DNA of 64,000 bases from a virus, in IMG/VR virus record IMGVR_UViG_3300042465_006702, positions 1 through 64,000 of that record; one strand, 5' to 3'. How positions within the stretch are numbered: the stretch's first letter is position 1; each line of letters begins with the position of its first letter. The notes under the pieces were generated by a model. It was not told the DNA's origin and did not search any database. It saw only the letters and a list, made by a program, of their open reading frames with translations. Positions 1-64,000 of this stretch are shown here, piece after piece. The translations under genes were made by a program, and so were the position numbers.

Positions 1-172
1 TTTTTATCTTATCTATTTCTGAAAGTGCTTCGTTAAAACTTTTTTTAATTTCTTCATTTATAGTAAAATCCATAATAACCTCACAATGAGGACATACTGT
101 AACAGGATGTTTCATAATAAATTCTAAAGTTAAACCAATCGGTTTTCTACAAGCGGGACAGGGTAGTGCCAT
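1..172 (-). CDS. Zinc-ribbon protein, C-terminus cut by window edge
   Basis: An ATG at 172 opens a frame that runs off the left edge with 57 codons visible. Two zinc knuckles are present: CPAC at residues 5-8 and CPHC at 27-30, followed by an acidic/lysine helix. This is the layout of a small zinc ribbon. Comparable small zinc-ribbon proteins occur in baseplate regions of T4-like phages, but I cannot assign a role from this fragment. A terminator-like hairpin and a candidate promoter lie just upstream, so it probably starts its own transcript. Confidence 0.7.
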   Translation of the reverse strand, partial: MALPCPACRKPIGLTLEFIMKHPVTVCPHCEVIMDFTINEEIKKSFNEALSEIDKIK

Positions 173-180
173 AACATTTT

Positions 181-198
181 ATTTTATATAAATATAAA
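181..198 (-). promoter_or_regulatory. Candidate phage promoter element
   Basis: The minus strand reads TTTTTATATTTATATAAAAT just upstream of the zinc-ribbon gene and directly after the hairpin at 199-223. It matches the recurrent TATATT(A/T) element found upstream of other genes here, in the variant form with TTTTATATTTATA. The promoter role is inferred. Confidence 0.4.
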
Positions 199-223
199 AA
201 AGGGGAAACTTAATTTCCCCTTT
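199..223 (-). terminator. Rho-independent terminator-like hairpin
   Basis: A perfect 10-bp stem AAAGGGGAAA / TTTCCCCTTT encloses a 5-base loop (CTTAA), followed on the minus strand by a T-run. It lies directly after the stop of the 90-residue membrane protein gene, so it likely ends the exported/lysis-protein transcript. Confidence 0.75.
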
Positions 224-227
224 AATT

Positions 228-500
228 TTATCCTTCTTCTTGCTCAGCTTCTAATTTAGCTGCATCGTGCTCTGCTTTTCTATTGATGTATTTATCAACT
301 GAAGCGATACCAAATGCACCTAATGTGATTACTAAAAATCCGTTAAAAATATATTCGTTAATTAGTAATTCTTTACCCATCCAACCTGTTACCAAGTCTA
401 CGAATAATGCAATTACCATCATACTAAATGATAAGAAACCAACTACTGATTTTTCGTTGATATCGTTGTTGTCTTTAAATAATTCTTTCCAAAATCCCAT
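228..500 (-). CDS. Small two-span membrane protein (holin-like)
   Basis: This 90-residue protein has a short charged N-terminus, hydrophobic segments at about residues 21-40 and 48-66, and a charged Lys/Glu-rich C-terminal tail. Size and topology match class II holins, which permeabilise the inner membrane at lysis. It is the last gene of a run of membrane and lipoprotein genes and is followed by a strong terminator hairpin. No family is recognised from sequence, so the holin role is inferred from shape and neighbours. It could equally be a superinfection-exclusion or other small inner-membrane protein. Confidence 0.6.
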   Translation of the reverse strand: MGFWKELFKDNNDINEKSVVGFLSFSMMVIALFVDLVTGWMGKELLINEYIFNGFLVITLGAFGIASVDKYINRKAEHDAAKLEAEQEEG

Positions 501-536
501 AGTTTTTTAATTTAAATTGTTAATACTATGTAACCA

Positions 537-1193
537 TTAGCCTACCATTTCAGCGGCTTCATCTTTTATTTTTCCACACTTCAAACATTCTAAATCACCA
601 TCGTTATCGGAATCACCCCAAATGTGTTCACATTGTCTGTGTGCGAAATATACATCAATCTTACCATCACCATCAAAGTCAATACCATCCATTGTACCAT
701 CGCCATCTTCATCAACCTCTACACCTGTTCTTGGTTGTGGTTTGAAAGGAGTTTCGATGTGTTGTGGATTATTTGGTTCTGATTTTACATCTACTTTGTT
801 TGCTTCGATAAGGTTAATTTCATGTGCGTTTTTTGCAGCTTGTACAAATGCATCTGGAATTAATGGAGTATTGTTTGGTGGAGTTACAGGCATATCAGCA
901 GTATTACTTAATGATGTACCATCTTCTTCATCCATTTTTTGTACTAACATCTTATCCTTATCAGTATCACTAAACCAATAGTCAATGATTTTACCATAAG
1001 AACCAATGAAAGCTCCTAACAATAATAAAAGAAGTTCTTTCCATTCTCCTTCTATTGCCGATTTAGAAAATATTGCGTAAAACATTCCTGCTACAATAAA
1101 CATAAATCCTCCCAATACCAACGCAGTGATATACCATCTGCGTTTCATCATATTACTCAATAGGTCCTTAAAACCACTAGGTTGCTCTGCCAT
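537..1193 (-). CDS. Two-span membrane protein with DxDxDG calcium loops and a Cys/His cluster
   Basis: This 218-residue protein has hydrophobic spans at about 21-42 and 52-70, then a long soluble tail. The tail carries three Asp-rich loops of the EF-hand/thrombospondin-3 kind: DEDGDG at 161-166, DFDGDG at 172-177 and DSDNDG at 194-199. These interleave with a possible zinc site (C188, H190, C203, C206). The first half resembles holin-type membrane proteins. Calcium and zinc binding are inferred from the motifs. It sits in a run of membrane-protein genes and may take part in lysis timing or envelope anchoring. I do not recognise a named family. Confidence 0.6.
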   Translation of the reverse strand: MAEQPSGFKDLLSNMMKRRWYITALVLGGFMFIVAGMFYAIFSKSAIEGEWKELLLLLLGAFIGSYGKIIDYWFSDTDKDKMLVQKMDEEDGTSLSNTADMPVTPPNNTPLIPDAFVQAAKNAHEINLIEANKVDVKSEPNNPQHIETPFKPQPRTGVEVDEDGDGTMDGIDFDGDGKIDVYFAHRQCEHIWGDSDNDGDLECLKCGKIKDEAAEMVG

Positions 1194-1219
1194 TTTATAT
1201 AAATTTTTATTTTTCTAAA

Positions 1220-1525
1220 TTACCACTCAGCTGGCTTCTCTTTAAACTCATCACCATCTTTTTTCTTAACCGGTGCCGCTGGTTTTTCTACTGTTTTTTC
1301 TTTAACGATTACAGTTTTTCCACCACCTGCCGCTTGAGATTGTTGATTGGTGTTTTGAATGTTGATTACAGGAGCTGCTTGTTGAACTGGAGCTGCTTCT
1401 TTTTCATCTCCACCTGTTAATTTAGTTGTGAACCAACCGCCAACACCTAAAGTTATAGTCGATACCAATCCCAAAATAATGTTTTTCAATGAAGTTCCAC
1501 CTGATTCTTTTTGTTCTTCTGACAT
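1220..1525 (-). CDS. Single-span membrane protein with low-complexity tail
   Basis: This 101-residue protein has a hydrophilic N-terminus, one hydrophobic/Gly-rich segment at about 14-36, and a tail rich in Ala, Gln, Pro and Lys ending in charged residues. There is no cleavable signal motif, so the tail is probably anchored at the inner membrane. It lies between two small lipoprotein genes and a two-span protein, suggesting a shared envelope or lysis role. No family is recognised. Confidence 0.55.
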   Translation of the reverse strand: MSEEQKESGGTSLKNIILGLVSTITLGVGGWFTTKLTGGDEKEAAPVQQAAPVINIQNTNQQSQAAGGGKTVIVKEKTVEKPAAPVKKKDGDEFKEKPAEW

Positions 1526-1537
1526 AAATTTTTGTTT

Positions 1538-1903
1538 TTATAGTTTGTTAAAATCTGTGATTCCTAATAAATTTCCGTTTTTATCATATAATCCTATTCT
1601 ATATGCCGATGCCGGTAAAGCGGTGGTATATACTTTTAAGATGTTATCTCCGGAATTTAAATACATTTCTTCTTTTGATACTACTCTGTTTGCAATATCA
1701 ATGATTTTTACAGTAACAGTTTGTGAGGTTTCTACTTTCACATTCATTGCAACTTCTGAAGTCACAAATGGTGATTGCAATTTGATACCTGCAACTTTTT
1801 CAATTTTTAAAGAATTGTCAACTTGTGGTGGTAATGGTGCTATTGGTGTTTTTGTACAACCAACCATTACAATTGTAAATAATACAAATAAAAGTTTTTT
1901 CAT
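1538..1903 (-). CDS. Small lipoprotein with T9SS-sorting-domain-like beta domain
   Basis: This 121-residue protein starts with a lysine-rich signal peptide and a lipobox-like MVGC, making C16 the likely lipidated residue. After a Pro-rich linker, residues of about 40-121 resemble the beta-sandwich of type IX secretion C-terminal sorting domains: a V-x-I-x-D-x-x-x-R-V core (TVKIIDIANRVV), a stretch resembling GxNxLKxYT, and a final YRIGLYDKNGN strand pair. No obvious Bacteroidota surface-export signal (K-D/E-D/E) follows the cysteine, so it may face the periplasm. It lies 2 bases from a second similar lipoprotein gene. Possible roles are outer spanin, surface exclusion or mimicry of T9SS cargo; none is proven. 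Confidence 0.65.
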   Translation of the reverse strand: MKKLLFVLFTIVMVGCTKTPIAPLPPQVDNSLKIEKVAGIKLQSPFVTSEVAMNVKVETSQTVTVKIIDIANRVVSKEEMYLNSGDNILKVYTTALPASAYRIGLYDKNGNLLGITDFNKL

Positions 1904-1905
1904 TG

Positions 1906-2250
1906 TTACTGGATTTTAATTAAAGTTCTGCCTATTTCTTGGTTATTCTCATTAACTATGTATAAATATAAACTTTTTTGTGATAATGATTTAGTATATA
2001 TTTTTTTTGTGTTATTACCTACAATTCCGTTAATTTTTTCTTTAGTTACAACCTGTTGGGTGGTTGAATCAAATAATGTAATTATATGAACTCCACCACT
2101 TTTTAAAGTAAAATTAAAATCTTGTCCGTTTGTAAGAGTTACTTCATTTACTGAAAAAATATCAATAGGTGTTGGTTCTGGTTGTGGTATAACTTCTACC
2201 TTTTTACAAGCTACCAACGATAAAAATAATATAAATAATATCTTCTTCAT
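1906..2250 (-). CDS. Small lipoprotein, paralogue-like neighbour with T9SS-sorting-domain-like fold
   Basis: This 114-residue protein has a signal peptide with lipobox LVAC (C15 lipidated), then a Pro-rich linker (PQPEPTP) and one beta-rich domain. The domain pattern (FTLKSGGVHIITLFDS, VVTKEKI, NTKKIYTKSL, LYLYIVNENNQEIG) parallels the neighbouring lipoprotein and the T9SS type A sorting domain. Its start codon touches the stop of the large lectin/cohesin gene upstream, so the two are probably co-translated. Fold assignment is by eye. Confidence 0.65.
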   Translation of the reverse strand: MKKILFILFLSLVACKKVEVIPQPEPTPIDIFSVNEVTLTNGQDFNFTLKSGGVHIITLFDSTTQQVVTKEKINGIVGNNTKKIYTKSLSQKSLYLYIVNENNQEIGRTLIKIQ

Positions 2251-4538
2251 TATTGCATTCTAATTTTTAATGTTGTTCCTGCTTTATTTACCGCATCCAT
2301 AAATCCAATTGAAATCAATCCTAACACATTATTCAATTTTGATTTTGTTGTGAATGATACTTTATATTCCGTAGTATTATCCAAAGTTCCACCATCCGTA
2401 ATTAAAGAACCCAAATTTATATATGTTGATTTATCAGTTCCATAGTTGGTTGGTGAGCCTTTTGTTTTATAAAATACATTTCCAAATTTCAATAAAGTAT
2501 TATCGTAATTTATTTGAAATTGTGTTCCTACTAATTCTTGTTGTAATGGGTCTATTGTGATATATGCATAAACACTATCACCAACCATTTCGGTTATAAT
2601 TGATGCGTTTATTTGATTTGATGTAGGAATACTCATTGTTCTAATACTCATACCTGTAATTGAATTAGGTGTGGTATTAACTACAGGTATTGCCGAATGG
2701 GAAAGATTTACATCACCTTTCCAACTTACACTAACATTATATGTGTTATTAAGTGTTCCACTATTCAAATTAAATGGATACAAACTTCTTGTTGAATTGA
2801 ATTGTGTATTCCAATTTGATTTTGTAATTCCATCATATTCCGATTTACCATATAACTTCATCAAATATGTTAATGTTTGATATTCGTTTATTGATTGTAT
2901 ACCTGTTAAATGTTGTAATAATTTGTAAGTATCTGCTTCATTAAATACACCATTACCATCTACATCAGCATTCATAAATTGTATACCATATCCAAATTCA
3001 TTACCTGTTTCGTTTCCAAATATCCCACCATTAGCCAATTCCTTAAATGCTAAATACACATCGGATACGGTCACAATACTATTGTATAAAGTGTTTAGTT
3101 CCGTTTGATTGGTATATGATAAGTCGATTCCATGTTGTTTAAACACCATATTTGGTGTAAATGTAAACTCCGCACTTAATCCCCAAAAAAATCCAGCTCG
3201 TCTTATATTAGATGAAAACGATGAACCTGCGAAATTAAATTCCGTTGGTGTATAAATCCAATATGCAGCCCATGTTCCATCATCCCATTGATACGTCACA
3301 GGTCCATTCCACAAATCAAATAATTGTAAAGTTGTAACACCACTTGCTGAAATGCCTTGTGGAAATTCTCTTTTATCTATTAAAATTTGGTATCTTTGAT
3401 TTGATGGTTCATAATCATATACTACACACCATTCTACTTGTCCGCCCGTTGTTGTTGCTCTAACACCATTACCACTTACTTTTAGAGTATCTAAATCATT
3501 TGTTAAATCCGTTTTACCCAATCCACTTAATGCTCTGGATGTATTAGTTGTTACTCCCCATACATTATTTACATAAGTGTTTGCTTTGGCTGTAAATTTA
3601 GTTTCATCTACATTACTTCCAAAATCAATATTAAATCTTGCACTTAATACCTCTCCGTTTGTATGTGTTACTGAATTGGTATAAAACTCTGTGAATGTTG
3701 CGTTATCAGGATTAGTCCAAGTTCCATATTCAATTACATAAGGACAACTAAACCCATTTGGTAAATCATTCCATTGAGAACCATTCCATTTTGTTACGGC
3801 ATAATCTTCGTTACCACTATTGTTTGGTTCACCGGGTGCCCAGTTATTATACTGTCCAACTATGTTTCCGGCAAATTGTCCGTTTGATGTTTTGATTAAT
3901 GTTCCTGCTTCAGGTCCTGCATCAATTCTCCATTGACCCTCAACCGCTTCATCGGTTAATGCAAACCAAATGTTTGTTTGTGGAACATTATTAAATACAA
4001 AAGCATCTTCATCTGGCGATGTTATTGTTACTAAATATCCCTGCTGTCCTTTGAATGTTGTATTTAATGCTGCTGCTCTTGCACCCGTATAGCTTGTTCC
4101 TGTTGATATTGGTCTATAAAAGTGTCCGTTTGTTCCATTATAAAAGAACCCCGTTGGATTCACAGTTGCGGCAACCGATAACACAATATTACCCCTTACC
4201 GAACCCGTATTTACTTTTAAGGATTGTAATGCCGTATTGATATTAGCCATTGTTCCCGTTACCACTAAACGAGTCTTATTACCCGCTAATGTAAATCCAC
4301 TTGCTGCGGTTAGACCTGTTGTTGTAGTTAGGTTAAATGTTGTACCTGTTGGTGGATTAACTAAACTGATTGATGCTAATAAAGTTGATGTAGAAGTAAA
4401 TCCACTTAATACAAATCCACTTGCATCTTGCCCGTTTGTGGATAGTAAAAACGATTTAGAGTCCGGAGCAGATACACTCTGTCCGAACCCTAAAAATGAT
4501 GTTAATAAAAATAATAATGTAACTAATAAGTTTTTCAT
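2250..4538 (-). CDS. Secreted C-type lectin / dockerin-like / cohesin-like protein
   Basis: This 762-residue protein carries a signal peptide ending GFGQ (1-20). Residues ~133-272 look like a C-type lectin domain: W191, the WAPGEPNN calcium/sugar site (233-240), NEDYA and WNDLPNG. A dockerin-like pair follows at ~486-546, with one intact calcium loop DVDGNG (525-530) before VFNEADTYKLL. The C-terminal ~645-762 resembles a cohesin domain (GTQFQINYDNTLLKFGNV, then ISIGFMDAVNKAG). A similar dockerin-cohesin tail occurs in the gene immediately upstream. Carrying both partner domains on one chain suggests self-assembly or pairing with that paralogue. The likely location is the periplasm or cell surface. 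Glycan specificity cannot be told. Confidence 0.7.
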   Translation of the reverse strand: MKNLLVTLLFLLTSFLGFGQSVSAPDSKSFLLSTNGQDASGFVLSGFTSTSTLLASISLVNPPTGTTFNLTTTTGLTAASGFTLAGNKTRLVVTGTMANINTALQSLKVNTGSVRGNIVLSVAATVNPTGFFYNGTNGHFYRPISTGTSYTGARAAALNTTFKGQQGYLVTITSPDEDAFVFNNVPQTNIWFALTDEAVEGQWRIDAGPEAGTLIKTSNGQFAGNIVGQYNNWAPGEPNNSGNEDYAVTKWNGSQWNDLPNGFSCPYVIEYGTWTNPDNATFTEFYTNSVTHTNGEVLSARFNIDFGSNVDETKFTAKANTYVNNVWGVTTNTSRALSGLGKTDLTNDLDTLKVSGNGVRATTTGGQVEWCVVYDYEPSNQRYQILIDKREFPQGISASGVTTLQLFDLWNGPVTYQWDDGTWAAYWIYTPTEFNFAGSSFSSNIRRAGFFWGLSAEFTFTPNMVFKQHGIDLSYTNQTELNTLYNSIVTVSDVYLAFKELANGGIFGNETGNEFGYGIQFMNADVDGNGVFNEADTYKLLQHLTGIQSINEYQTLTYLMKLYGKSEYDGITKSNWNTQFNSTRSLYPFNLNSGTLNNTYNVSVSWKGDVNLSHSAIPVVNTTPNSITGMSIRTMSIPTSNQINASIITEMVGDSVYAYITIDPLQQELVGTQFQINYDNTLLKFGNVFYKTKGSPTNYGTDKSTYINLGSLITDGGTLDNTTEYKVSFTTKSKLNNVLGLISIGFMDAVNKAGTTLKIRMQ

Positions 4539-4539
4539 A

Positions 4540-6222
4540 TTATTCTATCGTTAATTCAACTTTTTTACCTGCACCATCCACCGCATCTGCTAATACAAAG
4601 AAGAATAATCCTGCGGTATTTGTTAATGGTGTTTTAGGTGTGAATATCAACTTATAGGGAGTACCTGTTTTAATTCTTGCAGTTTTCAATTGGTCAATAG
4701 AACCAAATGTCAATCTACCATTATCATGTGTAGAGAAATTGGTGATTGTAGAACCTGCATCAAATATTACATTTTCTAAAGTTAATTTTGTAGAATCGTA
4801 GTTCATTACAATTTGTAAACCTGCTAATCCTTCTTTTGTTAAACTACCTGTCAATACAACTTTACCATTTTCCAATTTAGAAACAACTGATAATTTTGCA
4901 CTTTCTGCGGTTTTATTTTCGTAAACATTGGTAGAATACGAAGTCATTGCCATTGTTTTAATTGTAGCTACATCTGATGAACCAGGATTAACTGCGTTTG
5001 TGAAAATACCACTTGCTATTCTTGCAGCTACCGTATCAGGATGTGATGAGTGTGACCAATCCAAATCGCCACCCCACGCAAATACCGCATCAACAGTCTG
5101 GGCAGGTTGAGTAACATATACTCTATACTTTGCTGTACCATCTAACCAACTCTGATTTAATAAACCACTATGCCATCTCCACGAAGTTGCGGATTGTGTT
5201 GGAATAAATGCGTTTGCTGATACATCCTGTCCCATTACATATGCGAATGAATAATATGCATCTGCTTCTGTAAATACTGCATCATTTCTAGTAATATTAC
5301 CAATTTTCTTTTCAAAAACAGGTCTTGTAAAATATGTTGGTGTTCCACTTATATCCGTTTGAGATACACCTAAAAATGCTTTGTATGCATCAGAAACTGT
5401 AATCACATTGTTCATCCAAGACTTTGATGATGCTGGTGATACAAAAACACCCAATGAATCACCAACTCTGATACCTGTTGTAAATAATGCTTCACCACTT
5501 GCATCAATTGCTCTTTGTGCAATCGGTTGTTGTGACCAATCAATATCACCAGTACCATCGTTTTTCAATCTCATTAATTGAACATTATGGTCACCAATGT
5601 TATATCCGGATGGGAAAAGAACTCTTACCTTAAAATAAGAAGTATTACCCGTTACACCGGTTATAGTTGTTGGTCCTGCCGTTGTTTTTACATATGGAAT
5701 ATTGTTACCCGTAGCACTATCTGTTGCGTATGAAAGGTCTAATTTAAAAATACCATTATAAGCATTTTGGTCTTTAAGAATGTACTTTTGAGTTGCTATT
5801 GTACCATTAACCGATTGGTCTGCTCTTTGAATTGCCAATTGTCCAACATTCCAATCTGCATTTGCTGCATATCCCCAAGGTGTAGCCTGGTATTGTGCAT
5901 ATAATGATGTATCTGCTATATTTGCTGCAGGAGTAAACTTATAACTATTCCAACCTGTATAGTATGTTTGTGATTGGTTTCCTTGTGAGAAAGCAGTAGA
6001 AACATAGGTCAATGCCTTATTGTTAAATTGGTATCTTAACCAAAAATAACGAGGTTTAGTCGTTCCTTTATCAACATTATAAGTTACTGTCAAAGTATCT
6101 CCAACTCGGTATGGACCTGCAGAGATTGATTGATTAACTACGATTTGTCCAAAAGACGAAAGGGATACCATCAATAATACCCCTAAAATACTTAATAATT
6201 TTTTCATATTATTTTTTTTCAA
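4540..6222 (-). CDS. Secreted dockerin-like / cohesin-like protein
   Basis: This 560-residue protein has a signal peptide ending SFGQ (cleavage near residue 26). The N-terminal ~30-230 is beta-rich and unassigned. Residues ~274-331 form a dockerin-like pair (VITVSDAYKAF, then AVFTEADAYYSF) in which the calcium loops are degenerate. Residues ~441-560 are cohesin-like (GLAGLQIVMNYDSTKLTLENV, ending FVLADAVDGAGKKVEL). A linker motif GGDLDWSHSSHP matches KGDVNLSHSAIP in the downstream lectin protein, supporting paralogy. ATG codons lie at residues 1 and 6; the second would reduce overlap with the upstream gene. Function in the host envelope or on the virion is unknown. Confidence 0.65.
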   Translation of the reverse strand: MKKNNMKKLLSILGVLLMVSLSSFGQIVVNQSISAGPYRVGDTLTVTYNVDKGTTKPRYFWLRYQFNNKALTYVSTAFSQGNQSQTYYTGWNSYKFTPAANIADTSLYAQYQATPWGYAANADWNVGQLAIQRADQSVNGTIATQKYILKDQNAYNGIFKLDLSYATDSATGNNIPYVKTTAGPTTITGVTGNTSYFKVRVLFPSGYNIGDHNVQLMRLKNDGTGDIDWSQQPIAQRAIDASGEALFTTGIRVGDSLGVFVSPASSKSWMNNVITVSDAYKAFLGVSQTDISGTPTYFTRPVFEKKIGNITRNDAVFTEADAYYSFAYVMGQDVSANAFIPTQSATSWRWHSGLLNQSWLDGTAKYRVYVTQPAQTVDAVFAWGGDLDWSHSSHPDTVAARIASGIFTNAVNPGSSDVATIKTMAMTSYSTNVYENKTAESAKLSVVSKLENGKVVLTGSLTKEGLAGLQIVMNYDSTKLTLENVIFDAGSTITNFSTHDNGRLTFGSIDQLKTARIKTGTPYKLIFTPKTPLTNTAGLFFFVLADAVDGAGKKVELTIE

Positions 6223-6862
6223 AAAGTTTTGTTATTAGTTTATCTGCTGCTTTTTTAAGTGCGTTTGATAACGAAGTTTGATTGAATTTACCACCCTGGT
6301 CTACAATAAGTGTTGACATAGAAATTTCGGATGATGATTCTTCAACCATTACCTCTTTTTCTTTTTTACCATCTTTATAAAGGATACCCTTCATTCTGAT
6401 AACAACTTCTTCTTCCCCTTTATGAAATACTGAAATATTTGTCTTTGTAGTTAAGACATCTAAATATACAATTTCTACTTTAAGTTTTTGTGTAGCATCA
6501 GGAGATAAATCGTAATTTTTATCCTGTAGGTATTCTTCTAATACATTCTTAACACCAAATTCTAAATTACGGTTTCCTGCTAATTTACCAATCTTTACTT
6601 TGTTTTCTACACTCTCAACCCAAATATGGTCTGATTCTTCATACCAAATGTTTTCTGGGTTATTTTTAAATGTACCATCAATTCTCCAACTGATTTCATT
6701 TGCGATTTCAGTTGCAAGATTTTCGTTTCCACTAAATTGAAGGATTACAAAAAAGACTTGGAATAGGAATGCAAGTCCAATTAATGCTAAAAACGGAGCT
6801 AATATAAAATATATAGCTCTTTCCTTAAGGCCTAATGCCAGTGCTGTTACTTTTTGTTTCAT
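6209..6862 (-). CDS. Membrane-anchored protein with periplasmic domain
   Basis: This 217-residue protein has one strong hydrophobic segment at about 16-42 and a large soluble domain behind it. The C-terminal helix (ALKKAADKLITKL) loosely recalls periplasmic lipoprotein domains, but no family is firmly recognised. It heads the exported-protein run at 6.9-0.2 kb, preceded by a candidate promoter element and a GGGAGA ribosome-binding site. The 19-base leader before its ATG nearly equals that of the small basic gene at 12646. It overlaps the next gene by 14 bases. Confidence 0.6.
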   Translation of the reverse strand: MKQKVTALALGLKERAIYFILAPFLALIGLAFLFQVFFVILQFSGNENLATEIANEISWRIDGTFKNNPENIWYEESDHIWVESVENKVKIGKLAGNRNLEFGVKNVLEEYLQDKNYDLSPDATQKLKVEIVYLDVLTTKTNISVFHKGEEEVVIRMKGILYKDGKKEKEVMVEESSSEISMSTLIVDQGGKFNQTSLSNALKKAADKLITKLFEKK

Positions 6863-6900
6863 AGTCGGTTATTCTCCCTTATAAATATAAGATTATAACC
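6863..6900 (-). promoter_or_regulatory. Candidate promoter plus Shine-Dalgarno leader
   Basis: The minus strand carries ATAATCTTATATTTATAAGG followed by GGGAGA about 10 bases before the ATG at 6862. The TTATATTTA part matches the recurrent element. The leader GGGAGAATAACCGACTATG is almost the same as GGAGAAATAACCAACTATG before the gene at 12646. Confidence 0.45.
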
Positions 6901-6917
6901 AAAACGTTCTATGAAAT

Positions 6918-7094
6918 TTATCTTTCTTTATTTGAAAATGTGTGATGTATCGGTGTCCACAAACAATAAATCCCAACTGCCTCCAAAAAGTTTAATTTAA
7001 AAGGTAAATTTAAAATTTGTGTTAAGTATGATACCGCTAAACCAATGATACATGTAACCAATAAAATGTTTCCTAATATTTTTATTTTTTCCAT
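6918..7094 (-). CDS. Small membrane protein, 58 residues
   Basis: Reading the gap between the 217-residue membrane protein and the SGNH gene by eye gives an uninterrupted ATG-to-TAA frame. The product starts MEKIKILGNILLV, has hydrophobic segments at ~6-24 and ~36-47, and ends with a charged SNKER tail. Base composition and compact packing agree with a real gene. The next gene upstream stops at 7114, 19 bases before this start. No family is recognised; it could be a small inner-membrane or lysis-accessory protein. Confidence 0.5.
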   Translation of the reverse strand: MEKIKILGNILLVTCIIGLAVSYLTQILNLPFKLNFLEAVGIYCLWTPIHHTFSNKER

Positions 7095-7113
7095 AAATGT
7101 AATATAAGAAAAA

Positions 7114-7689
7114 TTATTTACTTTTCAAAATTTTAATTATTTTATCGTATATCAGTTTATTTCCTTTTTGATTTAAGTGATTTACATTTCCTTTATATTT
7201 TATAAAAACATTTTCAAACTTATAAACACATTCATTATAAAAAGAATCAAAAAACGTTATATGTGTTGCGTTTGGAACTAAAAATTTAATTTCTTTAAAT
7301 ATTAATTCATTTATGAAACAAAAATATTCAGGATGAAAAATACTTTCATAAAAATCAACTGCCGTTTTCATTATTGGATTTCCAGTATGTTCGTTTGCAT
7401 CCGAATATATTATATCACAATTATAATGTAATAAATCATCTTTATGAATTGGGTGTTCAATTATTGGTATTCTATAAGCGGATGTGTGAGATACAATTAT
7501 GTGTTCAAATTTTGTAATATCTATATTTTCTAATTGCTTATAAATTTTATATTCACTAACACCCGCTTGTGCTACATTTGTAACATCATAATCGGATTCT
7601 AACATATTAACCCAACCACTTCCCTCATTATATTTTTTAGTCCAATCTGCTGCAAAACTATCTCCAGCTATTAGTAGTTTCTTTTTCAT
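7114..7689 (-). CDS. SGNH/GDSL-type hydrolase
   Basis: This 191-residue protein shows block I GDSF at residues 9-12 (Ser11 nucleophile) at the end of the first beta strand, and a terminal block NHLNQKGN with H171. The Asp usually found near this His is an Asn. Family members hydrolyse ester or acetyl groups on glycans and lipids. It is one of ten such genes in the window and overlaps the preceding SGNH gene by 32 bases, so the three in a row (7.1-9.2 kb) are one unit. With no signal peptide it acts in the cytoplasm or as a virion part. The Asn substitution leaves activity uncertain. Confidence 0.7.
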   Translation of the reverse strand: MKKKLLIAGDSFAADWTKKYNEGSGWVNMLESDYDVTNVAQAGVSEYKIYKQLENIDITKFEHIIVSHTSAYRIPIIEHPIHKDDLLHYNCDIIYSDANEHTGNPIMKTAVDFYESIFHPEYFCFINELIFKEIKFLVPNATHITFFDSFYNECVYKFENVFIKYKGNVNHLNQKGNKLIYDKIIKILKSK

Positions 7690-8434
7690 TTATATGATTT
7701 ATAACCATTTCTGCAATTAATTTATTACCTTTTAACCCAGCATGTATGTCTTGATATATAATTTTTTTCATAGGGTGTTCATCACAAACTCTTAATTTAT
7801 TTTCTACTACCCAATTATGGACTATATAATTATTTTCGTTTTCTTTAGTTGGAAACTTTACAATATATTTTTTAATCCACTCATATTTTTTATCAAAATC
7901 ATATTCACCATGCCAAAAAAGAATACATATTTTTTTATCAGTTAAGGTATTTATCTTCTTTTTTAATAAAGCCAAAACTTCATTTATAAATTCTTCGGGA
8001 TTATAATTTTCTAACCAATCCAATATTCTTTTTCTCAATTCTGGTCTATCATTTTTATCATTCGTTAAAAATGCTTCAATTTCATGTGGAGTTTTTGGAT
8101 ATTCATCATTATGAAAATATCTGTCAAAATAGTTGTATATTGCTGAAAATTCAAAAAATATATAATCAATATCCGATAAATCAGTATTTTCTAATCTATA
8201 TAAAGATTCTGCAGGCGAACCACCTGCTTCTGCGACATTTATTTCTTTTCTGTTTAAGTAATCGGATATCAATTTTGTCCATCTAACCGATTCAATAAAG
8301 TTGTCATCTTCACCCGTTTGATTATATGGCCATTTTAAAGTTTTTGCACCATCTTCCGTTAAATACTCATCTTTAAATGTGTGCAGTCCTACACCAAATG
8401 TATTAGATGAACCTAAAAACAAAACCGATTTCAT
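7658..8434 (-). CDS. SGNH-like hydrolase
   Basis: This 258-residue protein has block I GSSNTFG (8-14) in place of GDSF and a terminal QDIHAGLKGN block with D229 and H231, that is D-x-H spacing. The region before the terminal block carries ILFWHGEYDF. It overlaps the upstream SGNH gene by 4 bases and the downstream one by 32. The substrate is unknown; glycan de-esterification is the usual family role. Confidence 0.65.
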   Translation of the reverse strand: MKSVLFLGSSNTFGVGLHTFKDEYLTEDGAKTLKWPYNQTGEDDNFIESVRWTKLISDYLNRKEINVAEAGGSPAESLYRLENTDLSDIDYIFFEFSAIYNYFDRYFHNDEYPKTPHEIEAFLTNDKNDRPELRKRILDWLENYNPEEFINEVLALLKKKINTLTDKKICILFWHGEYDFDKKYEWIKKYIVKFPTKENENNYIVHNWVVENKLRVCDEHPMKKIIYQDIHAGLKGNKLIAEMVINHINEKETTNSWR

Positions 8435-9156
8435 AGTAACCCGTTATCATTAATATGTTTTTGTATCATACTAGCCAAATGCTTCATTCCTTTTTCATTT
8501 AAGTGCATCGCATTATCTCTTATATTTGATGCGGTATTTACATATGTCCAATGTTTTTGATAATCATTTCCAAAAGTTTCATAGTGTATTTGTGAAAAAT
8601 AATTAATGACACTAAAACACATTTTATCTACAATATCACCTTCGCCAAAATAATTTTTAGGGTCTATATGTTTTAACCAATTTTTTCTCATTTGAACCGT
8701 TTGTTTTAATTGGTCTCCCATTGACACGAAAAGATGTGGTATGTTTTTTGATTTTAATAATTTATGTAAAATTATTGTGTTCATTATTTGCGTATCAGTA
8801 CCTTGTGGTTCTAAAAAACATCCTCGGTTATTTATGATTTGCTGATAATAATGCGACGTAGTTAATATATCCGATTCAGATTCTGCTATAAGATTATCTG
8901 AATATTCTTTGTTTTCCTCAAAAACATCAGCTACTGTATCGTTTCTCCAAGGTTGCGACCAACCAATTAAAACAAAATCAAAGTCGTTATTTAGTATAGA
9001 AAATAATGCTTTTCTGAAAATGTTTGGGTTTGATGAACCTCCCATACAATTGTTTATATTTGTCCAATTTTTAAAGGTATCGGACAAACAAGTATCAACG
9101 GTAACATCTGGACTTTGTAAAAATGAACATCCACCTTGATATAACCTTTTACTCAT
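8431..9156 (-). CDS. SGNH-like hydrolase
   Basis: This 241-residue protein begins with GGCSF (8-12; Ser11) as block I. An N-rich block NCMGGSSNPN follows, with the Gly-Asn oxyanion features, then GWSQPWR. It ends with RDNAMHLNEKG, where H218 pairs with D214 or an alternative acid. The architecture is that of SGNH hydrolases. It is first of three tandem SGNH genes and starts 4 bases after the endolysin stop, so it may be co-expressed with lysis or tail functions. Confidence 0.65.
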   Translation of the reverse strand: MSKRLYQGGCSFLQSPDVTVDTCLSDTFKNWTNINNCMGGSSNPNIFRKALFSILNNDFDFVLIGWSQPWRNDTVADVFEENKEYSDNLIAESESDILTTSHYYQQIINNRGCFLEPQGTDTQIMNTIILHKLLKSKNIPHLFVSMGDQLKQTVQMRKNWLKHIDPKNYFGEGDIVDKMCFSVINYFSQIHYETFGNDYQKHWTYVNTASNIRDNAMHLNEKGMKHLASMIQKHINDNGLL

Positions 9157-9159
9157 AAG

Positions 9160-9990
9160 TTATGCTAATAGGTGGTAATACTCTTTGAAATGTTTTATTC
9201 TATCAGGTAATCCGATAGTTCCACCATTTACTCTTTTAGTAATAGATGTTACAGTTGCATCCGTTGCACCACCATCTGCTAATTTATTCAATCCGTTTTT
9301 AGACCAGAACCAAGCTGCTGATAATAAAGCGTATTGAGATGATACCTTATCAGGGTTTGATGCAATATCTTCACCAATTGCTTTACCAAATTGAGTGTAG
9401 TTATCTCTACCGGTCAATTGGATATATCCTCTACCTCTAAATTTGTAGCCATCTCCACTTGCTTCCGAACCATTAGCCATACGATTTGCATATACTCTGT
9501 TTGCAATCTTTTCAGGCTTTCTTTCATATGCTGCTGCAGTTCCTGCATCTGGAAAATACTTTTTGAAAATACCCATTAAACCTTTTGCTGAATAGTTTAA
9601 GTTCTCTTGTGTTACTCTGAATCCGCCACTCTCATGTCCACATTGTGCTAAAAAGTGTGCTAATCTCAATGGAGTATTGATTTGGAATTTAGCTGCCGTA
9701 TCAGGAATCATTGCGATTACTGCATCTGGAATATGTCCTTTTAATTTATCCAATTTCAATCCACCTACTGGTGCTATTGGAGCCGGCGGTGGAGGCGCTG
9801 GGGTATTCTCTCCCATTATTTTTGCCCATGTTCCATCACCTACGATGCCATCAGGTGTTAATCCGTTTTTAACTTGAAAACTTTTAACTGCTTCTTCCGT
9901 TTTTGGTCCGAAATTTCCGATAGGTTCTAAACCTAATTTGATTTGTAATTGTTTAACACTCTCGTTGTTATCTCCTCTTTTGAGTAGCAT
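9160..9990 (-). CDS. Endolysin: peptidoglycan-binding domain plus GH19 lysozyme/chitinase-like domain
   Basis: This 276-residue enzyme cuts host peptidoglycan at lysis. Residues 1-60 form a PG_binding_1 repeat (KQLQIKLGLEPIGNFGPKTE, then GLTPDGIVGDGTWAKI). A Pro-rich linker follows (PAPPPPAPIAP). Residues ~80-276 are GH19-like: HFLAQCGHESGGF with catalytic E120, and FRGRGYIQLTGRDNY, typical of the GH19 substrate cleft. There is no signal peptide, so release needs a holin, and the candidate holins lie at 0.2-1.5 kb. SGNH genes flank it on both sides. A virion-associated lysin is an alternative. Confidence 0.9.
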   Translation of the reverse strand: MLLKRGDNNESVKQLQIKLGLEPIGNFGPKTEEAVKSFQVKNGLTPDGIVGDGTWAKIMGENTPAPPPPAPIAPVGGLKLDKLKGHIPDAVIAMIPDTAAKFQINTPLRLAHFLAQCGHESGGFRVTQENLNYSAKGLMGIFKKYFPDAGTAAAYERKPEKIANRVYANRMANGSEASGDGYKFRGRGYIQLTGRDNYTQFGKAIGEDIASNPDKVSSQYALLSAAWFWSKNGLNKLADGGATDATVTSITKRVNGGTIGLPDRIKHFKEYYHLLA

Positions 9991-10001
9991 AGTTATATAA
10001 T

Positions 10002-10778
10002 TTATTTGTTATCAATTATTATTTTACTATAAATACTATTTGAAATTATTTTATGTCCATCTAACGTCATATGATTATCGTTTTTATTCAAATTTTTATC
10101 TCTAAAATAATTTTCTATAACTAAAATTGGATATTTTGCACACAGTTCATCGGTTGAATTGAATGATTCATTATTATATGTAAGTGGAATATGATATTTA
10201 AATAAATCGTGTCTTTGCAATGCATCCGATGAATCCTTTGGATAGCATATTACATATGGGGTCACCCCCTTTTTTTTTAATCTTTCAAAAAATTCTAAAC
10301 ATTTATCATAAAAATATTGATAAGATTGCATTACTATATCTTTATCTTTAATTTTAAGAATATCAAAATCCGCCATTAAAGTTGCTACATCTTGCAAAGC
10401 AATATACTCACCATCTGGAAATTTATACATGATAGGGTCCCTAACAAATTGAGTTATTTGTAATATGCAAATTTTATAATTTTTAACATTTTCTTCATTT
10501 TCGTAGAAATACTTAACTTTTAAAAGAGATTGTAAATTCGTTCCACCGTTTTTAGATTGTGTTATATATTCTACTCCAAGTTTTTTTGCTAATTGTGCTA
10601 CCCAACGATTTTCTTTTATAAAATTTAATTGAGCATTATCTAATGTTTTTTCTGCATCTGGAAAAGATGGTCTAATTTCTTTCCATACAACAGAATCTAA
10701 TCCAGAAAAAAATTGTAAAGATTCTCCCCATGTAAAAGAACACCCCACCGCAAATATATTATTTCCTTCTATCTGCAT
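10002..10778 (-). CDS. SGNH-like hydrolase
   Basis: A 258-residue protein if started at the ATG at 10778; the longer frame opens with TTG. Block I is GCSF at 12-15 (Ser14). The terminal block NDNHMTLDGH has D234-x-H236. It overlaps the upstream SGNH gene by 20 bases. It is predicted cytoplasmic and belongs with the other SGNH paralogues around the endolysin. Confidence 0.65.
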   Translation of the reverse strand: MQIEGNNIFAVGCSFTWGESLQFFSGLDSVVWKEIRPSFPDAEKTLDNAQLNFIKENRWVAQLAKKLGVEYITQSKNGGTNLQSLLKVKYFYENEENVKNYKICILQITQFVRDPIMYKFPDGEYIALQDVATLMADFDILKIKDKDIVMQSYQYFYDKCLEFFERLKKKGVTPYVICYPKDSSDALQRHDLFKYHIPLTYNNESFNSTDELCAKYPILVIENYFRDKNLNKNDNHMTLDGHKIISNSIYSKIIIDNK

Positions 10779-11496
10779 ATTGTTTTCCAAATTTTTTTAA
10801 AACTTCCATTGCCATAACTTGCTGACCTAATACACCAATATGCCCATCCGTACTCGTCGGGTCTTCATCACACATTCTTGCTTTATAATTACTATATGAA
10901 TCTTCTGCTCCTATATACTTTTCATCAAACTTAATAAAGTATTCTTTTTTAAGAATATCAATATCATTTATATTTGGAGAATTTGGTTTTTTTAAACACC
11001 AAAATGCAATATTTTTAGTAGGTAATAAATTGATTAACTTTTCAAATCTGTTAAGTTGTCTATGTTCGTATGCTGGTAATCCTGCAAAATATATTGCAAA
11101 ATCTACCAAAGTTTCATGCTTATGTTCGGTCATATCATCATCACCTATCAGGTTTACTTTGATATGTCTACTATCACCATATCTAACAATTGTATGTAAA
11201 AAACTAAATGAAGTTTTATGAGGAACATCAAATCTACTATAATATGCTGCTTGAATTACAACATAATCATTTTCTCCTATTTTATCTGCATTTTCTAAAA
11301 TCTTATCCAATATGTAATCATTGGATGCGCCTACATTTGCGTAATTATGTAATTCTAATTCCAATTCATCCGCTACTATTTCACACCAATATCGTTTATC
11401 AATATTATCCGATAATGTAACTTCATAAAATGGGTCAGAATCATTAAATCCATGTCCGTATGAAAAACTATCACCGAAAATCCATAACTTATTCAT
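10759..11496 (-). CDS. SGNH/GDSL-type hydrolase
   Basis: This 245-residue protein has a clear GDSF block I at 8-11 after a LWIFG strand. A NVGASNDYILDKIL stretch provides the Gly/Asn block, and TDGHIGVLGQ provides D217-x-H219. The similar starts MNKLWIFGDSF here and MSKLWIIGDSF at 19.8 kb mark these two as close paralogues. It lies 6 bases from the ParB-like gene. The substrate is unknown. Confidence 0.7.
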   Translation of the reverse strand: MNKLWIFGDSFSYGHGFNDSDPFYEVTLSDNIDKRYWCEIVADELELELHNYANVGASNDYILDKILENADKIGENDYVVIQAAYYSRFDVPHKTSFSFLHTIVRYGDSRHIKVNLIGDDDMTEHKHETLVDFAIYFAGLPAYEHRQLNRFEKLINLLPTKNIAFWCLKKPNSPNINDIDILKKEYFIKFDEKYIGAEDSYSNYKARMCDEDPTSTDGHIGVLGQQVMAMEVLKKFGKQYADRRK

Positions 11497-11502
11497 AAAA
11501 AT

Positions 11503-12507
11503 TTATTTCGTTATCGGCTGCGGGCCACCTGCTGCTCCCGTATCTGCTGCTTTTGCTCTGATGCCGATATGTTCTGCAAAATCGTTTGAACGTTTTACTA
11601 ACGGAGTAATTGGTTCATCTATTACTCTAACATTCATTGGTATTTCTTTACCAGGATTTGCCGCATTATGTGCAACAACTGCCGCCCATCTATGATGTCC
11701 ATCCAATACATATCCATCATTAGAGACGTATATAGGTGCCGTTATCTTTCCGTATGCTGGATGGTTAGGGTCATCTAACACTTTACTCATTCCTGCAACC
11801 TTAACCCCTACAAGCTCACTTTGTGTTGCTTTTAGGCGGTCTGGCGGAACAGCTTGTGGTTCTGAAACTTTAATACCTTGCTTATTCAACATTTGTTTGA
11901 AGAATTCTTCGGTATCGGCTTCTCCGTTTTCATCTTTTGGAAGTTTATCTGCAGGGGATCCAGGTCTTGGTGTTCCTTTGAATTGAGGCATATCCGCTCT
12001 TTCAATTCCCTTATTACCATCACAATATAAATTTGTACCTGGAATAGTTACTTTACAAAGATTAAAGTTTGGTGCTTTTTCACCTTTAGCTTTCGCTTCG
12101 GCACCCATCTTTGCAAGGTCATCAATTACTGTTGATATTTTTTGTCTTTCGATTGGCGGAACATCCGATAGGGTTTTTTTAGAAGTATCCATTCCCGGCA
12201 TTAGTGATTTTAATTTCATATCATTACCACCACTTTTTTGTTTAGTGGGAGTTTCTGCCGATGATTTAAAATCTGTTGCGCCTAATTTTTGTGCAGCTGG
12301 TGCTTGCTTTTGTTGTTTTGCAGGTTGTGGGGTAGGTTTTTCACCTTTTGGAATTTGACCACCATTTGCTGCTTTAGTTTTTTCAACTTCCGCAGGAGTG
12401 GGTTTATCGTGTTTAGCCGGGTCCATTTGTTTTACCACATAGACATTTCCGGTCTTTTTGTTTTTTACGATTTCATCTTCCTTTAAAAGGTCTTTTAATT
12501 TTATCAT
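11503..12507 (-). CDS. ParB/sulfiredoxin-fold protein with long disordered middle
   Basis: The start at 12507 (MIKLKDLLKEDEI) is preferred over a longer TTG-started frame that would swallow the small gene at 12509-12646; the product is 334 residues. The middle is Pro/Lys/Gln-rich and probably disordered. The C-terminal domain carries GYVLDGHHRWAAVVAHN, the ParB-type nucleotide-binding/nuclease signature with its D-G-H-H-R-W core. Phage ParB-like proteins act in DNA partition, nicking or protein ADP/CTP chemistry. The role here is not known. The internal GGNDMKLKSLMPG resembles KGNDMKLKNLLPK in the HAD protein at 24.1-25.0 kb, hinting at a shared targeting or processing signal. Confidence 0.65.
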   Translation of the reverse strand: MIKLKDLLKEDEIVKNKKTGNVYVVKQMDPAKHDKPTPAEVEKTKAANGGQIPKGEKPTPQPAKQQKQAPAAQKLGATDFKSSAETPTKQKSGGNDMKLKSLMPGMDTSKKTLSDVPPIERQKISTVIDDLAKMGAEAKAKGEKAPNFNLCKVTIPGTNLYCDGNKGIERADMPQFKGTPRPGSPADKLPKDENGEADTEEFFKQMLNKQGIKVSEPQAVPPDRLKATQSELVGVKVAGMSKVLDDPNHPAYGKITAPIYVSNDGYVLDGHHRWAAVVAHNAANPGKEIPMNVRVIDEPITPLVKRSNDFAEHIGIRAKAADTGAAGGPQPITK

Positions 12508-12508
12508 T

Positions 12509-12646
12509 TTAATTGCCTCTACCTTGTCCTCTATATTGTTTGGGTCTTGGAGTGTGTTTATTGTAACTTTTTTTACCGCCAGGTTGTCCTGTTTTGCGTT
12601 TACCAAATGTTACTTTTCTACTTTCTCCTCTTATAGATTTTGCCAT
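12509..12646 (-). CDS. Small basic protein, 45 residues
   Basis: Found by reading the gap: ATG at 12646, TAA at 12509-12511, one base from the ATG of the ParB-like gene. The product begins MAKSIRGESRKVTFGKRK and ends YRGQGRGN, rich in Arg, Lys and Gly, so nucleic-acid binding is likely. A GGAGAA ribosome-binding site sits 9 bases upstream inside a leader almost identical to that before 6862. Basic residues are evenly spread and codon use matches neighbours. No family is recognised. Confidence 0.6.
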   Translation of the reverse strand: MAKSIRGESRKVTFGKRKTGQPGGKKSYNKHTPRPKQYRGQGRGN

Positions 12647-12675
12647 AGTTGGTTATTTCTCCGATTTTACTTTAC

Positions 12676-12936
12676 TTACTTTGCTGATTTCTTACTCGCT
12701 GTTTTTTTAGTTGCTGGCTTTTTAACTTCCTTTGCAACTTCTTCAACAACCTTTACTACTTTCTTAGCTTTGGCTGCTGTTTTCTTAACAACTTCCTTAA
12801 CTTCCTCAATTGGTTTTTCAACCACATCAGGGATGTTATTGTTGTTTGCGTCTTGAATTTTTCCTTTTTTCATTAAAAGGTAAGCAATTCCACCGGCTAC
12901 AGCCAATACAATTACTACAATTGCTAATGTACTCAT
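12676..12936 (-). CDS. Membrane-anchored Lys/Ala-rich protein (H1-tail-like)
   Basis: This 86-residue protein has an N-terminal transmembrane segment (2-22) and an Asn/Asp loop DANNNNIPD (29-37) like a calcium-binding thrombospondin-3 loop. A tail of repeated Lys-Val/Ala/Glu heptads follows, ending TKKTASKKSAK and resembling histone H1 C-termini. A membrane anchor with a DNA- or polyanion-binding tail could tether nucleoid or capsid to the membrane; this is inference. A candidate promoter lies about 30 bases upstream. Confidence 0.55.
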   Translation of the reverse strand: MSTLAIVVIVLAVAGGIAYLLMKKGKIQDANNNNIPDVVEKPIEEVKEVVKKTAAKAKKVVKVVEEVAKEVKKPATKKTASKKSAK

Positions 12937-12965
12937 TGTGTTTTGTTTTAGTGAACAATTTAAGT

Positions 12966-12990
12966 TAAATATAAATATAAAAAATTTTTA
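12966..12990 (-). promoter_or_regulatory. Candidate phage promoter element
   Basis: The minus strand reads AAAATTTTTTATATTTATAT upstream of the Lys-rich membrane protein gene. It shares the A/T block then TATATTTA with the elements at 18886, 21141 and 48497. It lies partly over the end of the ferredoxin gene. Confidence 0.45.
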
Positions 12991-13296
12991 GTTAAATTTA
13001 AGTCCGAAAAATTCATAGTTGTTATTTATGGATTCCTCATCTCCTAATTGAATAGCTTCTTTCTCACTTCTATAAATTGCATCCACAGGACATTCAGGTA
13101 TACATGCTCCACAATTTATACAATCGTTTGGATTTATATACAATTGCTTTCCTTGCTTTTCTTCATCCGATAATCCACGTGCCCCTTCACCGCTATCATC
13201 CGTTTTGATAGGACCATGAATACAATCAACGGGGCATACATTTATACATCCCATATCTATACACCCAATACATTCCTTTCCAATAATATAGCTCAT
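12988..13296 (-). CDS. 7Fe/8Fe-type ferredoxin
   Basis: This 102-residue protein has two cluster motifs: C9-x2-C12-x4-C17-x3-CP with an extra C25, and C59-x2-C62-x2-C65-x3-CP at 69-70. The nine-cysteine spacing is that of Azotobacter-type ferredoxin I, which holds one [3Fe-4S] and one [4Fe-4S]. It would carry electrons in the cytoplasm. Possible phage uses are the 2OG-independent redox enzymes, ribonucleotide reduction or Fe-S delivery. It overlaps the cytidylyltransferase-fold gene by 4 bases. IscU and IscA genes lie 7 kb away. Confidence 0.88.
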   Translation of the reverse strand: MSYIIGKECIGCIDMGCINVCPVDCIHGPIKTDDSGEGARGLSDEEKQGKQLYINPNDCINCGACIPECPVDAIYRSEKEAIQLGDEESINNNYEFFGLKFN

Positions 13297-13727
13297 AATT
13301 TATTTAACAACCAAGATGATGACTGAATTTTATCTCCCAATCCAAATACCATTTCTATTCCCAATCGTTCACAAACTGCTTTTTCACCAATTGTTTCTGC
13401 TGTTTGGTCACCACCATTTGTAAAGAGAATTTTATCGTATTTATGTGCTTCTTCTTTATATATTAATTCTAATGTTTTATCTACAAATTTATTTTCATCA
13501 ATTGCAATAATAACATCATCAACTGCTTTAATATTTTTAAGAATAGTTCTTCTTTGATTTTCTGAAAGGAATGGTTTTGAACCTTTTAATTCTCTTTGCA
13601 AATCATTATTTATTATGACATAAAGTGAATCACCAAGTGCTTTAGAACGGTTGAGATATTCCAAATGCCCTTCGTGTATTGGATTAAAATATCCACTTAC
13701 AATTACTAATGTTTTAGTCTTCGCCAT
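13293..13727 (-). CDS. Cytidylyltransferase-fold nucleotidyltransferase (HldE C-domain / TagD-like)
   Basis: This 144-residue enzyme has the class signature GYFNPIHEGHLEYL (HEGH at 18-21) and a later KIQSSSWLL segment in place of ISST. The size fits stand-alone cytidylyl/adenylyltransferases such as glycerol-3-phosphate cytidylyltransferase or the ADP-heptose-forming HldE C-terminal domain. Given a GmhA-like isomerase and HddA-like kinase at 20-22 kb, activation of a heptose 1-phosphate is plausible. CDP-glycerol or FAD-type products cannot be excluded. It overlaps ferredoxin and an 82-residue gene, so it is in one operon. Confidence 0.75.
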   Translation of the reverse strand: MAKTKTLVIVSGYFNPIHEGHLEYLNRSKALGDSLYVIINNDLQRELKGSKPFLSENQRRTILKNIKAVDDVIIAIDENKFVDKTLELIYKEEAHKYDKILFTNGGDQTAETIGEKAVCERLGIEMVFGLGDKIQSSSWLLNKL

Positions 13728-13962
13728 ATAGTGAGAATCTCTTAACAGGTACTTCTACCTCTTGCTGTTTAATTATTTCAACCGTACCGTTTCTTGCTTC
13801 AATGTAAAAGTTAGTATCGCCTGTGTTTTGATACCAAGCTTCCAATGCATCCGTAAGTGATGAATAAATTGTTCCCTTTGGAGTAGTTGCGAATACCCAT
13901 CTATCTCCCGGTGGAACTCTTTTAAGTACGAGTATTTTTTCTTCTTTAATTTCCTTTTCCAT
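13714..13962 (-). CDS. Hypothetical protein, 82 residues
   Basis: No family is recognised. The sequence is a charged N-terminus, a central VFATTPKGTIYSSLTDALEAWYQNTG segment that looks like a strand-helix unit, and a beta-rich end. It overlaps its neighbours by 14 and 17 bases, which supports translation in the operon between a GT10-like protein and the nucleotidyltransferase. Confidence 0.5.
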   Translation of the reverse strand: MEKEIKEEKILVLKRVPPGDRWVFATTPKGTIYSSLTDALEAWYQNTGDTNFYIEARNGTVEIIKQQEVEVPVKRFSLYGED

Positions 13963-15019
13963 TTTTTATTAAATTTATTATGATATCTTTTTTTGTATAA
14001 TTATTTAGTAATTCTTTAAATAACTTTGTATTTTTTTCCAATTTATAACTATATTTTTCCATCAAATATAATTTGACATCAGAATTGGTTTTATACTTTA
14101 ATTTCAAATCTTTCAAATATGTAAAGGAATCAATACATGATTGCTCAATATCATTTTTAAAAAATTCAGAATTCAAAAACCAAAATCCCAATTCGTTTAA
14201 ATATCTAAATAACTTTGTAGGTCCATACCAAATAAAAAATACATTTTCTTCTGAAAATGCAATTGCTTTTAAGGTCTTTTCTGTTATGTATTGTCTGCCA
14301 TGCATTTTACTATCGGGTTCTTCATCATTACCAGTAGCATGCAAAGTTTCAAAAATCAAATTACAAACACTCGTTGTATAATCCAAATAAGATGTTATGT
14401 GGTTATTACCCCATTGTCCAAAATAATTGTATGATTGTAATAATTTTTTTAAATTATAATCATTTGATTGATATGAAACCAAATCAGTTTCTAAAATATC
14501 CTTTGCCCTTATATATAAACTATCCCTATGCTGTTTTTTGGTGTTCATACCATCTACAGGTCTATAATAAACTCCTAACAGATTTTCTTTTTTTTCAAAT
14601 TTATAATAATTTAAAAAATTAAATCCATAAAAATGATAAAAGAATATAAGATTAAAAATGGGGTCATAATAAAAATTAGGATGTTCAAAAGAAATAGATG
14701 CGGAAGATAAACATACATTTCCCGCATCTAAATATTCTTTTATTGATTGATTATGTTCGTGATAGTTTTCTACAATTTGAGTTTGTATCAATCTATCATA
14801 TCCATCAAAAGTTTTCCATTCTCTAAAAGTGTGAAATAATCTAATTTTTATATCACAGTCTTTTATATCAGAATAACTTTTTGAAAATATAAATTCATTT
14901 TCATCGTTTTGAAAAGAAAAATTTGAACCATCATCATTTTTTTTATATGGAAAGTTGTTAAGTGTATATAAAACTATAACACAATCTTCAAATGACCTGT
15001 ATTCAAATCCTATTTTCAT
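13946..15019 (-). CDS. Glycosyltransferase-like protein (GT10/phage 'TEKT' type)
   Basis: This 357-residue protein lacks a signal peptide. The C-terminal part has YITEKTLKAIAFSEENVFFI followed by GPTKLFRYLNELGFWFL. This matches the pattern of fucosyltransferase-like phage and bacterial proteins, in which a TEKT/K helix and a GxxxYLxxLGF segment bind the sugar nucleotide. The N-terminal half is divergent. It probably adds a sugar to a glycan or protein. It starts one base from the stop of the 68-residue gene. Confidence 0.5.
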   Translation of the reverse strand: MKIGFEYRSFEDCVIVLYTLNNFPYKKNDDGSNFSFQNDENEFIFSKSYSDIKDCDIKIRLFHTFREWKTFDGYDRLIQTQIVENYHEHNQSIKEYLDAGNVCLSSASISFEHPNFYYDPIFNLIFFYHFYGFNFLNYYKFEKKENLLGVYYRPVDGMNTKKQHRDSLYIRAKDILETDLVSYQSNDYNLKKLLQSYNYFGQWGNNHITSYLDYTTSVCNLIFETLHATGNDEEPDSKMHGRQYITEKTLKAIAFSEENVFFIWYGPTKLFRYLNELGFWFLNSEFFKNDIEQSCIDSFTYLKDLKLKYKTNSDVKLYLMEKYSYKLEKNTKLFKELLNNYTKKDIIINLIKNGKGN

Positions 15020-15225
15020 TAAAATACTTCAATGATTTTAGTTTCAGATACTTTTACAACTTCATACTCAAGCTTCACCGCATCCTTTGTGAATTTGTTT
15101 ACCAACTTTGCTTCAGCTTCTGTACAAGATAATGCATCTACTAAATACTGCTCTTTGTTTTTCTTAATTTTTCCTTTTGCATCTTCTACTTCTACTGCAA
15201 CTAATACTGAATAATACTTTGCCAT
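15019..15225 (-). CDS. Small protein resembling DUF4494
   Basis: This 68-residue protein has the layout xxYxVxVxVEVEDAKGKIKKNKEQYLVDALSCTEAEAK. The phrase YLVDALSxTEAEA is typical of the Bacteroidota family DUF4494, whose role is unknown. Such proteins are common in Bacteroidota genomes, and their presence here fits the proposed host. A candidate promoter lies about 30 bases upstream. Confidence 0.6.
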   Translation of the reverse strand: MAKYYSVLVAVEVEDAKGKIKKNKEQYLVDALSCTEAEAKLVNKFTKDAVKLEYEVVKVSETKIIEVF

Positions 15226-15255
15226 AACTTTGTTTCTTTTTATTGTTAATAATAA

Positions 15256-15278
15256 CTAATATACGAAATATATTTGAA
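15256..15278 (-). promoter_or_regulatory. Candidate phage promoter element
   Basis: The minus strand reads AAATATATTTCGTATATTAG, an instance of the recurrent (T/C)CGTATATTA element, upstream of the 68-residue gene and just past the receptor-gene terminator. Confidence 0.5.
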
Positions 15279-15282
15279 TTTT

Positions 15283-15318
15283 CCAAAACAAAAATGGGGA
15301 ATATTTCTACTCCCCAAT
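15283..15318 (-). terminator. Rho-independent terminator of the receptor gene
   Basis: The minus strand forms TGGGGA / TCCCCA arms around a 10-base loop, followed by TTTTTGTTTTGG. It lies 24 bases after the TonB-dependent receptor stop, so the receptor transcript probably ends here. Confidence 0.7.
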
Positions 15319-15341
15319 TTGTGTTTGTTGTTTGTTGTTTA

Positions 15342-18300
15342 TTATTTGCCAAATGTATAACGAATACCTAGCTGAGCTGTCCACACATCAAATACTGATG
15401 AATTGAACATATAAGTGTCTTTAGCTAAATATGTTACACCACTAGCATCTCTTTGAGTTGCCAATCTATATGTTGGAACGTTATTAGCATCTCTGCTTAC
15501 AAAGTTCAACAATTGTGGCGCGCCTGCTCTTTGAGATACACCCCATTTGTTATTCAACATATTACCAAAGTTTAAGATATCTGCTCTGATTTGGAAAGCG
15601 TTTCTCTTTCCACCAATCTTAACAAATAGGTCTTGTGCAACTGAAAGGTCAAATCTATGTAAGAAAGGAAGTGCTAATGCGTTTCTTTCTGCGTATTGAC
15701 CTCTACGAGTTGATAGGTAAGGGTCTTGGTTAATGAACTTATCAAAAGCCTCTTGTTGTTGAGCTTCAGTATAAGTTACTGCCGTTGCACCACTACCAAC
15801 TGTCAATGTAGAAAAACGAATATCAGAACCTTTAAGTGGAACGAATACCAATTCATTGTTAGATACTCTATCTCCATTAAGGTCACCTGCTACAATGTAG
15901 GAGAATGGATTGTTTTGTGCTCCCACATATCCCAATGTGAATGTAGTAGCAGTACCATATTTCTTATCACCTTCAATACGGTATCCTAATAAACCAACAA
16001 TACGATTTCTAACTAAATTAGAAGAAATTGAAAGGCCTAAATCGTTATTATTTGTTGTAGATAATGCTGATTGCCAGCTACCACTCGCGATAGAACCTGC
16101 ATCCATAAAGTCCATAGCTCTTGCAGTTGTGTAAGCTACATAACCCCAAAGACCTTTTGATACCGGCTTCTCTAATTTGAATGTTGCTGAACGATTGTAA
16201 GCACCATTTCTATTAGTTAATACAGCTGCCATTGAAACGTTATCGTTTACTCTTACACCGGCATCAGTACCAGCGAAACGAGGTCTGTTATCAACACCAC
16301 CCAATGTTCCAACCGGAGCATCTAAATTAGCGTTGTAATAATGAACTGCGTTAATAGTTTGATTGTAAAGTAATTCAACACTTGCTACCAATCCCAACCA
16401 AGGTAATTTTTGGTCAACTGCTAAATTTGATTTCCAAACTTGTGGCATTTTGTAGTTAGCATCTGTTAATGCTAAATCAAATGTTGAAGGTAAAGTTGGA
16501 GTTGAAGGAATGAAGTATTGATTTGGGTTAGCAGTGAAACCATATTGAGCTGCCGCTGTACCACTCACATCAATAAATCCTGTCAACACACCATTGTTTC
16601 CGATTTGATTAGAAAGAAACACATATGGAGGTCTACCTGTAAAGATACCCGTTCCACCACGAATTTGTGTTTTCTTTTCACCCTTTACGTCATAGTTAAA
16701 TCCGAAACGAGGTTCGAATAACAATTGCGTTTTAGGCATTACACCCGTATTCCATTTTTCACCATTTGCAAAAGTCATTGCAGTAATCACTGGATTTTCT
16801 AATGCTGTATTTTCAAATGAAATGATATTTGTTCTCAAACCAAAACTTAAATTAAGATTTTTAGAAGCTTTATAATCATCTTGCAAATAGAAATCTAAAC
16901 GATTTGTTTTCAAAGTTTGCATTGGTTCAACTGCTCCTGGCAATGCCGAATAACGGAATTGGAAACGAGCTGGTGCAAATGTAGAAGGTCTACCACCATT
17001 TGCTAAAGATTGATTAGCCGCTGTGTAGAAATCGTTTAAACTATTGAAAATGTAAACACCATTAGATGCTGGGAAGAATAGATTATTGGATTGATACTTT
17101 TGAAAATTGAAACCACCAACCAATGTGTGTTTCTCCATATATTTTGTAACGTTATTTGTTACATTGAATGTCCAATAATTCAATTTGTTACCAGGAGTGA
17201 ATGGGTCAAAACCTACTGATGTATAAGTTGGTGCACCTTCTCTAATATCAATTGTTGGGAACATTGCGCTCATATAAGCTCTATCTTCAATTTGTTTATC
17301 GTAAGAAACGATTAAGTTATTATGAAGTGTGTTAGAGATTTTAGAGTTCAATTCCAATACTGCTGAACGAGTATTATCCATAATGATATAACCACTATTT
17401 TGGAAACTCATTGCGTTATATTGGGTAGTTCTGTTACCTGCACCTGCTGATTGTGAATTTGATATATTAATTTCCGCATTAGAATTATGATGAACATAAC
17501 GAGCGGTTAATTTATTCTTATCATTAATGTTCCAGTCAGTTCTAATCAAAAACTTTTTAGAAGCGTTTGTATTAGAATAACCTTCCCACGGACCTGTTAC
17601 ATAATTAAACTTCTCTTTCATAAAGTTTGAAAGAGCTTGCATATCAGCGTACTTCACACGAGATACTTGTGTACCTGTAAGTGGAGAACCTTCGGAAATC
17701 CAAGTTGTTCCAGGTTCAGTTCTTTCAATTTGTTCGTAGTTACCAAAGATGAACAATTTGTTCTTAATGATTGGCGCTCCTAAACGAAAACCTTGAACTT
17801 TTTCATCAAATTTAGATGCAGTTACGGTTACGCCTCTAGCATTATCACCAACATAACGAGAACTATTATCTCTTTGTGTTTGGTAAACGCTACCTTCAAT
17901 TTCATTAGAACCAGAACGAGTTACAGCGTTGATACCTGCACCGGTGAATCCACTTTGACGAATATCAAATGGTGCGATGTTAACCTGTAATTGTTCAATT
18001 GCATCCAATGAAATAGCACTTGCACCAGTTCTACCACCTGCTTGTGCAGATGAACCCAAACCGAAGTTGTTATTAAATTGAGAACCATCAATTGTGAAAT
18101 TGTTCAAACGAGAGTCTTGTGCTCCGAATGAGTTACCACTACCAAATGGATTATACTTTGTAATACCATCAATGGTTCTAGCACCTGTAATTGGAATAGT
18201 AGTTAATTCTCTTCTTCCAAACTGCTGTGCCGCACCTGTCTTTTCTTTTGAGAAAATGTTAGACTTTGTTCCTACAACAACGACTTCTTTAAGAGCCTTT

Positions 18301-18629
18301 GCTTCATCGGTCAATACAAAATCCACATTAGATGTAACACCTAATTGAGTATTAACATCAACTTCTTCTCCTTTTCTAAAACCTACAAATGAAGCATGGA
18401 TTACATATGGACCACCAACTCTTACTGCTGGTAATACATAAACACCACTTTTGTTCGTTGTAGTTTTGTACTCTGTTCCTGTTGGAGTGTGCGTCGCATG
18501 GATTGTTGCACCTGCTAACACTTCCTTCTTTTCGTTCTTAACAACACCAGAAATGGTTGAGGTTGTAATTTGTCCAAAACCTACCATTGTGAATGCTGCA
18601 AAAATCAATGACAAAATTGTCTTTTTCAT
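15342..18629 (-). CDS. Oar-type TonB-dependent outer-membrane receptor
   Basis: This 1095-residue protein has a signal peptide ending GFGQ (1-20). A CarboxypepD_reg-like beta-sandwich follows at ~22-110 (ISGVVKNEKKEVLAGATI), then a plug region (KEVVVVGTK, TIDGSQFNNNFG, GAGINAVTRSGSNEIEGSVY). A long beta-barrel rich in Asn/Tyr strands ends QLGIRYTFGK. GINAVTRSGSN is characteristic of Oar-like receptors of Bacteroidota and Myxococcus. The length is normal, with no frameshift. It is flanked by a terminator and the H1 terminator, so it is a single-gene unit. A receptor in a phage genome is unusual: it may replace, mask or supply a surface receptor, or carry in a substrate. It shares signal-peptide style with the proteins at 2.2-6.2 kb. 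Confidence 0.88.
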   Translation of the reverse strand: MKKTILSLIFAAFTMVGFGQITTSTISGVVKNEKKEVLAGATIHATHTPTGTEYKTTTNKSGVYVLPAVRVGGPYVIHASFVGFRKGEEVDVNTQLGVTSNVDFVLTDEAKALKEVVVVGTKSNIFSKEKTGAAQQFGRRELTTIPITGARTIDGITKYNPFGSGNSFGAQDSRLNNFTIDGSQFNNNFGLGSSAQAGGRTGASAISLDAIEQLQVNIAPFDIRQSGFTGAGINAVTRSGSNEIEGSVYQTQRDNSSRYVGDNARGVTVTASKFDEKVQGFRLGAPIIKNKLFIFGNYEQIERTEPGTTWISEGSPLTGTQVSRVKYADMQALSNFMKEKFNYVTGPWEGYSNTNASKKFLIRTDWNINDKNKLTARYVHHNSNAEINISNSQSAGAGNRTTQYNAMSFQNSGYIIMDNTRSAVLELNSKISNTLHNNLIVSYDKQIEDRAYMSAMFPTIDIREGAPTYTSVGFDPFTPGNKLNYWTFNVTNNVTKYMEKHTLVGGFNFQKYQSNNLFFPASNGVYIFNSLNDFYTAANQSLANGGRPSTFAPARFQFRYSALPGAVEPMQTLKTNRLDFYLQDDYKASKNLNLSFGLRTNIISFENTALENPVITAMTFANGEKWNTGVMPKTQLLFEPRFGFNYDVKGEKKTQIRGGTGIFTGRPPYVFLSNQIGNNGVLTGFIDVSGTAAAQYGFTANPNQYFIPSTPTLPSTFDLALTDANYKMPQVWKSNLAVDQKLPWLGLVASVELLYNQTINAVHYYNANLDAPVGTLGGVDNRPRFAGTDAGVRVNDNVSMAAVLTNRNGAYNRSATFKLEKPVSKGLWGYVAYTTARAMDFMDAGSIASGSWQSALSTTNNNDLGLSISSNLVRNRIVGLLGYRIEGDKKYGTATTFTLGYVGAQNNPFSYIVAGDLNGDRVSNNELVFVPLKGSDIRFSTLTVGSGATAVTYTEAQQQEAFDKFINQDPYLSTRRGQYAERNALALPFLHRFDLSVAQDLFVKIGGKRNAFQIRADILNFGNMLNNKWGVSQRAGAPQLLNFVSRDANNVPTYRLATQRDASGVTYLAKDTYMFNSSVFDVWTAQLGIRYTFGK

Positions 18630-18655
18630 GTTTGTTTTTTTTGTTAAAAAATAAA

Positions 18656-18680
18656 AGGGTGCGATTATTCATCACACCCT
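18656..18680 (-). terminator. Rho-independent terminator of the H1-like gene
   Basis: On the minus strand, AGGGTGTG pairs with CGCACCCT (one G-U) around a 9-base loop and is followed by TTTTATTTTTT. It lies 10 bases beyond the H1-like stop codon and isolates the receptor gene from the upstream genes. Confidence 0.7.
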
Positions 18681-18689
18681 ATGGGTTTA

Positions 18690-18866
18690 CTATTGTTTTG
18701 TTTCTTCTACGGATGCCTGACGATAATCTGTTACCAATTTTTTAAGGTCACCAATCAAAGTTCTTGCATTCTTTTGTGATACTTTTGTTGTTTTGTTGTG
18801 CTCTTCTTCAAACTTATTCCACAATTGTTTCATCGTTTGGAATAACTCTTCTTTTTTACTAGCCAT
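18690..18866 (-). CDS. Histone H1-like (Hc1-type) DNA-binding protein
   Basis: Starting at the ATG at 18866 (a longer frame opens with TTG), the product is 58 residues. The pattern KKEELFQTMKQLWNKFEEEHNKTTKV, then AR-x3-GDLKKLVTDYRQASVEE, matches the compact Bacteroidota/Chlamydia H1-like domain, a helical hairpin rich in Lys and Glu. Such proteins condense DNA or bind RNA. Here it may package or silence DNA in infected cells. It has its own candidate promoter 25 bases upstream and a terminator just downstream. Confidence 0.75.
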   Translation of the reverse strand: MASKKEELFQTMKQLWNKFEEEHNKTTKVSQKNARTLIGDLKKLVTDYRQASVEETKQ

Positions 18867-18885
18867 AATCTGTTTTGTTTTTTGT

Positions 18886-18910
18886 TTTTTAAATATAAGG
18901 AAAAAATTTG
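18886..18910 (-). promoter_or_regulatory. Candidate phage promoter element
   Basis: The minus strand reads AATTTTTTCCTTATATTTAA about 25 bases before the H1-like start. It is one of the clearest matches to the recurrent element. Confidence 0.5.
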
Positions 18911-18921
18911 ATACAACCAAA

Positions 18922-19122
18922 TTATCTTCCTCGTTTTCTTTTGAGTTCTAATTCTTTAAGGTAATGTGCTTTCCAATGGTATTCAACCGAAACGGGCCCA
19001 TTTGGTTGTTTTTTCAAGTCATATTTCCAAATAGATTTAGATTCATCATCTTCAAATATGTATTCAAACTTTGTAGGTTTTTCTGTTTTACTATTATTTT
19101 CTTTAGAACTCTTTATACTCAT
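18922..19122 (-). CDS. Hypothetical charged protein, 66 residues
   Basis: A short hydrophilic protein with an Asn/Ser/Lys-rich start, a central FEYIFEDDESKSIWKYDL segment and a basic ELKRKRGR end. No family is recognised. Its ATG overlaps the stop of the preceding SGNH gene (ATGA), suggesting translational coupling. Confidence 0.5.
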   Translation of the reverse strand: MSIKSSKENNSKTEKPTKFEYIFEDDESKSIWKYDLKKQPNGPVSVEYHWKAHYLKELELKRKRGR

Positions 19123-19835
19123 GTGTTGAAAAATTTAGGAAATTTAACAATAAGATAATCTGCAAACGCCGTATGCATTTTTGGTGAAAAATGGGCATCA
19201 TCTCTTTTTCCTTCTAATCCATTAGTTTTTTGCCAAAGAGTGTGAAGGGTTTCCCAAATTCCTATTTTTTCTGTAATACAATCTTTATTTTCAATGAAAT
19301 CCCCCGATAACTCATTATCCCAGCTCCAAACATAAAATTCAAAAGGAACATACAATTTTATTGATTTTATTATTTCTAATAAATTTTTTTTATTTGCATT
19401 TGAACTATTTACTATTGACCATAATCGGCTATTTAAACCAGATTTATGGTCATCAAAAAAAGCATCTTCGAGTCCAAATAATGGTTCTTCCAATTCTTTC
19501 CCCTCCACATTTTGATAATTTCCATTTCCAATAAAATAATTTAAAATTTCCTTTTTACTTTCAAATGTTGTATATTCATTTGAAAACTCTACATCAATTT
19601 TTGGAGTTTTTAATGGTAATCTAATTCTTTCTAAAACAGGTATATTCAATATCACTAAATCATCTTTTGATATATCTTTCAAATTTTTTAAAAATATATC
19701 CATAATAGTCTGATAATCCCTACTGCCTTGGGATGAAATATAAAATTTACCTTTAAATTTTTTTGTAATTATTTCTGTCCAAAACCCACCATCATACCCC
19801 GTAAAACTATCTCCTATTATCCAAAGTTTACTCAT
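19119..19835 (-). CDS. SGNH/GDSL-type hydrolase
   Basis: The start is set at the ATG at 19835 (MSKLWIIGDSF) because the longer frame begins with TTG; the product is 238 residues. GDSF lies at 8-11, and the terminal block RDDAHFSPKMH gives the classical D212-x-x-H215, so this copy looks catalytically complete. It overlaps the GmhA gene by 8 bases, placing an esterase beside the heptose pathway. Confidence 0.72.
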   Translation of the reverse strand: MSKLWIIGDSFTGYDGGFWTEIITKKFKGKFYISSQGSRDYQTIMDIFLKNLKDISKDDLVILNIPVLERIRLPLKTPKIDVEFSNEYTTFESKKEILNYFIGNGNYQNVEGKELEEPLFGLEDAFFDDHKSGLNSRLWSIVNSSNANKKNLLEIIKSIKLYVPFEFYVWSWDNELSGDFIENKDCITEKIGIWETLHTLWQKTNGLEGKRDDAHFSPKMHTAFADYLIVKFPKFFNT

Positions 19836-20400
19836 TTTCAAATAATTTTGATTCTACTAATTCACAAATTATATGTCCTAATAAAATATGCGATTCTTGT
19901 ATTCTGGGCGTATCAGTCGATGGTACTTTTAAAATATAATCAGATATGTTGTTTAACTTTCCACCATCTATTCCCGTTAAGCTGATTGTTGTGATATTTT
20001 TTCCATTTGCAACCTCAAATGCTTTTACTATGTTTGTAGAATTACCTGAAGTGGATATTCCAATCAATACATCTCCGGCATTCATTACACCATCTACTAA
20101 ACGAGAATATACTGAATCATAATCGTAATCATTTGCTACTGCCGTTAAATAAGATGTATTACAATGTAGTGCTTCGGCGGGTAGTGCTTTTCTATCTTTG
20201 TAAAATCTACCAGATAATTCTGCTGCAAGGTGTTGAGCGTCTGCTGCACTTCCACCATTTCCACAAAACATAACTCTATTTCCTCTTTCAAATGTGTTAC
20301 AAATTACTTCAACTACTGATAAAATAGTTTTGTGAATTTCGGTATCTTTTAGTAACAATTCTTTAACTTCAATAGAGCTTTTTATTATTTTTTCTATCAT
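19828..20400 (-). CDS. gmhA: Phosphoheptose isomerase (GmhA-like SIS protein)
   Basis: This 190-residue protein contains the SIS domain signatures CGNGGSAADAQHLAAEL and GISTSGNSTNIVKA, plus TPRIQESHILLGHIICE. The QESH stretch is typical of GmhA, where Glu and His catalyse sedoheptulose 7-phosphate to D-glycero-D-manno-heptose 7-phosphate. Length and motifs agree with GmhA rather than generic SIS regulators. It overlaps IscA by 4 bases and follows IscU, an odd pairing in one operon. The heptose kinase HddA-like gene is 0.8 kb upstream. It probably feeds activated heptose for envelope or virion glycans. Confidence 0.87.
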   Translation of the reverse strand: MIEKIIKSSIEVKELLLKDTEIHKTILSVVEVICNTFERGNRVMFCGNGGSAADAQHLAAELSGRFYKDRKALPAEALHCNTSYLTAVANDYDYDSVYSRLVDGVMNAGDVLIGISTSGNSTNIVKAFEVANGKNITTISLTGIDGGKLNNISDYILKVPSTDTPRIQESHILLGHIICELVESKLFENE

Positions 20401-20720
20401 ACTGCAAAACTCTCACCACATCCGCAAGTTCGGCTAGCGTTGGGGTTTATAAACTGAAAACCCTTACCATTTAAACCATCTGAAAATTCTAATTCAGTAC
20501 CGAATAGGTATAGTAACGATTTGTTATCTACTAATATTTTTACTCCTTTATCTTCCGCAAGTGTATCGTTTGGTTGTTGTTCTGTATCAAATGAAAGTTC
20601 ATATGATAAACCACTACAACCACCACCCTTTACGGATACTCTTAAATACGGAGTTTTGAAACCACTTTCTTCAATTAGTGATTGAACTTTTTTAGCTGCC
20701 GATTCTGTTACAGTAATCAT
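20397..20720 (-). CDS. A-type iron-sulfur carrier (IscA/ErpA/SufA family)
   Basis: This 107-residue protein keeps all three cluster ligands: C35 in KGGGCSGLSY, and C99 and C101 in SRTCGCGESF. Length is normal for the family. It binds Fe-S clusters delivered by the scaffold and passes them to apo-proteins. It overlaps the IscU gene by 4 bases and GmhA by 4, so all three are translated from one message. A-type members cannot be told apart by sequence alone here. Confidence 0.92.
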   Translation of the reverse strand: MITVTESAAKKVQSLIEESGFKTPYLRVSVKGGGCSGLSYELSFDTEQQPNDTLAEDKGVKILVDNKSLLYLFGTELEFSDGLNGKGFQFINPNASRTCGCGESFAV

Positions 20721-21124
20721 ATGTGTTCTTCAAAAATTAATTCTTCCAATCCTTGCTTTTTTCTATAATCGTTAATTGCCGATTTGATTGCATCTTCAGC
20801 CAATACTGAACAATGTATCTTTACAGGTGGTAAATTCAATTCCTCTACCAAATCCATATTATCAATTGTTACTGCTTCATCTAAACTTTTTCCTTTCAAC
20901 CATTCGGTTGCCAAAGAACTAGCTGCGATTGCCGAACCACACCCAAATGTTTTGAATTTTGCATCGGTTATTAACCCATCATTTACTTCAATTTGCAATC
21001 TCATTACATCACCACATTCCGGAGCACCTACTAAACCTGTTCCTACATTTGGTTTAGATTTGTCCAAAGTTCCTACATTTTTAGGATTTGAATAGTGGTC
21101 TAAAACTTTTTCACTATATGCCAT
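20717..21124 (-). CDS. iscU: IscU iron-sulfur scaffold
   Basis: This 135-residue protein keeps the full scaffold site: C37, D39, C62 (FGCGSAIA), H104 and C105. The LPPVK motif (98-102) recognised by the HscA chaperone is also intact, so the protein could plug into a host ISC machine. No cysteine desulfurase or chaperone is seen in the window, so sulfur would come from the host. Candidate recipients encoded nearby are ferredoxin, the Cas4-like nuclease and host enzymes. A good copy of the recurrent promoter element lies about 20 bases upstream. Confidence 0.93.
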   Translation of the reverse strand: MAYSEKVLDHYSNPKNVGTLDKSKPNVGTGLVGAPECGDVMRLQIEVNDGLITDAKFKTFGCGSAIAASSLATEWLKGKSLDEAVTIDNMDLVEELNLPPVKIHCSVLAEDAIKSAINDYRKKQGLEELIFEEHI

Positions 21125-21140
21125 ATTATCTTATTTACTT

Positions 21141-21160
21141 TTATAAATATACGGAAAATT
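21141..21160 (-). promoter_or_regulatory. Candidate phage promoter element
   Basis: The minus strand reads AATTTTCCGTATATTTATAA before iscU, an exact CCGTATATT core. It overlaps the last codon of the GHMP kinase gene. Confidence 0.5.
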
Positions 21161-22193
21161 ATCCAATTTGCCAAGTTCTCATTCCCAATTTATTCCAAGT
21201 AAATGGTTGATTATATCCCATTTCTAATTTATCTAATGCTTTAATCACATCATATTTTGTATTATTCGGGCAGTAGAAAAACATAAATCCACCACCACCG
21301 GCACCACTTATCTTACCGCCGGTTGCACCTGCTTCTAATGCAGTTTTGTATAACAATTCTATTTCAGGTGTGCTAATTCCTTTTGCTAACATTTTCTTTT
21401 GCTGAAACCCATAATCTAATATCTCACCCAAGTCATCAATGTTTCCTTTGATTAAACAATCTTTTATTAATTTTGCTTGCTCTACCAAAGCGTGAAGTGA
21501 TAAAGTGGATGTTTTATTTTTATCTTTCATTTTTGTAACCTGTTCTTGTAATACATCGGAACTATTACGAGTAAAATTTGTAAAATAAAGAACTACATTA
21601 TTTTCCAATTCATCTTGCACACTATCTCTAACACGAAGTGGATTTACAACAACATCATCTCCTTTGAATTCCATATAATTCCAACCACCAAATGCAGCTG
21701 CATATTGGTCTTGCTTACCACCATTTTCTGCTAATTCAATTCTTTCAATTTGAATTGCCATTTCAGCTATATCATATTCACCCAATGGTAGATTAAATAA
21801 TTCTGTATATACACCAATTAAAGAAACAATTAGTGTTGATGATGTTCCCAATCCACTACCCGTTGGAACATCCTGCCAAGTTACGATATCATATCCAAAT
21901 GGTTCTAATTTAAAACGTTTAGATATGTGATTATGAGTTGCTTTAAACAACTTTAATCCATATGAACAATCTAACTCATTGGTGAATTCATGCTCCTCAT
22001 ATTCATCCTTATTTACCCATTTAAACGTAACTTTGGTATCATCTCTTAATACTAAAGAAGTGTGAGTGAATAAACGGATGGTAGTATTAATTACTGCGCC
22101 TGTGTGGTGTTTACAATAATCAGGCATATCAGTACCACCGCCACCGAAACTAATTCTGAATGGAACTTTGCTCCTGTAAATTCTTTTCTTCAT
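21159..22193 (-). CDS. hddA: GHMP kinase, heptose 7-phosphate kinase-like (HddA)
   Basis: This 344-residue protein has the GHMP motifs: PFRISFGGGGTDMPD at 11-25, DVPTGSGLGTSSTLIV at about 108-123 (ATP phosphate loop), and GKISGAGGGGFMFF near the C-terminus. PFRISFGGGGTD is typical of D-glycero-alpha-D-manno-heptose 7-phosphate kinases (HddA) and related sugar kinases. With GmhA in the same neighbourhood, a heptose 1,7-bisphosphate step is the best reading; the phosphatase and nucleotidyltransferase candidates lie elsewhere in the window. It overlaps the HNH-like gene by 44 bases. Confidence 0.85.
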   Translation of the reverse strand: MKKRIYRSKVPFRISFGGGGTDMPDYCKHHTGAVINTTIRLFTHTSLVLRDDTKVTFKWVNKDEYEEHEFTNELDCSYGLKLFKATHNHISKRFKLEPFGYDIVTWQDVPTGSGLGTSSTLIVSLIGVYTELFNLPLGEYDIAEMAIQIERIELAENGGKQDQYAAAFGGWNYMEFKGDDVVVNPLRVRDSVQDELENNVVLYFTNFTRNSSDVLQEQVTKMKDKNKTSTLSLHALVEQAKLIKDCLIKGNIDDLGEILDYGFQQKKMLAKGISTPEIELLYKTALEAGATGGKISGAGGGGFMFFYCPNNTKYDVIKALDKLEMGYNQPFTWNKLGMRTWQIG

Positions 22194-22743
22194 CTTCGGT
22201 TATTTGTCCGCCATTCTCTGCATACCAATTTTTTACGTTTCTATCTCCTACTAAAAGGAAAAAACAATTGTAACAAAGAGGACGGATGTTATCTAATTTT
22301 CTATTATTCAAATTACCATCAAGGAAATCTATAAGTAATGGCATTTTACCATCCGTGATTCTGGCCTCACTAAATCCACAACTACCACACACTTTTGGTA
22401 CATATCCACTATCAAACAATTTATTTTTAAATTTATGAAGTGGATAATGAACATGCTTACCATCGATTAAATCTTCGATGTGGTATTTTTTATTCTTAAT
22501 ACCTTTTGCTTTCTCAATACCAATGCCATACGGATTTTTTAAATCTTCAAAAATACCATATAGTTTTGCGTACTTTTTGTAGGTGTTATAAGATACACCC
22601 AACAATCTAGCTGCCTCAAAAGCTGATCTTGATTTTTCTTGTGCTGCTTTTATTTGTGATTCAAGAAGAGGTCTTGCCCCCACTCCACGTTTTCCCTTTG
22701 GTTTATCTTCCAAATTAGGGAAAAAATTATCATTCTGTTCCAT
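22150..22743 (-). CDS. HNH-like zinc protein with catalytic histidines lost, N-terminal HTH
   Basis: This 197-residue protein has an HTH-like segment (AFEAARLLGVSYNTYKKYAKL). A zinc-finger HNH frame follows: CGSCG, then DFLDGNLNNRKLDNIRPLCYNC. In active HNH nucleases the corresponding positions are HHIDGN and CPNCH. Here the catalytic His pair reads DF, and the last His reads F. It therefore looks like a DNA-binding protein derived from an HNH nuclease rather than an active homing enzyme. It may be a transcription or packaging factor. An AT-rich possible promoter lies upstream. Confidence 0.6.
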   Translation of the reverse strand: MEQNDNFFPNLEDKPKGKRGVGARPLLESQIKAAQEKSRSAFEAARLLGVSYNTYKKYAKLYGIFEDLKNPYGIGIEKAKGIKNKKYHIEDLIDGKHVHYPLHKFKNKLFDSGYVPKVCGSCGFSEARITDGKMPLLIDFLDGNLNNRKLDNIRPLCYNCFFLLVGDRNVKNWYAENGGQITEDEEKNLQEQSSIQN

Positions 22744-22781
22744 ACTAATAACATTTAACTATACTAATAAGTATATCAAAT

Positions 22782-23678
22782 CTATAAATTAATATGATTT
22801 ATTATTTGTTCTGCTATTTTTTTTGAACCCAATATTGAATTATGCCCATCTAAACTCAAATTATTTGTATGATTTTTAAATGTTATTTTTTCCTCTCGTA
22901 TCCAATGAACCAAATCATAACAATAATAATTTTCTACTGGATGATATTTCTCATTATTTTTACTGATATAAAATTTAACGGAGTTACTATTTACTTTTGT
23001 TTGTATTTCTACACATTTTTCATAAGAAAGATACTTTTCATTACTTTTTGTAACGGCATGTAATCTATTATCCGTTTGAATAAAAATGCATTTTGAATTA
23101 TATAAATCAAATAAAGATAACAAAATAAACAAATTTTTTAAATCTTTTTTGGATTCGTTTTCTAAATCAAAATTATTTTCAAAAAACTTTCTAGTTTGTT
23201 TAAAACTTTGTTCAGTTAAAAAATCAAAGTTATCTTCTCCGGATGTAAAATTTCCATATCTATTTTGCTCACAAAAATAAAGTTCCCCCCTTCCAACAGG
23301 TGGAATTTCTATTAAGAACAAAGTTTCTTTTAATTCGTTTTTATCTGAATTTATAATGTAATTTATAGTTTTCCTGATTACCCTATCTAACGAGCTTCCG
23401 AATATTGATTCGTTTATTAAGTCTACTTTATAATTTTCTGCAATAACATTTGCATAATTATATTTTTTTCTTACCCAATCAAAATCATTAAATGGTTTGA
23501 ATGCATTTGGATTTGTATATTCGTTGTTTTCATTTTGTATTGAATGTTTTTTACATTCATCTTTGAATTTTGAAATATCTATTTTATTCGTTTCATCAAA
23601 AAACTCAAAATACCAGGGATTATTATGATGATGTCCCCACATAAAACTGCAACCATTTGAATAAATTCTTTTAAACAT
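22782..23678 (-). CDS. SGNH-like hydrolase
   Basis: This 298-residue protein has block I NGCSFMWG (8-15). The middle contains EIPPVGRGELYF, and the end has LSLDGHNSILG with D277-x-H279. It is longest of the ten SGNH genes and touches the APS-kinase-like gene (shared base 23678). With no signal peptide it acts inside the cell or as a virion part. Confidence 0.65.
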   Translation of the reverse strand: MFKRIYSNGCSFMWGHHHNNPWYFEFFDETNKIDISKFKDECKKHSIQNENNEYTNPNAFKPFNDFDWVRKKYNYANVIAENYKVDLINESIFGSSLDRVIRKTINYIINSDKNELKETLFLIEIPPVGRGELYFCEQNRYGNFTSGEDNFDFLTEQSFKQTRKFFENNFDLENESKKDLKNLFILLSLFDLYNSKCIFIQTDNRLHAVTKSNEKYLSYEKCVEIQTKVNSNSVKFYISKNNEKYHPVENYYCYDLVHWIREEKITFKNHTNNLSLDGHNSILGSKKIAEQIINHINL

Positions 23679-24124
23679 TAAGAAATTAATTTTATTAACT
23701 TACTAAATGTTTCATCTACACTATTTGATGTATCTAAATCCACAAAAAACTGAATTGGTGGTTCGTAATCTAATGCAAATTTATCCTCTCTACCTCTCAT
23801 TTTTTTAGTATGACAATATATTTCAGTTACTTTACAATCGGATTTAAATTGCTCTCTTAAATCTCTATAAGGCGAAACTAAACTTATTACTACATCGGTA
23901 TCACAACTATCCAAATATTTTGCAATATCAAATGCTTTATTGATGTTTTTGTATCTACCCTCTTTTGAATAATCTGTGTTTGGGAATAATTCTCTCAATT
24001 GGTCACCGTCTATATGAAATACGGATTTACGCCAGTTCTTTTTTTCTGTCTGTAACCACCATTGTAACTTCTTTGCCAACGTAGTTTTTCCACTACCTGG
24101 TTGACCTGTAAATAGGTAAATCAT
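23678..24124 (-). CDS. Adenylylsulfate kinase-like P-loop kinase
   Basis: This 148-residue protein has a Walker A GQPGSGKTT (7-15), then HIDGDQLRELF and VVISLVSPYRDLRE. These are the DGD-LR and SPY-R landmarks of APS kinase (CysC), which makes PAPS from APS. It is a little shorter than typical CysC (about 180-200). No ATP sulfurylase or sulfotransferase is visible, so it may phosphorylate another substrate such as a nucleotide or sugar. It lies between a HAD phosphatase gene and an SGNH gene. Confidence 0.72.
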   Translation of the reverse strand: MIYLFTGQPGSGKTTLAKKLQWWLQTEKKNWRKSVFHIDGDQLRELFPNTDYSKEGRYKNINKAFDIAKYLDSCDTDVVISLVSPYRDLREQFKSDCKVTEIYCHTKKMRGREDKFALDYEPPIQFFVDLDTSNSVDETFSKLIKLIS

Positions 24125-24127
24125 AAC

Positions 24128-24973
24128 TTATTTTCTTTTTAATGCGAATTCTGCTGCTTTATATGCTTTTGTGTTTTTATCGTATTTTAATGCTGAACTG
24201 ATTTTAATCATCTTATTTGTATCTGGATTTTTTACTTTTTTATCCAAATCTTTTGGCAAAAGGTTTTTTAATTTCATGTCATTACCCTTTGGTTGTTCTT
24301 TTTTAGTTGGCATTTGGTTATCTTCTTTTGATTTTTTAAATGTGTTTTTTGGAAGGGCCGGGGTTTCGTGCTTTACATGTTGAACCTTCATTTTTATATT
24401 TGGATATTTTTCTTTTAATTTTCCTACTGCTGATATGTTTTTATGTGAATCGTCAATGAAGAAAACATCATCATATCCCTTTTTAATTTTATCTTCAATC
24501 CAATCTGCTTTCTTTTGTGGGTCGGAATCACCCAATGCTACAACATATATACCTTCCAATCCAATATCTTTTAAATAATCTTTTACAGGTTTATATGCAC
24601 TTCTTGCTGTGAGGATTACTACCTTTCTTTCACCTTCTGATTTAGCAACGGTTTTCAATAATTTTGTTATACCTTTGATTTCTTGCGGTTGCTTTACTTT
24701 TTCAAAATCAGAAAAATCAAATTGGTCATCGGATTTTGGTTCATAAACTGCGTATTCTCCGGGCGTTAGTTTTGATTCCTTACCATTACCATGTTTTACA
24801 TATATGTGAGATTTTGTTTTTACGATGGTATCATCAAAATCAAAGACCCTTAATTTTTTTCCTTCTGCTTCATTTATAGGTTTAAACGCACTTGCAAATG
24901 GATTGGAATAAATTTTTCCAAATTCAACTTTCATTCCGTTCCACAACCCATTTATAAATGAATTCTTAACCAT
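24128..24973 (-). CDS. HAD-superfamily phosphatase with disordered tail
   Basis: Of 281 residues, the core at ~40-205 has HAD motif I DFDDTIVKT, motif II VVILTARSAY and motif IV VFFIDDSHKN, with a cap region between. Such phage HADs act as acid or nucleotide phosphatases. The C-terminus has a linker containing KGNDMKLKNLLPKDL, close to GGNDMKLKSLMPGMD in the ParB-like protein, and a Lys-rich end. It is a candidate partner for sugar or DNA-end processing. It overlaps the spanin-like gene by 8 bases. Confidence 0.75.
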   Translation of the reverse strand: MVKNSFINGLWNGMKVEFGKIYSNPFASAFKPINEAEGKKLRVFDFDDTIVKTKSHIYVKHGNGKESKLTPGEYAVYEPKSDDQFDFSDFEKVKQPQEIKGITKLLKTVAKSEGERKVVILTARSAYKPVKDYLKDIGLEGIYVVALGDSDPQKKADWIEDKIKKGYDDVFFIDDSHKNISAVGKLKEKYPNIKMKVQHVKHETPALPKNTFKKSKEDNQMPTKKEQPKGNDMKLKNLLPKDLDKKVKNPDTNKMIKISSALKYDKNTKAYKAAEFALKRK

Positions 24974-25280
24974 TTAATACTTGCTTTTTTGTTTTGGTTT
25001 TTTTAGCAAGTTCATCATTTTCTTTTGTGAGATACTCAACTTTAACAGTCAAAGCTGCCACTTGCTTTGTTAAATCTAAAATCATATTTCTCATCTCATC
25101 CTTTTCTTTAGATGATTGAGCCAACAATGCTTCTAACTTTGCGATACGGTCTTTGCAATCATGTCTAATAAATTCATCATCACGTTCTTTACGATTTGCT
25201 CTCTTTTCATAAAAACGAAATGCCGTTGTTCCTCCCAATACTGTGATTGCTGTAATTAATACTGAATATATATTTTCCAT
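24966..25280 (-). CDS. Inner-membrane coiled-coil protein, i-spanin-like
   Basis: This 104-residue protein has an N-terminal transmembrane segment (~5-22). A long heptad-like coiled coil follows (RDDEFIRHDC to ELAKKTKTKK) and a Lys-rich tail. This is the usual shape of inner-membrane spanins (Rz-like) that fuse membranes at lysis. No matching outer lipoprotein is adjacent; the lipoproteins at 1.5-2.3 kb are possible partners. A non-lysis scaffold protein is an alternative. Confidence 0.55.
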   Translation of the reverse strand: MENIYSVLITAITVLGGTTAFRFYEKRANRKERDDEFIRHDCKDRIAKLEALLAQSSKEKDEMRNMILDLTKQVAALTVKVEYLTKENDELAKKTKTKKQVLNG

Positions 25281-25663
25281 TATTCTTCTCCCTTATCACC
25301 TAACTCATGATAGCCGGTGTTAGCTTGGTTAATAAATTGCATTGCTTGTGAAATATGGTCGGTAATCCAACCTGGAAGGTTTTTCTCTTGCGTTCCGATT
25401 TTACCCTTTAATTCTGTTGCATTTTTCATTATATCTTCTAACTGACCCATTGCCATACCAACTTCATGGTCACCCCCTGAATCCGCTTCTTGTACTTTAT
25501 GTTTTAACAATTCTGTCATTTTGTTAAATACTTGCTCACCACCATCTTCGCCTAATCGGTATGCACCACCCATTTTTTCATATACCTTAATCTTATTTTT
25601 CATAGGTATATTTCTTTCTGCAAGTTTTTTCCAAATTTTTGGATGAGTTACTTCAAATTTCAT
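25280..25663 (-). CDS. Conserved phage-type helical protein
   Basis: This 127-residue mainly helical protein starts MKFEVTHPKIWKKLAE. The later part EVGMAMGQLEDIMKNATEL, KNLPGWITDHISQAMQFIN resembles a domain recurrent in T4-like marine phages (EVxMAxxQL...LPxWxxxxIxxAxxY). The role is unknown. It touches the spanin-like gene and is 2 bases from an SGNH gene. Confidence 0.6.
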   Translation of the reverse strand: MKFEVTHPKIWKKLAERNIPMKNKIKVYEKMGGAYRLGEDGGEQVFNKMTELLKHKVQEADSGGDHEVGMAMGQLEDIMKNATELKGKIGTQEKNLPGWITDHISQAMQFINQANTGYHELGDKGEE

Positions 25664-25665
25664 GC

Positions 25666-26310
25666 TTATAATTTTTGTATATACCTATATAAATATTCAA
25701 AAAATTCTTTATGCCCCAATTTTCCGAAATGTCTATCATTATTTGTTTGCCACCATTTTGAATTTGAGTTACAATAATCAATCCAACAAGGTTTTGTATA
25801 TGGTTTTATGTAATTATTTGTATTATTTTTTACCAAATTATCAAATAAGGATAAACCACATTTGTCCATATTCCAAAATAAAAATTTAATACCTTTACTT
25901 TTTAAAGAGTCTATTATAAATTTATATTGTAATAATGCGGTATGTGTGTATTGTAGCATTGCATTTTCATCTACAAATTTATTTTTATAAAACAAAACTT
26001 CATAATCATCATATCCATCTGTATTTTGATTTCTCAAATCAATACCTCTATCTTTATAAAAATCATAAATTCTATCATAAAAGGTAAATCCAATAATTAC
26101 TAAATCAGAATAATCAATTTTTTTTATCTCTAAATTTTTGTAAATTGTATTTAAGATGCCGTAATTAGATATACCCGGTGATGCATAATTTTTTAATTCA
26201 TATCCTAATTCTTTTGAAAGCAAATTGGGCCAACTTTCTTCAATTTGTATTTCACCAATTGTAGAAAAGTTTGTAGAAAATGAATCACCAAAAATATATA
26301 AATTTTTCAT
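25666..26310 (-). CDS. SGNH/GDSL-type hydrolase
   Basis: This 214-residue protein starts MKNLYIFGDSFS with GDSF at 8-11. A YASPGISNYGILN stretch provides the Gly/Asn block, and NDRHFGKLGH provides D192-x-H194. The order of blocks and the strand spacing are SGNH-like. It sits 8 bases from the 2OG-oxygenase gene at the edge of the carbohydrate block. Confidence 0.72.
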   Translation of the reverse strand: MKNLYIFGDSFSTNFSTIGEIQIEESWPNLLSKELGYELKNYASPGISNYGILNTIYKNLEIKKIDYSDLVIIGFTFYDRIYDFYKDRGIDLRNQNTDGYDDYEVLFYKNKFVDENAMLQYTHTALLQYKFIIDSLKSKGIKFLFWNMDKCGLSLFDNLVKNNTNNYIKPYTKPCWIDYCNSNSKWWQTNNDRHFGKLGHKEFFEYLYRYIQKL

Positions 26311-26318
26311 TAGAGTAT

Positions 26319-27041
26319 TTATCTTTTTCTTTTTTCTTTAGATGTTGCAAATGCTAATATAGTAAACCTATTATGCTCTCCAATTACCTTTTCCACTGCA
26401 TGTGCTGTATCGAACTCTTCCAAATCTATTATGGCAACTGTTCCAAATTTTGGAATAACTTTGTATATTGTTTTTTTATTTTTATCGTTTGAATCTTTTG
26501 TGTTTCTCAATACTAAATTACCACCCCAATTCTCATCCCACTTTTCATTTAGGTAAATTAATATAGCACACGTATTTTGGTATTCATCGCCTTGTCCATC
26601 GTTATGGTCTTTTAAAAAACACCCTTCATTATAAAGTGTCCATTGTATTGCCATATTTACATCTTGTGTGGATTTTCCATAAAAATATTTTAAAATTTCA
26701 TAAAAAACATTTTCCAATTCTTTTCTATAATTTTCATTTCCAAAAAATGCATCCCTTAATAACCATATTTGTGCTATACCTTCTTCATCATATTTTTGTA
26801 TACACTCTATCTTTTTATCATTACATAATTCGTATGTTTCAAATCCATCCGATATTTGGATTCTTTTAGATGGATTGTGATAATCAAATCTTAATCTTTT
26901 AAAATCTTTTATATAATCGGTATCTCCTAATTTATACTTTATTTTTTCTAAAATGGAAACAAAACTTTCATTAAATTCTGATAATGAAAATTCACAGTAT
27001 CCATTTTTTTGCAAAAATTCTTTTTTATTTACTAAATCCAT
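26319..27041 (-). CDS. 2-oxoglutarate/Fe(II)-dependent oxygenase (prolyl-4-hydroxylase-like)
   Basis: This 240-residue protein has a double-stranded beta-helix pattern. LKDHNDGQGDEY supplies His and Asp ligands, ILIYLNEKW-x4-WGGNLVL the usual P4H strand, and DTAHAVEKV the distal His. HNRFTILAF supplies the Arg that binds 2-oxoglutarate. It probably hydroxylates a protein, sugar or nucleotide. It lies at the end of the glycosyltransferase block and may finish a modified sugar or protein. The substrate is unknown. Confidence 0.8.
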   Translation of the reverse strand: MDLVNKKEFLQKNGYCEFSLSEFNESFVSILEKIKYKLGDTDYIKDFKRLRFDYHNPSKRIQISDGFETYELCNDKKIECIQKYDEEGIAQIWLLRDAFFGNENYRKELENVFYEILKYFYGKSTQDVNMAIQWTLYNEGCFLKDHNDGQGDEYQNTCAILIYLNEKWDENWGGNLVLRNTKDSNDKNKKTIYKVIPKFGTVAIIDLEEFDTAHAVEKVIGEHNRFTILAFATSKEKRKR

Positions 27042-27924
27042 TTTCTATAAATTTATTAATTTCACTATCCCAATTATCCCAAGCTACTTTTTTAAATTCT
27101 TCTTTTCTATCTTTTGTAGATAAATATTTTTTAATTGATTGATTTGGTCTATTTTTATGGTTTTCTCCAATAATAAAGTTTTCCATTACAAATTGCCTAA
27201 CTGGTTTTTCATTTTTTGCTAACAAACTCGAACATGCCATAACAAATGTATCTTCTAATCCGTAATGACCAAATGATTCCGGAATTCCAATTTTATCTAA
27301 TAGTGCTTTTGTAATAAGAGTAAACCAACCGCCTGCAAATTTAAATTGTGTTATTTCTCTAATTTTAACATCTGTCAATTGTGGTAATCCATCTCTGTAA
27401 ATATCCGAAGTTAAATGATAATTTATTGGGGAATTTAAAAATGCATTATTTGTAAGAACATCCCAAGTACTATCCCATTGTTTTACAAATTGCGGAGTAA
27501 TAACAAACATATCCATTCCTGCATTTTTTACCATCTTATATGCAGATGCCATATAATATAATGTAGTATCTTTAAAAACCATATCAGTATCTAACCAAAT
27601 AAAGAAGTCTGCATCTGAATTATTTTTTAAAGTATATCTTCTTTGAGAAACACATCCTAATATTTCATTTGTATTATGTATAATTTCCCATTTACACCAA
27701 TCTAAATATTTTTCACACAATTCTATTGAACGGTCTTTGATATATTCTTTTGGTAATCTACTATTTTCCCAATCCGTTAATTCATCGGATAAACACATTG
27801 TTATATCTACCTTATATTCTACGGAGTTATCAATAAATGCCGAATTTCTTTTCAATCTTTCCAATGTTAATGCCAAATCTTCTAATTCTTGTGGCATTGT
27901 AAATATACTAATTATACCTTTCAT
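27025..27924 (-). CDS. GT-A type glycosyltransferase
   Basis: This 299-residue protein has a DxD-type motif LDTDMVF (D112-x-D114) after a GT-A beta/alpha start (ISIFTMPQE), and FGHYGLEDTFVM as the acceptor/catalytic region. It is predicted soluble. It overlaps both neighbours (17 bases on each side), so it is translationally linked to the oxygenase and the next glycosyltransferase. Confidence 0.7.
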   Translation of the reverse strand: MKGIISIFTMPQELEDLALTLERLKRNSAFIDNSVEYKVDITMCLSDELTDWENSRLPKEYIKDRSIELCEKYLDWCKWEIIHNTNEILGCVSQRRYTLKNNSDADFFIWLDTDMVFKDTTLYYMASAYKMVKNAGMDMFVITPQFVKQWDSTWDVLTNNAFLNSPINYHLTSDIYRDGLPQLTDVKIREITQFKFAGGWFTLITKALLDKIGIPESFGHYGLEDTFVMACSSLLAKNEKPVRQFVMENFIIGENHKNRPNQSIKKYLSTKDRKEEFKKVAWDNWDSEINKFIENGFSK

Positions 27925-28702
27925 AAATTTGTTTTTTAATTTGTGGGTCTCTATCGTATTGATGAACTATTGTAAACTCATCACCTTTTTGATTGTATAA
28001 TTTTCCATCTTTATAAATGGGAGTTGGTTCGGTCAATGGAAACTTATCTTTATTTACCCAAACTGTTCCTAATTGTGTTGCAAATCCTCTTTCTTGGTCT
28101 ACAAAATCTACACTATGTTTATAATGGTCTAATCTTAATAAAACATTAAATGCAGCTTGGTCGGATAGTTGTTCTGGATTTGCAGTTGTTTTACTCCATC
28201 TATAAATGTCAATGAATAGGTCTTTCATTGCTTCTCTTTTACCAACGATTGTTCCTGCACAATAACTGATTTGGTCTTTTATTCCGTATTCCCATTCCAT
28301 TGGAAATGTTGTTCCACTATTTATACATGCCCATGGGTCATCTTTTAATCTAACACATTCACTAAATGCAAGTATATCCCTTCTCATCCACATATCCAAC
28401 CACTTTGTTGGGTCTTTTTGAAATATCACATCTTTTACATCAGTCCAAATTATTACATCGGTTTTTGATGATTGTAAAAGTGCATACATATCTCTAAATC
28501 TCTGAAGTATAATATGTTCTTGTAACTCGGACTGAACTATTAACCAATTATTTTTATGTAGATAATTTACAACATCATCTGAAACATCATAAACCAACAT
28601 TAACTTTTCACCATTGAATCCACTTTGTTTAATTGATTCAACATATGGTTTAATGTCTTGTACACTATATTTGGTTATACATCCTACTATTGTATATTTC
28701 AT
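27908..28702 (-). CDS. GT-A-like glycosyltransferase
   Basis: This 264-residue protein starts KYTIVGCITKYSVQDIKPY and carries WTDVKDVIF (87-94), the acidic motif of nucleotide-diphosphosugar transferases. A Cys/Trp-rich acceptor region follows (DDPWACINSGTTF, SDQAAFN). The donor is not predictable. Its start codon touches the stop of the next gene. Confidence 0.62.
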   Translation of the reverse strand: MKYTIVGCITKYSVQDIKPYVESIKQSGFNGEKLMLVYDVSDDVVNYLHKNNWLIVQSELQEHIILQRFRDMYALLQSSKTDVIIWTDVKDVIFQKDPTKWLDMWMRRDILAFSECVRLKDDPWACINSGTTFPMEWEYGIKDQISYCAGTIVGKREAMKDLFIDIYRWSKTTANPEQLSDQAAFNVLLRLDHYKHSVDFVDQERGFATQLGTVWVNKDKFPLTEPTPIYKDGKLYNQKGDEFTIVHQYDRDPQIKKQIYERYN

Positions 28703-29493
28703 TATAACTTTTTTATTATTTCAATATCCTTTACATAATCTGCAATCTCATAATCTTTCCAATCGGTATAGTTTGGATATAAGTCAGGTCGTTCGTGATA
28801 CCAAGTTTGAACCATTTGTGGGTTTTGAAGTACCTCATAACCACCTGCCATAATCACCAATTGTGCCAAGCAATCCGACCAACCTATAAGTTTATTTTGT
28901 TTTGCAATCATATCATAATTTAGTTCTAATACAGGTCTAAATTTTTCCCAACTGATAATCCATTTTTTACAATCAATTATAAATCCACCACCAGCACCAT
29001 ATCCCTTATTACCGAATAAGTTTGTGGGTATGTTTGTATTTCCACCAATTTGTTTAATAACATCCAATAGAACTTCCGGTATCACATTTGTATTATATTC
29101 AAATCCTGCAATACCAAATTCACTACCTTTTATGATACTGATTGGTTTAAGAATAAAACTATCCTCTTCCAATATTATCATAAATTTAGAATCGGATTTT
29201 TTACATGCCCAATATATGTTGTCACACCAAAGCAATGCGTTATCCATTGGCCAACATTCTCTACCAACATTGTGTTGTTGGTGATTTCCTGGATATCCTA
29301 TTTGAAATGGATTCTTTGAACATTCGGCATCATACTTTTCAGCAACTTTTTTATAGTTTTCAAAATCACCATTATCATCTACTTTAATATAAATGTCTCC
29401 GTCAGGATAGAACTCTCTAAACTTACGAAATGAATGCTCTGCTGCTTCCCAATTCTTATAACCCCACAAATATGCATTTAACCATTTAGTCAT
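28702..29493 (-). CDS. GT-A-like glycosyltransferase
   Basis: This 263-residue protein has MIILEEDSFIL as the acidic metal site and the Gly-rich stretch NKGYGAGGGFIID (residues about 160-175), common in GT-A folds that bind UDP- or GDP-sugars. TWYHERPDLYPN lies near the C-terminus. It overlaps the upstream gene by 8 bases. The acceptor is unknown. Confidence 0.62.
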   Translation of the reverse strand: MTKWLNAYLWGYKNWEAAEHSFRKFREFYPDGDIYIKVDDNGDFENYKKVAEKYDAECSKNPFQIGYPGNHQQHNVGRECWPMDNALLWCDNIYWACKKSDSKFMIILEEDSFILKPISIIKGSEFGIAGFEYNTNVIPEVLLDVIKQIGGNTNIPTNLFGNKGYGAGGGFIIDCKKWIISWEKFRPVLELNYDMIAKQNKLIGWSDCLAQLVIMAGGYEVLQNPQMVQTWYHERPDLYPNYTDWKDYEIADYVKDIEIIKKL

Positions 29494-30163
29494 GTCTTGT
29501 TAATTTATATAAATCATTACTGATTGTGTTTTTGTAATCATCATCCAACCATTGAACTCCCATTTCACCAACTTGATTAACCATTGGTAAATACAAATTA
29601 TGCATTGCTACTCTTACATTATGTGGAGGTTCGTGCTCCATTTCCATTATTGCTTCAATTAAAGATTCTGTCATAGAATGTGGAAATACTATAAATGTAT
29701 CATTAACTATCGGTAAATTTGTAAATTCTGGTTCTCTCCAAAGAAAATTACATTTATCAAAATCATATTCATATTCTTTAAATGGATTTTTGAAAAAATT
29801 AATATCAAACCTAGTTGATATTACCAAATCTAAATCTTCCTTTAATAATTCAACTAAACTATTACAATAGGTAGCTGACATTAATTTAACACCATTGGGT
29901 AATAAATCGCCACCACCTGATTGATTGAAATTTGTTTCAGCTGGAACAAATGTAAATTTTTTTACTGGTAAATATGTTTGTAATATTTCATTCTTTTTAT
30001 CACTATCATAACTGAATAAATAAAAATATACTTCGTGCCCTTCTTCTTTTAATGGATTAACTATGTTTTTCATAAATCCATCAATAGCATCTTTGTAGTT
30101 TCTATATCTACCGATTGTTCCATCATTATATGAAACACCTACTAAATTGATTCCTATTTTCAT
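29486..30163 (-). CDS. Glycosyltransferase-like protein
   Basis: This 225-residue protein has a first strand KIGINLVGVSYNDG and VISTRFDINFFKNPF as an acidic TRFDI motif. It resembles the product of the gene at 32616-33317 (ARMDI) in both order and spacing, so the two are distant paralogues. The fold and catalytic site suggest sugar transfer; family not named. It overlaps the C-methyltransferase by 4 bases. Confidence 0.55.
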   Translation of the reverse strand: MKIGINLVGVSYNDGTIGRYRNYKDAIDGFMKNIVNPLKEEGHEVYFYLFSYDSDKKNEILQTYLPVKKFTFVPAETNFNQSGGGDLLPNGVKLMSATYCNSLVELLKEDLDLVISTRFDINFFKNPFKEYEYDFDKCNFLWREPEFTNLPIVNDTFIVFPHSMTESLIEAIMEMEHEPPHNVRVAMHNLYLPMVNQVGEMGVQWLDDDYKNTISNDLYKLTRHD

Positions 30164-31383
30164 ATTGTTTGAATTGTTGGAAATAAAATAATAAAATTAC
30201 CAGTATATCCATCGTTTCTTAAAGATTCAATAATAACATCTTTGAAATTATGTGCTAATATTAAAATATAATCAACTTTGTTATTTTTTAAGTATTCTCT
30301 ACTTTTAATTTGAATACCTGTTCCTGGTATAAACTTATCTTGTTTTAAATCGGTATCATCAATTACTACATCCAATATCGTATGGTCTATCTTTGCACTA
30401 TTTAAAAATATACATCCCTTTGCAGCTGCTCCAAATCCTATAATATTATTATTTGCATTTTTACAAGCTTGCAACATAATTTTACAATCCGATATATGTT
30501 CTTCGATTACTTCACCCCAATCTTTATAATATTTTTGGTCTATTGATTGTTCTTCATTTATAATTTTTTGAACACCATTACAAACATCCCAATCTCCTTT
30601 TTTAGAAATTAATAATCTCAATGTTCCACCATGAATTGGATACTTAACTGCTTTTATTATTTCTAAACCAAACTTATCAAATAATTGTTTAAGTGGTTCT
30701 ATCAAATAGAAATAAACATGCTCATGGTATATTTGGTCAAATTGTAAAGTTTGCATATTTGTTTTCCAATAAGGAAATTCCAAACACCAAATACCCTTCT
30801 CATCCAAACTCATTGATATTGCTTCTACAAAATCTATTATCGGTGGAGTGTGTTGAAATACATTTGTAGATGTAATTAATTTAAATTTTCTATTTAATTT
30901 TTTTGCTGTTTCCGTTCCCCAAAATGCATTATAAGTTGGAATACCTTTTGATTCACTCAATTTTGTAAGGTTTTCCGATGCATCTACATTTAATACATTT
31001 AAATACGATTTCTTTTCTAAAAATGAATGTAATAATGTTCCATCATTTCCACCAATATCTAATAGATTATCATTTTCTTTTAAATTTAAATAAGTGTCTA
31101 CAAACCAAAACATTTCTTTACAATGGTCTGCATATGCTTTTACAACACCCGATTTATATGAGTATTGTGAGAACATTAGATTTGGGTCTACATTTTCAGT
31201 AAGACATGATAATTTACTTTTATTAAAATATTGAACTGCCAATTTATATTTTGGTGAATTAAACGAATCTTCTCTGGTATCAGATAAATTATTTACCAAT
31301 GGCATTTCACCCAAATCAATATAGGTAAATCTTTCCGAATCATTTGTGATTGGACAATTTGTAACTTCTGTAACTTCTTTCAT
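30160..31383 (-). CDS. Sugar C-methyltransferase (TylC3/NovU-like, three-domain)
   Basis: This 407-residue protein shows the layout of deoxysugar C-methyltransferases. The N-terminal YIDLGEMPLVNNL module normally holds a zinc site; here the expected CxxC reads CPIT, so zinc is likely lost. Next come SAM motif I LLDIGGNDGTLL, the active-site IYHEHVYFY, and a C-terminal Rossmann-like domain (IIGFGAAAKGCIFLNSAKI). Known family members methylate C3 or C5 of dTDP- or GDP-ketosugars. It implies a branched or methylated sugar in this block. Confidence 0.8.
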   Translation of the reverse strand: MKEVTEVTNCPITNDSERFTYIDLGEMPLVNNLSDTREDSFNSPKYKLAVQYFNKSKLSCLTENVDPNLMFSQYSYKSGVVKAYADHCKEMFWFVDTYLNLKENDNLLDIGGNDGTLLHSFLEKKSYLNVLNVDASENLTKLSESKGIPTYNAFWGTETAKKLNRKFKLITSTNVFQHTPPIIDFVEAISMSLDEKGIWCLEFPYWKTNMQTLQFDQIYHEHVYFYLIEPLKQLFDKFGLEIIKAVKYPIHGGTLRLLISKKGDWDVCNGVQKIINEEQSIDQKYYKDWGEVIEEHISDCKIMLQACKNANNNIIGFGAAAKGCIFLNSAKIDHTILDVVIDDTDLKQDKFIPGTGIQIKSREYLKNNKVDYILILAHNFKDVIIESLRNDGYTGNFIILFPTIQTI

Positions 31384-32049
31384 CTATTTTAAATATTCAT
31401 TTATTAAAGTTTCTACTGCGTATGGTGCTTCATGTTTACATTCAAATATAGATTGTAAATTTCCATTTGGATTTGAACCTATAAAAAATTCTACCGATAA
31501 TGAATTTTGTGCACCTAACATTTCTTTGTTATAAAGGTAATCTTCATTTAATGTTCTTATATATTTTGATGTCGACCACCAATAAGTTCCACTAAAATGT
31601 GGATAATATCCAACATATGTATCTTTTCTTAAATTAGACCCAACTGCGTCTGCTCCACCATCCAATAATTCAATACATTCTTTATGTCTATACATAAGAT
31701 TATAATCCATACTCCATCTCCACAATGTGTTATTGTATCCCGTATTGGATACTGCCTTTGTATGAAAATACATAACATATGCATCATCTTCTTTACAAAA
31801 GTCCATAACATTTCTCATAGTAGATTTTTCAGCTTCGTTTGAATCGTGCACTATAAATACACACTTTGGATATGAAATCAATAAATTAGTAAACCAGTTT
31901 GTGTTTTCTTCTGATGGTGATATTATACCAATGTATATTTTATCCACTTCATTATATAATCCTGATGTTACCAATTTCATAAGTTGTTCTTGTACAACCA
32001 ATTTGTATTCGTTAATCAGATATGTATGCCAAAAAATAACCTTACGCAT
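31384..32049 (-). CDS. Glycosyltransferase-like protein (FHTK type)
   Basis: This 221-residue protein contains YFHTKAVSNTGYN, then WRWSMDYN and HFSGTYWWSTSKYIRTL. The same ordered motifs occur in the gene at 39102-39761 (YFHTKGASK, SWRGLMNY, YSGNFWWGKGNYIKSI), so these two are paralogues. Such proteins appear in capsule and lipopolysaccharide clusters. The catalytic residues are not certain. Confidence 0.6.
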   Translation of the reverse strand: MRKVIFWHTYLINEYKLVVQEQLMKLVTSGLYNEVDKIYIGIISPSEENTNWFTNLLISYPKCVFIVHDSNEAEKSTMRNVMDFCKEDDAYVMYFHTKAVSNTGYNNTLWRWSMDYNLMYRHKECIELLDGGADAVGSNLRKDTYVGYYPHFSGTYWWSTSKYIRTLNEDYLYNKEMLGAQNSLSVEFFIGSNPNGNLQSIFECKHEAPYAVETLINEYLK

Positions 32050-32626
32050 TTATAATATTCTTTATTTTATTATATTTTTCTTCCGATTTAGTTAAAATTC
32101 CTAATCCCGCAGAACCTGTATGTATTAATTTATATCCATCACAATCTGCAAAAAATACACCAACTGTTTCAGGAAAAGATTCTACATCATGAAACAAAAT
32201 GATTGCATCATCATTACAAAATCCTATCCAATTATCAAAATCACCTTTAACTGCTTCATATGAATGAAATCCGTCAATGTGTAATATGTCAATTTTTTTA
32301 TCCCAAGTTTTTGATGCTTCTGCAAAATCACTTTTAATAAATTCTATATTTGAAACACCAAAATTCTTTATGATATGTTGATACAAATCATCTACCAAAT
32401 TTAATGTATCTCTATGGCCGGCGTGGTCATCACCTTGAAACCAATCAATACCATATACATTACCGATTTGTGGATATCCAAAGCAAAATGTTGAAAAACC
32501 ATAATCAACTCCCAAGTCTACTACAACTTCGGGATTAAATGTTTCTACTAATTCCATAGCCAATAATCCATGACCTTTCCATGCTGAATCATGTCTCAGC
32601 AATGTTTCAATGTATCTATTTTTCAT
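32042..32626 (-). CDS. Class I SAM-dependent methyltransferase
   Basis: This 194-residue protein contains EVVVDLGVDYGFST (SAM motif I), VYGIDWFQGDD (motif II) and KIDILHIDGFHSYEAV with DxxHSY (motif of the methyltransferase-24 type). These enzymes methylate sugars or small molecules. It is flanked by glycosyltransferases and overlaps each by 8-11 bases. Acceptor unknown. Confidence 0.75.
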   Translation of the reverse strand: MKNRYIETLLRHDSAWKGHGLLAMELVETFNPEVVVDLGVDYGFSTFCFGYPQIGNVYGIDWFQGDDHAGHRDTLNLVDDLYQHIIKNFGVSNIEFIKSDFAEASKTWDKKIDILHIDGFHSYEAVKGDFDNWIGFCNDDAIILFHDVESFPETVGVFFADCDGYKLIHTGSAGLGILTKSEEKYNKIKNIINA

Positions 32627-33317
32627 TTTCGTTTAATATTATTTCTTCTAATTTATATGGTAATAAAGAAAAATTCAATGGTTCTACTTTTGTAACATTT
32701 TTAACTATGTTTAAAAATTCAAACCAATTAAAATGATTTGTTTCACCACCAGGAATTATCTTTGTATTTTTTATATAATCAATTGTATATTTAAAAAAAT
32801 CTATATAAATTGATTTCATTGCATTTGCAGTACCAACCATAATATTATCATCAAATTTTTGATGACCTTGCCAATGATTTCCTGCTGCATATAGTAAATT
32901 GATATCTTTATTTGATTTTATAAAATCTATGAACATATCAACATTGTGTAACTCTATATCCATTCTTGCCTTTATAATAAAATCGTAATCCGATTTCAAT
33001 GCTTCCGAAAAAATGGTGATTGTTTGGAATCCACTAGTCACTGCATATGCTTGCTGCATTGCATGGTAGGATTGTGTTTCATATGTTGAATCGACTGGTA
33101 TTAAATCAATAAATTTATGTGGATTTGAGACTTTAATTTCTTTTGGTTGAAAATCTTCAATCAATCCATTTATATCAATAAAGTTTCTACCTCTATCTTC
33201 ACCATACCAAGTTTGAATAAACACATCTGCGTTTAATTCTTTAATTACTTTTTGCCATTGGTCTAATACTTTTTTGTATTTTCTAGGTTGACCATAAAAG
33301 CATATAGCTATTTTCAT
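32616..33317 (-). CDS. Glycosyltransferase-like protein
   Basis: This 233-residue protein starts MKIAICFYGQPRKYKK, has FIIKARMDIELHN as the acidic motif, and ends in a charged tail. GQPR openings and R-x-D-I motifs are typical of a glycosyltransferase-like group in capsule clusters. It resembles the gene at 29486-30163. It overlaps the GDPD-like gene by 4 bases. Confidence 0.55.
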   Translation of the reverse strand: MKIAICFYGQPRKYKKVLDQWQKVIKELNADVFIQTWYGEDRGRNFIDINGLIEDFQPKEIKVSNPHKFIDLIPVDSTYETQSYHAMQQAYAVTSGFQTITIFSEALKSDYDFIIKARMDIELHNVDMFIDFIKSNKDINLLYAAGNHWQGHQKFDDNIMVGTANAMKSIYIDFFKYTIDYIKNTKIIPGGETNHFNWFEFLNIVKNVTKVEPLNFSLLPYKLEEIILNENEK

Positions 33318-33754
33318 ATTAATTCTTTATATTTTAATATTTCATCCGTACAAATTCCGTAACAAACTGATAAATCGCCACCATACCCCCATTCAGGCAT
33401 ACAACATATTGAATCCTTTAATAATTCTTTTCCTGGATATACCCAAATCATACCATTTGATATTAGTGTATAATCATCATTTGCATGCCAAAAATATTTA
33501 ACATTATTCCATTTATTAAAACGTTCCAATGCCGCTGCGTTTTTGCAGTGTAACCACAACTTTGGATTAAAAAAATAATCACTATTTACTTTGTATTGTG
33601 GTTCATCGTGTCCCAAATACCATCCATCTGTTGTAAACCACACATCAACTTCAACATCATATCCTTCTTTAATAGCTTCTTCTATATAATCAGGATGATT
33701 TTCTCTACTTGGAATTCTACCATCAATATTTCCTCTATGTGATATTAATACCAT
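33314..33754 (-). CDS. Short PI-PLC/GDPD-fold protein
   Basis: This 146-residue protein begins MVLISHRGN (H6-R7-G8) and has VEVDVWFTTDGWYLGHDEP with E35-x-D37 and H49. These match the metal-binding HRG / ExD / H landmarks of glycerophosphodiester phosphodiesterases. It is much shorter than the usual ~240 residues, so the later barrel strands may be missing or replaced. It touches the phosphatase-nucleotidyltransferase gene. It could hydrolyse or transfer a phosphodiester-linked sugar substituent. Confidence 0.6.
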   Translation of the reverse strand: MVLISHRGNIDGRIPSRENHPDYIEEAIKEGYDVEVDVWFTTDGWYLGHDEPQYKVNSDYFFNPKLWLHCKNAAALERFNKWNNVKYFWHANDDYTLISNGMIWVYPGKELLKDSICCMPEWGYGGDLSVCYGICTDEILKYKELI

Positions 33755-35118
33755 TATTTATAATTTTCTAAATAATAATTTAAATCTTCAGGAGTTCCTA
33801 GTCCCCACATTTTATCAATATGAAATGGTTTTATTTTTTTACCATCTCCAATCGCTTCATTATAAACAGGACTAACATAAAATTCATTATTAGTTCTGAT
33901 ATTCTTTTCAATCATTTGCTCTGCATATTTAACATATTCACTTCCCTTTGCCCAATAATAGATTCCAACGATTGCTATATCAGAAATTGGATTCTTTTCT
34001 GCCAATTCGGTAGCATATCCGTTTTCATTCACTTTAGTAAATGACCATTTTGGATGTGTTGCTTTAAAAGTTAAAAACCCACCATCTACCTTTTGTTCAT
34101 TCATCTTATACATAAACTCATTTGAATCCCATTCTACAAATTGGTCAGAGTTTGCCATCAATAACGGAGAATCATTATCAATGTATTCTTTTGCCAATAG
34201 AGTTGTACACGCAGCTCCTTCGGTCAAACCATCTACTTCAACAATTTTACATCCAGGTGTAATTAAATTTAATAACGTATCCAAATTATACTTTGCTCTA
34301 TGTTCCTTTTGAACCACATAAATATAATTTGCCTCTATGTTAAGATTTTCAATAACCAACTGAATCATTGGTTTTCCTTTTACATCAATTAACGGTTTAG
34401 GAAATGTATATCCTGCTTGCTGAAATCTATTTCCTGCTCCTGCCATTGGGATAAGTATGTTTAACTTACCACCCTGCCATTTTGGTGTATTCATATTTTC
34501 TTTTGTTTTTTCTAATTTACTAATAATTTTTGATAATACCAAATCTAATGGATTATCTACTCTTAAAACATTTGCTCTACTTCTACTTGCGGCCAATAAG
34601 CCCGGTGGAGAATCTTCAACAATAAGCGTTTCTTCTGGTAACACACTCATCATACTCATTGCCTTCCAATACATTTCAGGATGCGGTTTAGAGTTCTTTA
34701 CATCCTCATTAGAAAGAATTAAATCCATATACTCAATTAATCCTATCTTCGATAATATTACCAATACAGACCTTCTAATTGAGTTTGAGCAACATGCTAA
34801 CTTATATCCTCTATTTCTTAATTCTTTAAATATTTCAATTAACCTATTATCGGATTTTAAATGTGTTATGGCTTCAATTGTTAGCTGTTGTTTTCTACTC
34901 CAAATTTGTTCGTAAAATTCAGTAGATAATCCTTTATTCTTTGTAAGTAATTCTAATTTTTGTGTTGTTTTTAAACCATCGTATGTAGAAAGATGTTCCG
35001 CTTCTGTTATAACGTATTTAACATCTATTTCTTTTAATGCTTCATTAAAAGTTTCGTAGTGTATTTGCTTTGCCTCTACCAATACACCGTCCATATCAAA
35101 AATTATCAATTTAATCAT
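33754..35118 (-). CDS. HAD phosphatase - sugar nucleotidyltransferase fusion
   Basis: This 454-residue two-domain enzyme has residues 1-205 as a HAD-IA phosphatase: FDMDGV with D8 and D10, then CSNS, KPHPEMY with K144, and VEDSPPG. Residues 218-454 are an NTP_transferase domain: PMAGAGNRF at 224-232, FPKPLIDVKGKPM, and an acidic DQF site. The fusion would dephosphorylate a bisphosphorylated sugar and then activate the monophosphate to an NDP-sugar. It lies directly after a kinase-aldolase gene, with 4-base overlap, suggesting a four-step pathway. Confidence 0.8.
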   Translation of the reverse strand: MIKLIIFDMDGVLVEAKQIHYETFNEALKEIDVKYVITEAEHLSTYDGLKTTQKLELLTKNKGLSTEFYEQIWSRKQQLTIEAITHLKSDNRLIEIFKELRNRGYKLACCSNSIRRSVLVILSKIGLIEYMDLILSNEDVKNSKPHPEMYWKAMSMMSVLPEETLIVEDSPPGLLAASRSRANVLRVDNPLDLVLSKIISKLEKTKENMNTPKWQGGKLNILIPMAGAGNRFQQAGYTFPKPLIDVKGKPMIQLVIENLNIEANYIYVVQKEHRAKYNLDTLLNLITPGCKIVEVDGLTEGAACTTLLAKEYIDNDSPLLMANSDQFVEWDSNEFMYKMNEQKVDGGFLTFKATHPKWSFTKVNENGYATELAEKNPISDIAIVGIYYWAKGSEYVKYAEQMIEKNIRTNNEFYVSPVYNEAIGDGKKIKPFHIDKMWGLGTPEDLNYYLENYK

Positions 35119-36539
35119 AACCTATATTTTTCTGCCTCTATACTTTTTAAATATTGAATATCTTCTTTTTCTAATTGTTTTATTTTTCCTATCTTATTTC
35201 CAAAATAGTTTATGTAATTATTTGCAGCAATGGTTTCATCATCTGATAGAACAACGGAATCGGGCCAACTATAAATTTCTAATTGATTTTTATTTACCCA
35301 ATCAATTGAAAATTCTTCAAAATTTTTTATATTTTCTTTTAAATAATCTTTTACTTTTTTATTAATTAATGTAATATAATAAATTGTATCATAACAATCA
35401 TCCAATGATACAATCAATCCGTGATTTTCTAAAAAAATAATATTTTTTAAATTTTCTGTTGTTAAAATTTTTTTTGTTAATTCGTATCCAGGGTTATAAT
35501 ATTGAATAAAGTCATATTCAAAAATACCATTAAATAATTTATCAATCAATTCCTTTGAATTTTCTAAACAAAGAACACAATTCAAATAAATTGGATGAAG
35601 ATGAAATACATATTTTTTAAATATGGTGTGAAATCCTGTTTCCATTGATGGTTTTTTGTATATAGAATTTTTAGTTGAATCTACTAAATAATTATGCAAT
35701 TCCGTTTCACTATCAATTTTATTAATATTAAAATTTTTATAGTTTATTATAGAATACCCATCGGAATATGAAACGTTTTTTATTTTTTCTCCACTTGCTT
35801 TTATAACTAATTTATCAAATAATTTTACTGATATATTTCCACCTTTTGATTGTACTAATGGTAAGCTATCACCAATAGTTTTATTTATCCATTCAAATTG
35901 ATATAATTCTTTGTGTAATTTTTTTATGAAATCAAATAGTAAATAATCAACATCCTTTTTACATTGTATTTCTATATCAGAACCTCTTTTTATTTTTATA
36001 ATAACATCTGCTTTTTCTAATTGAACTGATTTTATATTTTCCGAATCTTTTTTTCTCCTTTCAATTAAATCAATTACATCATCCTTTTTATATCCTCTTT
36101 CTCCGGTATCTCTTTTTATTTTTAAATCTATTCTAAAATCTTCTTCTATATCAATGTATATTTTAAGGTCTGATAGGGTTTCTGAACCTATTGTATAGAA
36201 TGCGTGCAATCCTTCATTTATGATATATTTGTTTGGGTGAATTGTAAGTATATCACCGAACTTTCCTGTAGTGTGGTTATATTTTTTTCTTAATACCTTT
36301 ACACCTTCTCTTAAACTTAATAATTGCAAATCACCAAGTTTTAAATTATTAGCATCAGGATTTAAATGTGTAAATATTTCCCAATTAGTATCCCCTCTTT
36401 CCCACTTATGTAAATCATCACCGGATATTAACGTACAATTTTCATACCCATAGTATAATCGAATAAAATTTGATATTGTTGATTTGCCTGATCCTGAATC
36501 TCCTGCAATACTGATTATGTAGGGTTTATCTTTTACCAT
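35115..36539 (-). CDS. P-loop kinase - class II aldolase fusion
   Basis: The start is set at the ATG at 36539 (MVKDKPYIISIAGDSGSG), which leaves a 14-base overlap; the longer frame overlaps by 62. This 474-residue protein has Walker A GDSGSGKST at 13-21, like uridine kinase/phosphoribulokinase. The later half is class II aldolase/adducin-like: KGGNISVKL, HLHPIYLN (metal His pair) and LENHGLIVS. A sugar or short-chain polyol would be phosphorylated and cleaved or joined by the second domain. Its substrate is unknown. It is flanked by the fused nucleotidyltransferase and a glycosyltransferase. Confidence 0.78.
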   Translation of the reverse strand: MVKDKPYIISIAGDSGSGKSTISNFIRLYYGYENCTLISGDDLHKWERGDTNWEIFTHLNPDANNLKLGDLQLLSLREGVKVLRKKYNHTTGKFGDILTIHPNKYIINEGLHAFYTIGSETLSDLKIYIDIEEDFRIDLKIKRDTGERGYKKDDVIDLIERRKKDSENIKSVQLEKADVIIKIKRGSDIEIQCKKDVDYLLFDFIKKLHKELYQFEWINKTIGDSLPLVQSKGGNISVKLFDKLVIKASGEKIKNVSYSDGYSIINYKNFNINKIDSETELHNYLVDSTKNSIYKKPSMETGFHTIFKKYVFHLHPIYLNCVLCLENSKELIDKLFNGIFEYDFIQYYNPGYELTKKILTTENLKNIIFLENHGLIVSLDDCYDTIYYITLINKKVKDYLKENIKNFEEFSIDWVNKNQLEIYSWPDSVVLSDDETIAANNYINYFGNKIGKIKQLEKEDIQYLKSIEAEKYRL

Positions 36540-37269
36540 ATTTTTCCCAATCGTTGTGCATGAATAAACCATAAGCTTGTCCAACATTATAATTTTGCTG
36601 TGCCCACCACTTACTGATGTTTCCTTCTAAACCAATACCCTCGCCCGCAAATGGTCTAACAACATCCAAATAAAATTGTTTCTTATAAAGACATGGGTTG
36701 TTTGTCCAATTACCATATCTAGATGTTGTATAAAACATTTCTTCCGTCTTTTTTATTTTATCAGGAAAATCCACAGATGGGTCACACCAATGAATTGAAT
36801 CTAATAAATGTGGTGATGTGCATCCGATTTCCTCATCATAATAAGTTAGTTCTTTTCCAATGTGTCTAAAAGAAAAATGTGGATATCCTGGATTTTCTCT
36901 ATGTCTTAATCTTACCACATCTAACCCATTTTCTATTGCCTCAATACTTCTTTTGAGTGTCCAATGAGTTACTTCCTTATTTTCTATTAAATTCCAATCA
37001 TGCTCCAATACTAGAACGTATTCCGATTGTGCATTTTCTGTTAATTTAATAAATGCTTTACCTATTCCAATATTAGAATTCATTCCTATAACATCTAATC
37101 CAAAATGTTTTGCAATTTGATAATCTTGCTCATTAAATTCTTGAAATAGAATTGTAACATCATTTACCATATCAAATAATCCATTTTCGTAATATGTGGT
37201 TAAAGTATCTACTAATACTTGTCCACTATGCCAGGATAATATTCCTATACTAATTGGTAGTTTTTCCAT
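36526..37269 (-). CDS. GT-A family 2-like glycosyltransferase
   Basis: This 247-residue protein starts LPISIGILSWHSGQVL, has YVLVLEHDWNLI as the acidic motif, and LRHRENPGYPHF before a Trp-rich C-terminus. Its GT2-like core lacks membrane segments. It lies 3 bases from the epimerase gene. Sugar and acceptor are not predictable. Confidence 0.68.
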   Translation of the reverse strand: MEKLPISIGILSWHSGQVLVDTLTTYYENGLFDMVNDVTILFQEFNEQDYQIAKHFGLDVIGMNSNIGIGKAFIKLTENAQSEYVLVLEHDWNLIENKEVTHWTLKRSIEAIENGLDVVRLRHRENPGYPHFSFRHIGKELTYYDEEIGCTSPHLLDSIHWCDPSVDFPDKIKKTEEMFYTTSRYGNWTNNPCLYKKQFYLDVVRPFAGEGIGLEGNISKWWAQQNYNVGQAYGLFMHNDWEKYGKR

Positions 37270-37272
37270 AAT

Positions 37273-38265
37273 TTATTTTTTCCAAAATGAATAAATTCCT
37301 TTTTCTAATTCGTAGTTTTCCCAAACAAATCTTTTTCTATTTGGTTGTTTTTGTGCCCATTCCCACATTTTACTTAAGCCATCTTTTAATGATGTTTTAT
37401 GTTCAAATCCTAAAATATCTACCGATTTTTGATGCGTTGGTATTGAATTTTTTACTTCATGTCTGCCTTCTTTGTAAACAACCTCACCATTAGTAATAAC
37501 TTCCATCAATACTTTGTTTGCATCATTAATGCTCCACTCTTCAACACCTCCCAAATTAATAATTTCTTTTGAAGCGTTTGGTTTTACTGCTGCGTTCCAA
37601 AGTGGTTCAAGTATATCATCAATATAACTAAATGCTCTTTTTTGCTCACCATCACCAAAAATTGTCATTGGTTCTCCGTTCATATATTGGTACATCCAAA
37701 TACCTAATACATTACGATATCTATCCCAAATATTCTGTTTAATACCATAAACATTGTGTGGTCGTATAATACACCAATCAAGTCCGTGCTGTTCTCCTGC
37801 AATTTGTATATCCATTTCACATGCATATTTTGCCACACCATATGGGTCGATTGGTTTCGGTACTTGTGTTTCATCAAAAATACCATAATCACCATGCCCA
37901 TATACTGCTAAAGTTGATGTAAATACCAATCTTTTTACATTATACTTTATACAATTGTTTATGATTCTTGCAGTTGCCACTAAATTATTCTCATAATTAT
38001 GTTGTCTGATAAATGGTGATAATCCTTCTGCTGCATATGCAGCAAAGTGAAATACATAATCAAATCTATGAACATCAAATGCATTTTCAATTGGATGTTC
38101 AACTAAATTTTGTTGCCAAAATATTACTTTAGGGTTTACATTTTCTCTATATCCACCACTCAAATCATCAATACCAACTACTTCAACATCAGGTTGGTTT
38201 TCGATAATCCAATCGGCCAATCTACTACCCAATAGACCCGCTACTCCTGTTATTAAAACTTTCAT
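37273..38265 (-). CDS. NAD-dependent sugar epimerase/dehydratase (SDR extended)
   Basis: This 330-residue protein has the Rossmann start VLITGVAGLLGSRL with G7-x2-G10-x2-G13. TSTLAVYGHGDYG and DPYGVAKYACE follow, with the catalytic Y-x3-K. IFGDGEQKRAFSYIDD is a typical substrate-loop motif. It is GalE/RfbB-like in layout. It could interconvert UDP- or GDP-sugars, including a heptose, for the neighbouring transferases. It overlaps the next gene by 41 bases. Confidence 0.85.
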   Translation of the reverse strand: MKVLITGVAGLLGSRLADWIIENQPDVEVVGIDDLSGGYRENVNPKVIFWQQNLVEHPIENAFDVHRFDYVFHFAAYAAEGLSPFIRQHNYENNLVATARIINNCIKYNVKRLVFTSTLAVYGHGDYGIFDETQVPKPIDPYGVAKYACEMDIQIAGEQHGLDWCIIRPHNVYGIKQNIWDRYRNVLGIWMYQYMNGEPMTIFGDGEQKRAFSYIDDILEPLWNAAVKPNASKEIINLGGVEEWSINDANKVLMEVITNGEVVYKEGRHEVKNSIPTHQKSVDILGFEHKTSLKDGLSKMWEWAQKQPNRKRFVWENYELEKGIYSFWKK

Positions 38266-39112
38266 ATTCTTTTATTAATTTATCCACCACTTGAACCTGT
38301 GTGTAATTGTTTATAACTTTTTGCATCCCATTATATGCAATTCTTTCTCTTTCTAATTCGTTTTCATTATAATAGTTTATTTTCTCAATACAATCGAACA
38401 TATCGTTGTACAAAACTATTTCTTCACCTTCTACGAACAATTCATTTAATTTTGCTTCTTCCGGCAAACGGTCTGTTATAACCAATTTACCACATGCCAT
38501 TCCTTCAAATAATCTTCTCGTTACCTCACCATATCTACTATTTTGAATTACCAGTAAACCACTATTCAAAAATTCCGTATGCTCTTTTGCATCCATTCCA
38601 TTACGATTTCCAATAACTCCTTCTGCCCAATTTGTAAGATAATCTAAAAATTGTGAATTACCCGGTCCTCTACTCGTAACTCCAACATATTTTGGTTCTA
38701 CATTCATTGGGAATTGAACTGCGGTATCTGCCCAATGTGTTATCCATTCTGCATTTATTCCTCTTCTTTTGTATTCTTCACAAGCATTTGCTGCGGGTGT
38801 GATTGTGTAATGAAATCTATTTGCTTTTGGATAATTTATTTCAAAATTTTGTGGGTCATCTCCACTCTCTTGTATCCAAAATGCCGGAACTAAATCTTTA
38901 TTCAAATATTCCGAATCAAATCTACCCCAATCCATAAACAATACAATATCAGTTTGTGGTTTAGAATCTATCCAATTTTTTAAATCAGTATCATTTGTTT
39001 TTATTATATCAACTTGCCAATCTCTTTTTTTAAATTCATTTATCAAAGACATTGGTGTAGACCATTGTTCTCCATCTTTGTAATCGTATATGAATGTTAT
39101 TTTATTTTGCAT
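38225..39112 (-). CDS. GT-B-like glycosyltransferase
   Basis: This 295-residue protein has a C-terminal donor-binding region NSRYGEVTRRLFEGMACGKLVITDRLPE, with the E-x7-E-type GT-B helix and a following loop. The N-terminal half is Rossmann-like (ITFIYDYKDGEQW). The layout is CgeB-like/Glyco_trans_1_2. It overlaps the epimerase by 41 bases and the FHTK-type gene by 11. Confidence 0.72.
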   Translation of the reverse strand: MQNKITFIYDYKDGEQWSTPMSLINEFKKRDWQVDIIKTNDTDLKNWIDSKPQTDIVLFMDWGRFDSEYLNKDLVPAFWIQESGDDPQNFEINYPKANRFHYTITPAANACEEYKRRGINAEWITHWADTAVQFPMNVEPKYVGVTSRGPGNSQFLDYLTNWAEGVIGNRNGMDAKEHTEFLNSGLLVIQNSRYGEVTRRLFEGMACGKLVITDRLPEEAKLNELFVEGEEIVLYNDMFDCIEKINYYNENELERERIAYNGMQKVINNYTQVQVVDKLIKEYESFNNRSSGSIG

Positions 39113-39761
39113 ATTCTTCTCTTTTGAAATTTATTTCATAGTGATTTATATCCTTTACATCATATGGAGAAAATGGATTAAACTCTTTACCACTTTGTAT
39201 ATATTTAGTTTCTGCAGCAGCTCTATTTAACTTTAGACCTTCTAAATTTATACTTTTTATATAATTTCCCTTACCCCACCAAAAATTACCAGAATATAAT
39301 TTACAATTTCCAACATAACTATATAAAACACCATATGTATTAAATTCTGTTTTTTCAAATATTTTAAATACATTTTTTACTTTCTCTATATTAAAATAAT
39401 TCATCAATCCTCTCCATGATTTTATGTTTTGATATAACGAATCATGTTGTTTGGATGCACCCTTTGTGTGAAAGTAAAAAATATAATCATCATCTAAAAA
39501 ATTATTTTTATCTTCTTCTATTAAATCCAAAGTTGTAAATTCATTTCCTTTGCAACGAATATCTCTAATTTTATAATTTGCTTTATTAAAAGCATAAATT
39601 TTTTCAATTACATTTTTTGAAGATATGTTTTCATTGGCTATTGAAATTCCAATATTTAACTTAAATGGAAAATCAAAATGTTTTTGTATTAAACCAATTT
39701 GTTCATCTATAATAGATTCAACACCTTCAATTGCGTATATGTGATAATAAACGTGTACCAT
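39102..39761 (-). CDS. Glycosyltransferase-like protein (FHTK type), paralogue of the 31.4-32.0 kb gene
   Basis: This 219-residue protein contains YFHTKGASKQHD, SWRGLMNYF, LYSGNFWWGKGNYIKSI. These align in order with the gene at 31384-32049. The paired copies in one block suggest duplication and use on different acceptors. Its catalytic activity is inferred. Confidence 0.6.
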   Translation of the reverse strand: MVHVYYHIYAIEGVESIIDEQIGLIQKHFDFPFKLNIGISIANENISSKNVIEKIYAFNKANYKIRDIRCKGNEFTTLDLIEEDKNNFLDDDYIFYFHTKGASKQHDSLYQNIKSWRGLMNYFNIEKVKNVFKIFEKTEFNTYGVLYSYVGNCKLYSGNFWWGKGNYIKSINLEGLKLNRAAAETKYIQSGKEFNPFSPYDVKDINHYEINFKREEYAK

Positions 39762-40387
39762 TATAAAGTATCGTAATAATTGTTTTGTTTTTCTTGTCTA
39801 TCTATCGTTTTGGGATGTCGTATACAATAAACTTCTTCTGCTGGAAAAGATGTGTAGTTTTGAAATCCAACAATTCTTTCGTGCACCTTTCCACTCCATC
39901 CAATTTTGTTGTGGTCATTTTTATATAAACGGGTTTGAACATCTGGAAAATTTACCCAGCCCTTTTCGTTTACATTCCATCCCCACTTTTGAATGTGAGC
40001 TTCTGTCAATCCTTCGACTGTGTTGATACGTGGGACTACGATAAGGTCTTTATCCGTATTGTTATCTAAAATGTCTTCCAAATTTACAATAAGATTTGGG
40101 TCTAAATACTCATCTGCATCTAATTGAAATATCCACTCACCTTTACATTGTGAGTTTAGTAGATTTTTCCATTGTGCAAAATCGTTATCAAATTCCGATT
40201 CTATTAAGGTTATTTTATCGGCGTTTGCTTGGAGTTCCAAATACTCCACCATTTCGGTAGGTGATTTTGGTGTATCTAAAAGTACAACTATTTCTGAATT
40301 TTCACCTTTGTAGTTTAATAGTTGTGTAACTAATCTTATAATTTCTTCGTGTTCATTACAAGCCGTTATTGCGTAACTTAATTTCAT
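39761..40387 (-). CDS. GT2-family glycosyltransferase, short
   Basis: This 208-residue protein has MKLSYAITACNEHEEI, IVVLLDTP and IFQLDADEYLDP (D-A-D, residues 90-92). These are the nucleotide-sugar and metal sites of GT2. It is small but complete in the donor domain. It touches the neighbouring gene by one base. The product may glycosylate the 41.8-44.5 kb enzyme acceptor, but this is not testable here. Confidence 0.78.
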   Translation of the reverse strand: MKLSYAITACNEHEEIIRLVTQLLNYKGENSEIVVLLDTPKSPTEMVEYLELQANADKITLIESEFDNDFAQWKNLLNSQCKGEWIFQLDADEYLDPNLIVNLEDILDNNTDKDLIVVPRINTVEGLTEAHIQKWGWNVNEKGWVNFPDVQTRLYKNDHNKIGWSGKVHERIVGFQNYTSFPAEEVYCIRHPKTIDRQEKQNNYYDTL

Positions 40388-40388
40388 A

Positions 40389-40691
40389 TTATTCTTTTAT
40401 ATCTTTATTTCCACCATTTGTATAACTCCATGCAGAACCGCTTGGGTATCCATATGTAGTTGATGTTGATGGATTGTATGTTGTAATAAATCCGGTAGTA
40501 TAAGGTGATGTTGTAATTGTTCCGTTTGGAGTTCCCCACCCATCTACACCAATTGGGGTTCCTATCTTTGGTTCATCACTAACTTCTGCTAATTTTTCTT
40601 TTAAGTGGTCCCATTGTTTCGGTGTTATGTTAAATTCATGTACACCTTCTGTAAATCCCCTTAACCAAATAACAAATTCTTTTGATGTCAT
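40389..40691 (-). CDS. Conserved phage-type small protein
   Basis: This 100-residue protein has an N-terminal module KEFVIWLRGFTEGVHEFNITPKQWDHLKEKL that recurs in many phages of different groups, where its role is unknown. The rest is Gly/Ser/Thr/Tyr-rich low-complexity sequence. It lies between the glycosyltransferase block and an SGNH gene. Confidence 0.65.
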   Translation of the reverse strand: MTSKEFVIWLRGFTEGVHEFNITPKQWDHLKEKLAEVSDEPKIGTPIGVDGWGTPNGTITTSPYTTGFITTYNPSTSTTYGYPSGSAWSYTNGGNKDIKE

Positions 40692-40693
40692 AA

Positions 40694-41353
40694 CTATTTA
40701 TTTAAATACTCTATAATTTCATCTGCCAACTCTCTATGTCCAACTTCACCATAATGACCATCTTTAACAATTCCATCCGATTCAACTGACATATCGGTTC
40801 TTGTTCTGATTGGTATATCGACATTAATATTGTGTTTTCCACCGAAAGTAGAATCGCACCAAGTCCAAAACACAACTTTAACTCCTTTTAATTTTGCCCA
40901 CTCTTTTATAAAAAATCCCCAATCATTGATTTCATCACTATAAAAATCACTAAATTCATACCTGTTAAGTATTATATGTTCGGCAACTTCTTTTGTTACA
41001 CAGGTACCATCAACACATGCCTCTTCAATTCCACCATGCCACCCTGCTGCCCATATCTGTTGCCACATCCTAGTTTTATCTGGTCTTTGTTTAGCTAATC
41101 TATATCGCATGACCGGCGACCATCCAATTATAAGGATATCTCCAGACTGTATTTCTTTTTGGTATTTTAAAAAATCTGCAAATATTTGATTACAGGAAGA
41201 ACCTGCAACACCTTTATTTTCAGAAAGCATACTATATTCTTCTGCTACAAATTTACAATAATCTTTTGATTCTCTACCCAACCATTCCGTATATGGTCCA
41301 TCACCACTAATAGGCGCAGTCATTGAATCTCCAAATGCCCAAACAGTATTCAT
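40694..41353 (-). CDS. SGNH/GDSL-type hydrolase
   Basis: This 219-residue protein starts MNTVWAFGDSMTA with GDSM at 8-11. It has a GVAGSSCNQIF Gly/Asn block and ends with KDGHYGEVGH (D198-x-H200). The VVFWTWCDSTF strand precedes the last block. It lies 8 bases from the next gene. Cytoplasmic; substrate unknown. Confidence 0.72.
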   Translation of the reverse strand: MNTVWAFGDSMTAPISGDGPYTEWLGRESKDYCKFVAEEYSMLSENKGVAGSSCNQIFADFLKYQKEIQSGDILIIGWSPVMRYRLAKQRPDKTRMWQQIWAAGWHGGIEEACVDGTCVTKEVAEHIILNRYEFSDFYSDEINDWGFFIKEWAKLKGVKVVFWTWCDSTFGGKHNINVDIPIRTRTDMSVESDGIVKDGHYGEVGHRELADEIIEYLNK

Positions 41354-41361
41354 AATTTTTA

Positions 41362-41835
41362 TTATACATTTCTTTTTTGTGATTTCGTATCTATTCCGAT
41401 TACATTTTTATTTTTTGGAGTAATTTCGTTTACATCCATAGTTAATTCAATCACTTTTTTTAATCCGGTTATTTTATATGTTCTGTAAGAATCATTTGTA
41501 ATTCCTGGCATTTTACTTATTGTTTTTTCGTAAATTTGTTTTGCATTTCCTCTCATTTGTAATCGTTCAGTTTCCTCATTTACAAATTTACCAAAAAATC
41601 GTTTAATCAAATTTGGATTTACATTTGATACTTTTATACAATGGATTATATCTTTAGCTCTTGATACAAAAAGTGTAAAAACAATTGGAGCGGTTGTTTC
41701 CGTAAACCTTCCTTTATCTCCATCCACATATTCATATTCTTTTATAAGATAGAATTTACCCCTAGTCATTTTATTAGGAGCAATGTTATTTCTATCATCT
41801 ACAAATTTACGATATATTGGATTAAAATTGCTCAT
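41362..41835 (-). CDS. Conserved phage-type hypothetical protein
   Basis: This 157-residue protein carries the stretches MTRGKFYLIKEYEYVDG, APIVFTLFVSRAKDIIHCIKV, and SNVNPNLIKRFFGKF, which recur in T4-like marine phages with no assigned role. The C-terminal VIGIDTKSQKRNV is basic. It is linked to a GT4 gene by a shared base. I do not give it a function. Confidence 0.55.
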   Translation of the reverse strand: MSNFNPIYRKFVDDRNNIAPNKMTRGKFYLIKEYEYVDGDKGRFTETTAPIVFTLFVSRAKDIIHCIKVSNVNPNLIKRFFGKFVNEETERLQMRGNAKQIYEKTISKMPGITNDSYRTYKITGLKKVIELTMDVNEITPKNKNVIGIDTKSQKRNV

Positions 41836-43103
41836 TATTTATTTAACATTTTTAATTTAGGTAATTGTAATTGTTGGAACTTTGGTTGTAGTTTTGTATA
41901 AATACCATACTTGTCCAAAATACCATCAAACAATTTTGTCATTTTTTCTAAACCAAAATTTTGTTTATTCTGCTTACCCAATTGGAATGATGCCGTTTTG
42001 TATTTATCATAGTTTTTATAAACATCTTTTATACTCTGTAATGCTTTAGAAATGTTTACATTAAACCATTGTGATTCTTTTAATAAGAATTGGTCGGCTG
42101 CAGATTCATGTACATTTTTCAACTCACCCTCCAACAATACTGCTCCTTCTTTTAAGAAATCCAAATGCCCACTCCAATTAGATACAATTACGGGTTTACC
42201 TGTCAAACTGAATTCTAAAAGCGGTCTACCAAACCCTTCACCTTTTGTGAAGTTTAACATTACTTTTACTTTTGGATGTTCATACAATCCATTTAATTCG
42301 GATGGATTCATATCACCATGTATCAAATATACAGGAACTTTACCATAATCTTTAGCTAAAGCATGTCTTATTTTTGAAACAGTTGCTTCTCTATCCAAAA
42401 CGCTAAATGTTGCGGATGATGTTTTTAGTACCAAAGCTGGTTTAACTTTTTCATCTCTAAATGCCATTGCGAATGTTTTAATCATCATACCAACATTCTT
42501 TCTATCTTCACCTTCATCACCCTTCAACCAATGTCCTACAAATAGGAAAGCAAAATCTTCTTTAACTTCATCTAATACATTAATTGTTGCAACTTCATTC
42601 GTTCCGAAATCGTTCTCATTAAATCCCTCAAAAAGTATTTCTACGGGTTTTTCAATTTTATGTTGCTTTATTAATTGTCCAGTTTGTTGATTTGCTTCGT
42701 TATAAACGGTTCCAACTAAACTCTTTTTAGCATGTTCGGATGGTACTATAATTAAGTCCATTCTATTACAACCATGTATCCAATCTAATGCACATGCGGT
42801 TGTTTCAATTCCTGCGGTAATTCCAATGTTGTAATGTCCAATCTGTTGGAATTCGTTAGGAACGGTAACTTGCATATAAATGTCTGGCTTTTGTTCAATT
42901 TTTGGATTAATATTATCTACAATCCATTTATGAAATTCGTTATTATAATTAAGTGCATCCATCGGAGTATTACCCCAACGAGTACTGATAATTTTAATAT
43001 CAAACTTATCTAACTTATAAAGAGAGTGTAATAAATCTCTTGCGTGGTCACCATATCCACTTCTCGTTGCTACTGGTGCCTGAAATACTAATGTTGGTTT
43101 CAT
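41835..43103 (-). CDS. GT4-type (GT-B) glycosyltransferase
   Basis: This 422-residue protein has a first Rossmann domain (LVFQAPVATRSGYGDHARDLL) and a donor-binding second domain: VMLNFTKGEGFGRPLLEFSLTGKPVIVSNWSGHLDFL. It contains the E-x7-E-like loop and the GEGFGRPLLE region typical of GT4. It overlaps the upstream GT gene by 4 bases and probably works with it. Confidence 0.85.
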   Translation of the reverse strand: MKPTLVFQAPVATRSGYGDHARDLLHSLYKLDKFDIKIISTRWGNTPMDALNYNNEFHKWIVDNINPKIEQKPDIYMQVTVPNEFQQIGHYNIGITAGIETTACALDWIHGCNRMDLIIVPSEHAKKSLVGTVYNEANQQTGQLIKQHKIEKPVEILFEGFNENDFGTNEVATINVLDEVKEDFAFLFVGHWLKGDEGEDRKNVGMMIKTFAMAFRDEKVKPALVLKTSSATFSVLDREATVSKIRHALAKDYGKVPVYLIHGDMNPSELNGLYEHPKVKVMLNFTKGEGFGRPLLEFSLTGKPVIVSNWSGHLDFLKEGAVLLEGELKNVHESAADQFLLKESQWFNVNISKALQSIKDVYKNYDKYKTASFQLGKQNKQNFGLEKMTKLFDGILDKYGIYTKLQPKFQQLQLPKLKMLNK

Positions 43104-44473
43104 ATTGTAACTAATTGATATTTTTTAATAGGTTTCCAATTTTTAAATGCTCCTTCCATACCATCGGCTAAAGATTGGCACATATATTCTCTACTTAAAT
43201 TTCCATCTCCTAACATCCACTTTCTACCTTTTAATCCTGCTGCTTTTCTTTCTTCTCTACCCATATCATACCATTCTCTAATTAATGGTGTTACATCTAT
43301 AAAATCAACTCTATCATCAAAGATATATGGAGTAGGTACTGAACCCGTTGTTGAACGAACTGGCCAAATTGGTTTAACCCATTCACCACATTTTGTTTTT
43401 CCATATTGTTTTTTATCATGTAAAGAACCAATTTTTATATAATCATCTGCGGTTAGGTATTTACCACCTATTTCGAATCCACATTGGTCTTGCATACCAC
43501 CTGTTACATTTACAATGATTGGAGTTCCAGCCATTACTGACTCTGCTGTTGCTAATCCAAATCCTTCATTAGATGCTAAATTGATTGTAACATCTGCTAA
43601 ATTGTAAAGGTAATTTAATTCCGTTTCAGTATATCTGTTTGGTGCAAAAATAACTTTTGAATCTGGCATTAAATCCAATGCAACTTTAGGTAAATCCGTA
43701 CCATTTTCATCTACCGGTGTTGTATGCATAACCATACAAACCTTATCCCATTTATCTTTAGGCAATCCTTTACGGAACTCATCGAATGCTAACATAGCAT
43801 CAATTGGTTGTTTTCTACGAATATTACGGTTTGACCAATAAAGAACAAATTCATATTCTTTATCGCCAAATAAAGATTTTTTAAAATCTTGTGGAACTTC
43901 CACAGGTTTGTAATCTTCGGAATTGATACCATGTGGAACATAACTAACTTGCCAATCTTTTAATGTATTCCAATGTGGTTCTTTATCCCATGCGCCAACT
44001 CTTTTAACAATACCATAAGTTTGTTTTGAGATACATCCCAACCAATCACAACTTTCATAGTAATCTCTATTGTATTTTGGGTCTGGCAAATCATCCCAAA
44101 TGTGATAAAAGAATAAAGGTACTGATTGGCGGATTTCATGTGCCATTTCATATAACCAAATCCAATAACGTGGGTCAGTAAAATGAAGAATCGCATCAGG
44201 TTTTTCAATCATAAGTAGTTGTCTGATTGCATCTGGATTTCCATATCCATCAAACGGATAAATTTTTACAGATGCATCTGCAACCCCCGTTCTTTTACGA
44301 ATATCTTCATTTAAATCCATAGCCTGTCCGGCTTCCGGATGTTTAATAGCCGCACCTAATTGGACCCAATCGTATTTATCAACCGTTCCTAATACTAATT
44401 GTTTGGAAACATTTGCGATACCACTACTCATTCGTAGGTCATCGGAAAGTAACAGAATTTTCTTTTTAGCCAT
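43100..44473 (-). CDS. GT4-type (GT-B) glycosyltransferase
   Basis: This 457-residue protein starts KKILLLSDDLRMSSGIANV, typical of the first GT-B strand, and has INLASNEGFGLATAESVMAGTPIIVNVTGG with the donor-binding E-G-F-G-L-x3-E motif. A C-terminal Trp-rich region follows (MLGDGNLSREYM). It is soluble. The tandem pair with the next GT4 gene suggests sequential sugar addition. Confidence 0.85.
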   Translation of the reverse strand: MAKKKILLLSDDLRMSSGIANVSKQLVLGTVDKYDWVQLGAAIKHPEAGQAMDLNEDIRKRTGVADASVKIYPFDGYGNPDAIRQLLMIEKPDAILHFTDPRYWIWLYEMAHEIRQSVPLFFYHIWDDLPDPKYNRDYYESCDWLGCISKQTYGIVKRVGAWDKEPHWNTLKDWQVSYVPHGINSEDYKPVEVPQDFKKSLFGDKEYEFVLYWSNRNIRRKQPIDAMLAFDEFRKGLPKDKWDKVCMVMHTTPVDENGTDLPKVALDLMPDSKVIFAPNRYTETELNYLYNLADVTINLASNEGFGLATAESVMAGTPIIVNVTGGMQDQCGFEIGGKYLTADDYIKIGSLHDKKQYGKTKCGEWVKPIWPVRSTTGSVPTPYIFDDRVDFIDVTPLIREWYDMGREERKAAGLKGRKWMLGDGNLSREYMCQSLADGMEGAFKNWKPIKKYQLVTI

Positions 44474-44502
44474 AACTTAATTTAAAATATATATGTTTTT
44501 CT

Positions 44503-45372
44503 TTAATTTTTTCCATCACAATGTGTTCCATAAAATTCACACCATCCACACAATTTGGATGGTTTTTTATGGTATTGTGTTTCTAATTTATAATTTCCTG
44601 TATTATCGAATACACTTTCAACAAAAGCCTTAAAACCATTCCATGCTTTGTTTATAGATGGTTTTCCATTTGCAGGAATATGTTTACTGATTCGATGTGT
44701 TGGTATATCTTCTCTGATTGTAACTTTTCTTTTTAGGATGATAAATTCAACATCTATCATATCTTCAGAAACTCCTATCATTTCTGCATAAAACTTTTTG
44801 TAAAGAAGTATTTGTGAATTTTTAACAGGATCGGACTTTTGATACTTACTCCAACCCGATGTTGATGTTTTGAAATCTATAATACGATACTTGCCATTAA
44901 ACTTATCTCTGATAATTAAATCAATAAACCCCATAAAGTTTACACCTTCTGCAATCTTTGTATTTATTGGTTGCTCTATCGCCACCAATTCATCATGCTT
45001 TAGTGAAAAGAATTTATTGAAATTTTTTGATTTTTGAAACCAATCTAATAAAACTTGTCCATCATAAAGAAATTCAATCATTTCTTCTTTGGTACAAATT
45101 GTTTGATTACCGATTTCTCCACCTGTTTCCTTTAAAAAAGTATCTCTCATTCTTTCTTTGAGAAACTCTTTCAAATCAATCATTTTATCCGCCTGCGATT
45201 TCGATATTCTTAAACACTTATCTAAATAATGTTGTAGTGTTTCATGCATTGCTGTTCCAAAAACGGAATGTATATTAGATGTAGATTGTGATAACCCATC
45301 TATATATGCTAATTTGTATTGTTGTGGACATGTACTCCACATACTATATTGTGAAAACGATACTCTTGCCAT
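44503..45372 (-). CDS. Cas4-like PD-(D/E)XK nuclease with Fe-S cysteines
   Basis: This 289-residue protein has SQYSMWSTCPQQYKLAY (C15) at the N-terminus. The nuclease core is GFIDLIIRDKFNGKYRIIDFKTS with the D-x-K of PD-(D/E)XK and QILLYKKFYAEM. A terminal CGWCEFYGTHC supplies C275, C278 and C285. Four cysteines around the nuclease match the Cas4/AddB iron-sulfur fold. It probably resects DNA ends in replication or recombination, and would be a client of the IscU/IscA pair. A candidate promoter is immediately upstream. Confidence 0.85.
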   Translation of the reverse strand: MARVSFSQYSMWSTCPQQYKLAYIDGLSQSTSNIHSVFGTAMHETLQHYLDKCLRISKSQADKMIDLKEFLKERMRDTFLKETGGEIGNQTICTKEEMIEFLYDGQVLLDWFQKSKNFNKFFSLKHDELVAIEQPINTKIAEGVNFMGFIDLIIRDKFNGKYRIIDFKTSTSGWSKYQKSDPVKNSQILLYKKFYAEMIGVSEDMIDVEFIILKRKVTIREDIPTHRISKHIPANGKPSINKAWNGFKAFVESVFDNTGNYKLETQYHKKPSKLCGWCEFYGTHCDGKN

Positions 45373-45375
45373 AGA

Positions 45376-45396
45376 ACTAATATAACTAAATTTTTT
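45376..45396 (-). promoter_or_regulatory. Candidate phage promoter element (weak match)
   Basis: The minus strand reads AAAATTTAGTTATATTAGTT within 25 bases of the Cas4-like gene start. It has the AATTT block and TATATTAGTT but lacks CCG, so it is a weaker copy of the recurrent element. Confidence 0.35.
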
Positions 45397-45403
45397 GGAT
45401 TTA

Positions 45404-45856
45404 TCAAATTTTTAATTTCAATTTAGTTATTTGTTTTTTATCAGTTCCATATTTTTCGCAAATGTATTTAATATTCTCTCTTCCTTCTCTTGTTGAATAT
45501 AAAACCTCAATATATTCTAATGCTTCCTTTTCGGAACATTGAAAATCCGTCTTAATCAAATCAATTAGGAATTCTTCGTATTTATCTGCCGATTTTCCCT
45601 TTGTATATTTTAAAAAATATTTTCCTTTTGGAATAACACTAATATACAACTTATACATTTCTTTTGGTTGTAGTGTTTGTGTAAGTGGGAGTAAGGTAGC
45701 AATAAGTTCAACCCATTCCGGCTTCATTGATAGGAATCGATTAATCATAAAATTACTCCAAGACTTTAAATCTTCTTCTGATAATTTATCAAAATACTTT
45801 GGGTCTTGTTCGGTAGTTATTGCATTTAAATGGTCAAATAACTTTTTAGCTGCCAT
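45404..45856 (-). CDS. Clamp-loader small subunit (gp62-like)
   Basis: This 150-residue protein has LFDHLNAITTEQDPKYFDKL, SFMINRFLSMKPEWVELIA-like helices, and YKLYISVIPKGKYFLKYTK. This is the T4-like clamp-loader small subunit pattern, which loads the sliding clamp together with the AAA+ subunit. The gene for the AAA+ partner is 0.2 kb away. The match is by motif order, and the family diverges rapidly. Confidence 0.8.
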   Translation of the reverse strand: MAAKKLFDHLNAITTEQDPKYFDKLSEEDLKSWSNFMINRFLSMKPEWVELIATLLPLTQTLQPKEMYKLYISVIPKGKYFLKYTKGKSADKYEEFLIDLIKTDFQCSEKEALEYIEVLYSTREGRENIKYICEKYGTDKKQITKLKLKI

Positions 45857-46095
45857 TATTCTATAATTTTTGAATCTTTTAATTCATCTGGTAGTAAATC
45901 GTGTAAAGGTTTACCACATTGGGTACATAGATACATTTCTATTGGTAATATACTATCTTTTGCTCCACCAGTAACTAATCTAGAAACTTTTCTAAATCTG
46001 TAACCTGGCATAAAAGTATTATTTCCACATTCACATAACATTTCTCTTGCATCGGTTAATTTAAAACCCATTGGCATTTGTGGTTGTTGTTCCAT
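45856..46095 (-). CDS. Small zinc-ribbon protein
   Basis: This 79-residue protein has C21-x-C23 and C57-x2-C60 metal ligands with a Pro/Gly-rich opening. The position between the two clamp-loader subunit genes suggests a replication or transcription accessory role. No named family was recognised. Confidence 0.62.
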   Translation of the reverse strand: MEQQPQMPMGFKLTDAREMLCECGNNTFMPGYRFRKVSRLVTGGAKDSILPIEMYLCTQCGKPLHDLLPDELKDSKIIE

Positions 46096-47042
46096 TATTT
46101 TATAATATTTAAAATTTGTATAATTGTGCTCATAAACACTATCTCTTTATCTACTACCAACGCATCTTTGGATAACCCATCTGCGATAGTAAGTATAACA
46201 TTTGCTGTATTCCCAGCTGCATAATCATCCACTTTATCGTATAACATTGAATACATTTCTGAATAATCATTTAAATGGTTATCAGCCACTGCTTGTCTAA
46301 TTGATAGAAATAAATTTCTTTTATCATTTGATGATTTTAATAAATCAATCAATTTTGTTTGAAAATTACTTTCAACCATAACTTTATGGTCTACTTTCAA
46401 TTCACCCTTTGCGGATTGTAATTGACAAGTATTAAGTATTCTTCTAATATCTGGATAATAAGAATTTATAATATCCGCCATATTTTTTGGTTCATACTTA
46501 ATCTTTTCAGCATCTAATATCTTTGCTACCTGAACTGCTACATCCTTTTTAGTAGGAGGTGTGATTGCGAAAGATTGACATCTACTTTGGATAGGGTCAA
46601 TGATTTTCTCAATGTAATTACAGGTTAAGATAAATCTACAATGCTTACTGAATGTTTCCATTAAGTTTCTCAAAATCGCTTGTGCTCCCGGTGTCATATA
46701 ATCAAACTCATCTAATATGATTACTTTGAAACCTGCAAATCCAACCGATGATGCAAAGTTCTTAACTTTTGTTCTTACGGTGTCCACATTGTTTTCATCC
46801 GATGCGTTGATAATCATATAATCACATTTGATTGTGTTTACGATTAACTTTGCAAGTGTGGTCTTACCAGTACCTGCTTTTCCGTATAACAACAAATGTG
46901 GTATATCGTTTGCATCTAAATATTGCTGTATTGTTTCTTTGATGGTTTCATTACCAACATAGTCAGCAAGAGTTTGTGGGCGGTATTTCTCCACCCACAA
47001 ACTATGTTCTCTTTTGTTTATATCGTTTGCGAAAAAACTCAT
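46095..47042 (-). CDS. Clamp-loader AAA+ subunit (gp44-like)
   Basis: This 315-residue protein has Walker A GKAGTGKT at 54-61, Walker B IILDEFD (DEFD at 111-114) and sensor SRC at 153-155. These are the RFC/gp44 hallmarks. It opens the sliding clamp using ATP and pairs with the gp62-like gene. It touches the zinc-ribbon gene by one base and is two bases from the dUTPase gene. Confidence 0.92.
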   Translation of the reverse strand: MSFFANDINKREHSLWVEKYRPQTLADYVGNETIKETIQQYLDANDIPHLLLYGKAGTGKTTLAKLIVNTIKCDYMIINASDENNVDTVRTKVKNFASSVGFAGFKVIILDEFDYMTPGAQAILRNLMETFSKHCRFILTCNYIEKIIDPIQSRCQSFAITPPTKKDVAVQVAKILDAEKIKYEPKNMADIINSYYPDIRRILNTCQLQSAKGELKVDHKVMVESNFQTKLIDLLKSSNDKRNLFLSIRQAVADNHLNDYSEMYSMLYDKVDDYAAGNTANVILTIADGLSKDALVVDKEIVFMSTIIQILNIIK

Positions 47043-47043
47043 A

Positions 47044-47460
47044 TTATTTTCCAGTTGAACCGAATCCGCCTTCGCCTCTTTCGGTGTTAGATAATTCTTC
47101 TACTTCTTCAAATTGAATTTGGGGATAAGGTAAAATCATAATTTGCGCACCTCTATCACCGACTTCATATATATGCTGTCCTATTTTTTTAAAGGTTGCC
47201 TGCAATTCACCTCTATAACCACTATCAATTACTCCTACCGCATTTGTTAAAAACAAATCGTATTTTCGGATTGATGAACGAGGAAATACTAATCCCACAT
47301 ATCCTTCAGGTATTTCTAAAGAAATTCCAAATCCATATGAAATATCCTCTTTGTTTTCGTTGATAATAGATGTAATTACCAAATCCATACCGGCATCTCC
47401 CGGCTTTGAATAATTAGGAATTACTGCTTTCGGATGTAACTTTTTGATTTTTATTTTCAT
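47044..47460 (-). CDS. dut: dUTPase
   Basis: This 138-residue protein has all five dUTPase motifs in order: DAGMDL, PRSS, GVIDSGYRGE, DRGAQ and RGEGGFGSTG. It hydrolyses dUTP to dUMP and keeps uracil out of phage DNA. The length matches trimeric dUTPases. It overlaps the upstream hypothetical gene by 47 bases, so expression is linked to the clamp transcript. Confidence 0.96.
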   Translation of the reverse strand: MKIKIKKLHPKAVIPNYSKPGDAGMDLVITSIINENKEDISYGFGISLEIPEGYVGLVFPRSSIRKYDLFLTNAVGVIDSGYRGELQATFKKIGQHIYEVGDRGAQIMILPYPQIQFEEVEELSNTERGEGGFGSTGK

Positions 47461-47758
47461 CTTGTTGCTCTTTTCTTAACTTTTTAGTTTCTTCTGTAAT
47501 TGGTCTTGGGAAAATTCTAAATTCCATACCATTTTGTCTAAATGTTAAAACCTCACCTTCTACGGCTTGTAATTGTAAAGTCAATGGTGAGCTTGGTGAA
47601 CCTTCCGGTTGCCATCCAAAAACCAAAGGTTCATTGTTGAAAAATTGAAAACACCATTCTGCATCCGTAATTGGTTGTGCTTCTGGAATATTTACTTCTT
47701 CTTGTGGGGATAATTCATAACCAACTTCTGTTGGGAATAATTCTAATTGTTCTGTCAT
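47414..47758 (-). CDS. Hypothetical protein, 114 residues
   Basis: An acidic N-terminus (MTEQLELFPTEV), a central beta-rich FGWQPEGSPSSPLTLQLQAV and a charged tail are seen. No family is recognised. It lies between the clamp and dUTPase genes and overlaps dUTPase by 47 bases, so it is in the replication operon. Confidence 0.55.
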   Translation of the reverse strand: MTEQLELFPTEVGYELSPQEEVNIPEAQPITDAEWCFQFFNNEPLVFGWQPEGSPSSPLTLQLQAVEGEVLTFRQNGMEFRIFPRPITEETKKLRKEQQDENKNQKVTSESSNS

Positions 47759-47763
47759 TTTTA

Positions 47764-48477
47764 TTAATTTGAAATTTCTACTAAATAATATTTACATACA
47801 AAATCATCAATTTGGAATTCAACATTTGATAAACCATCCGTTGAAACTTTCAATTTTGCTGATGTTGCTTCTTTGTTTGCTGTTAAGATTTCTTTTAAAT
47901 ACTTTGCTGAAAAAGAAATTGGTTTAATCTCTTCACTAAATCCTTTGCTTGCCGTAAATGTAACTCTGTTTGTGGAGATAGATGAATAACCAATTGCCAT
48001 TTTCAAATCACCACCTTCGGTAAAGATTGTGAAAGTGTCTACATCACTCAACGCACCTTTTGCTTTGATGAAACGGTCTACCATTTGAGATGTCATATCA
48101 ATTGTAATTCCGAAATCAGGCAATGCTTTTAAATCTGGAACCGGTGGGATAACACCCAAGTCAGCCAATTGATAAGAAGTTTCCGTATCATCTGAACTTA
48201 ATTTTAGTGTAACCGCTTTATCGCCGGCTTTATCAACTTTTAATGCGATATCACTATCCAATACACCAATCATATTTTTCAATAATGATGTTGTGTAAAT
48301 ACCAACATTAAACGGAGTTGATGTAAATGCATTAAATTCAACTTCACCTAATAAGGTTTTATCATCAGAAATAAATCTAACTGATAATTTTGTACCTTCT
48401 GCGTTCCATGCTACGGACTCAATAAGTCCACCTAATGAATACTTTTGAATAAATTTTAATAAATTGTTTTTGTTCAT
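47764..48477 (-). CDS. DNA sliding clamp (gp45-like)
   Basis: This 237-residue protein shows the processivity-fold pattern of two beta/alpha repeats: LIESVAWNAEGTKLSVRFIS, TSLLKNMIGVL, and again VDRFIKAKGAL, FTIFTEGGDLKM, EILTANK. It holds the polymerase on DNA as a ring. Its clamp-loader genes lie immediately downstream. A strong copy of the recurrent promoter element lies 20 bases upstream. Confidence 0.85.
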   Translation of the reverse strand: MNKNNLLKFIQKYSLGGLIESVAWNAEGTKLSVRFISDDKTLLGEVEFNAFTSTPFNVGIYTTSLLKNMIGVLDSDIALKVDKAGDKAVTLKLSSDDTETSYQLADLGVIPPVPDLKALPDFGITIDMTSQMVDRFIKAKGALSDVDTFTIFTEGGDLKMAIGYSSISTNRVTFTASKGFSEEIKPISFSAKYLKEILTANKEATSAKLKVSTDGLSNVEFQIDDFVCKYYLVEISN

Positions 48478-48496
48478 ACTTTGTGTTTTATGTTTT

Positions 48497-48518
48497 AACT
48501 AATATACGGAAAATTTTT
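48497..48518 (-). promoter_or_regulatory. Candidate phage promoter element (best match)
   Basis: The minus strand reads AAATTTTCCGTATATTAGTT about 20 bases upstream of the sliding-clamp gene. It has the complete AATTTTCCGTATATTA pattern, and the gap here separates it from the SGNH stop. Confidence 0.55.
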
Positions 48519-49264
48519 TAAATTTCAAATTTTTCTTTTATGTGATTATATAAATTATTTACATATAATTCATTTTCTTTTGGACTTGCGTGTATTTGTG
48601 AATCAGGAAAATTTGGATAATCTCCATCGAATCTATTTTCATCGGTGTAATCTGTTCCTACAAATGTACCATTCCAAATAAATGGTATTTCTTTTGATTT
48701 TAAATAATATGTTATCAATTGATGATTTTTATACCAATTTATAAAATCTTCTTTATGGTTCAGTGCTTCTACTATATTTGCCCACTTTTTTCTACCTATC
48801 ATTTCTTCATCAAAATGTCCCCAAGGAATCGGATGATATGGTTCTATTCCTCCCGATTCCGTATAGTATTCTCTTCTTTGTGGATATGTATACATTACCA
48901 AAACCAAAGATGGTTTTAAATAATCGGTCCATGTTAATACTGCTCTTGATATATAATCATTACTTCTACCACTTATTCCCAAATTAAGGTCAACTCCATT
49001 TGGTATTTTACGAGAAATTAAATGAGGCCAAGTTTCGTGATTATGAACATTTATACCTTCGGTGTGCGAACAACCTACTGACATTACTCTTATTCCTTTC
49101 TTTTTTGGTGAATCGCCTCTAAATCCTAATTCATTAAATCTATAATAACACCCATCCGAATCGGAACCATTTCCTAAATTTTCTTTATTTTTTCTTTCTT
49201 TTATTGACCATTTATAACTGGCAATATCAAATTCGTCAGGTGTCCAAAATTTTAATACTTCCAT
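48518..49264 (-). CDS. SGNH-like hydrolase inside the replication block
   Basis: The start is set at the ATG at 49264 (MEVLKFWTPDEFD), which avoids a 55-base overlap with the polymerase; the product is 248 residues. RFNELGFRGD precedes VMSVGCSHTEG (GCSH at 64-67) as block I. The end reads DSQIHASPKEN, where H may pair with a Gln or the nearby Asp. The location between polymerase and clamp genes is striking for a hydrolase and implies cargo insertion. Activity uncertain. Confidence 0.65.
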   Translation of the reverse strand: MEVLKFWTPDEFDIASYKWSIKERKNKENLGNGSDSDGCYYRFNELGFRGDSPKKKGIRVMSVGCSHTEGINVHNHETWPHLISRKIPNGVDLNLGISGRSNDYISRAVLTWTDYLKPSLVLVMYTYPQRREYYTESGGIEPYHPIPWGHFDEEMIGRKKWANIVEALNHKEDFINWYKNHQLITYYLKSKEIPFIWNGTFVGTDYTDENRFDGDYPNFPDSQIHASPKENELYVNNLYNHIKEKFEI

Positions 49265-49266
49265 AA

Positions 49267-51822
49267 CTAAAATGCGAAAAACTTTTGTGCTGTTTTTGTT
49301 TCTACCGATGCTTTTTCCCACTTCAATGCGTTGTAAAAATCATCAATCTTATTTTCTAATTCTGCTTTATAAATTTCATCTCTATCAATATAAGTTTCAA
49401 TGAAGTCCATAACCTCTTTCGGGTCATTGTAATCTTTGAATGCCAATCCTTCTAGTCCTAATGGGTTTGTTTTAAGATATACCCATTTCACTTTATCTCC
49501 ATCTCTGATTGGTTCGTGTTTATAAGGACAGTTAAAGAATTTTAATAATCGGTTGTATGCTATTCCGGCTTTAACGTGTGCAGGTGTTCCCTTTTCGAAA
49601 TCTGCAATTGCTTTACCTTTTGCCCAACTACCATCATCATACTTACTTAATTCTTTGATTGCTCCACCCTTTGCTATTTTGTTTACAGGTAATCCAACCA
49701 TACTCTTTTTGAATGTCAGTAACGAGTCATCTATGAATGCGTTATCTTTACCCATTAGAATATCTTTTAGAGTTCTTGCCATAAACTCCTGAAATGCTTT
49801 GGGGAATGAACTTCTAACAACGTCCAAACCTTTCACATCCAACTTATCACATGGAATACCATTTTTCAAAATCATCCATTGTGCATATCGTTTTTTTGCT
49901 ACCCAAAATCCTGCTTTACTGATATACTCTTTCTTAATCTCAAATCTATGCTTCTCTTTTGGAATAAAAAAGAATCGTTCTGCCAACAAATCGTAAAATG
50001 AATTTAAAAATGATTGAGTTTCTTCTGCAATTATGTTCACCTCTTGTGCCATTCTGGTTTCATCAAACTCTTTATAATTTGGATATCTGTGTTTTACCAA
50101 AGGTTCTGCCATCATATAGATTGAATCCGTATCAATATACACATTGTAATCATCTTTAGTACCCAATTCTTTCCAATATTTGATGTTAGCCATTTCAGCA
50201 GTTTTCTTAATAACAGTTTGACCTGTTAGAGTTACTGCTTCTGCATTATCAACATCATAAAATCGGAATGCCGGTAAACCTAAAACACCATACATTGAGT
50301 TCAGCAGGATTTTTTGTACAAGCTGTCTTTTAGCATAAAACTCATATTTTTCAGTATCTCCTTCTTCACCATACTTCTTTTCTAATTTTCTAAACTCAAC
50401 ACGTTTATCAAACCAATCATTTAGAATATCTGCAATCAAACCTGGACTATCTTGGTTATATAAGACTCCGTTTGCAGCAACACCCAAATTTCCATCTTTA
50501 ATTACTTCTTCTAATTCACGCCTATTATATTCGTATTGCTCTTCATCCTTACCAATTAAATTATATGTTTTGTCTTCACCCTTAATCCAACTTTCCGCAT
50601 CCCAATTTTGAATCTTACCTACTTTTGTTTCAGGACTGATGTTTAGAGTCATAATGATTGATGGATATAGAGATGTTAAGTCCAAGTCATAAATCCAATC
50701 ATACTTACCAACGATAGGTTCTTTTACATATGCTCCGATAAACTTTTCTTCGTTGTTATCTTTAAGAGCTTGCATTCTTTCTTTTCTATCTTTTGGTTTA
50801 TTGGATGCTACCAATCCTTTCTTTTTAAGATATGCTAAACATGCACCTTCTAACCACTTTGATGAAAATATGTAATCTTCATACGGAACAAACCCAGCGT
50901 GACAAACTGCTCTACATAATTCAATGAACTGAAGTTTATCATCCATTGCTACAATTAGGTCTACATCGACAATGTTATACTCAATAAATTTTTCTAAATC
51001 ATTTTCAAATAGGTCATCCAAACTTCCTTCGTATTCAACCTTACCTCTACCTAATTCTTTAGTAGCGATATAATTTAGTGTATAAGATGATTCTAATGTA
51101 TATGTGTAAGTTTTATAAAGATTAAGATAATCCAAAATACTTACTCCACCAAATGACCATTTATCTCTATATGGCGAATAGAAAGTTTGTCCGATTGGGG
51201 ATAATCTTTTTGCGTGTCCTTCTCCGCATACGTTTTTAATACGATTGTAAAGGTATGGAATATCAAAAAAGTCTATGTTCCAACCCGTAAGAATAGTCGG
51301 GTTAATTTCTTCGTAATAATTAAGAAATGCAAATAAAAGATTTTTCTCGTTATCAAAAATGTGAACGCTAACTTCTCTGCCATCCTTATTAAATTGTGTG
51401 GCATTGTTTTTAACTTTTTTTTCTTTATCTAATACAAAAACATCAAACAACTTTGTAGCACTATCTTGTGCTGCAATTGCTGTGATTTCATTTTGTGCTT
51501 CTTTTGTGTTTGGTAACCCCGTGTTCATTTCAACCTCAATATCAAACGTCATTACCCTATGTCCTTTTGATGGTAAATCTTCATTGTATATATCAACTAA
51601 TACTCTAGTTGTTTCTGGTACATCTGCTTCGAATAGTTCTTCGGTTTCTTCTTTATCCCACTTTGATATACGAGTAAGTTTATCACCATACATTGAAAGA
51701 TATTGTCCGTATGGGTCTTTTTTATAGGCATACTTACGATATGGAAAGGTTGTATATCCCCTTTCATCATCCCATAAATGCATTAAGTTTTTTGACCTTT
51801 CGTAATAAATGTTTTGATACAT
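49267..51822 (-). CDS. Family B DNA polymerase (gp43-like)
   Basis: This 851-residue enzyme has exonuclease landmarks MTFDIEVEMN (DIE at 94-96) and GWNIDFFDIPYLYNR. The polymerase motifs are DLDLTSLYPSIIMTL (A), LLNSMYGVLGLPAFRF (B) and YIDTDSIYMM (C, DTD). It replicates the genome with clamp and helicase. It is a little shorter than T4 gp43 (898). It touches the downstream GT-B gene by one base. No intein or split is seen. Confidence 0.97.
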   Translation of the reverse strand: MYQNIYYERSKNLMHLWDDERGYTTFPYRKYAYKKDPYGQYLSMYGDKLTRISKWDKEETEELFEADVPETTRVLVDIYNEDLPSKGHRVMTFDIEVEMNTGLPNTKEAQNEITAIAAQDSATKLFDVFVLDKEKKVKNNATQFNKDGREVSVHIFDNEKNLLFAFLNYYEEINPTILTGWNIDFFDIPYLYNRIKNVCGEGHAKRLSPIGQTFYSPYRDKWSFGGVSILDYLNLYKTYTYTLESSYTLNYIATKELGRGKVEYEGSLDDLFENDLEKFIEYNIVDVDLIVAMDDKLQFIELCRAVCHAGFVPYEDYIFSSKWLEGACLAYLKKKGLVASNKPKDRKERMQALKDNNEEKFIGAYVKEPIVGKYDWIYDLDLTSLYPSIIMTLNISPETKVGKIQNWDAESWIKGEDKTYNLIGKDEEQYEYNRRELEEVIKDGNLGVAANGVLYNQDSPGLIADILNDWFDKRVEFRKLEKKYGEEGDTEKYEFYAKRQLVQKILLNSMYGVLGLPAFRFYDVDNAEAVTLTGQTVIKKTAEMANIKYWKELGTKDDYNVYIDTDSIYMMAEPLVKHRYPNYKEFDETRMAQEVNIIAEETQSFLNSFYDLLAERFFFIPKEKHRFEIKKEYISKAGFWVAKKRYAQWMILKNGIPCDKLDVKGLDVVRSSFPKAFQEFMARTLKDILMGKDNAFIDDSLLTFKKSMVGLPVNKIAKGGAIKELSKYDDGSWAKGKAIADFEKGTPAHVKAGIAYNRLLKFFNCPYKHEPIRDGDKVKWVYLKTNPLGLEGLAFKDYNDPKEVMDFIETYIDRDEIYKAELENKIDDFYNALKWEKASVETKTAQKFFAF

Positions 51823-52934
51823 TAAGCTCTTAATTTTTCGTTTAATATTTTAATCATCTTACTATCGTTTTCAGATAGTTCCTTTGCTCTTTCAATTGCT
51901 TTTGTTGATAATTCTAATCTATGATTTTCATCATCTAATATTTTATCAAGCATATCAAACAAATCTTTTTTATATTTAAAGAATAACCCATTCGGGTCTA
52001 TCTCTTTGTAACAATCTGATTCCTGAAATATCATAGGAGTTCCATTCATCATACAATCGGTAGCCGCTACACTCCAACCATAATTAGTCTGCCTCATTTG
52101 AATTCCAACGGAGCAAGATTGTAACTTTTTATAATAATCATGCTTAGCTACTTTTGTATTATCAATCCATCCAAATTCAGGCTTACCATCTAATTGTGGC
52201 ACCCACACTTTGAAATCTTGTCTACGCTCTCTATATTCCTCCATTAATTTAATAAAAGATGGATATCCCTTATATGCGGCTGCTCTATGATTGAATACAA
52301 TAACCTTTTCTTTTGGTTGTAGTGTTTCTATAATTTTAGTATCATCTATACCTAAATTCCAAACCACTAATATACTATTTAATTTTTGAATAAACAAATC
52401 ATTGAACCACAATTTTGCTTCTTCTAAAACTCTATCTTTTTGTTCTTGCGTATTTAAAAAGCAAGTATCCATTTGAGATACACCCAATAATTCTATTGGC
52501 ATCCATCTCCATTTATTTTTTCTATCCTCAGCGTTACAACTTTTCATTTCCCACCAATGACAATAACCAATTATTTTGGTATCAAATGAATTTTTATATC
52601 TACCAACTTGCGGCCAATCTGGCAAATGTGAATATATTACATCGTAATCCAACGTTTCTAATAACCTATTCATATCAGGTGGATATGTTCTCATTTTTAT
52701 CATATCACCTGAAAATTCTAATATATGTTGTTTAACATTTATCAGATTTAATTTCTTTACCGGTTGCGGTAATATTATATTCCAAAAAAAATCTCCATGT
52801 GGTTCTAATGCTTTTATATGATTGTATATGACATCTACAAAAGAATCCTTTTCAATATTTCCAGAATTAGTAATATTTGGTATTACTAATACTTTTCTAG
52901 CGTTTTTATAATCTATGGTTTCCCAAAATGCCAT
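51822..52934 (-). CDS. GT-B-type glycosyltransferase near DNA-modification genes
   Basis: This 370-residue protein has VIVFNHRAAAYKGYPSFIKLM and YGWSVAATDCMMNGTPMIFQ, the GT-B donor-binding segments, plus an N-terminal half with IIGYCHWWEMKSC. It lies between the polymerase and DruA-like genes. A DNA-base glucosyltransferase such as those of T4 is a possible reading, as is protein or glycan transfer. Nothing in the sequence proves a DNA substrate. Confidence 0.65.
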   Translation of the reverse strand: MAFWETIDYKNARKVLVIPNITNSGNIEKDSFVDVIYNHIKALEPHGDFFWNIILPQPVKKLNLINVKQHILEFSGDMIKMRTYPPDMNRLLETLDYDVIYSHLPDWPQVGRYKNSFDTKIIGYCHWWEMKSCNAEDRKNKWRWMPIELLGVSQMDTCFLNTQEQKDRVLEEAKLWFNDLFIQKLNSILVVWNLGIDDTKIIETLQPKEKVIVFNHRAAAYKGYPSFIKLMEEYRERRQDFKVWVPQLDGKPEFGWIDNTKVAKHDYYKKLQSCSVGIQMRQTNYGWSVAATDCMMNGTPMIFQESDCYKEIDPNGLFFKYKKDLFDMLDKILDDENHRLELSTKAIERAKELSENDSKMIKILNEKLRA

Positions 52935-52935
52935 A

Positions 52936-54162
52936 CTATCTACCTACTTCTTTTAAATAATTATCTTTCATTTGTTCCCAAGTTAAACCAATTGCATTAA
53001 TGTAAAATAATACCTCTGGTTTAATTTTACCTTCTTCGTAAAGCTTTTCATATCTTTTAATTGCTTTATCTTTCCACCATTTCATTGTATACGCATTACC
53101 TTGTTCAAATTTATCTTTTAAAACTAAATCCGTTTCTTCAATTTTTGAACAAAGAAACTCATTACCATTTTCATACATTTGTGCAAAATATACACCTCTT
53201 TGAAATCCGTGGTCGTATGCATCGCTTTTAATTCCCAATTCTTTATAAATTGCTTGAATAATTTTTTGTTTAATACCACTAACAGGTCCGTTTCGTTCAT
53301 ACCCCATATTAGCACCATTTCTCTCTCTTTCCTGTGTTATATGTGTATTATACCATTCTGCTTTATTTTCTTTTAACCATTGATGCCAAGGGTCATATAC
53401 TTTATCATCCGGCTTTGTTGATATTTTACCTTTAGATTCTCCTAATGTTTTAAAATGTGGAATACCATTGTATTGTGAGTGAATACCATAAAGGGATGTT
53501 GTACCAACTCCAACTAAAACATTATCATATTTTTGCTTCCAATAAGCCCTAATTTCGGGACACGTCGCTAATGCTGCTATTAGCTTACCACCCAAAAAGT
53601 TATAACCAAATGGCTGCGTTGATACGATTGTTGTAGCTATTGTAGTGCAATTTAATTTACCTTTTGTAAACTTATCTTCTTTTTGCCAACCAATATATGC
53701 ATCTCTGACTCCCAAAGATGTAATATCGGAACCCAAACAAATTTGTCCTAATATTTTTTTACTCGTTCTATCTTTAACATAACACTTTACATTCCGACCA
53801 GGATTTGCCTGGAACTCCATAGTATGAATCAATCTACGGATTTCAGTCCAACGTGTTGCTTCTTTTGGGTCTTCATCTACAATTTCTACATATGGGTCTA
53901 ATGATTGTATTTCAGAAATAGTTAGTTCTTTATTCATTATATCGGTAGGCTTCCATAGTGAATCATAGTGCTGCTGTAAAACTGGTAATCGTTTCATATT
54001 AGAAACTAAATCACTATTCCACTCCATCCACTTTTTATATAGAGTTTGCTCTTCTACTGACATTGTTTTAAGATAGTCCAAATTTTCAATGAACTTCTGT
54101 TTCATAACCTCATAATCAAAGGTTTCCGTATTTGTTTCTTCGCCTGTATCCCAAAATTTCAT
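52936..54162 (-). CDS. DruA/DUF4338-like protein
   Basis: The start is set at the ATG at 54162 (MKFWDTGEETN), because the longer frame opens with GTG; the product is 408 residues. Features include RLIHTMEFQANPGRNVKCYV, LGSDITSLGVRDAYIGW, TQPFGYNFLGGKLIAALAT and HGFQRGVYFAQMYENGNEFL. These are landmarks of DUF4338, the family of the DruA component of Druantia defence. Here it stands next to a Mom-like GNAT gene, not with DruB-E. It may modify or protect phage DNA. A candidate promoter lies directly upstream. Confidence 0.75.
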   Translation of the reverse strand: MKFWDTGEETNTETFDYEVMKQKFIENLDYLKTMSVEEQTLYKKWMEWNSDLVSNMKRLPVLQQHYDSLWKPTDIMNKELTISEIQSLDPYVEIVDEDPKEATRWTEIRRLIHTMEFQANPGRNVKCYVKDRTSKKILGQICLGSDITSLGVRDAYIGWQKEDKFTKGKLNCTTIATTIVSTQPFGYNFLGGKLIAALATCPEIRAYWKQKYDNVLVGVGTTSLYGIHSQYNGIPHFKTLGESKGKISTKPDDKVYDPWHQWLKENKAEWYNTHITQERERNGANMGYERNGPVSGIKQKIIQAIYKELGIKSDAYDHGFQRGVYFAQMYENGNEFLCSKIEETDLVLKDKFEQGNAYTMKWWKDKAIKRYEKLYEEGKIKPEVLFYINAIGLTWEQMKDNYLKEVGR

Positions 54163-54164
54163 AT

Positions 54165-54186
54165 GTTTAATATACGATTTTTTCCG
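54165..54186 (-). promoter_or_regulatory. Candidate phage promoter element
   Basis: The minus strand reads AAAAATCGTATATTAAACAT upstream of the DruA-like ATG, matching the TCGTATATTA variant of the recurrent element. It lies near the stop of the Mom-like gene. Confidence 0.45.
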
Positions 54187-54190
54187 CACA

Positions 54191-54994
54191 TTACCAAAAC
54201 TTACTTGCTAATTCAGTTTCGGGTGCTATTGTTAAATGATGTTCTATATCTTTATTAAATTCCTTTGCATTTTTTGGATATTCTCTAACTGCATGTTTTA
54301 AGGATTTTAAGATTGCTTTCTTCTCCTTTTTATCACCTGTAATTACTTGCACATATCTATGCTTCGGTGGTTCTTCCCTTCTCCAAAATTCTTTATATCC
54401 TTGCTTTCCAATTTCTCTACGAAGATGTTCTAAATTACCACTACCCCACATTGAGAATACTGTCCTACTATGAATCCAATCGTATGGGTTGTTTGATAAA
54501 GATATTCCGTAGTTGGGCATTAAAGCAATTTCTGTGTTCATTCCCTGATATATCCAGTTCGTTGCTTGGTATATTCCACCCAAATGCTCTTGTCCGTTAT
54601 CTGCGTAGGAAATCAATACCTTAATTGCTTTATCGTTTTCTCTAAACCATTTGAATGATTGTCCGATTGCATAACTTTCTATGTTAGAACCATATCCATC
54701 ATCACAATAGAGACGGGTAAGTTCTAATACATTATCTTTTGTAAGTAATTCGGAAATAGAATTTGCTGCTCTTGCACCTACTGGAAATCCGTAAACCAAA
54801 CATCCGATTAACTTTTCGTTATCACCTAATGCGTTTACTTCATCTGTTCTATAAAATATACCCAAAGAGTATCTACAAGCAGTCCACGCGTGAGTATAGT
54901 GTTTTTTAACTATAATCTCTTTTGCAATTGATGGACTGATTTCTCTAATCGTAACTCTGGATACATCACAATAATTTTTATTAGCTTCTTTCAT
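54191..54994 (-). CDS. Mom-like GNAT DNA-modification protein
   Basis: This 267-residue protein has VKKHYTHAWTACRYSLGIFY, LIGCLVYGFPVGARAANSI, VLELTRLYCDDGYGSN and SYADNGQEHLGGIYQATNW, the signature of phage Mom-like proteins. These GNAT-fold enzymes modify adenine bases to protect phage DNA from restriction (as in Mu). It overlaps the HTH gene by 14 bases and is followed by the DruA-like gene. The exact adduct is unknown. Confidence 0.85.
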   Translation of the reverse strand: MKEANKNYCDVSRVTIREISPSIAKEIIVKKHYTHAWTACRYSLGIFYRTDEVNALGDNEKLIGCLVYGFPVGARAANSISELLTKDNVLELTRLYCDDGYGSNIESYAIGQSFKWFRENDKAIKVLISYADNGQEHLGGIYQATNWIYQGMNTEIALMPNYGISLSNNPYDWIHSRTVFSMWGSGNLEHLRREIGKQGYKEFWRREEPPKHRYVQVITGDKKEKKAILKSLKHAVREYPKNAKEFNKDIEHHLTIAPETELASKFW

Positions 54995-55154
54995 ATGGCC
55001 ATTTCAACATGTGAGTCCATGTCTGATTTGTAACTATTTTTTTAATATTTGCTGGCGAAACTTTGTGGTTTTGTGCCAATACTTTAACATTACGATGTCC
55101 AACTTTCCATAGTTCTCTAATCGTTTCAACTTGCTTTTCAGTAAGTTTGCTCAT
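54981..55154 (-). CDS. Small HTH DNA-binding protein
   Basis: The start is set at the ATG at 55154 (MSKLTEKQVETIRELW), because AAAGGTGA lies 10-12 bases upstream. Other possible starts are the ATG at 55178 and a GTG at 55205. The product is 57 residues with a helix-turn-helix-like pattern (VKVLAQNHKVSPANIKKIV) and a WTHMLKWPYERS tail. It may regulate or aid the Mom-like gene, with which it overlaps by 14 bases. Confidence 0.6.
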   Translation of the reverse strand: MSKLTEKQVETIRELWKVGHRNVKVLAQNHKVSPANIKKIVTNQTWTHMLKWPYERS

Positions 55155-55180
55155 TGGATGCGCTTCACCTTTTAACATAA

Positions 55181-55202
55181 TCCTAATATACGGAATTTTT
55201 TT
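55181..55202 (-). promoter_or_regulatory. Candidate phage promoter element
   Basis: The minus strand reads AAAATTCCGTATATTAGGAT before the HTH gene, an exact CCGTATATTAG copy. It lies between the methyltransferase stop and the possible HTH starts, so it likely drives the modification island. Confidence 0.5.
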
Positions 55203-55214
55203 CACTATAACAAA

Positions 55215-55769
55215 TCATTTTTTAAATATAAGCAAAACATCATTTTTTTGATTATGATTACTTTTTGCTCTTAAATCTATTATTTCGTATGGTATATTTA
55301 ATTTATCAAATTCAACTTTATAATTGTCGATATCCCATACATCTTCTATAATAATTTTACCATTTGGTTTTAATTTTGAAAACCATTTTTTTACACAATT
55401 TATTTGTGATTGTAAAGTATGCGGGCCATCATCTATAATATAATCAAATGTTTCATCAAAATATAAATCAACAACATCATTGGAATACGCATCTCCGTAA
55501 ATGATACCAACATTTTCAATACTATTTACAATATTTACATACTCATCGGTCATTTCATCTTTATTATCAATTCCAAATATTTTAGAATTAATAAACCAAT
55601 CTCTCCATAAAATTAAAGAGTCACCTTTGTTAATGCCTATTTCTAATATATTTAATTTATCATATCTAATCGGTGTAAATTCCGAATTGTACCACTCATC
55701 TATATAACAATGGACCGTTCCTTTGTCGGTTGCTTCTCCCGTACTTTTATAATATTCGGATAAATCCAT
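55215..55769 (-). CDS. Class I SAM-dependent methyltransferase
   Basis: This 184-residue protein begins MDLSEYYKSTGEATDKGTVHCY and contains NILEIGINKGDSLILWRDWF as SAM motif I, then FDYIIDDGPHTLQSQ. The EIGINxGxSL-x-LW pattern is typical of sugar and aminoglycoside-type methyltransferases. It touches the thioredoxin gene by one base. Acceptor unknown. Confidence 0.8.
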   Translation of the reverse strand: MDLSEYYKSTGEATDKGTVHCYIDEWYNSEFTPIRYDKLNILEIGINKGDSLILWRDWFINSKIFGIDNKDEMTDEYVNIVNSIENVGIIYGDAYSNDVVDLYFDETFDYIIDDGPHTLQSQINCVKKWFSKLKPNGKIIIEDVWDIDNYKVEFDKLNIPYEIIDLRAKSNHNQKNDVLLIFKK

Positions 55770-56032
55770 TATTTAATTGCTTCGTTAATTGAATTTTGAT
55801 ATGCTATTTTAGATTGAAGGCCGGTAAATCTTTCATGCAATTGACCGTTCTTTTCAATGATTACGGTCGGAACTGATGTTACTCCGTATTTTTCTACTTC
55901 AGATGTATACTCATCTATATCAATATCTTCAAACTTTACATTTGGATATTTACTTTTAATTTCATTCATTACAGGTGCTAACATTCTACATGGTCCACAC
56001 CAAACTGCGCTAAACTTTTTTACCGTTACCAT
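55769..56032 (-). CDS. Thioredoxin
   Basis: This 87-residue protein has WCGPC (C12, C15) and TSVPTVIIEKNG with the cis-Pro loop. It is short but complete in fold. It reduces disulfides and likely serves the class II ribonucleotide reductase 0.9 kb upstream. It overlaps the PhoH gene by 23 bases. Confidence 0.94.
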   Translation of the reverse strand: MVTVKKFSAVWCGPCRMLAPVMNEIKSKYPNVKFEDIDIDEYTSEVEKYGVTSVPTVIIEKNGQLHERFTGLQSKIAYQNSINEAIK

Positions 56033-56741
56033 TCGTTATTTGTTTTAAATATTCATATTCATCCAAAAGGGCATCTACTATTGGATGTCTATGATTTGTT
56101 AATAGGGTTTGTGATGCCATATCTTTAACCTTTGTTGCTATTGATATTAGGAATTTAAATCCACTTTCTCCTCTGGTTTTCAAATCTACTTGTTGAGTAT
56201 CTCCACAAATAACCATTTTACTTCTCAATCCCAATCTACTCACAATCATTTCCATTTGGTCCGTTGTGCAGTTTTGTGCTTCATCTACAATTACGAATGA
56301 ATCCAAAAACGTTCTACCTCTCATAAATGCAACTGGTACAATTTCTATTGCTCCACTTTCAAGGATTTCATCAATCTTTTCTTTGTTGTAAAGTTGATAA
56401 AAATTTGCATATATAGGTTGCATCCACGGTTCCATTTTCTCTCTTAAATCACCAGGAAGAAAACCTATTTCTTCTTTACTAACCGTTGGCCTAGTGATTA
56501 CAATCTTTTGAATAACTTTTTTAAATAAAAGGTCCAATGCAATCTGACAAGCTAAAAGTGTTTTACCACTTCCGGCTTTGCCACTTAATATCGTAATTGC
56601 GTTATTAAGTATTTTTTCTTTTGCTAGTTTCTGTTCTTCATTTAATTGAAGTTGAAATTTAATTGGTCCCTTTGGTTTCTGTTTTTCTTCTCTAATTTTT
56701 TCTGTCAACTCTTTGTGTTTTGATGATTGATTTTCTCCCAT
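56010..56741 (-). CDS. phoH: PhoH-like P-loop ATPase
   Basis: This 243-residue protein has LSGKAGSGKTLLACQIAL (Walker A) and VIVDEAQNCT (Walker B) plus ITRPTVSKEEIGFLPGDL, the PhoH signature. PhoH proteins are RNA- and ATP-binding and very common in large phages. The exact role is unclear. It overlaps the DUF5522 gene by 37 bases and thioredoxin by 23. Confidence 0.93.
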   Translation of the reverse strand: MGENQSSKHKELTEKIREEKQKPKGPIKFQLQLNEEQKLAKEKILNNAITILSGKAGSGKTLLACQIALDLLFKKVIQKIVITRPTVSKEEIGFLPGDLREKMEPWMQPIYANFYQLYNKEKIDEILESGAIEIVPVAFMRGRTFLDSFVIVDEAQNCTTDQMEMIVSRLGLRSKMVICGDTQQVDLKTRGESGFKFLISIATKVKDMASQTLLTNHRHPIVDALLDEYEYLKQITNGNGKKV

Positions 56742-56920
56742 AACTCGTCTAATTTATTAGTCCCCTTTAAATGTTTCGGGTCATATGGGCAATGGCGACA
56801 ACCACTGCCACAACAATACCCTCGTTCAATATGGTAGTTAGGGGTAAAAACCACCTTACCATTTTCCAAATAATATAGCGATTTGTCATCTTTATTTAAT
56901 TTCACAGGCACCTCCTGCAC
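56705..56920 (-). CDS. DUF5522 small cysteine-rich protein
   Basis: This 71-residue protein has YCCGSGCRHCPYDPKHLKG, the hallmark of DUF5522, likely a metal or Fe-S site. These proteins occur widely in Bacteroidota. It overlaps the ribonucleotide-reductase gene by 29 bases and the PhoH gene by 37. It could aid cofactor or redox supply, but this is inference. Confidence 0.75.
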   Translation of the reverse strand: MQEVPVKLNKDDKSLYYLENGKVVFTPNYHIERGYCCGSGCRHCPYDPKHLKGTNKLDELWEKINHQNTKS

Positions 56921-58748
56921 AAGCTAATTCACCACTTAAATCTGTGTTATCGTTTGTTTCAATAACCTTTGATAAATCAATCTCATGTAAAGTTTTCATT
57001 AATTCTTCGTACTTTTCTTTTGTACAATCTTCGAATGGTGCTTGAATGTAAGTTCCACCATCGTAAGGTAATACTGAAAGTCCATTGTAGAAATCTTTAT
57101 TTTCCCACATCCACTCACCAACTGCTTTCCACTCATGCTCTCTAACTGAAACGGTTGCCGATACATTATGTGTATTGTTACCACTTCTATGACCCGGCTT
57201 AATCCATTCACCATGTACTTTCTTAACTCTTTCCAATAATTGAATTGGTGATTCGGTACGGAAAATTGAACCCTGTGGTGCTCTTTGTGGAATACCAATT
57301 ACTGCGGTATCATGCGGACGGAAATATTCATCTTCCACTAATTCAGGATGGTTAAGGAAAAGATACTGATATATTGCTTCATTCTTACCCACTCTTACTC
57401 TACGAATATAGTAATCGTTATGCCAAGCGTGAATTCCAGATGATGTTCCTAATGTCAATGATGTTGTTCCTGCAGGTTTAACAGTTGTTGTTCTTGCAGA
57501 TGCGTTGATACCGATTGTATCGGCAACTCTTACGTTTTCTTCTTTCACAACTTTAGCTGCTTCTTTCATATTGTATTTCAAAACTGCACCACTTCCAATA
57601 CCCGTCATAGATACACCAATAAGTGCATCCTTTTCAGTTGTTCTTTGCCAGATTGGACGAAGATAATGAAAATCAGTATAACCTGCTTGTAGGGTTCCGA
57701 TAAATGATGCTGCTTTAACTCTTGCATTTAAATCCTCTTGCGATTGAATATCCGATACATTAACTTCACAAAGGTTACAGAATTGAAAAGGTCTTAATGC
57801 AATCTCACAACAAGGATTAGTTCCCCAATCTTTATCGTTTGATAAGTAGATACCAGGTTCACCTGCTCCACTTGCTTCAATACGCTTCCACAAATCCACA
57901 AAGTATTCTTTGGTGATTTTGTGTCTCATTAGGACTGCTGAATTGTTTGCTCTACCTCTCTGTGGATTTGTTTCCCACCAAGCACCACTCTTACAACTAA
58001 TCATATCTTCATCGGTTGCAGAGAACAAACAAATCAATGCTGCTCTACGGATACCACCAGCTAATACTGCATCAGCAATGTGGCAAACAATATCGTGCAC
58101 TTCAATTGGTGTTAGCTTATCACCATCTTCCTTTGCATCTAATATACCTTCCAATTTAATCAAACACTCTTTAAGTGGTTGAGGACCCGGTGCTTTACCA
58201 CCCGATGTGATTAATCTTGCACCCTTTGGTCTAATATCTCTGAAATCAAAAGTTGGTTTACTTCCACCAAAGAAATAAGCTTTTACTAAAACCGATATTG
58301 CATCGGCCCATCCTTCAATAGAATCTCCAATAAGAAATCTACGAGTTTTTTCTGCATTTGGTTTTCTGATTTCTGGTAATTGGTCTACGTGATGTTTTTG
58401 AACTGAATACCCTACACCCGTTCCACCTAAAAGTAAGAACATAATCTCTGCAAATACTCTATAATCATCAATTGGTGCAAATGCACAATTGTATATTCTG
58501 TTTGGGCTGATTTCAATTGGTTTACCTGCGAATTGCATAGAACGCATTGAAGGTAAAACCTTTTTATCGTATACGAATTTATAATTTTCTCTAATCTCCG
58601 TTTCTAAATTTGGATATTTTTTAATATGCATTTCCATATTACGGGTTACCAATTCTTCCCATGTCTCTCTTCTTTGTAATTCCGGTTGGTATTTTGCATA
58701 CTTCATATAAACCGTAATGTCTGATAAAATTCTTTGTGAAATGTCCAT
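56892..58748 (-). CDS. nrdJ: Adenosylcobalamin-dependent (class II) ribonucleotide reductase
   Basis: This 618-residue protein has PSMRSMQFAGKPI, NCAFAPIDD, LLGGTGVGYSVQ, NPCCEIALRPFQFCNLCEVN and TTVKPAGTTSLTLGTSSGIH, the catalytic-site landmarks of the class II family. It ends with a mobile CAGGACEIK cysteine pair for thioredoxin reduction. No NrdB-type subunit is seen. It supplies deoxynucleotides for replication independently of oxygen but needs vitamin B12. A thioredoxin gene lies nearby. Confidence 0.92.
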   Translation of the reverse strand: MDISQRILSDITVYMKYAKYQPELQRRETWEELVTRNMEMHIKKYPNLETEIRENYKFVYDKKVLPSMRSMQFAGKPIEISPNRIYNCAFAPIDDYRVFAEIMFLLLGGTGVGYSVQKHHVDQLPEIRKPNAEKTRRFLIGDSIEGWADAISVLVKAYFFGGSKPTFDFRDIRPKGARLITSGGKAPGPQPLKECLIKLEGILDAKEDGDKLTPIEVHDIVCHIADAVLAGGIRRAALICLFSATDEDMISCKSGAWWETNPQRGRANNSAVLMRHKITKEYFVDLWKRIEASGAGEPGIYLSNDKDWGTNPCCEIALRPFQFCNLCEVNVSDIQSQEDLNARVKAASFIGTLQAGYTDFHYLRPIWQRTTEKDALIGVSMTGIGSGAVLKYNMKEAAKVVKEENVRVADTIGINASARTTTVKPAGTTSLTLGTSSGIHAWHNDYYIRRVRVGKNEAIYQYLFLNHPELVEDEYFRPHDTAVIGIPQRAPQGSIFRTESPIQLLERVKKVHGEWIKPGHRSGNNTHNVSATVSVREHEWKAVGEWMWENKDFYNGLSVLPYDGGTYIQAPFEDCTKEKYEELMKTLHEIDLSKVIETNDNTDLSGELACAGGACEIK

Positions 58749-58914
58749 TTTTTGTAATTTTTTAATTTTTTAAGGTGAGTAATTTTTTTCAGGAAAACCA
58801 GAAAATGTAAAGATAAGTATGGACTCAACCTATCAATAGTACCATTTTCTAAAGAAAATTTTAGGTTTTGTTGAAAAATATTTTTCTCCGTTTTTTTAAT
58901 TTTTTATATACTTA
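58749..58914 (-). other. Intergenic leader of nrdJ, no gene seen
   Basis: This 166-base AT-rich gap holds no ORF I can support. It contains a palindrome ATTTTC-taaa-GAAAAT near 58850 and, toward the methyltransferase stop, a TATATAAAAAATT stretch that may be part of a promoter. I looked for a B12-box-like riboswitch and saw none. Confidence 0.4.
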
Positions 58915-59463
58915 TTACGATATATCTCTAACCCACACATACCAACTGCTTTTACTAACATTTACTTTATTTTTTCCAAAAAAAGTATCAACGGCCGGTA
59001 TAACACTTGTTATATAATCTTCGGTATAATCGTGTCCTGCAATCAATCCAGTTTGTTTTAACTTTGGCAACCAATGTTTTATATCTTCTGTCACTGCGTT
59101 GAATGAATGGTCTCCATCTATAAAAACAAAATCTAAACTATTATCTTCATATAATTTTGAAGCTTCCGTTGAATAATTTTGTATAACCGATATATCCAAT
59201 TTATCCCAGATAGGTTTCAAATTATGTAAAAAGGCTTCAGTATAATCTTGTGTTTCATCATTTGGCATATCCCAACAATCAACACAATCCAATTTTATGT
59301 TTTTTTGTGAATTTATTATTTCAACCGCAATATACGCAGAACTTTTTCCCTGCCCCAATCCAATTTCAACAAAGTGTGAATTTGTTGGAAAGTGGTTTAC
59401 TGCCATTTCAAATATTTCCTCACAATCAAAACTAAACCCATTAGGTAAATCTAAATGTTTCAT
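58915..59463 (-). CDS. Class I SAM-dependent methyltransferase
   Basis: This 182-residue protein has HFVEIGLGQGKSSAYIA (SAM motif I), LDCVDCWDMP (motif II), DFVFIDGDHSFNAV (motif post I, DGDHS) and a LIAGHDY loop, the layout of methyltransferase-24-type enzymes. It lies between the helicase and ribonucleotide-reductase genes. It might methylate a nucleotide, sugar or small molecule; the substrate is not visible. Confidence 0.8.
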   Translation of the reverse strand: MKHLDLPNGFSFDCEEIFEMAVNHFPTNSHFVEIGLGQGKSSAYIAVEIINSQKNIKLDCVDCWDMPNDETQDYTEAFLHNLKPIWDKLDISVIQNYSTEASKLYEDNSLDFVFIDGDHSFNAVTEDIKHWLPKLKQTGLIAGHDYTEDYITSVIPAVDTFFGKNKVNVSKSSWYVWVRDIS

Positions 59464-59476
59464 AATTATTTTTTTA

Positions 59477-60835
59477 TTACCCCATATTTTCTACATATTT
59501 CTTATGTAGAAGTTTCTTTTCTAAACTCTCTCCGTTCTTACTTTCTTTCGTTGCCGCCATACCATCTACCGAAGTTGCTGCGAATACATCCATAACACCG
59601 TGAAACGTATCAATCTTTGCGGGAAATGTCATACCATCTGGTCCAAATCTATTTTTTACAATGTGGATACGGCCGGTGTTTGATAATTTATCTTTAGTTT
59701 TTCTACTCACACTCATAATGAAGTCAGCAGTTTGAACTTTCTTATATGAATCACCTACACTATCCGCTTGAATAACTTCGTGGTCAATTGCTGCTCGATT
59801 AGTTTGAGTTGCTGTCCAAATTGGTATTTTACTTTCACCGCTCAATCCTCTCAACTCTTCGTAAATACCGCCCAATTCTGCATACAACCCGTCACTTGCT
59901 CTATTACCACTTTTTAATAAATCCGCATAATCAATAATAATAAGTTGTGGATTGAAACCACTTGCTCTTACTTTATCAATATGTGCTGAAAGTGTTTTTG
60001 CCGATGCGAATTGTGGTGGATAGTATTTAATCTTTACTCTACCCTGTGTTTGTTTTACTTTACGAATGATATCATCCTTTCTTAACTTTTGGTCTGCGGT
60101 TGCGATATTAGTAAGAATTGTAATGTATCTTTGTCCTACATAACTTTCGGATAATTCCAAAGTGTAATGTAATACATTCACACCTCTTTGTAATGCTGCA
60201 CATGCAATTTTGGATAAGAACCAACTTTTACCGATACCAGATGGAGCCATTACTACACCCAATTCGCCGGGTCCTAAACCACCATCCATTAATTCATCAA
60301 TAACATCCCATCCCGTTGATACTGAATTTCTCTTTACATCATCCAATATCAACTCAAAATCTTCAACAAAATCTAAACCCAAATCGTTTTCTACACCTAC
60401 TTTAGATGCAGCAGTCATTGTGTCTATAATTTTATCATATTGACCTACTTTAAGAAGTTCAACGGATTTTAGTAAGGCTTCTTTAACTTTTTGATTTTTT
60501 GCAAATGTAAGATATTCATTCTTAACGTATGCTAAATCATCGGCTCCTATTTGAAGATATACTGTCTTTAATTGTTCAACGACTGTTTGTTTGAGAACTT
60601 TATCCTCAATCTCTCCCACTTTGATTTTAAAAACTTCCATGGTCGGAGTTCCACGATACTTATCGAAATAAGTTTGCGTTTCCTTTACAATCCATTGATT
60701 TGCTTGAGATTCGAAAAATGTTGGTTTGGTAATTTCATTTACCTGCTCTAAAAACTTAACATCAGTAATAAACGAAGCAACAACTTTAGATTGATACGAT
60801 TGGCCATATTTGACTAGTGTATCTACTGCTTCCAT
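59477..60835 (-). CDS. DnaB-family replicative helicase (gp41-like)
   Basis: This 452-residue protein has an N-terminal helical domain and a RecA-like motor with Walker A APSGIGKS at 197-204, Walker B LIIIDYADLL, and ATQTNRAAIDHE with later ADFIMSVSRKTKD. The order and length fit DnaB/gp41 helicases. It unwinds the fork. It touches the upstream 74-residue gene. No primase domain is fused. Confidence 0.9.
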   Translation of the reverse strand: MEAVDTLVKYGQSYQSKVVASFITDVKFLEQVNEITKPTFFESQANQWIVKETQTYFDKYRGTPTMEVFKIKVGEIEDKVLKQTVVEQLKTVYLQIGADDLAYVKNEYLTFAKNQKVKEALLKSVELLKVGQYDKIIDTMTAASKVGVENDLGLDFVEDFELILDDVKRNSVSTGWDVIDELMDGGLGPGELGVVMAPSGIGKSWFLSKIACAALQRGVNVLHYTLELSESYVGQRYITILTNIATADQKLRKDDIIRKVKQTQGRVKIKYYPPQFASAKTLSAHIDKVRASGFNPQLIIIDYADLLKSGNRASDGLYAELGGIYEELRGLSGESKIPIWTATQTNRAAIDHEVIQADSVGDSYKKVQTADFIMSVSRKTKDKLSNTGRIHIVKNRFGPDGMTFPAKIDTFHGVMDVFAATSVDGMAATKESKNGESLEKKLLHKKYVENMG

Positions 60836-61059
60836 TATGCTCTTTGTTTTTCTTTAAGTTTTTTTCTTTTTAATGCTTTTTCAGAAATAGTTACTTCTTT
60901 CTTTTCAGCTTCTTCTGTTTGTTTTTCGGATGCAATAGGTCTAGTTGCTTTCCATTCTGATTTGGCAATGTACTTCCAAGTAATTCCTGCCATATTGTAA
61001 GCTTCCTTATCGGTTACTCTTACAATTTCATTTGTTTTTACATTTTTAAGACACTTCAT
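60835..61059 (-). CDS. Hypothetical charged protein, 74 residues
   Basis: A small basic protein starting MKCLKNVKTNEIVRVTD, with VTDKEAYNMAGITWKYIAKSEW in the middle and a Lys-rich tail KALKRKKLKEKQRA. No family recognised. The ATG at 61059 has a perfect GGAGGT five bases upstream, an unusually strong ribosome-binding site here. It lies between GroES-like and helicase genes. Confidence 0.6.
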   Translation of the reverse strand: MKCLKNVKTNEIVRVTDKEAYNMAGITWKYIAKSEWKATRPIASEKQTEEAEKKEVTISEKALKRKKLKEKQRA

Positions 61060-61064
61060 AGTTT

Positions 61065-61070
61065 ACCTCC
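61065..61070 (-). promoter_or_regulatory. Strong Shine-Dalgarno site
   Basis: GGAGGT lies five bases before the ATG at 61059. Most genes here lack such a site, as is usual in Bacteroidota, so it stands out and supports that start. Confidence 0.6.
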
Positions 61071-61081
61071 ATGTTTTTTGT

Positions 61082-61390
61082 TTATCTAATAACCATTAAA
61101 ATTTCTGATTCTCTTAAAAGTAAGTATTTTTTTCCACCTACTTTAATTTCTTGTCCTTGATGGTATCCAGGTAAAATAACCTCATCACCCACCTTTAAGC
61201 TCATTGGAATCGGAATACCTGCTTGTGTAAATAATCCATCCCCAACTGCTTCTACTCTTGCTCTTTTTACATCTTCTGTTCTAGCACTATCAGGTATAAT
61301 AATTCCACCCGCCGATGTTGTTTGTTCTTTTGCTTCTAATTCTGTAAGGAGAACTCTATCTCCTAATGGTTTTGCTAATTTGTCTGCCAT
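61082..61390 (-). CDS. GroES-type co-chaperonin
   Basis: This 102-residue protein has KPLGDRVLL, TSAGGIIIPDSA and VEAVGDGLF, the mobile-loop and beta-barrel landmarks of GroES/Cpn10. T4 gp31 plays a similar role in capsid folding. It probably pairs with the host GroEL. It starts 9 bases after the exonuclease stop. Confidence 0.93.
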   Translation of the reverse strand: MADKLAKPLGDRVLLTELEAKEQTTSAGGIIIPDSARTEDVKRARVEAVGDGLFTQAGIPIPMSLKVGDEVILPGYHQGQEIKVGGKKYLLLRESEILMVIR

Positions 61391-61398
61391 AACTTATT

Positions 61399-62454
61399 TT
61401 AAAATTTTGAAATATGTCCGAATGTGGATTGTAACCAGTCATTAATATCTTTAAACGCATCAATAACACCATGTCTCAATCCTGTTTTTAAGAAACCTTG
61501 CTTATCAAATTTAGGAGTTGGTTCATCGTATCTTCCCATAATTTTCATACGAAGATTACCACTAAACTCTGGTTCTGCTAACTGCATCAATCTACGATTT
61601 CTTTCGCAAATTGCCAAATTATTTTCAAATAATTCGTGTGCTTTTACCTTTTTGTCCAATCCATTTACATATTCCAACATACTTTCGGTTGTGTGATAAG
61701 TTTCTTCTGCAAGAATTGGAAATGCTTTGATAATTGATTTAATACCCAAACCATTTACACCCTCTATACTATCCGATTTATCACCATCAATCATTCTGAA
61801 ATTGATAAAATTGTGTGGATGAATTCCAAATTCTTCTAAAACTTCTTCTATGTTATAGACTTTCTTTTTAGATGGTGAATATACACTCACATCTTTATTT
61901 ACTAATTGTAAGAAATCTTTATCCGATGACATTAGGACTACTTTTTCACCTTCTTGTCGAAGTTGAGTAGCAATATAACCCATAACATCATCTGCCTCAA
62001 TTCCATCATATAACATAATGGTAACAGGTAAATGTGTTAGGAGTTCTGCTAATGCTACCATCTGTCTACGCATTGAGATTTGTTCATCCTCTGGATTCAT
62101 ATCTCCGCCGGTGATAGCACGATTAAGACGGATTTTGTTTTTAGCTCTATCTGCCTTATATCCTGCGTAAATATTTTGTCTGCTTTTTGCACCACCCTTG
62201 CCATCAAAAGTTAGAATAACTCTTGTTGGGTTAATTAAACGGATAGCGTAGCCGATACTTTTTAAAGTACCGACTATGCCGCCAATGTGGTCACCATTAT
62301 CTGAAAGATTCGGTGCTGTTGACCAGGAACGAATGAAGGTATTAAGACCATCAATAACCAGAGTTTTAGAATTTCTATGTAAATCTCCAAAACTTTTATG
62401 TTCCTCATCTATTTGTTTTAGTATCTCAAGATACTTTTTATTAATCTGACTCAT
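61399..62454 (-). CDS. 5'-3' exonuclease / flap endonuclease (RNase H-like)
   Basis: This 351-residue protein has LVIDGLNTFIR (first acidic site), LTFDGKGGAKSRQNIYAGYK (bridge-arch), YDGIEADDVMGYIA (EADD), VLMSSDKDFLQLV and RMIDGDKSDSIEGVNGLG (second metal site, H3TH). It removes RNA primers and flaps at Okazaki junctions. It overlaps the RecA gene by 14 bases. Confidence 0.93.
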   Translation of the reverse strand: MSQINKKYLEILKQIDEEHKSFGDLHRNSKTLVIDGLNTFIRSWSTAPNLSDNGDHIGGIVGTLKSIGYAIRLINPTRVILTFDGKGGAKSRQNIYAGYKADRAKNKIRLNRAITGGDMNPEDEQISMRRQMVALAELLTHLPVTIMLYDGIEADDVMGYIATQLRQEGEKVVLMSSDKDFLQLVNKDVSVYSPSKKKVYNIEEVLEEFGIHPHNFINFRMIDGDKSDSIEGVNGLGIKSIIKAFPILAEETYHTTESMLEYVNGLDKKVKAHELFENNLAICERNRRLMQLAEPEFSGNLRMKIMGRYDEPTPKFDKQGFLKTGLRHGVIDAFKDINDWLQSTFGHISKF

Positions 62455-63547
62455 TTGCTACATCCGTTGTTTCATCAACTTCCTCTGAAGCGGAATTTTT
62501 ATATTGTAAAATACAAACCTCACATATCCTACGATAAATTTGGTCTTTTAGTTCTTCGTTGTTAAGAATATCTGCGAAATCCTTTGATTGGAATTTGATA
62601 ACTTCGCCAGTATCGGTGTCGATATATTCATACCAAGCACCTGCTTGCTTTACTAACTTATTATCTTTCATAACCCCCAACCAACTTCCGAAATTATCAA
62701 TACCTCTATCAAAAAAGATATTGAAATCTGCGTGTCTCAATGGTGGTCCTAAACGATTTTTGATAACCTGTGCTCTCACTTTGATACCAACAATCTTATC
62801 ACCAACTTTAAGTTGTCCCATAGATTTCAAACGGAAACGAACAGAAGCATGGAATGCTAATGCTTTACCGCCTGATGTTGTCCAAGGGTCACTAAATGCC
62901 ATTGCGTTCATCTTTTGACGAAGTTGATTAGTAAATACTAAACAAATACTTTGTCTACCAATCATATTGGTGATTTTACGCATTGCTTTGGAAATGATAA
63001 TTGCTTTATCCGTAGCGTAACCATCTTTATCGTAATCAGCTTCCAACTCTTTCTTTGTAGATGCTGCTGCTACTGAATCGACTACGATAGTTACTAATCG
63101 GTTCTTATCGCCTGTTCTAACTTTCTCAATGATAGTTTCACAAGCTTCAAAAATACCTTCAACCGTATCTACTGAAACGTATAGTAATTTTGAAATATCA
63201 ACACCAATTGCTTCCAAAAACTCCCTATTAACGGCAGTTTCGGTATCAATTAATACGGCTACTCCACCTTTCTTTTGTGTTTCAGCTAAGAGATGGGCGG
63301 AGAGCAGAGATTTTCCACTCTGCTCTAAACCCGTAATCTCTGCTATACGGCCAACAGGCAAACCACCATAAGGTCTATTGGAAACTGCTACATCCAAAAG
63401 AGCGTTACCCGTAGATACCCAATCTTTTACGTTGGTTGGAGCATCGCCCCCACCATCGTTTAGAAAGTATGCAATCTTACCATCCTTATTTTGTTTGTTT
63501 AATGAATCGGCAAGAATGCTTGCCAAATCTTCCTGTACTTTAGCCAT
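62441..63547 (-). CDS. RecA/UvsX recombinase
   Basis: This 368-residue protein has Walker A GLEQSGKS at 73-80, VVDSVAAAS (Walker B region), VFTNQLRQKMNAM (L2-like) and TSGGKALAFHASVR. These are RecA/UvsX signatures. The C-terminal region has an acidic tail. It catalyses strand exchange in recombination-dependent replication. It overlaps the exonuclease gene and is 12 bases from the SSB-like gene. Confidence 0.95.
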   Translation of the reverse strand: MAKVQEDLASILADSLNKQNKDGKIAYFLNDGGGDAPTNVKDWVSTGNALLDVAVSNRPYGGLPVGRIAEITGLEQSGKSLLSAHLLAETQKKGGVAVLIDTETAVNREFLEAIGVDISKLLYVSVDTVEGIFEACETIIEKVRTGDKNRLVTIVVDSVAAASTKKELEADYDKDGYATDKAIIISKAMRKITNMIGRQSICLVFTNQLRQKMNAMAFSDPWTTSGGKALAFHASVRFRLKSMGQLKVGDKIVGIKVRAQVIKNRLGPPLRHADFNIFFDRGIDNFGSWLGVMKDNKLVKQAGAWYEYIDTDTGEVIKFQSKDFADILNNEELKDQIYRRICEVCILQYKNSASEEVDETTDVANESD

Positions 63548-63559
63548 AGTTGTAACCTA

Positions 63560-64000
63560 TTAATTGTTAAATAAATCATCAAATGCTGATGCTACATCAT
63601 CTGCTTTTTTAGCAGGTGCTTCTTTTTCCCACGGAAGGTCACCATACTCCTGTGTGCCACCCATATCAGTTGAAACCGAAGATTGCTTTTGTGCAACGGG
63701 TTGTACTTTTGGTTTTGGTTGTTCCAATACTTCAACAACTTCATCCGCTTCTTCAGATACTGCTCCTGGATTTAACCAGTTTTCCAATACAGTCTTTAAT
63801 TCAGCGTATGATAATTCCTGATACAATTCTGTAATATTCTTTTGGTTTTCCAAAAGGTTTTTTACAACTGCAGGGTCATCTGATAATTTAGATGTTGCAG
63901 GTTTAATACGAATTGCAGTCGTTGGATAAGCTGCGTTTGATTCTTCAGCGGAAGTTACATCCAATACGATATCTCTACCGGTCATTGGGTCTGTAATATC
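63560..64000 (-). CDS. Single-strand DNA-binding protein (gp32-like), N-terminus cut by window edge
   Basis: The frame is open to the right edge, so the ATG at 63985 is internal; the visible end is about 146 residues. Near the edge it reads DPMTGRDIVLDV, as in gp32-like cores. A disordered Glu/Pro/Gln-rich linker then leads to a DVASAFDDLFNN acidic end, typical of SSB tails that recruit replication partners. It sits beside RecA and the exonuclease. The OB-fold core lies outside the window. Confidence 0.75.
   Translation of the reverse strand, partial: DITDPMTGRDIVLDVTSAEESNAAYPTTAIRIKPATSKLSDDPAVVKNLLENQKNITELYQELSYAELKTVLENWLNPGAVSEEADEVVEVLEQPKPKVQPVAQKQSSVSTDMGGTQEYGDLPWEKEAPAKKADDVASAFDDLFNN

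Follow-up and report, generated by a model that had tools for sequence, protein, structure and literature searches.

An Oar-type TonB-dependent receptor gene carried and exchanged by large phages

Why would a phage carry an intact gene for an outer-membrane receptor, and what would the product do in an infected cell? Phage auxiliary genes act mostly within the cell. The window, a 64,000-nucleotide stretch of an IMG/VR virus record of 64,935 bases, contains at positions 15342 to 18629 a single unbroken open reading frame of 1,095 codons; this gene and all other window features located below lie on the minus strand. An earlier note, made from the letters alone and giving no strand, had called the product a full-length Oar-type TonB-dependent receptor with a signal peptide, CarboxypepD_reg domain, plug, and barrel in that order. 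We found by Pfam a CarboxypepD_reg domain at residues 25 to 107 (18309 to 18557; PF13620, E = 1.4e-16) and an Oar-like barrel at residues 236 to 1026 (PF25183, OMP_b-brl_4, E = 2.1e-50), a pair that we take to be the mark of Oar-type receptors. The signal peptide (residues 1 to 20; 18570 to 18629) was assigned by inspection of the sequence. The plug (residues 126 to 244; 17898 to 18254) is by site entropies the most conserved part of the protein; the Plug model PF07715 found no match in the window receptor itself and matched a homologue, L040, at residues 161 to 232 (E = 4.4e-5). The proposed order thus holds by Pfam for the CarboxypepD_reg domain and the barrel, by inspection for the signal peptide, and by way of the homologue for the plug. 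Between the CarboxypepD_reg domain and the plug, in a linker modeled as disordered (residues 112 to 123), lies a TonB-box-like motif (residues 113 to 119; 18273 to 18293). A pattern defined for the present analysis, L-x-[DE]-V-[VI]-[VIL], matched 47 of 57 phage copies (the other 10 had no match), 11 of 11 tested copies of a second viral clade, and 33 of 33 cellular orthologues.

The AlphaFold2 model of the receptor (pLDDT, 88.3; pTM, 0.83) has a predicted barrel of 22 strands with 11 extracellular loops (residues 245 to 1095; 15345 to 17897), with strands taken from DSSP and strand and loop assignments made by hand. We compared the model with solved structures, and the matches listed by Foldseek and VIA were TonB-dependent transporters (FusA by Foldseek, E = 7.8e-31; VIA Z scores up to 35). 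The three best VIA alignments, as given by their end points, begin at residues 92 to 127 and end at residues 1093 to 1094. Since these ranges begin at or before residue 127 and L040 has the Pfam Plug match, we place a plug inside the barrel. Searches with the receptor sequence of PHROGs, of NCBIfam (up to an E value of 10; its library presumably includes a SusC/RagA receptor model), and of the chains solved in the PDB gave no match. We concluded that the phage receptor keeps the plug, the TonB-box-like motif, and the barrel.

The earlier note had also placed the gene in a phage-like replication genome, and the virus record and the window's genes bear this out: a T4-type DNA polymerase (49267 to 51822; PHROG 262, E = 2.7e-181), which we used as the yardstick of phage kinship, a clamp loader, UvsX, and a helicase are all encoded on the same strand as the receptor. 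No structural gene was identified among the window's genes searched; the portal and capsid evidence comes from related contigs. A T4-type portal is encoded in 18 of 25 large receptor-bearing records, and gp23 scored above the cutoff in 4 of 18 related contigs. bS21 is encoded in 12 of the 25 records and in seven of them lies no farther than about 1.2 kb from the portal, on the opposite strand. The carriers seem to be large tailed phages apparently infecting aquatic Bacteroidota. Dozens of viral contigs carry the receptor gene, and 39 of the 43 loci in our first set encode receptors with 72 to 96% identity. Among 50,697 INPHARED records, four matched, all of them unannotated faecal records, one over the full length (31% identity) and three over 7 to 14% of the query. 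A plasmid search returned 30 records, with a best listed match of 34%.

One explanation for such a gene is host contamination or an assembly chimera, and 13 of the 43 first loci do terminate within the gene, an effect that shared sequence can produce. Against this, the gene recurs in many separate metagenomes with phage genes on both flanks, occupied and empty versions of one site exist, and we found no cellular sequence with more than 64% identity. The 39 conserved viral loci, together with portal and capsid genes on the same contigs, dispose of the host integration or chimera that the earlier note had named as its refutation, and we consider an artifact exceedingly improbable.

The earlier note had proposed a comparison with cellular Oar proteins in a gene tree. 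We built a tree from 73 distinct viral sequences of full length and 108 cellular ones (181 proteins in all), in which the viral copies fall into three virus-only clades of 58, 12, and 3 rows. The sister of the window's clade consists of chromosomal genes of one Flavobacteriaceae genus (61 to 64% identity; four of four genomes positive), and orthologues in the two closest genera have 57 to 64% identity to the phage receptor. In the sister-genus locus L045, the receptor gene comes after PGI (Pfam, E = 1e-206), and a homologous upstream gene was found at 10 of 13 readable loci of the sister genus and Flavobacterium. At the level of sequence, these relations indicate that the phage receptor derived from a Flavobacteriaceae-like chromosomal gene and that phages have maintained it. 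The median dN/dS was 0.14 for phage pairs (268/276) and 0.125 for cellular pairs (101/253), which indicates that the phage receptor evolves under purifying selection.

We also found that the gene has a history of its own within phages. Three receptors share 81%, 78%, and 71% identity with that of the window, yet the corresponding polymerases are 29 to 31% identical over only about 90 residues; likewise, the window and a further contig, G005, share 85.4% identity in the receptor, 36.8% in the polymerase, and 36.1% in the helicase. In ten related contigs, the window's insertion site is empty. The site is flanked on the left by a 58-codon gene directly upstream of the receptor (18690 to 18866) and on the right by a DUF4494 gene (15019 to 15225; PF14902, E = 2.5e-11), both recognized from the empty sites. 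The receptor gene appears in many different contexts across the viral loci. We concluded from these comparisons that it is an accessory gene, which some related phages have at a given site and others lack, and that it has been exchanged among phage lineages. Being accessory and missing from close relatives is what one would expect of a passenger, selfish or neutral, in other words a host gene that phages happen to carry and swap with no benefit to themselves. A few copies are also incomplete or frame broken (L025, L033, and L037), although L025 starts at a contig end and the others may reflect sequencing error. A passenger does not readily account for the low dN/dS, for 73 distinct full-length viral copies with their 3.3 kb unbroken, or for three separate viral clades, and we regard this explanation as highly doubtful.

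What, then, might selection be preserving? When we treated sites as independent and disregarded phylogeny, loop identity was 76.3% among phages versus 69.2% among cells, and strand identity was 76.9% versus 77.9%. Because the loops are more conserved in phages than in cells and the strands are similar, we favor a conserved ligand. According to this model, which we hold tentatively and at somewhat less than an even chance, the phages maintain a family of Oar-type transporters for host-TonB-powered import of one conserved ligand during infection. The receptor would be exported in the infected cell and inserted by the host BAM machinery. It would be energized by host TonB-ExbBD, which we propose because no phage TonB was found (PF03544, TonB_C, had no match in 26 of 26 records). 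It would then import a single conserved external ligand that is limiting for phage production, at a time when host receptors decay or cease being made, and would act as an auxiliary metabolic gene at the outer membrane. Loops that stayed constant in phages while those of hosts diversified would offer a direct handle on the ligand.

The same loops bear on superinfection exclusion or receptor swap, in which a host receptor is masked or supplanted by that of the phage, so that rivals can no longer adsorb. Such a mechanism has a precedent in the porin of phage PA-2. TonB-dependent receptors are known phage receptors, solved complexes in which FhuA is bound by the T5 receptor-binding protein or by the superinfection-exclusion lipoprotein Llp are among our VIA matches, and sugar-pathway enzymes encoded in the window might alter the host surface. 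Docking in one study implicates TonB-dependent receptors for three Bacteroides phages (PMC10569736). However, frequency-dependent evasion predicts diverse loops, and those of the phage receptors are more conserved than the hosts'; in addition, the plug, which a mask should be able to dispense with, is the most conserved domain. This pattern disfavors the decoy for rival phages suggested in the earlier note, and we judge exclusion to be unlikely. The host surface may nonetheless be altered after infection, as the earlier note also suggested.

A third role would be export. In Myxococcus xanthus, Oar secretes a protein, PopC, and the ExbB/ExbD/TonB system is also required (PMC6434023). A kept TonB box fits secretion as well and so cannot separate import from export, and for this reason we moved a very small share of our confidence from import to export. 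Under this explanation, the phage receptor would help a phage-encoded secreted protein across the outer membrane. A candidate cargo is a non-specific endonuclease (Endonuclease_NS) with an apparent signal peptide encoded downstream of the receptor in L016 (13333 to 13986; PF01223, E = 5.3e-40); the downstream genes in L008, L023, and L031, which begin in a similar way, may be of the same kind. Against a dedicated cargo, what lies downstream varies from one context to another (GroEL in L010, CpeT in L034, and elsewhere a P-loop-like gene, so classed by eye, or DUF4494), and we consider export improbable. None of the receptor's neighbor genes indicates a substrate.

Import of a conserved ligand raises the question of which one. 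The earlier note had linked the receptor to uptake of vitamin B12 for the window's class II ribonucleotide reductase (56892 to 58748; PF02867 and PF21995), and the B12-type insertion domain PF21995 is indeed recognizable in that enzyme (E = 3.3e-6). We found a reductase match in 9 of 25 receptor-bearing records and none in the other 16, which include records of 287, 270, and 245 kb and may be fragments. BtuB shares the overall fold of the receptor model (VIA Z score of about 34; 11% identity), and siderophore and ferredoxin receptors are equally close (Z score of about 35), so the model shows no preference for BtuB. We therefore regard the B12 link as unsupported. A SusC/SusD system likewise gained no support: PF07980, the one SusD family searched (PMC6784887 names PF12741, PF12771, and PF14322 as further ones), had no match in 26 of 26 records, some possibly fragments.

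Expression of the gene offers a separate view. Just after the stop codon lies a terminator-like hairpin (15295 to 15316), in agreement with the gene's own terminator described in the earlier note. Our scan found three such sites in 6.6 kb versus 2.4 expected, so that their placement is informative and their count is not. Another, followed by a T-tract, ends 26 nt before the ATG (18656 to 18680). Of 36 viral copies, 26 had this leader hairpin by a stricter detector, which also found it in 12 of 483 other phage genes and in none of 33 cellular orthologues. A relaxed detector, loosened after inspection of copies that the stricter one had missed, gave 60 positives among the 72 viral copies that could be scored (73 in total) versus 14 of 483 other phage genes. 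A better-matched background came from phage genes preceded by at least 40 nt of free DNA, 64 of 389 of which have a hairpin (71 of 1,086 for all phage genes); in cells the hairpin occurred in 1 of 33 close orthologues and in 24 of 76 homologues at greater distance. Given these backgrounds, we dropped the hairpin as a phage-specific feature and regard it as only enriched. A short open reading frame ends at the hairpin at 38 of 63 loci versus 9.9 expected from shuffles, the loci being related; in window-type phages, this frame is a normal gene of the phage, found ahead of the empty site as well. A host-type promoter lies within 700 nt upstream at 26 of 55 loci versus 23 of 550 random stretches, and 25 of the 26 are at −147 to −293, nearly all in two context types. 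Rfam gave nothing at gathering scores in the window, where a known riboswitch upstream was sought, and no known riboswitch at eight loci, where the sole match was a tmRNA in L246. Taking the upstream promoter, the short frame, and the terminator abutting its stop as a leader, one could picture a lineage of outer-membrane transporters dedicated to phages, with a frozen extracellular surface, that hops across distant phage families as a single-gene cassette and whose product appears only when the infected cell is in a particular translational state. We think this rather doubtful, and an insulating terminator with a late promoter is as likely as an attenuator.

Phages that carry and exchange an intact outer-membrane receptor gene may change transport across the surface of the host upon infection. 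A large, selected, and mobile family of outer-membrane receptors would imply that infection renews or alters the transport (or surface) machinery of the cell. What the gene does can be tested, since the same phage site is available in both occupied and empty form.

Among known systems, megaphage Mar_Mega_1 and LR745206 likewise encode a TonB-dependent receptor, annotated "TonB-dependent receptor (SusC)" and proposed as an auxiliary metabolic gene (PMC9723777). Beyond that paper, our literature search, with subscription journals mostly outside its coverage, found no report of phage-encoded TonB-dependent receptors. Those proteins are named for the SusD-pairing carbohydrate type and come from two genomes, whereas we describe a family of Oar type with no PF07980 match, so the carbohydrate role proposed for the megaphage SusC is unlikely to transfer. 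By structural alignment, the only TonB-dependent receptor among 50 listed BFVD matches was a SusC of an uncultured marine phage (11% identity), which we guess to be the Mar_Mega_1 protein. The bS21-encoding lake phages, the predicted hosts of which are Bacteroidetes, have bS21 near the portal on the other strand, much as in seven of our records, and the main text of that paper does not contain "TonB" (PMC9723584). The closest likeness is to the Oar-type transporters of Bacteroidota, which at 57 to 64% identity in the two nearest genera have the same domain order at full length; the phage receptor differs from them in its virus-only clade, its phage context, its more conserved loops, and its upstream region.

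The earlier note described an Oar-type TonB-dependent receptor at window positions 15342 to 18629, and we found a single open frame of 1095 codons there, on the minus strand. In Pfam the protein matched CarboxypepD_reg and the Oar-like barrel PF25183; it had no match in NCBIfam, PHROG, or PDB sequences. We built an AlphaFold2 model on a 63-sequence alignment (mean pLDDT, 88.3; pTM, 0.83), in which pLDDT fell below 50 (runs of ≥3 residues) only at residues 1 to 19 and 112 to 123, and the latter stretch holds a TonB-box-like motif. The top PDB structural matches of the model were TonB-dependent transporters. FusA was matched with an E value of 7.8e-31, and a structural comparison with VIA gave Z up to 35, its three best matches aligning over 519 to 689 residues. 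We assigned 22 strands and 11 outer loops to the barrel of the model.

The source record in IMG/VR has 64,935 bases, and 81 of 82 ORFs in the window (≥60 aa, overlaps removed) share one strand. The window also has matches to a T4-type polymerase, clamp loader, UvsX, helicase, and exonuclease. Scanning viral contigs for the receptor gave 43 loci, 39 at 72 to 96% identity and four at 37 to 42%; a profile scan gave 158 relatives, and among the best 80 of these, contigs reach 321 kb. A T4 portal was present on 18 of 25 large receptor-bearing records. gp23 was above cut-off in 4 of 18 records, including G001, a 118-kb relative whose gene order near the receptor resembles the window's. A bS21 gene was found in 12 of the 25, about 1.2 kb or less from the portal in seven; PMC9723584 describes a comparable bS21/portal arrangement in Bacteroidetes-infecting lake phages.

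The closest cellular match in 84,980 species genomes was 63% identical (by a pattern scan, which can miss matches). In the genus of F. hercynium, 39 of 398 genomes matched at E ≤ 1e-150, the best at 61% and three at only 37 to 38%, and in another Flavobacteriaceae genus all 4 genomes carry an orthologue (61 to 64%). In a 76-row tree, one clade (SH-aLRT, 100) holds 25 of 26 viral receptors, with this 4-genome genus as its sister; the remaining viral row, L040, groups beside a Ferruginibacter gene. In a larger FastTree tree of 73 distinct viral and 108 cellular rows, the viral rows fall into three clades without cellular members, with 58, 12, and 3 rows. At the cellular locus L045, phosphoglucose isomerase (E = 1e-206) precedes the chromosomal orthologue, and the upstream gene has a homologue in 10 of 13 readable loci. 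Because of these neighbors, the native home of the gene is likely the chromosome, with phages as recipients. Together, the donor clade and the lake phages of PMC9723584 suggest Bacteroidetes hosts.

Within the main clade, receptor grouping disagrees with phage gene order. The window receptor groups with those of loci L002 and L034 (SH-aLRT, 94), and that of L007 with L004, L006, and L015 (SH-aLRT, 100), despite differing gene neighborhoods. Between the window and the viral record G005, receptors are 85.4% identical, with 36.8% for the polymerase, 43.6% for the clamp loader, 36.1% for the helicase, and 22.8% for UvsX; for G009, the values are 87.9% (receptor) and 60.4% (polymerase). Across the 25 records, which may be fragments, the polymerase is 60 to 87% identical to the window's in 11, 38% in one, and 24 to 31% over part of its length in four, and nine have no match to it. 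Three of those four have receptors at 81% (G423), 78% (G438), and 71% (G429); the fourth, G441, has one of the third clade, at 47%. Unusual conservation extends beyond the receptor, as the class II ribonucleotide reductase is conserved at 70 to 89% identity. Three neighboring genes at 2250 to 6862 (minus strand), two with apparent signal peptides, include a C-type lectin match and a cohesin match below cut-off; they are 53 to 75% identical where polymerases are only 37 to 60% identical, and they form a further surface-related set common to several phages. Exchange is therefore not peculiar to the receptor.

The receptor of window-type phages has a 58-codon gene on one side and DUF4494 on the other. 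We found ten loci (L299, L330, L368, L371, L373 to L375, L383, L386, and L387) in which these genes adjoin and the receptor is absent, the distance being 80 to 114 nt in nine; for L373, the empty site was deduced from where its hits lie and where its sequence stretch ends. By eye, DNA past the small gene in L299 and L330 looks like receptor-downstream DNA of L010 and L014, and a hairpin resembling the receptor leader precedes DUF4494 in L375 and L387. These resemblances look like traces of receptor gain or loss via flanking terminator regions. In L380, GroEL occupies the site. GroEL also lies directly 3′ of the receptor in L010 (13395 to 15014), L014, L021, L027, L248, and L250 (called by PF00118 for L010 and by sequence start elsewhere) and in the receptorless receptor region of L378 to L380; GroES is at window 61082 to 61390.

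Of 72 viral copies that could be scored, 60 have a terminator-like hairpin with a T-tract ending 24 to 58 nt 5′ of the ATG, against a background of 64/389 for phage genes with free upstream DNA; the stems are unrelated in sequence between contexts. Among cellular relatives, such a hairpin precedes 1 of 33 close orthologues and 24 of 76 distant homologues. In several lineages, a host-type promoter about 150 to 290 nt upstream is followed by a short ORF with its stop codon right against the hairpin. Such a leader may serve for translation-coupled attenuation or, about as probably, for insulation ahead of a late promoter. The distant homologues with hairpins (L081, L086, L090, L094, L105, L110, and others) are in many cases from marine Flavobacteriaceae, and shared regulation of Oar genes is possible. 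In L246, a phage tmRNA gene (4378 to 4777; RF00023 in Rfam, 83.9 bits) lies 1.2 kb upstream of the receptor.

Median dN/dS was 0.14 for phage receptors (24 genes; 268/276 pairs usable) and 0.125 for cellular orthologues (23 genes; 101/253 pairs usable). Conservation was highest in the plug. For barrel strands, mean pairwise identity was 76.9% in phages and 77.9% in cells, and for outer loops it was 76.3% versus 69.2%, in an unequal sample of 57 phage and 33 cellular copies, the latter mostly from the Flavobacterium genus. For loops 1, 3, 5, and 7, picked post hoc, it was 84.4% versus 70.4%. A loops-versus-strands rank test, taking sites as independent, gave p = 6.6e-6. Exclusion of rival phages is a possible but less likely role, disfavored by this conservation of the outer loops.

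These data show a transporter-like protein encoded by an intact, selected, mobile phage gene. We propose that the infected cell would make and export the receptor, that host machinery would insert and energize it, and that it would import one conserved ligand. Host energization is proposed because TonB_C had no match in any of 26 records. The earlier idea that the ligand is B12 for the reductase fails on distribution, the reductase being matched in 9 of 25 records (possibly fragments). Secretion, rather than import, is possible by analogy with M. xanthus, in which PopC secretion requires Oar plus ExbB/ExbD/TonB (PMC6434023); a secreted endonuclease lies 3′ of the receptor, though in some lineages only.

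Elsewhere in the window, nine minus-strand ORFs (at 7114 to 9156, 10002 to 11496, 19119 to 19841, 22782 to 23678, 25666 to 26310, and 40694 to 41353) open, by eye, with GDS-, GCS-, or GSS-type motifs, as in SGNH hydrolases. None of the nine matched Pfam above cut-off (two chance-level matches); they form a paralogue cluster unusual for 64 kb. Minus-strand matches to SIS_2, GHMP kinase, a HAD-nucleotidyltransferase fusion, and an epimerase at 19828 to 22193 and 33754 to 38265 look like a phage-carried activated-heptose or related sugar pathway. The Mom-family product at 54191 to 54994 (minus strand; PF25680, E = 6.8e-42) probably serves DNA-modification counter-defense. Iron-sulfur assembly genes lie at 20397 to 21124 (minus strand; Fe-S_biosyn and NifU_N), and the NifU_N gene has relatives in at least 586 viral stretches.

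A phage-specific, inter-lineage Oar-type receptor family this large has no counterpart in the literature searched, where one paper, on a megaphage SusC (PMC9723777), concerns a phage-encoded TonB-dependent receptor. A carbohydrate role was suggested for that SusC; here SusD (PF07980) had no match in 26 of 26 records (possibly fragments), and the role therefore probably does not transfer to these receptors.

Follow-up and report, generated by a model that had tools for sequence, protein, structure and literature searches.

Three consecutive genes of a T4-like virus fragment may encode an undescribed route, possibly a new pathway, that leads from a pentose phosphate to an activated unit from which surface sugars are built. 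That their five predicted activities (kinase, aldolase, phosphatase, nucleotidyltransferase and phosphodiesterase) belong together is well supported by gene association and by conserved active sites. The substrates and the order of the steps are ones that we infer. The genes sit in a glycosyltransferase block of the window, the 64,000-nucleotide stretch analysed here (positions 1 to 64,000 of IMG/VR record IMGVR_UViG_3300042465_006702). Among environmental phages the cassette is common, and its core pair is found as well in SAR11, which are among the most abundant cells of the ocean, and we found no described function for it. The preliminary description of this DNA could name no known pathway with this exact set of genes; our literature search, made in the context of polysaccharides and phages and mostly outside the subscription literature, likewise found no description of the enzyme set. 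One ocean survey of auxiliary metabolic genes leaves out contigs with glycan islands of this kind (PMC11360552), which might explain why the set has gone unnoticed.

Organization of the cassette

All three genes and their immediate neighbours are on the minus strand. The first (35115..36539, 474 aa) fuses a kinase of phosphoribulokinase (PRK) type, residues ~1-195 (35955..36539), to a class II aldolase domain, residues ~205-474 (35115..35924). We call it PRK-ALD; it was assigned from Pfam, PDB matches and a 33-member family, and a longer in-frame ATG is present at 36587. The second (33754..35118, 454 aa), assigned from Pfam, a 26-member alignment and a PDB profile search, fuses a HAD phosphatase of beta-PGM/CbbY-like type, residues ~1-205 (about 34504..35118), to a nucleotidyltransferase (NTT), residues ~218-454 (about 33754..34467). 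The third (33314..33754, 146 aa) is a minimal protein of the glycerophosphodiester phosphodiesterase (GDPD) fold, a putative metal-dependent phosphodiesterase recognized by its motifs and an AlphaFold model. The overlaps along the set are 4 bp and 1 bp, and then 4 bp (at 33317) into the next gene, a putative glycosyltransferase-like protein of MKIAICFYGQPR type (32616..33317; phrog_13607), whose family is a frequent neighbour of GDPD in relatives. Directly upstream of PRK-ALD the ORF listing gives a putative glycosyltransferase-like gene (36526..37269), also found there in the closest relatives, and the same block holds an NAD-dependent nucleotide-sugar epimerase/dehydratase (37273..38265; Pfam Epimerase 2e-42). 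The preliminary description had seen two bifunctional fusions and a GDPD-like gene overlapping by 1-4 bases within a glycosyltransferase block; the Pfam domains, the GDPD-fold model and the ORF coordinates all agree with this.

The kinase-aldolase fusion

Pfam finds PRK (7.7e-33) and Aldolase_II (5e-9; 36.7 bits against a cut-off of 22.2) in the first fusion. True phosphoribulokinases are the best PDB matches of the kinase at 118 bits, with uridine kinase at 39 bits. A 181-residue kinase core aligns almost without gaps to cyanobacterial and archaeal phosphoribulokinases such as that of M. hungatei (MhPRK; 5B3F), and six of the six ribulose-5-phosphate (Ru5P)/ATP-site residues examined are kept. 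These were named in the M. hungatei enzyme as His55, Arg59, Tyr98, His100, Lys151 and Arg154 (PMC5241800); the viral equivalents H44, R48, Y87, H89, K140 and R143 stand at a constant offset of +11, and all six are invariant among the 33 aligned fusions. The P-loop is kept as well. Unlike these enzymes, the viral kinase is without the C-terminal PRK region, about 130 residues, and it is fused to an aldolase in a glycan-island setting. Its full-length score of 172 bits falls short of the NCBIfam PRK07429 cut-off of 236, the match covering only profile positions 6-192 of 326.

Such a gene could also be read as an auxiliary metabolic gene of the Calvin cycle, with the viral PRK replenishing ribulose-1,5-bisphosphate (RuBP) for carbon fixation. 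The kinase domain is indeed nearest the photosynthetic PRKs, and an Antarctic lake virome study reads its viral prkB (PRK) contigs in this way (PMC11421388). However, the kinase is joined to an aldolase and stands amid glycosyltransferase genes with an NTT and a GDPD, the gene content of the window appears to be that of a Bacteroidetes phage and not a cyanophage, judging by an Oar-like outer membrane protein, and the cyanophages that carry a related cassette give no match to PRK-ALD. We disfavour this reading and regard it as very improbable.

The aldolase domain keeps the Zn ligands (H313, H315 and H373, the HxH...H pattern) and the catalytic glutamate (E300) of the FucA/RhaD class II aldolases, all invariant among the 33 fusions. 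It differs from those enzymes in matching them weakly and in being fused behind a kinase. Its NCBIfam matches are proteins of rhamnulose-1-phosphate aldolase type, RhaD-type best, and no single named aldolase can be assigned, the NCBIfam equivalog scores being far under their cut-offs. A Glu at the position of FucA Glu73 and RhaD Glu117 is a sign of aldol cleavage (PMC5434028), and class II aldolases are known to cleave 5-substituted ribulose-1-phosphates (PMC6302742).

The domain could instead act as an AraD-like C4-epimerase or an MtnB-like dehydratase, giving a rare pentulose or deoxypentulose in place of C2 and C3 fragments. Both activities occur in the fold family, class II aldolases can epimerise (PMC5434028), and the RuBisCO-like protein (RLP) and cupin of sister cassettes recall methionine-salvage chemistry (PMC6302742). 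Against this are the invariant Glu and the rhamnulose-1-phosphate aldolase-type matches, and we think it rather unlikely. MtnB has a Cys at the position of that Glu. AraD has an Asp there (PMC5434028).

An AlphaFold model of PRK-ALD built from four sequences had a pLDDT of 38.5 and was discarded.

The phosphatase-nucleotidyltransferase fusion

Pfam likewise supports both halves of the second fusion, HAD_2 at 6e-32 and NTP_transferase at 3e-10 (40.7 against 21.2 bits gathering). Across 26 aligned sequences the HAD catalytic residues D8, D10, K144, E168 and D169 are invariant, as are G227, G229, R231, F232, P240, K241, P242 and D325 of the NTT. Loss of active-site residues in either fusion had been named beforehand as a ground against the pathway; it was looked for and not seen, so that ground falls away. 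The phosphatase resembles the beta-phosphoglucomutase/CbbY/MtlD-HAD family in its catalytic residues (PDB E 1e-25 to 1e-15), but carries a fused NTT and scores well under the beta-phosphoglucomutase equivalog (95.1 bits against a cut-off of 189.4). The NTT shares the GxGxRF...PKPLI signature and the fold family of sugar-phosphate NTTs (4evw; heptose-pathway 5xhw and 6jq8), and unlike them the cassette NTTs are fused to various partners (HAD, RpiB, DHBP synthase, small HAD or a second NTT).

These likenesses raise the question of a known heptose route, in which HAD-NTT would be the equivalent of GmhB-HddC and would finish GDP-heptose together with a GmhA-like (SIS) gene (19828..20400) and an HddA-like GHMP kinase gene (21159..22193). 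Both genes exist in the window, and among the NTTs of solved structure that lie closest to the window's are two labelled 'putative 6-deoxy-D-mannoheptose pathway' (E ~1e-7). Yet the HAD is of beta-PGM/CbbY type and not GmhB type, and the kinase-aldolase and the GDPD would be left without explanation. Nor does the window's GHMP kinase have a match in any of 18 large viral contigs, 14 of which carry HAD-NTT, though this set includes no positive control. We consider the heptose route improbable.

The putative minimal phosphodiesterase

The 146-aa protein has no Pfam match above chance and belongs to phrog_34507 (9e-31). Its AlphaFold model (pLDDT 97.2) aligns 139 of 146 residues with solved GDPDs (Z 10.6, rmsd 3.4). 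The top 39 rows of the structure search are nearly all of GDPD or phospholipase-D type, GDPDs scoring Z 8-10.6, and the first unrelated barrel has Z 6.0. Its fold is that of glycerophosphodiester phosphodiesterases, and of their catalytic residues it keeps the HR / ExD / H motif but not the full set: H6, R7, E35, D37, H49 and K71 are invariant in 56 sequences, whereas the third metal ligand, the Glu of ExK, is His69 (HxK). It differs also in its size (146 against ~230 residues) and in that it travels with NTT genes.

Recurrence in viruses and bacteria

Other genomes with the set were sought, as had been suggested, and found. There are 64 viral PRK-ALD fusion proteins, 32 of them non-redundant, and 29 non-redundant loci had sufficient flank for neighbours to be counted. 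In 27 of the 29 an NTT and a GDPD lie within four genes of PRK-ALD, accompanied by a small HAD in 16 of these 27 and by HAD-NTT in 2; no NTT or GDPD neighbours any of 33 anchor-distant ORFs in the same loci, a small sample. The junction of PRK-ALD with the NTT is an exact 4-bp overlap in 25/29. The commonest arrangement is PRK-ALD / NTT / small HAD / GDPD, the small HAD being PNKP-like, and the HAD-NTT of the window takes the place of the separate NTT and small HAD. The window's PRK-ALD/HAD-NTT arrangement is repeated in locus L189, with 54% identity in the kinase-aldolase and 77% in the HAD-NTT part. A further phage (L239) has the full set in another architecture: GT-PRK, ALD, small HAD, GDPD, NTT-NTT. 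Related cassettes have the NTT fused to RpiB or to DHBP synthase, and RLP adjoins NTT and GDPD in 8/8 loci; RpiB, DHBP synthase and RLP are modules of pentose-phosphate type that take the place of others in these relatives, and they fit the route proposed below.

Bacterial counterparts are fewer. The PRK-ALD fusion was not found in the 296 Bacteroidota genomes searched, and two of them only (L263 and L264) have a cluster with GT87-PRK, in which HAD, class II aldolase, NTT-NTT, a probable GDPD and GT87-PRK lie within ~9 kb. The GDPD-like protein there shows the motifs, and its profile match is weak, with an hhalign probability of 49%; its assignment stays probable because a PDB sequence search with it gave no GDPD.

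HAD-NTT and GDPD together form a widespread module in their own right, and HAD-NTT is not the usual partner of PRK-ALD. The islands of cyanophages S-CAM9, S-SM2 and Bellamy have HAD-NTT (58% identical) and GDPD (~45%) within glycosyltransferase blocks, and S-SM2 and Bellamy have their own aldolase and small HAD along with the GDPD, but a PRK-aldolase fusion was not detected in these islands. In most phages and in SAR11 the pair occurs without PRK-ALD, so the HAD-NTT of the window might serve another substrate. The cassette could then be two independent modules, HAD-NTT and GDPD yielding an activated compound of their own, derived from a common host metabolite, and PRK-ALD being a separate enzyme with a product that is not fed to this NTT. 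The pair is stable without PRK-ALD: GDPD is at most four genes away in 30/46 viral loci anchored on HAD-NTT and adjacent to it in all 8 SAR11 loci read. The window NTT is also nearer those of RpiB and RLP cassettes (43-44%) than the NTT usually paired with PRK-ALD (33%). Several facts oppose this separation. Nearly every PRK-ALD (27/29) has its own NTT and GDPD beside it, HAD-NTT fills exactly the NTT slot, with no second NTT among the window ORFs, and the merged arrangement has been kept across the large divergence to L189. Of the 18 large viral contigs, 14 carry HAD-NTT and the other 4 PRK-ALD, never both, the pattern expected of alternatives. We hold two separate modules to be unlikely. The single pathway ending in nucleotide activation, as the preliminary description had it, is well supported by association across unrelated phages and two bacterial chromosomes in varied gene orders and fusions; it is modified in that HAD-NTT is not the usual partner.

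The proposed route

We tentatively favour a cassette that supplies the surrounding glycosyltransferases with an activated precursor made from a pentulose phosphate, a proposal we rate just short of evenly balanced. Judging by its conserved site, the PRK domain is likely to phosphorylate Ru5P at C1, giving RuBP. The fused aldolase would act on the 1-phosphate. Its simplest reaction, which is possible though somewhat doubtful, would be retro-aldol cleavage to DHAP and 2-phosphoglycolaldehyde; alternatively, the domain could produce a different pentulose bisphosphate, whether by aldol exchange or by epimerisation. To our knowledge, RuBP is not documented as a natural substrate of class II aldolases. 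The preliminary description had put aldol chemistry first, but kinase then aldolase is the likelier order because the kinase has the Ru5P site of a phosphoribulokinase and the product of that site carries the 1-phosphate on which FucA/RhaD-type aldolases act. The fusion would also prevent the build-up of RuBP, which is of no use to a non-autotroph. The HAD domain would then take off one phosphate and the NTT would couple the remaining one to a nucleotide, so that a small polyhydroxy compound linked to an NDP results; nucleotide activation as such is quite probable. On balance we expect the minimal GDPD to act on a phosphodiester in the route or in its product, and the neighbouring glycosyltransferases would probably attach that product to virions or to infected cells as a decoration.

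More speculatively, and with considerable doubt, viruses and some bacteria may have repurposed Calvin-cycle-type chemistry for glycans: ribulose phosphates would be turned into small fragments, activated by cognate NTTs, and a new class of nucleotide-linked building blocks would be handled by a minimal GDPD. If the RuBP reading is true, viral 'phosphoribulokinase' genes that have been read as carbon-fixation genes may in part serve glycan synthesis, and an activated sugar fragment of a new type would be waiting to be found. The repurposing idea covers PRK-ALD and, in sister cassettes, RLP, RpiB or DHBP synthase.

The cassette and its usual form

The window covers nearly the whole of a 64,935-base IMG/VR virus record and carries genes for a T4-like replication machinery (DNA polymerase, clamp, clamp loader, RecA-type and DnaB-type proteins, their translations judged by reading). 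On its minus strand, among glycosyltransferase-like genes, methyltransferases and a nucleotide-sugar epimerase, lie three overlapping open reading frames. PRK-ALD, a PRK-type kinase fused to a class II aldolase (36539..35115; Pfam PRK 7.7e-33, Aldolase_II 5e-9), overlaps by 4 bp HAD-NTT, a HAD phosphatase fused to a nucleotidyltransferase or NTT (35118..33754; HAD_2 6e-32, NTP_transferase 3e-10). This overlaps by 1 bp the third gene, mini-GDPD (33754..33314), which has no real Pfam match, corresponds to phrog_34507 and overlaps the next gene by 4 bp. The preliminary description saw here two bifunctional fusions and a phosphodiesterase-like gene, and the ORF coordinates, the Pfam matches and the GDPD fold of an AlphaFold model confirm this. 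It also read them as one pathway starting with aldol chemistry. As a functional association that reading has support; the likely order of steps changes, and the starting metabolite is now clearer. No description of this enzyme set was found in the literature searched.

A scan for PRK-ALD relatives with four fusions as queries gave 65 related viral loci. Together with loci collected before, this makes 64 PRK-ALD fusions; leaving aside that of the window, 32 are non-redundant. NTT and GDPD lie within four genes of PRK-ALD in 27 of the 29 non-redundant loci with sufficient flank; 16 of these 27 also have a small PNKP-like HAD, and two have HAD-NTT. PRK-ALD and NTT overlap by 4 bp at 25/29 junctions. 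The usual cassette is therefore PRK-ALD / NTT / (small HAD) / GDPD; the lineage of the window has the HAD-NTT fusion in place of NTT and the small HAD. The substitution did not happen recently: locus L189 shares it, and identity to the window is 54% for the kinase-aldolase and 77% for the HAD-NTT part.

HAD-NTT and GDPD each have at least 599 matches in IMG/VR. Synechococcus myoviruses encode both (58% and about 45% identity) within glycosyltransferase blocks. GDPD is at most four genes away in 30 of 46 HAD-NTT-anchored loci, and an NTT is near in 41 of 50 GDPD-anchored loci. Among 18 large viral contigs, none has both HAD-NTT and PRK-ALD. HAD-NTT is present at E<=1e-60 in 10 of 147 Pelagibacterales genomes, and each of the eight full-length loci read has a GDPD gene as immediate neighbour. 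In these SAR11 genomes (L255-L262) the pair lies near polysaccharide genes, and they may have given the module to phages or received it from them.

The same activities in other arrangements

The strongest evidence that the five activities act together is that they have been assembled repeatedly in different orders. Phage locus L239 encodes GT-PRK, ALD, small HAD, GDPD and NTT-NTT, separate or otherwise fused. Cyanophages S-SM2 and Bellamy have the order NTT-NTT, GT61, ALD, small HAD, GDPD. Two Bacteroidota chromosomes carry, in about 9 kb, a HAD, a class II aldolase, NTT-NTT, GtrA, GT2, a probable GDPD (motifs HR, ExD and HD; a weak profile match at 49% hhalign probability) and a GT87-PRK fusion. 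The first NTT of the NTT-NTT proteins belongs to the subfamily of the phage cassette's stand-alone NTT (42-56% identity).

Further cassettes seem to share the metabolite pool of the chemistry proposed below: NTT is fused in them to RpiB (Bellamy, L007:8998-10155, 4e-32; L180:5530-6687, 2e-33) or DHBP synthase (S-SKS1, L008:8001-9428, 5e-65), and a RuBisCO-like protein adjoins NTT and GDPD in 8/8 loci, most with a cupin. These eight (L170, L172, L088, L151, L158, L159, L162, L167) are glycan islands, viral and two bacterial.

Predicted chemistry

The kinase scores 118 bits against true phosphoribulokinases and 39 bits against uridine kinases. In the M. hungatei enzyme Arg59, Tyr98, His100, His55, Lys151 and Arg154 bind ribulose-5-phosphate (Ru5P) or ATP (Kono et al., PMC5241800). 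The window's R48, Y87, H89, H44, K140 and R143 are those residues at a constant offset of 11, invariant across 33 fusions. FucA cleaves D-ribulose-1-phosphate. The aldolase domain retains the zinc histidines and the equivalent of the Glu responsible in FucA and RhaD for aldol cleavage (PMC5434028). Class II aldolases convert 5-substituted ribulose-1-phosphates to DHAP and an aldehyde (PMC6302742). Ribulose-1,5-bisphosphate (RuBP) fits this description, its C5 substituent being a phosphate. On the simplest reading, the kinase would convert Ru5P to RuBP, the aldolase would split RuBP into DHAP and phosphoglycolaldehyde, and a phosphatase step and then nucleotidyl transfer would follow, all on presumed substrates.

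The third gene encodes a putative, minimal phosphodiesterase of 146 residues that is likely active. H6, R7, E35, D37, H49 and K71, as well as N9, E18, N19, H69, H90 and D137, are invariant in 60 aligned relatives, and a profile search matched a solved GDPD through the N-terminal motif (E 2.7e-4). The AlphaFold model has pLDDT 97. Its first 39 structure rows are almost only GDPD/phospholipase-D-type (VIA-align; best Z 10.6 over 139/146 residues), and the first unrelated barrel has Z 6.0. GDPDs usually have their third acidic ligand in ExK, whereas mini-GDPD has His there (HxK). A giant-virus record, the Homavirus FkbM methyltransferase (BFVD A0A3G5A5B5), contains a close structural relative at 42% identity.

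Other genes in the window

All of the following are on the minus strand. Roughly ten divergent proteins share an SGNH/GDSL-like motif (GDS, GSS or GCS) at the N-terminus and form an unusual paralogue expansion (7114-7689, 7658-8434, 8431-9156, 10002-10790, 10759-11496, 19119-19841, 22782-23678, 25666-26310, 40694-41353, 48518-49321); neither of the two scanned has a Pfam match. The contig is phage-like and encodes an Oar/TonB-receptor-like outer-membrane beta-barrel protein of 1095 residues with a carboxypeptidase-regulatory domain (15342-18629; OMP_b-brl_4 2e-50). Two large secreted-looking proteins occupy 2250-6222, one with a C-type lectin domain and the other with a weak cohesin match. Iron-sulphur genes (20397-21124 and 12988-13296) encode IscU/NifU_N-like (3e-50), IscA-like (6e-19) and dicluster ferredoxin proteins. 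Parts of a heptose-type route are an RfaE-like cytidylyltransferase, assigned by reading (13293-13727), a GmhA-like SIS protein (19828-20400) and a GHMP kinase (21159-22193).
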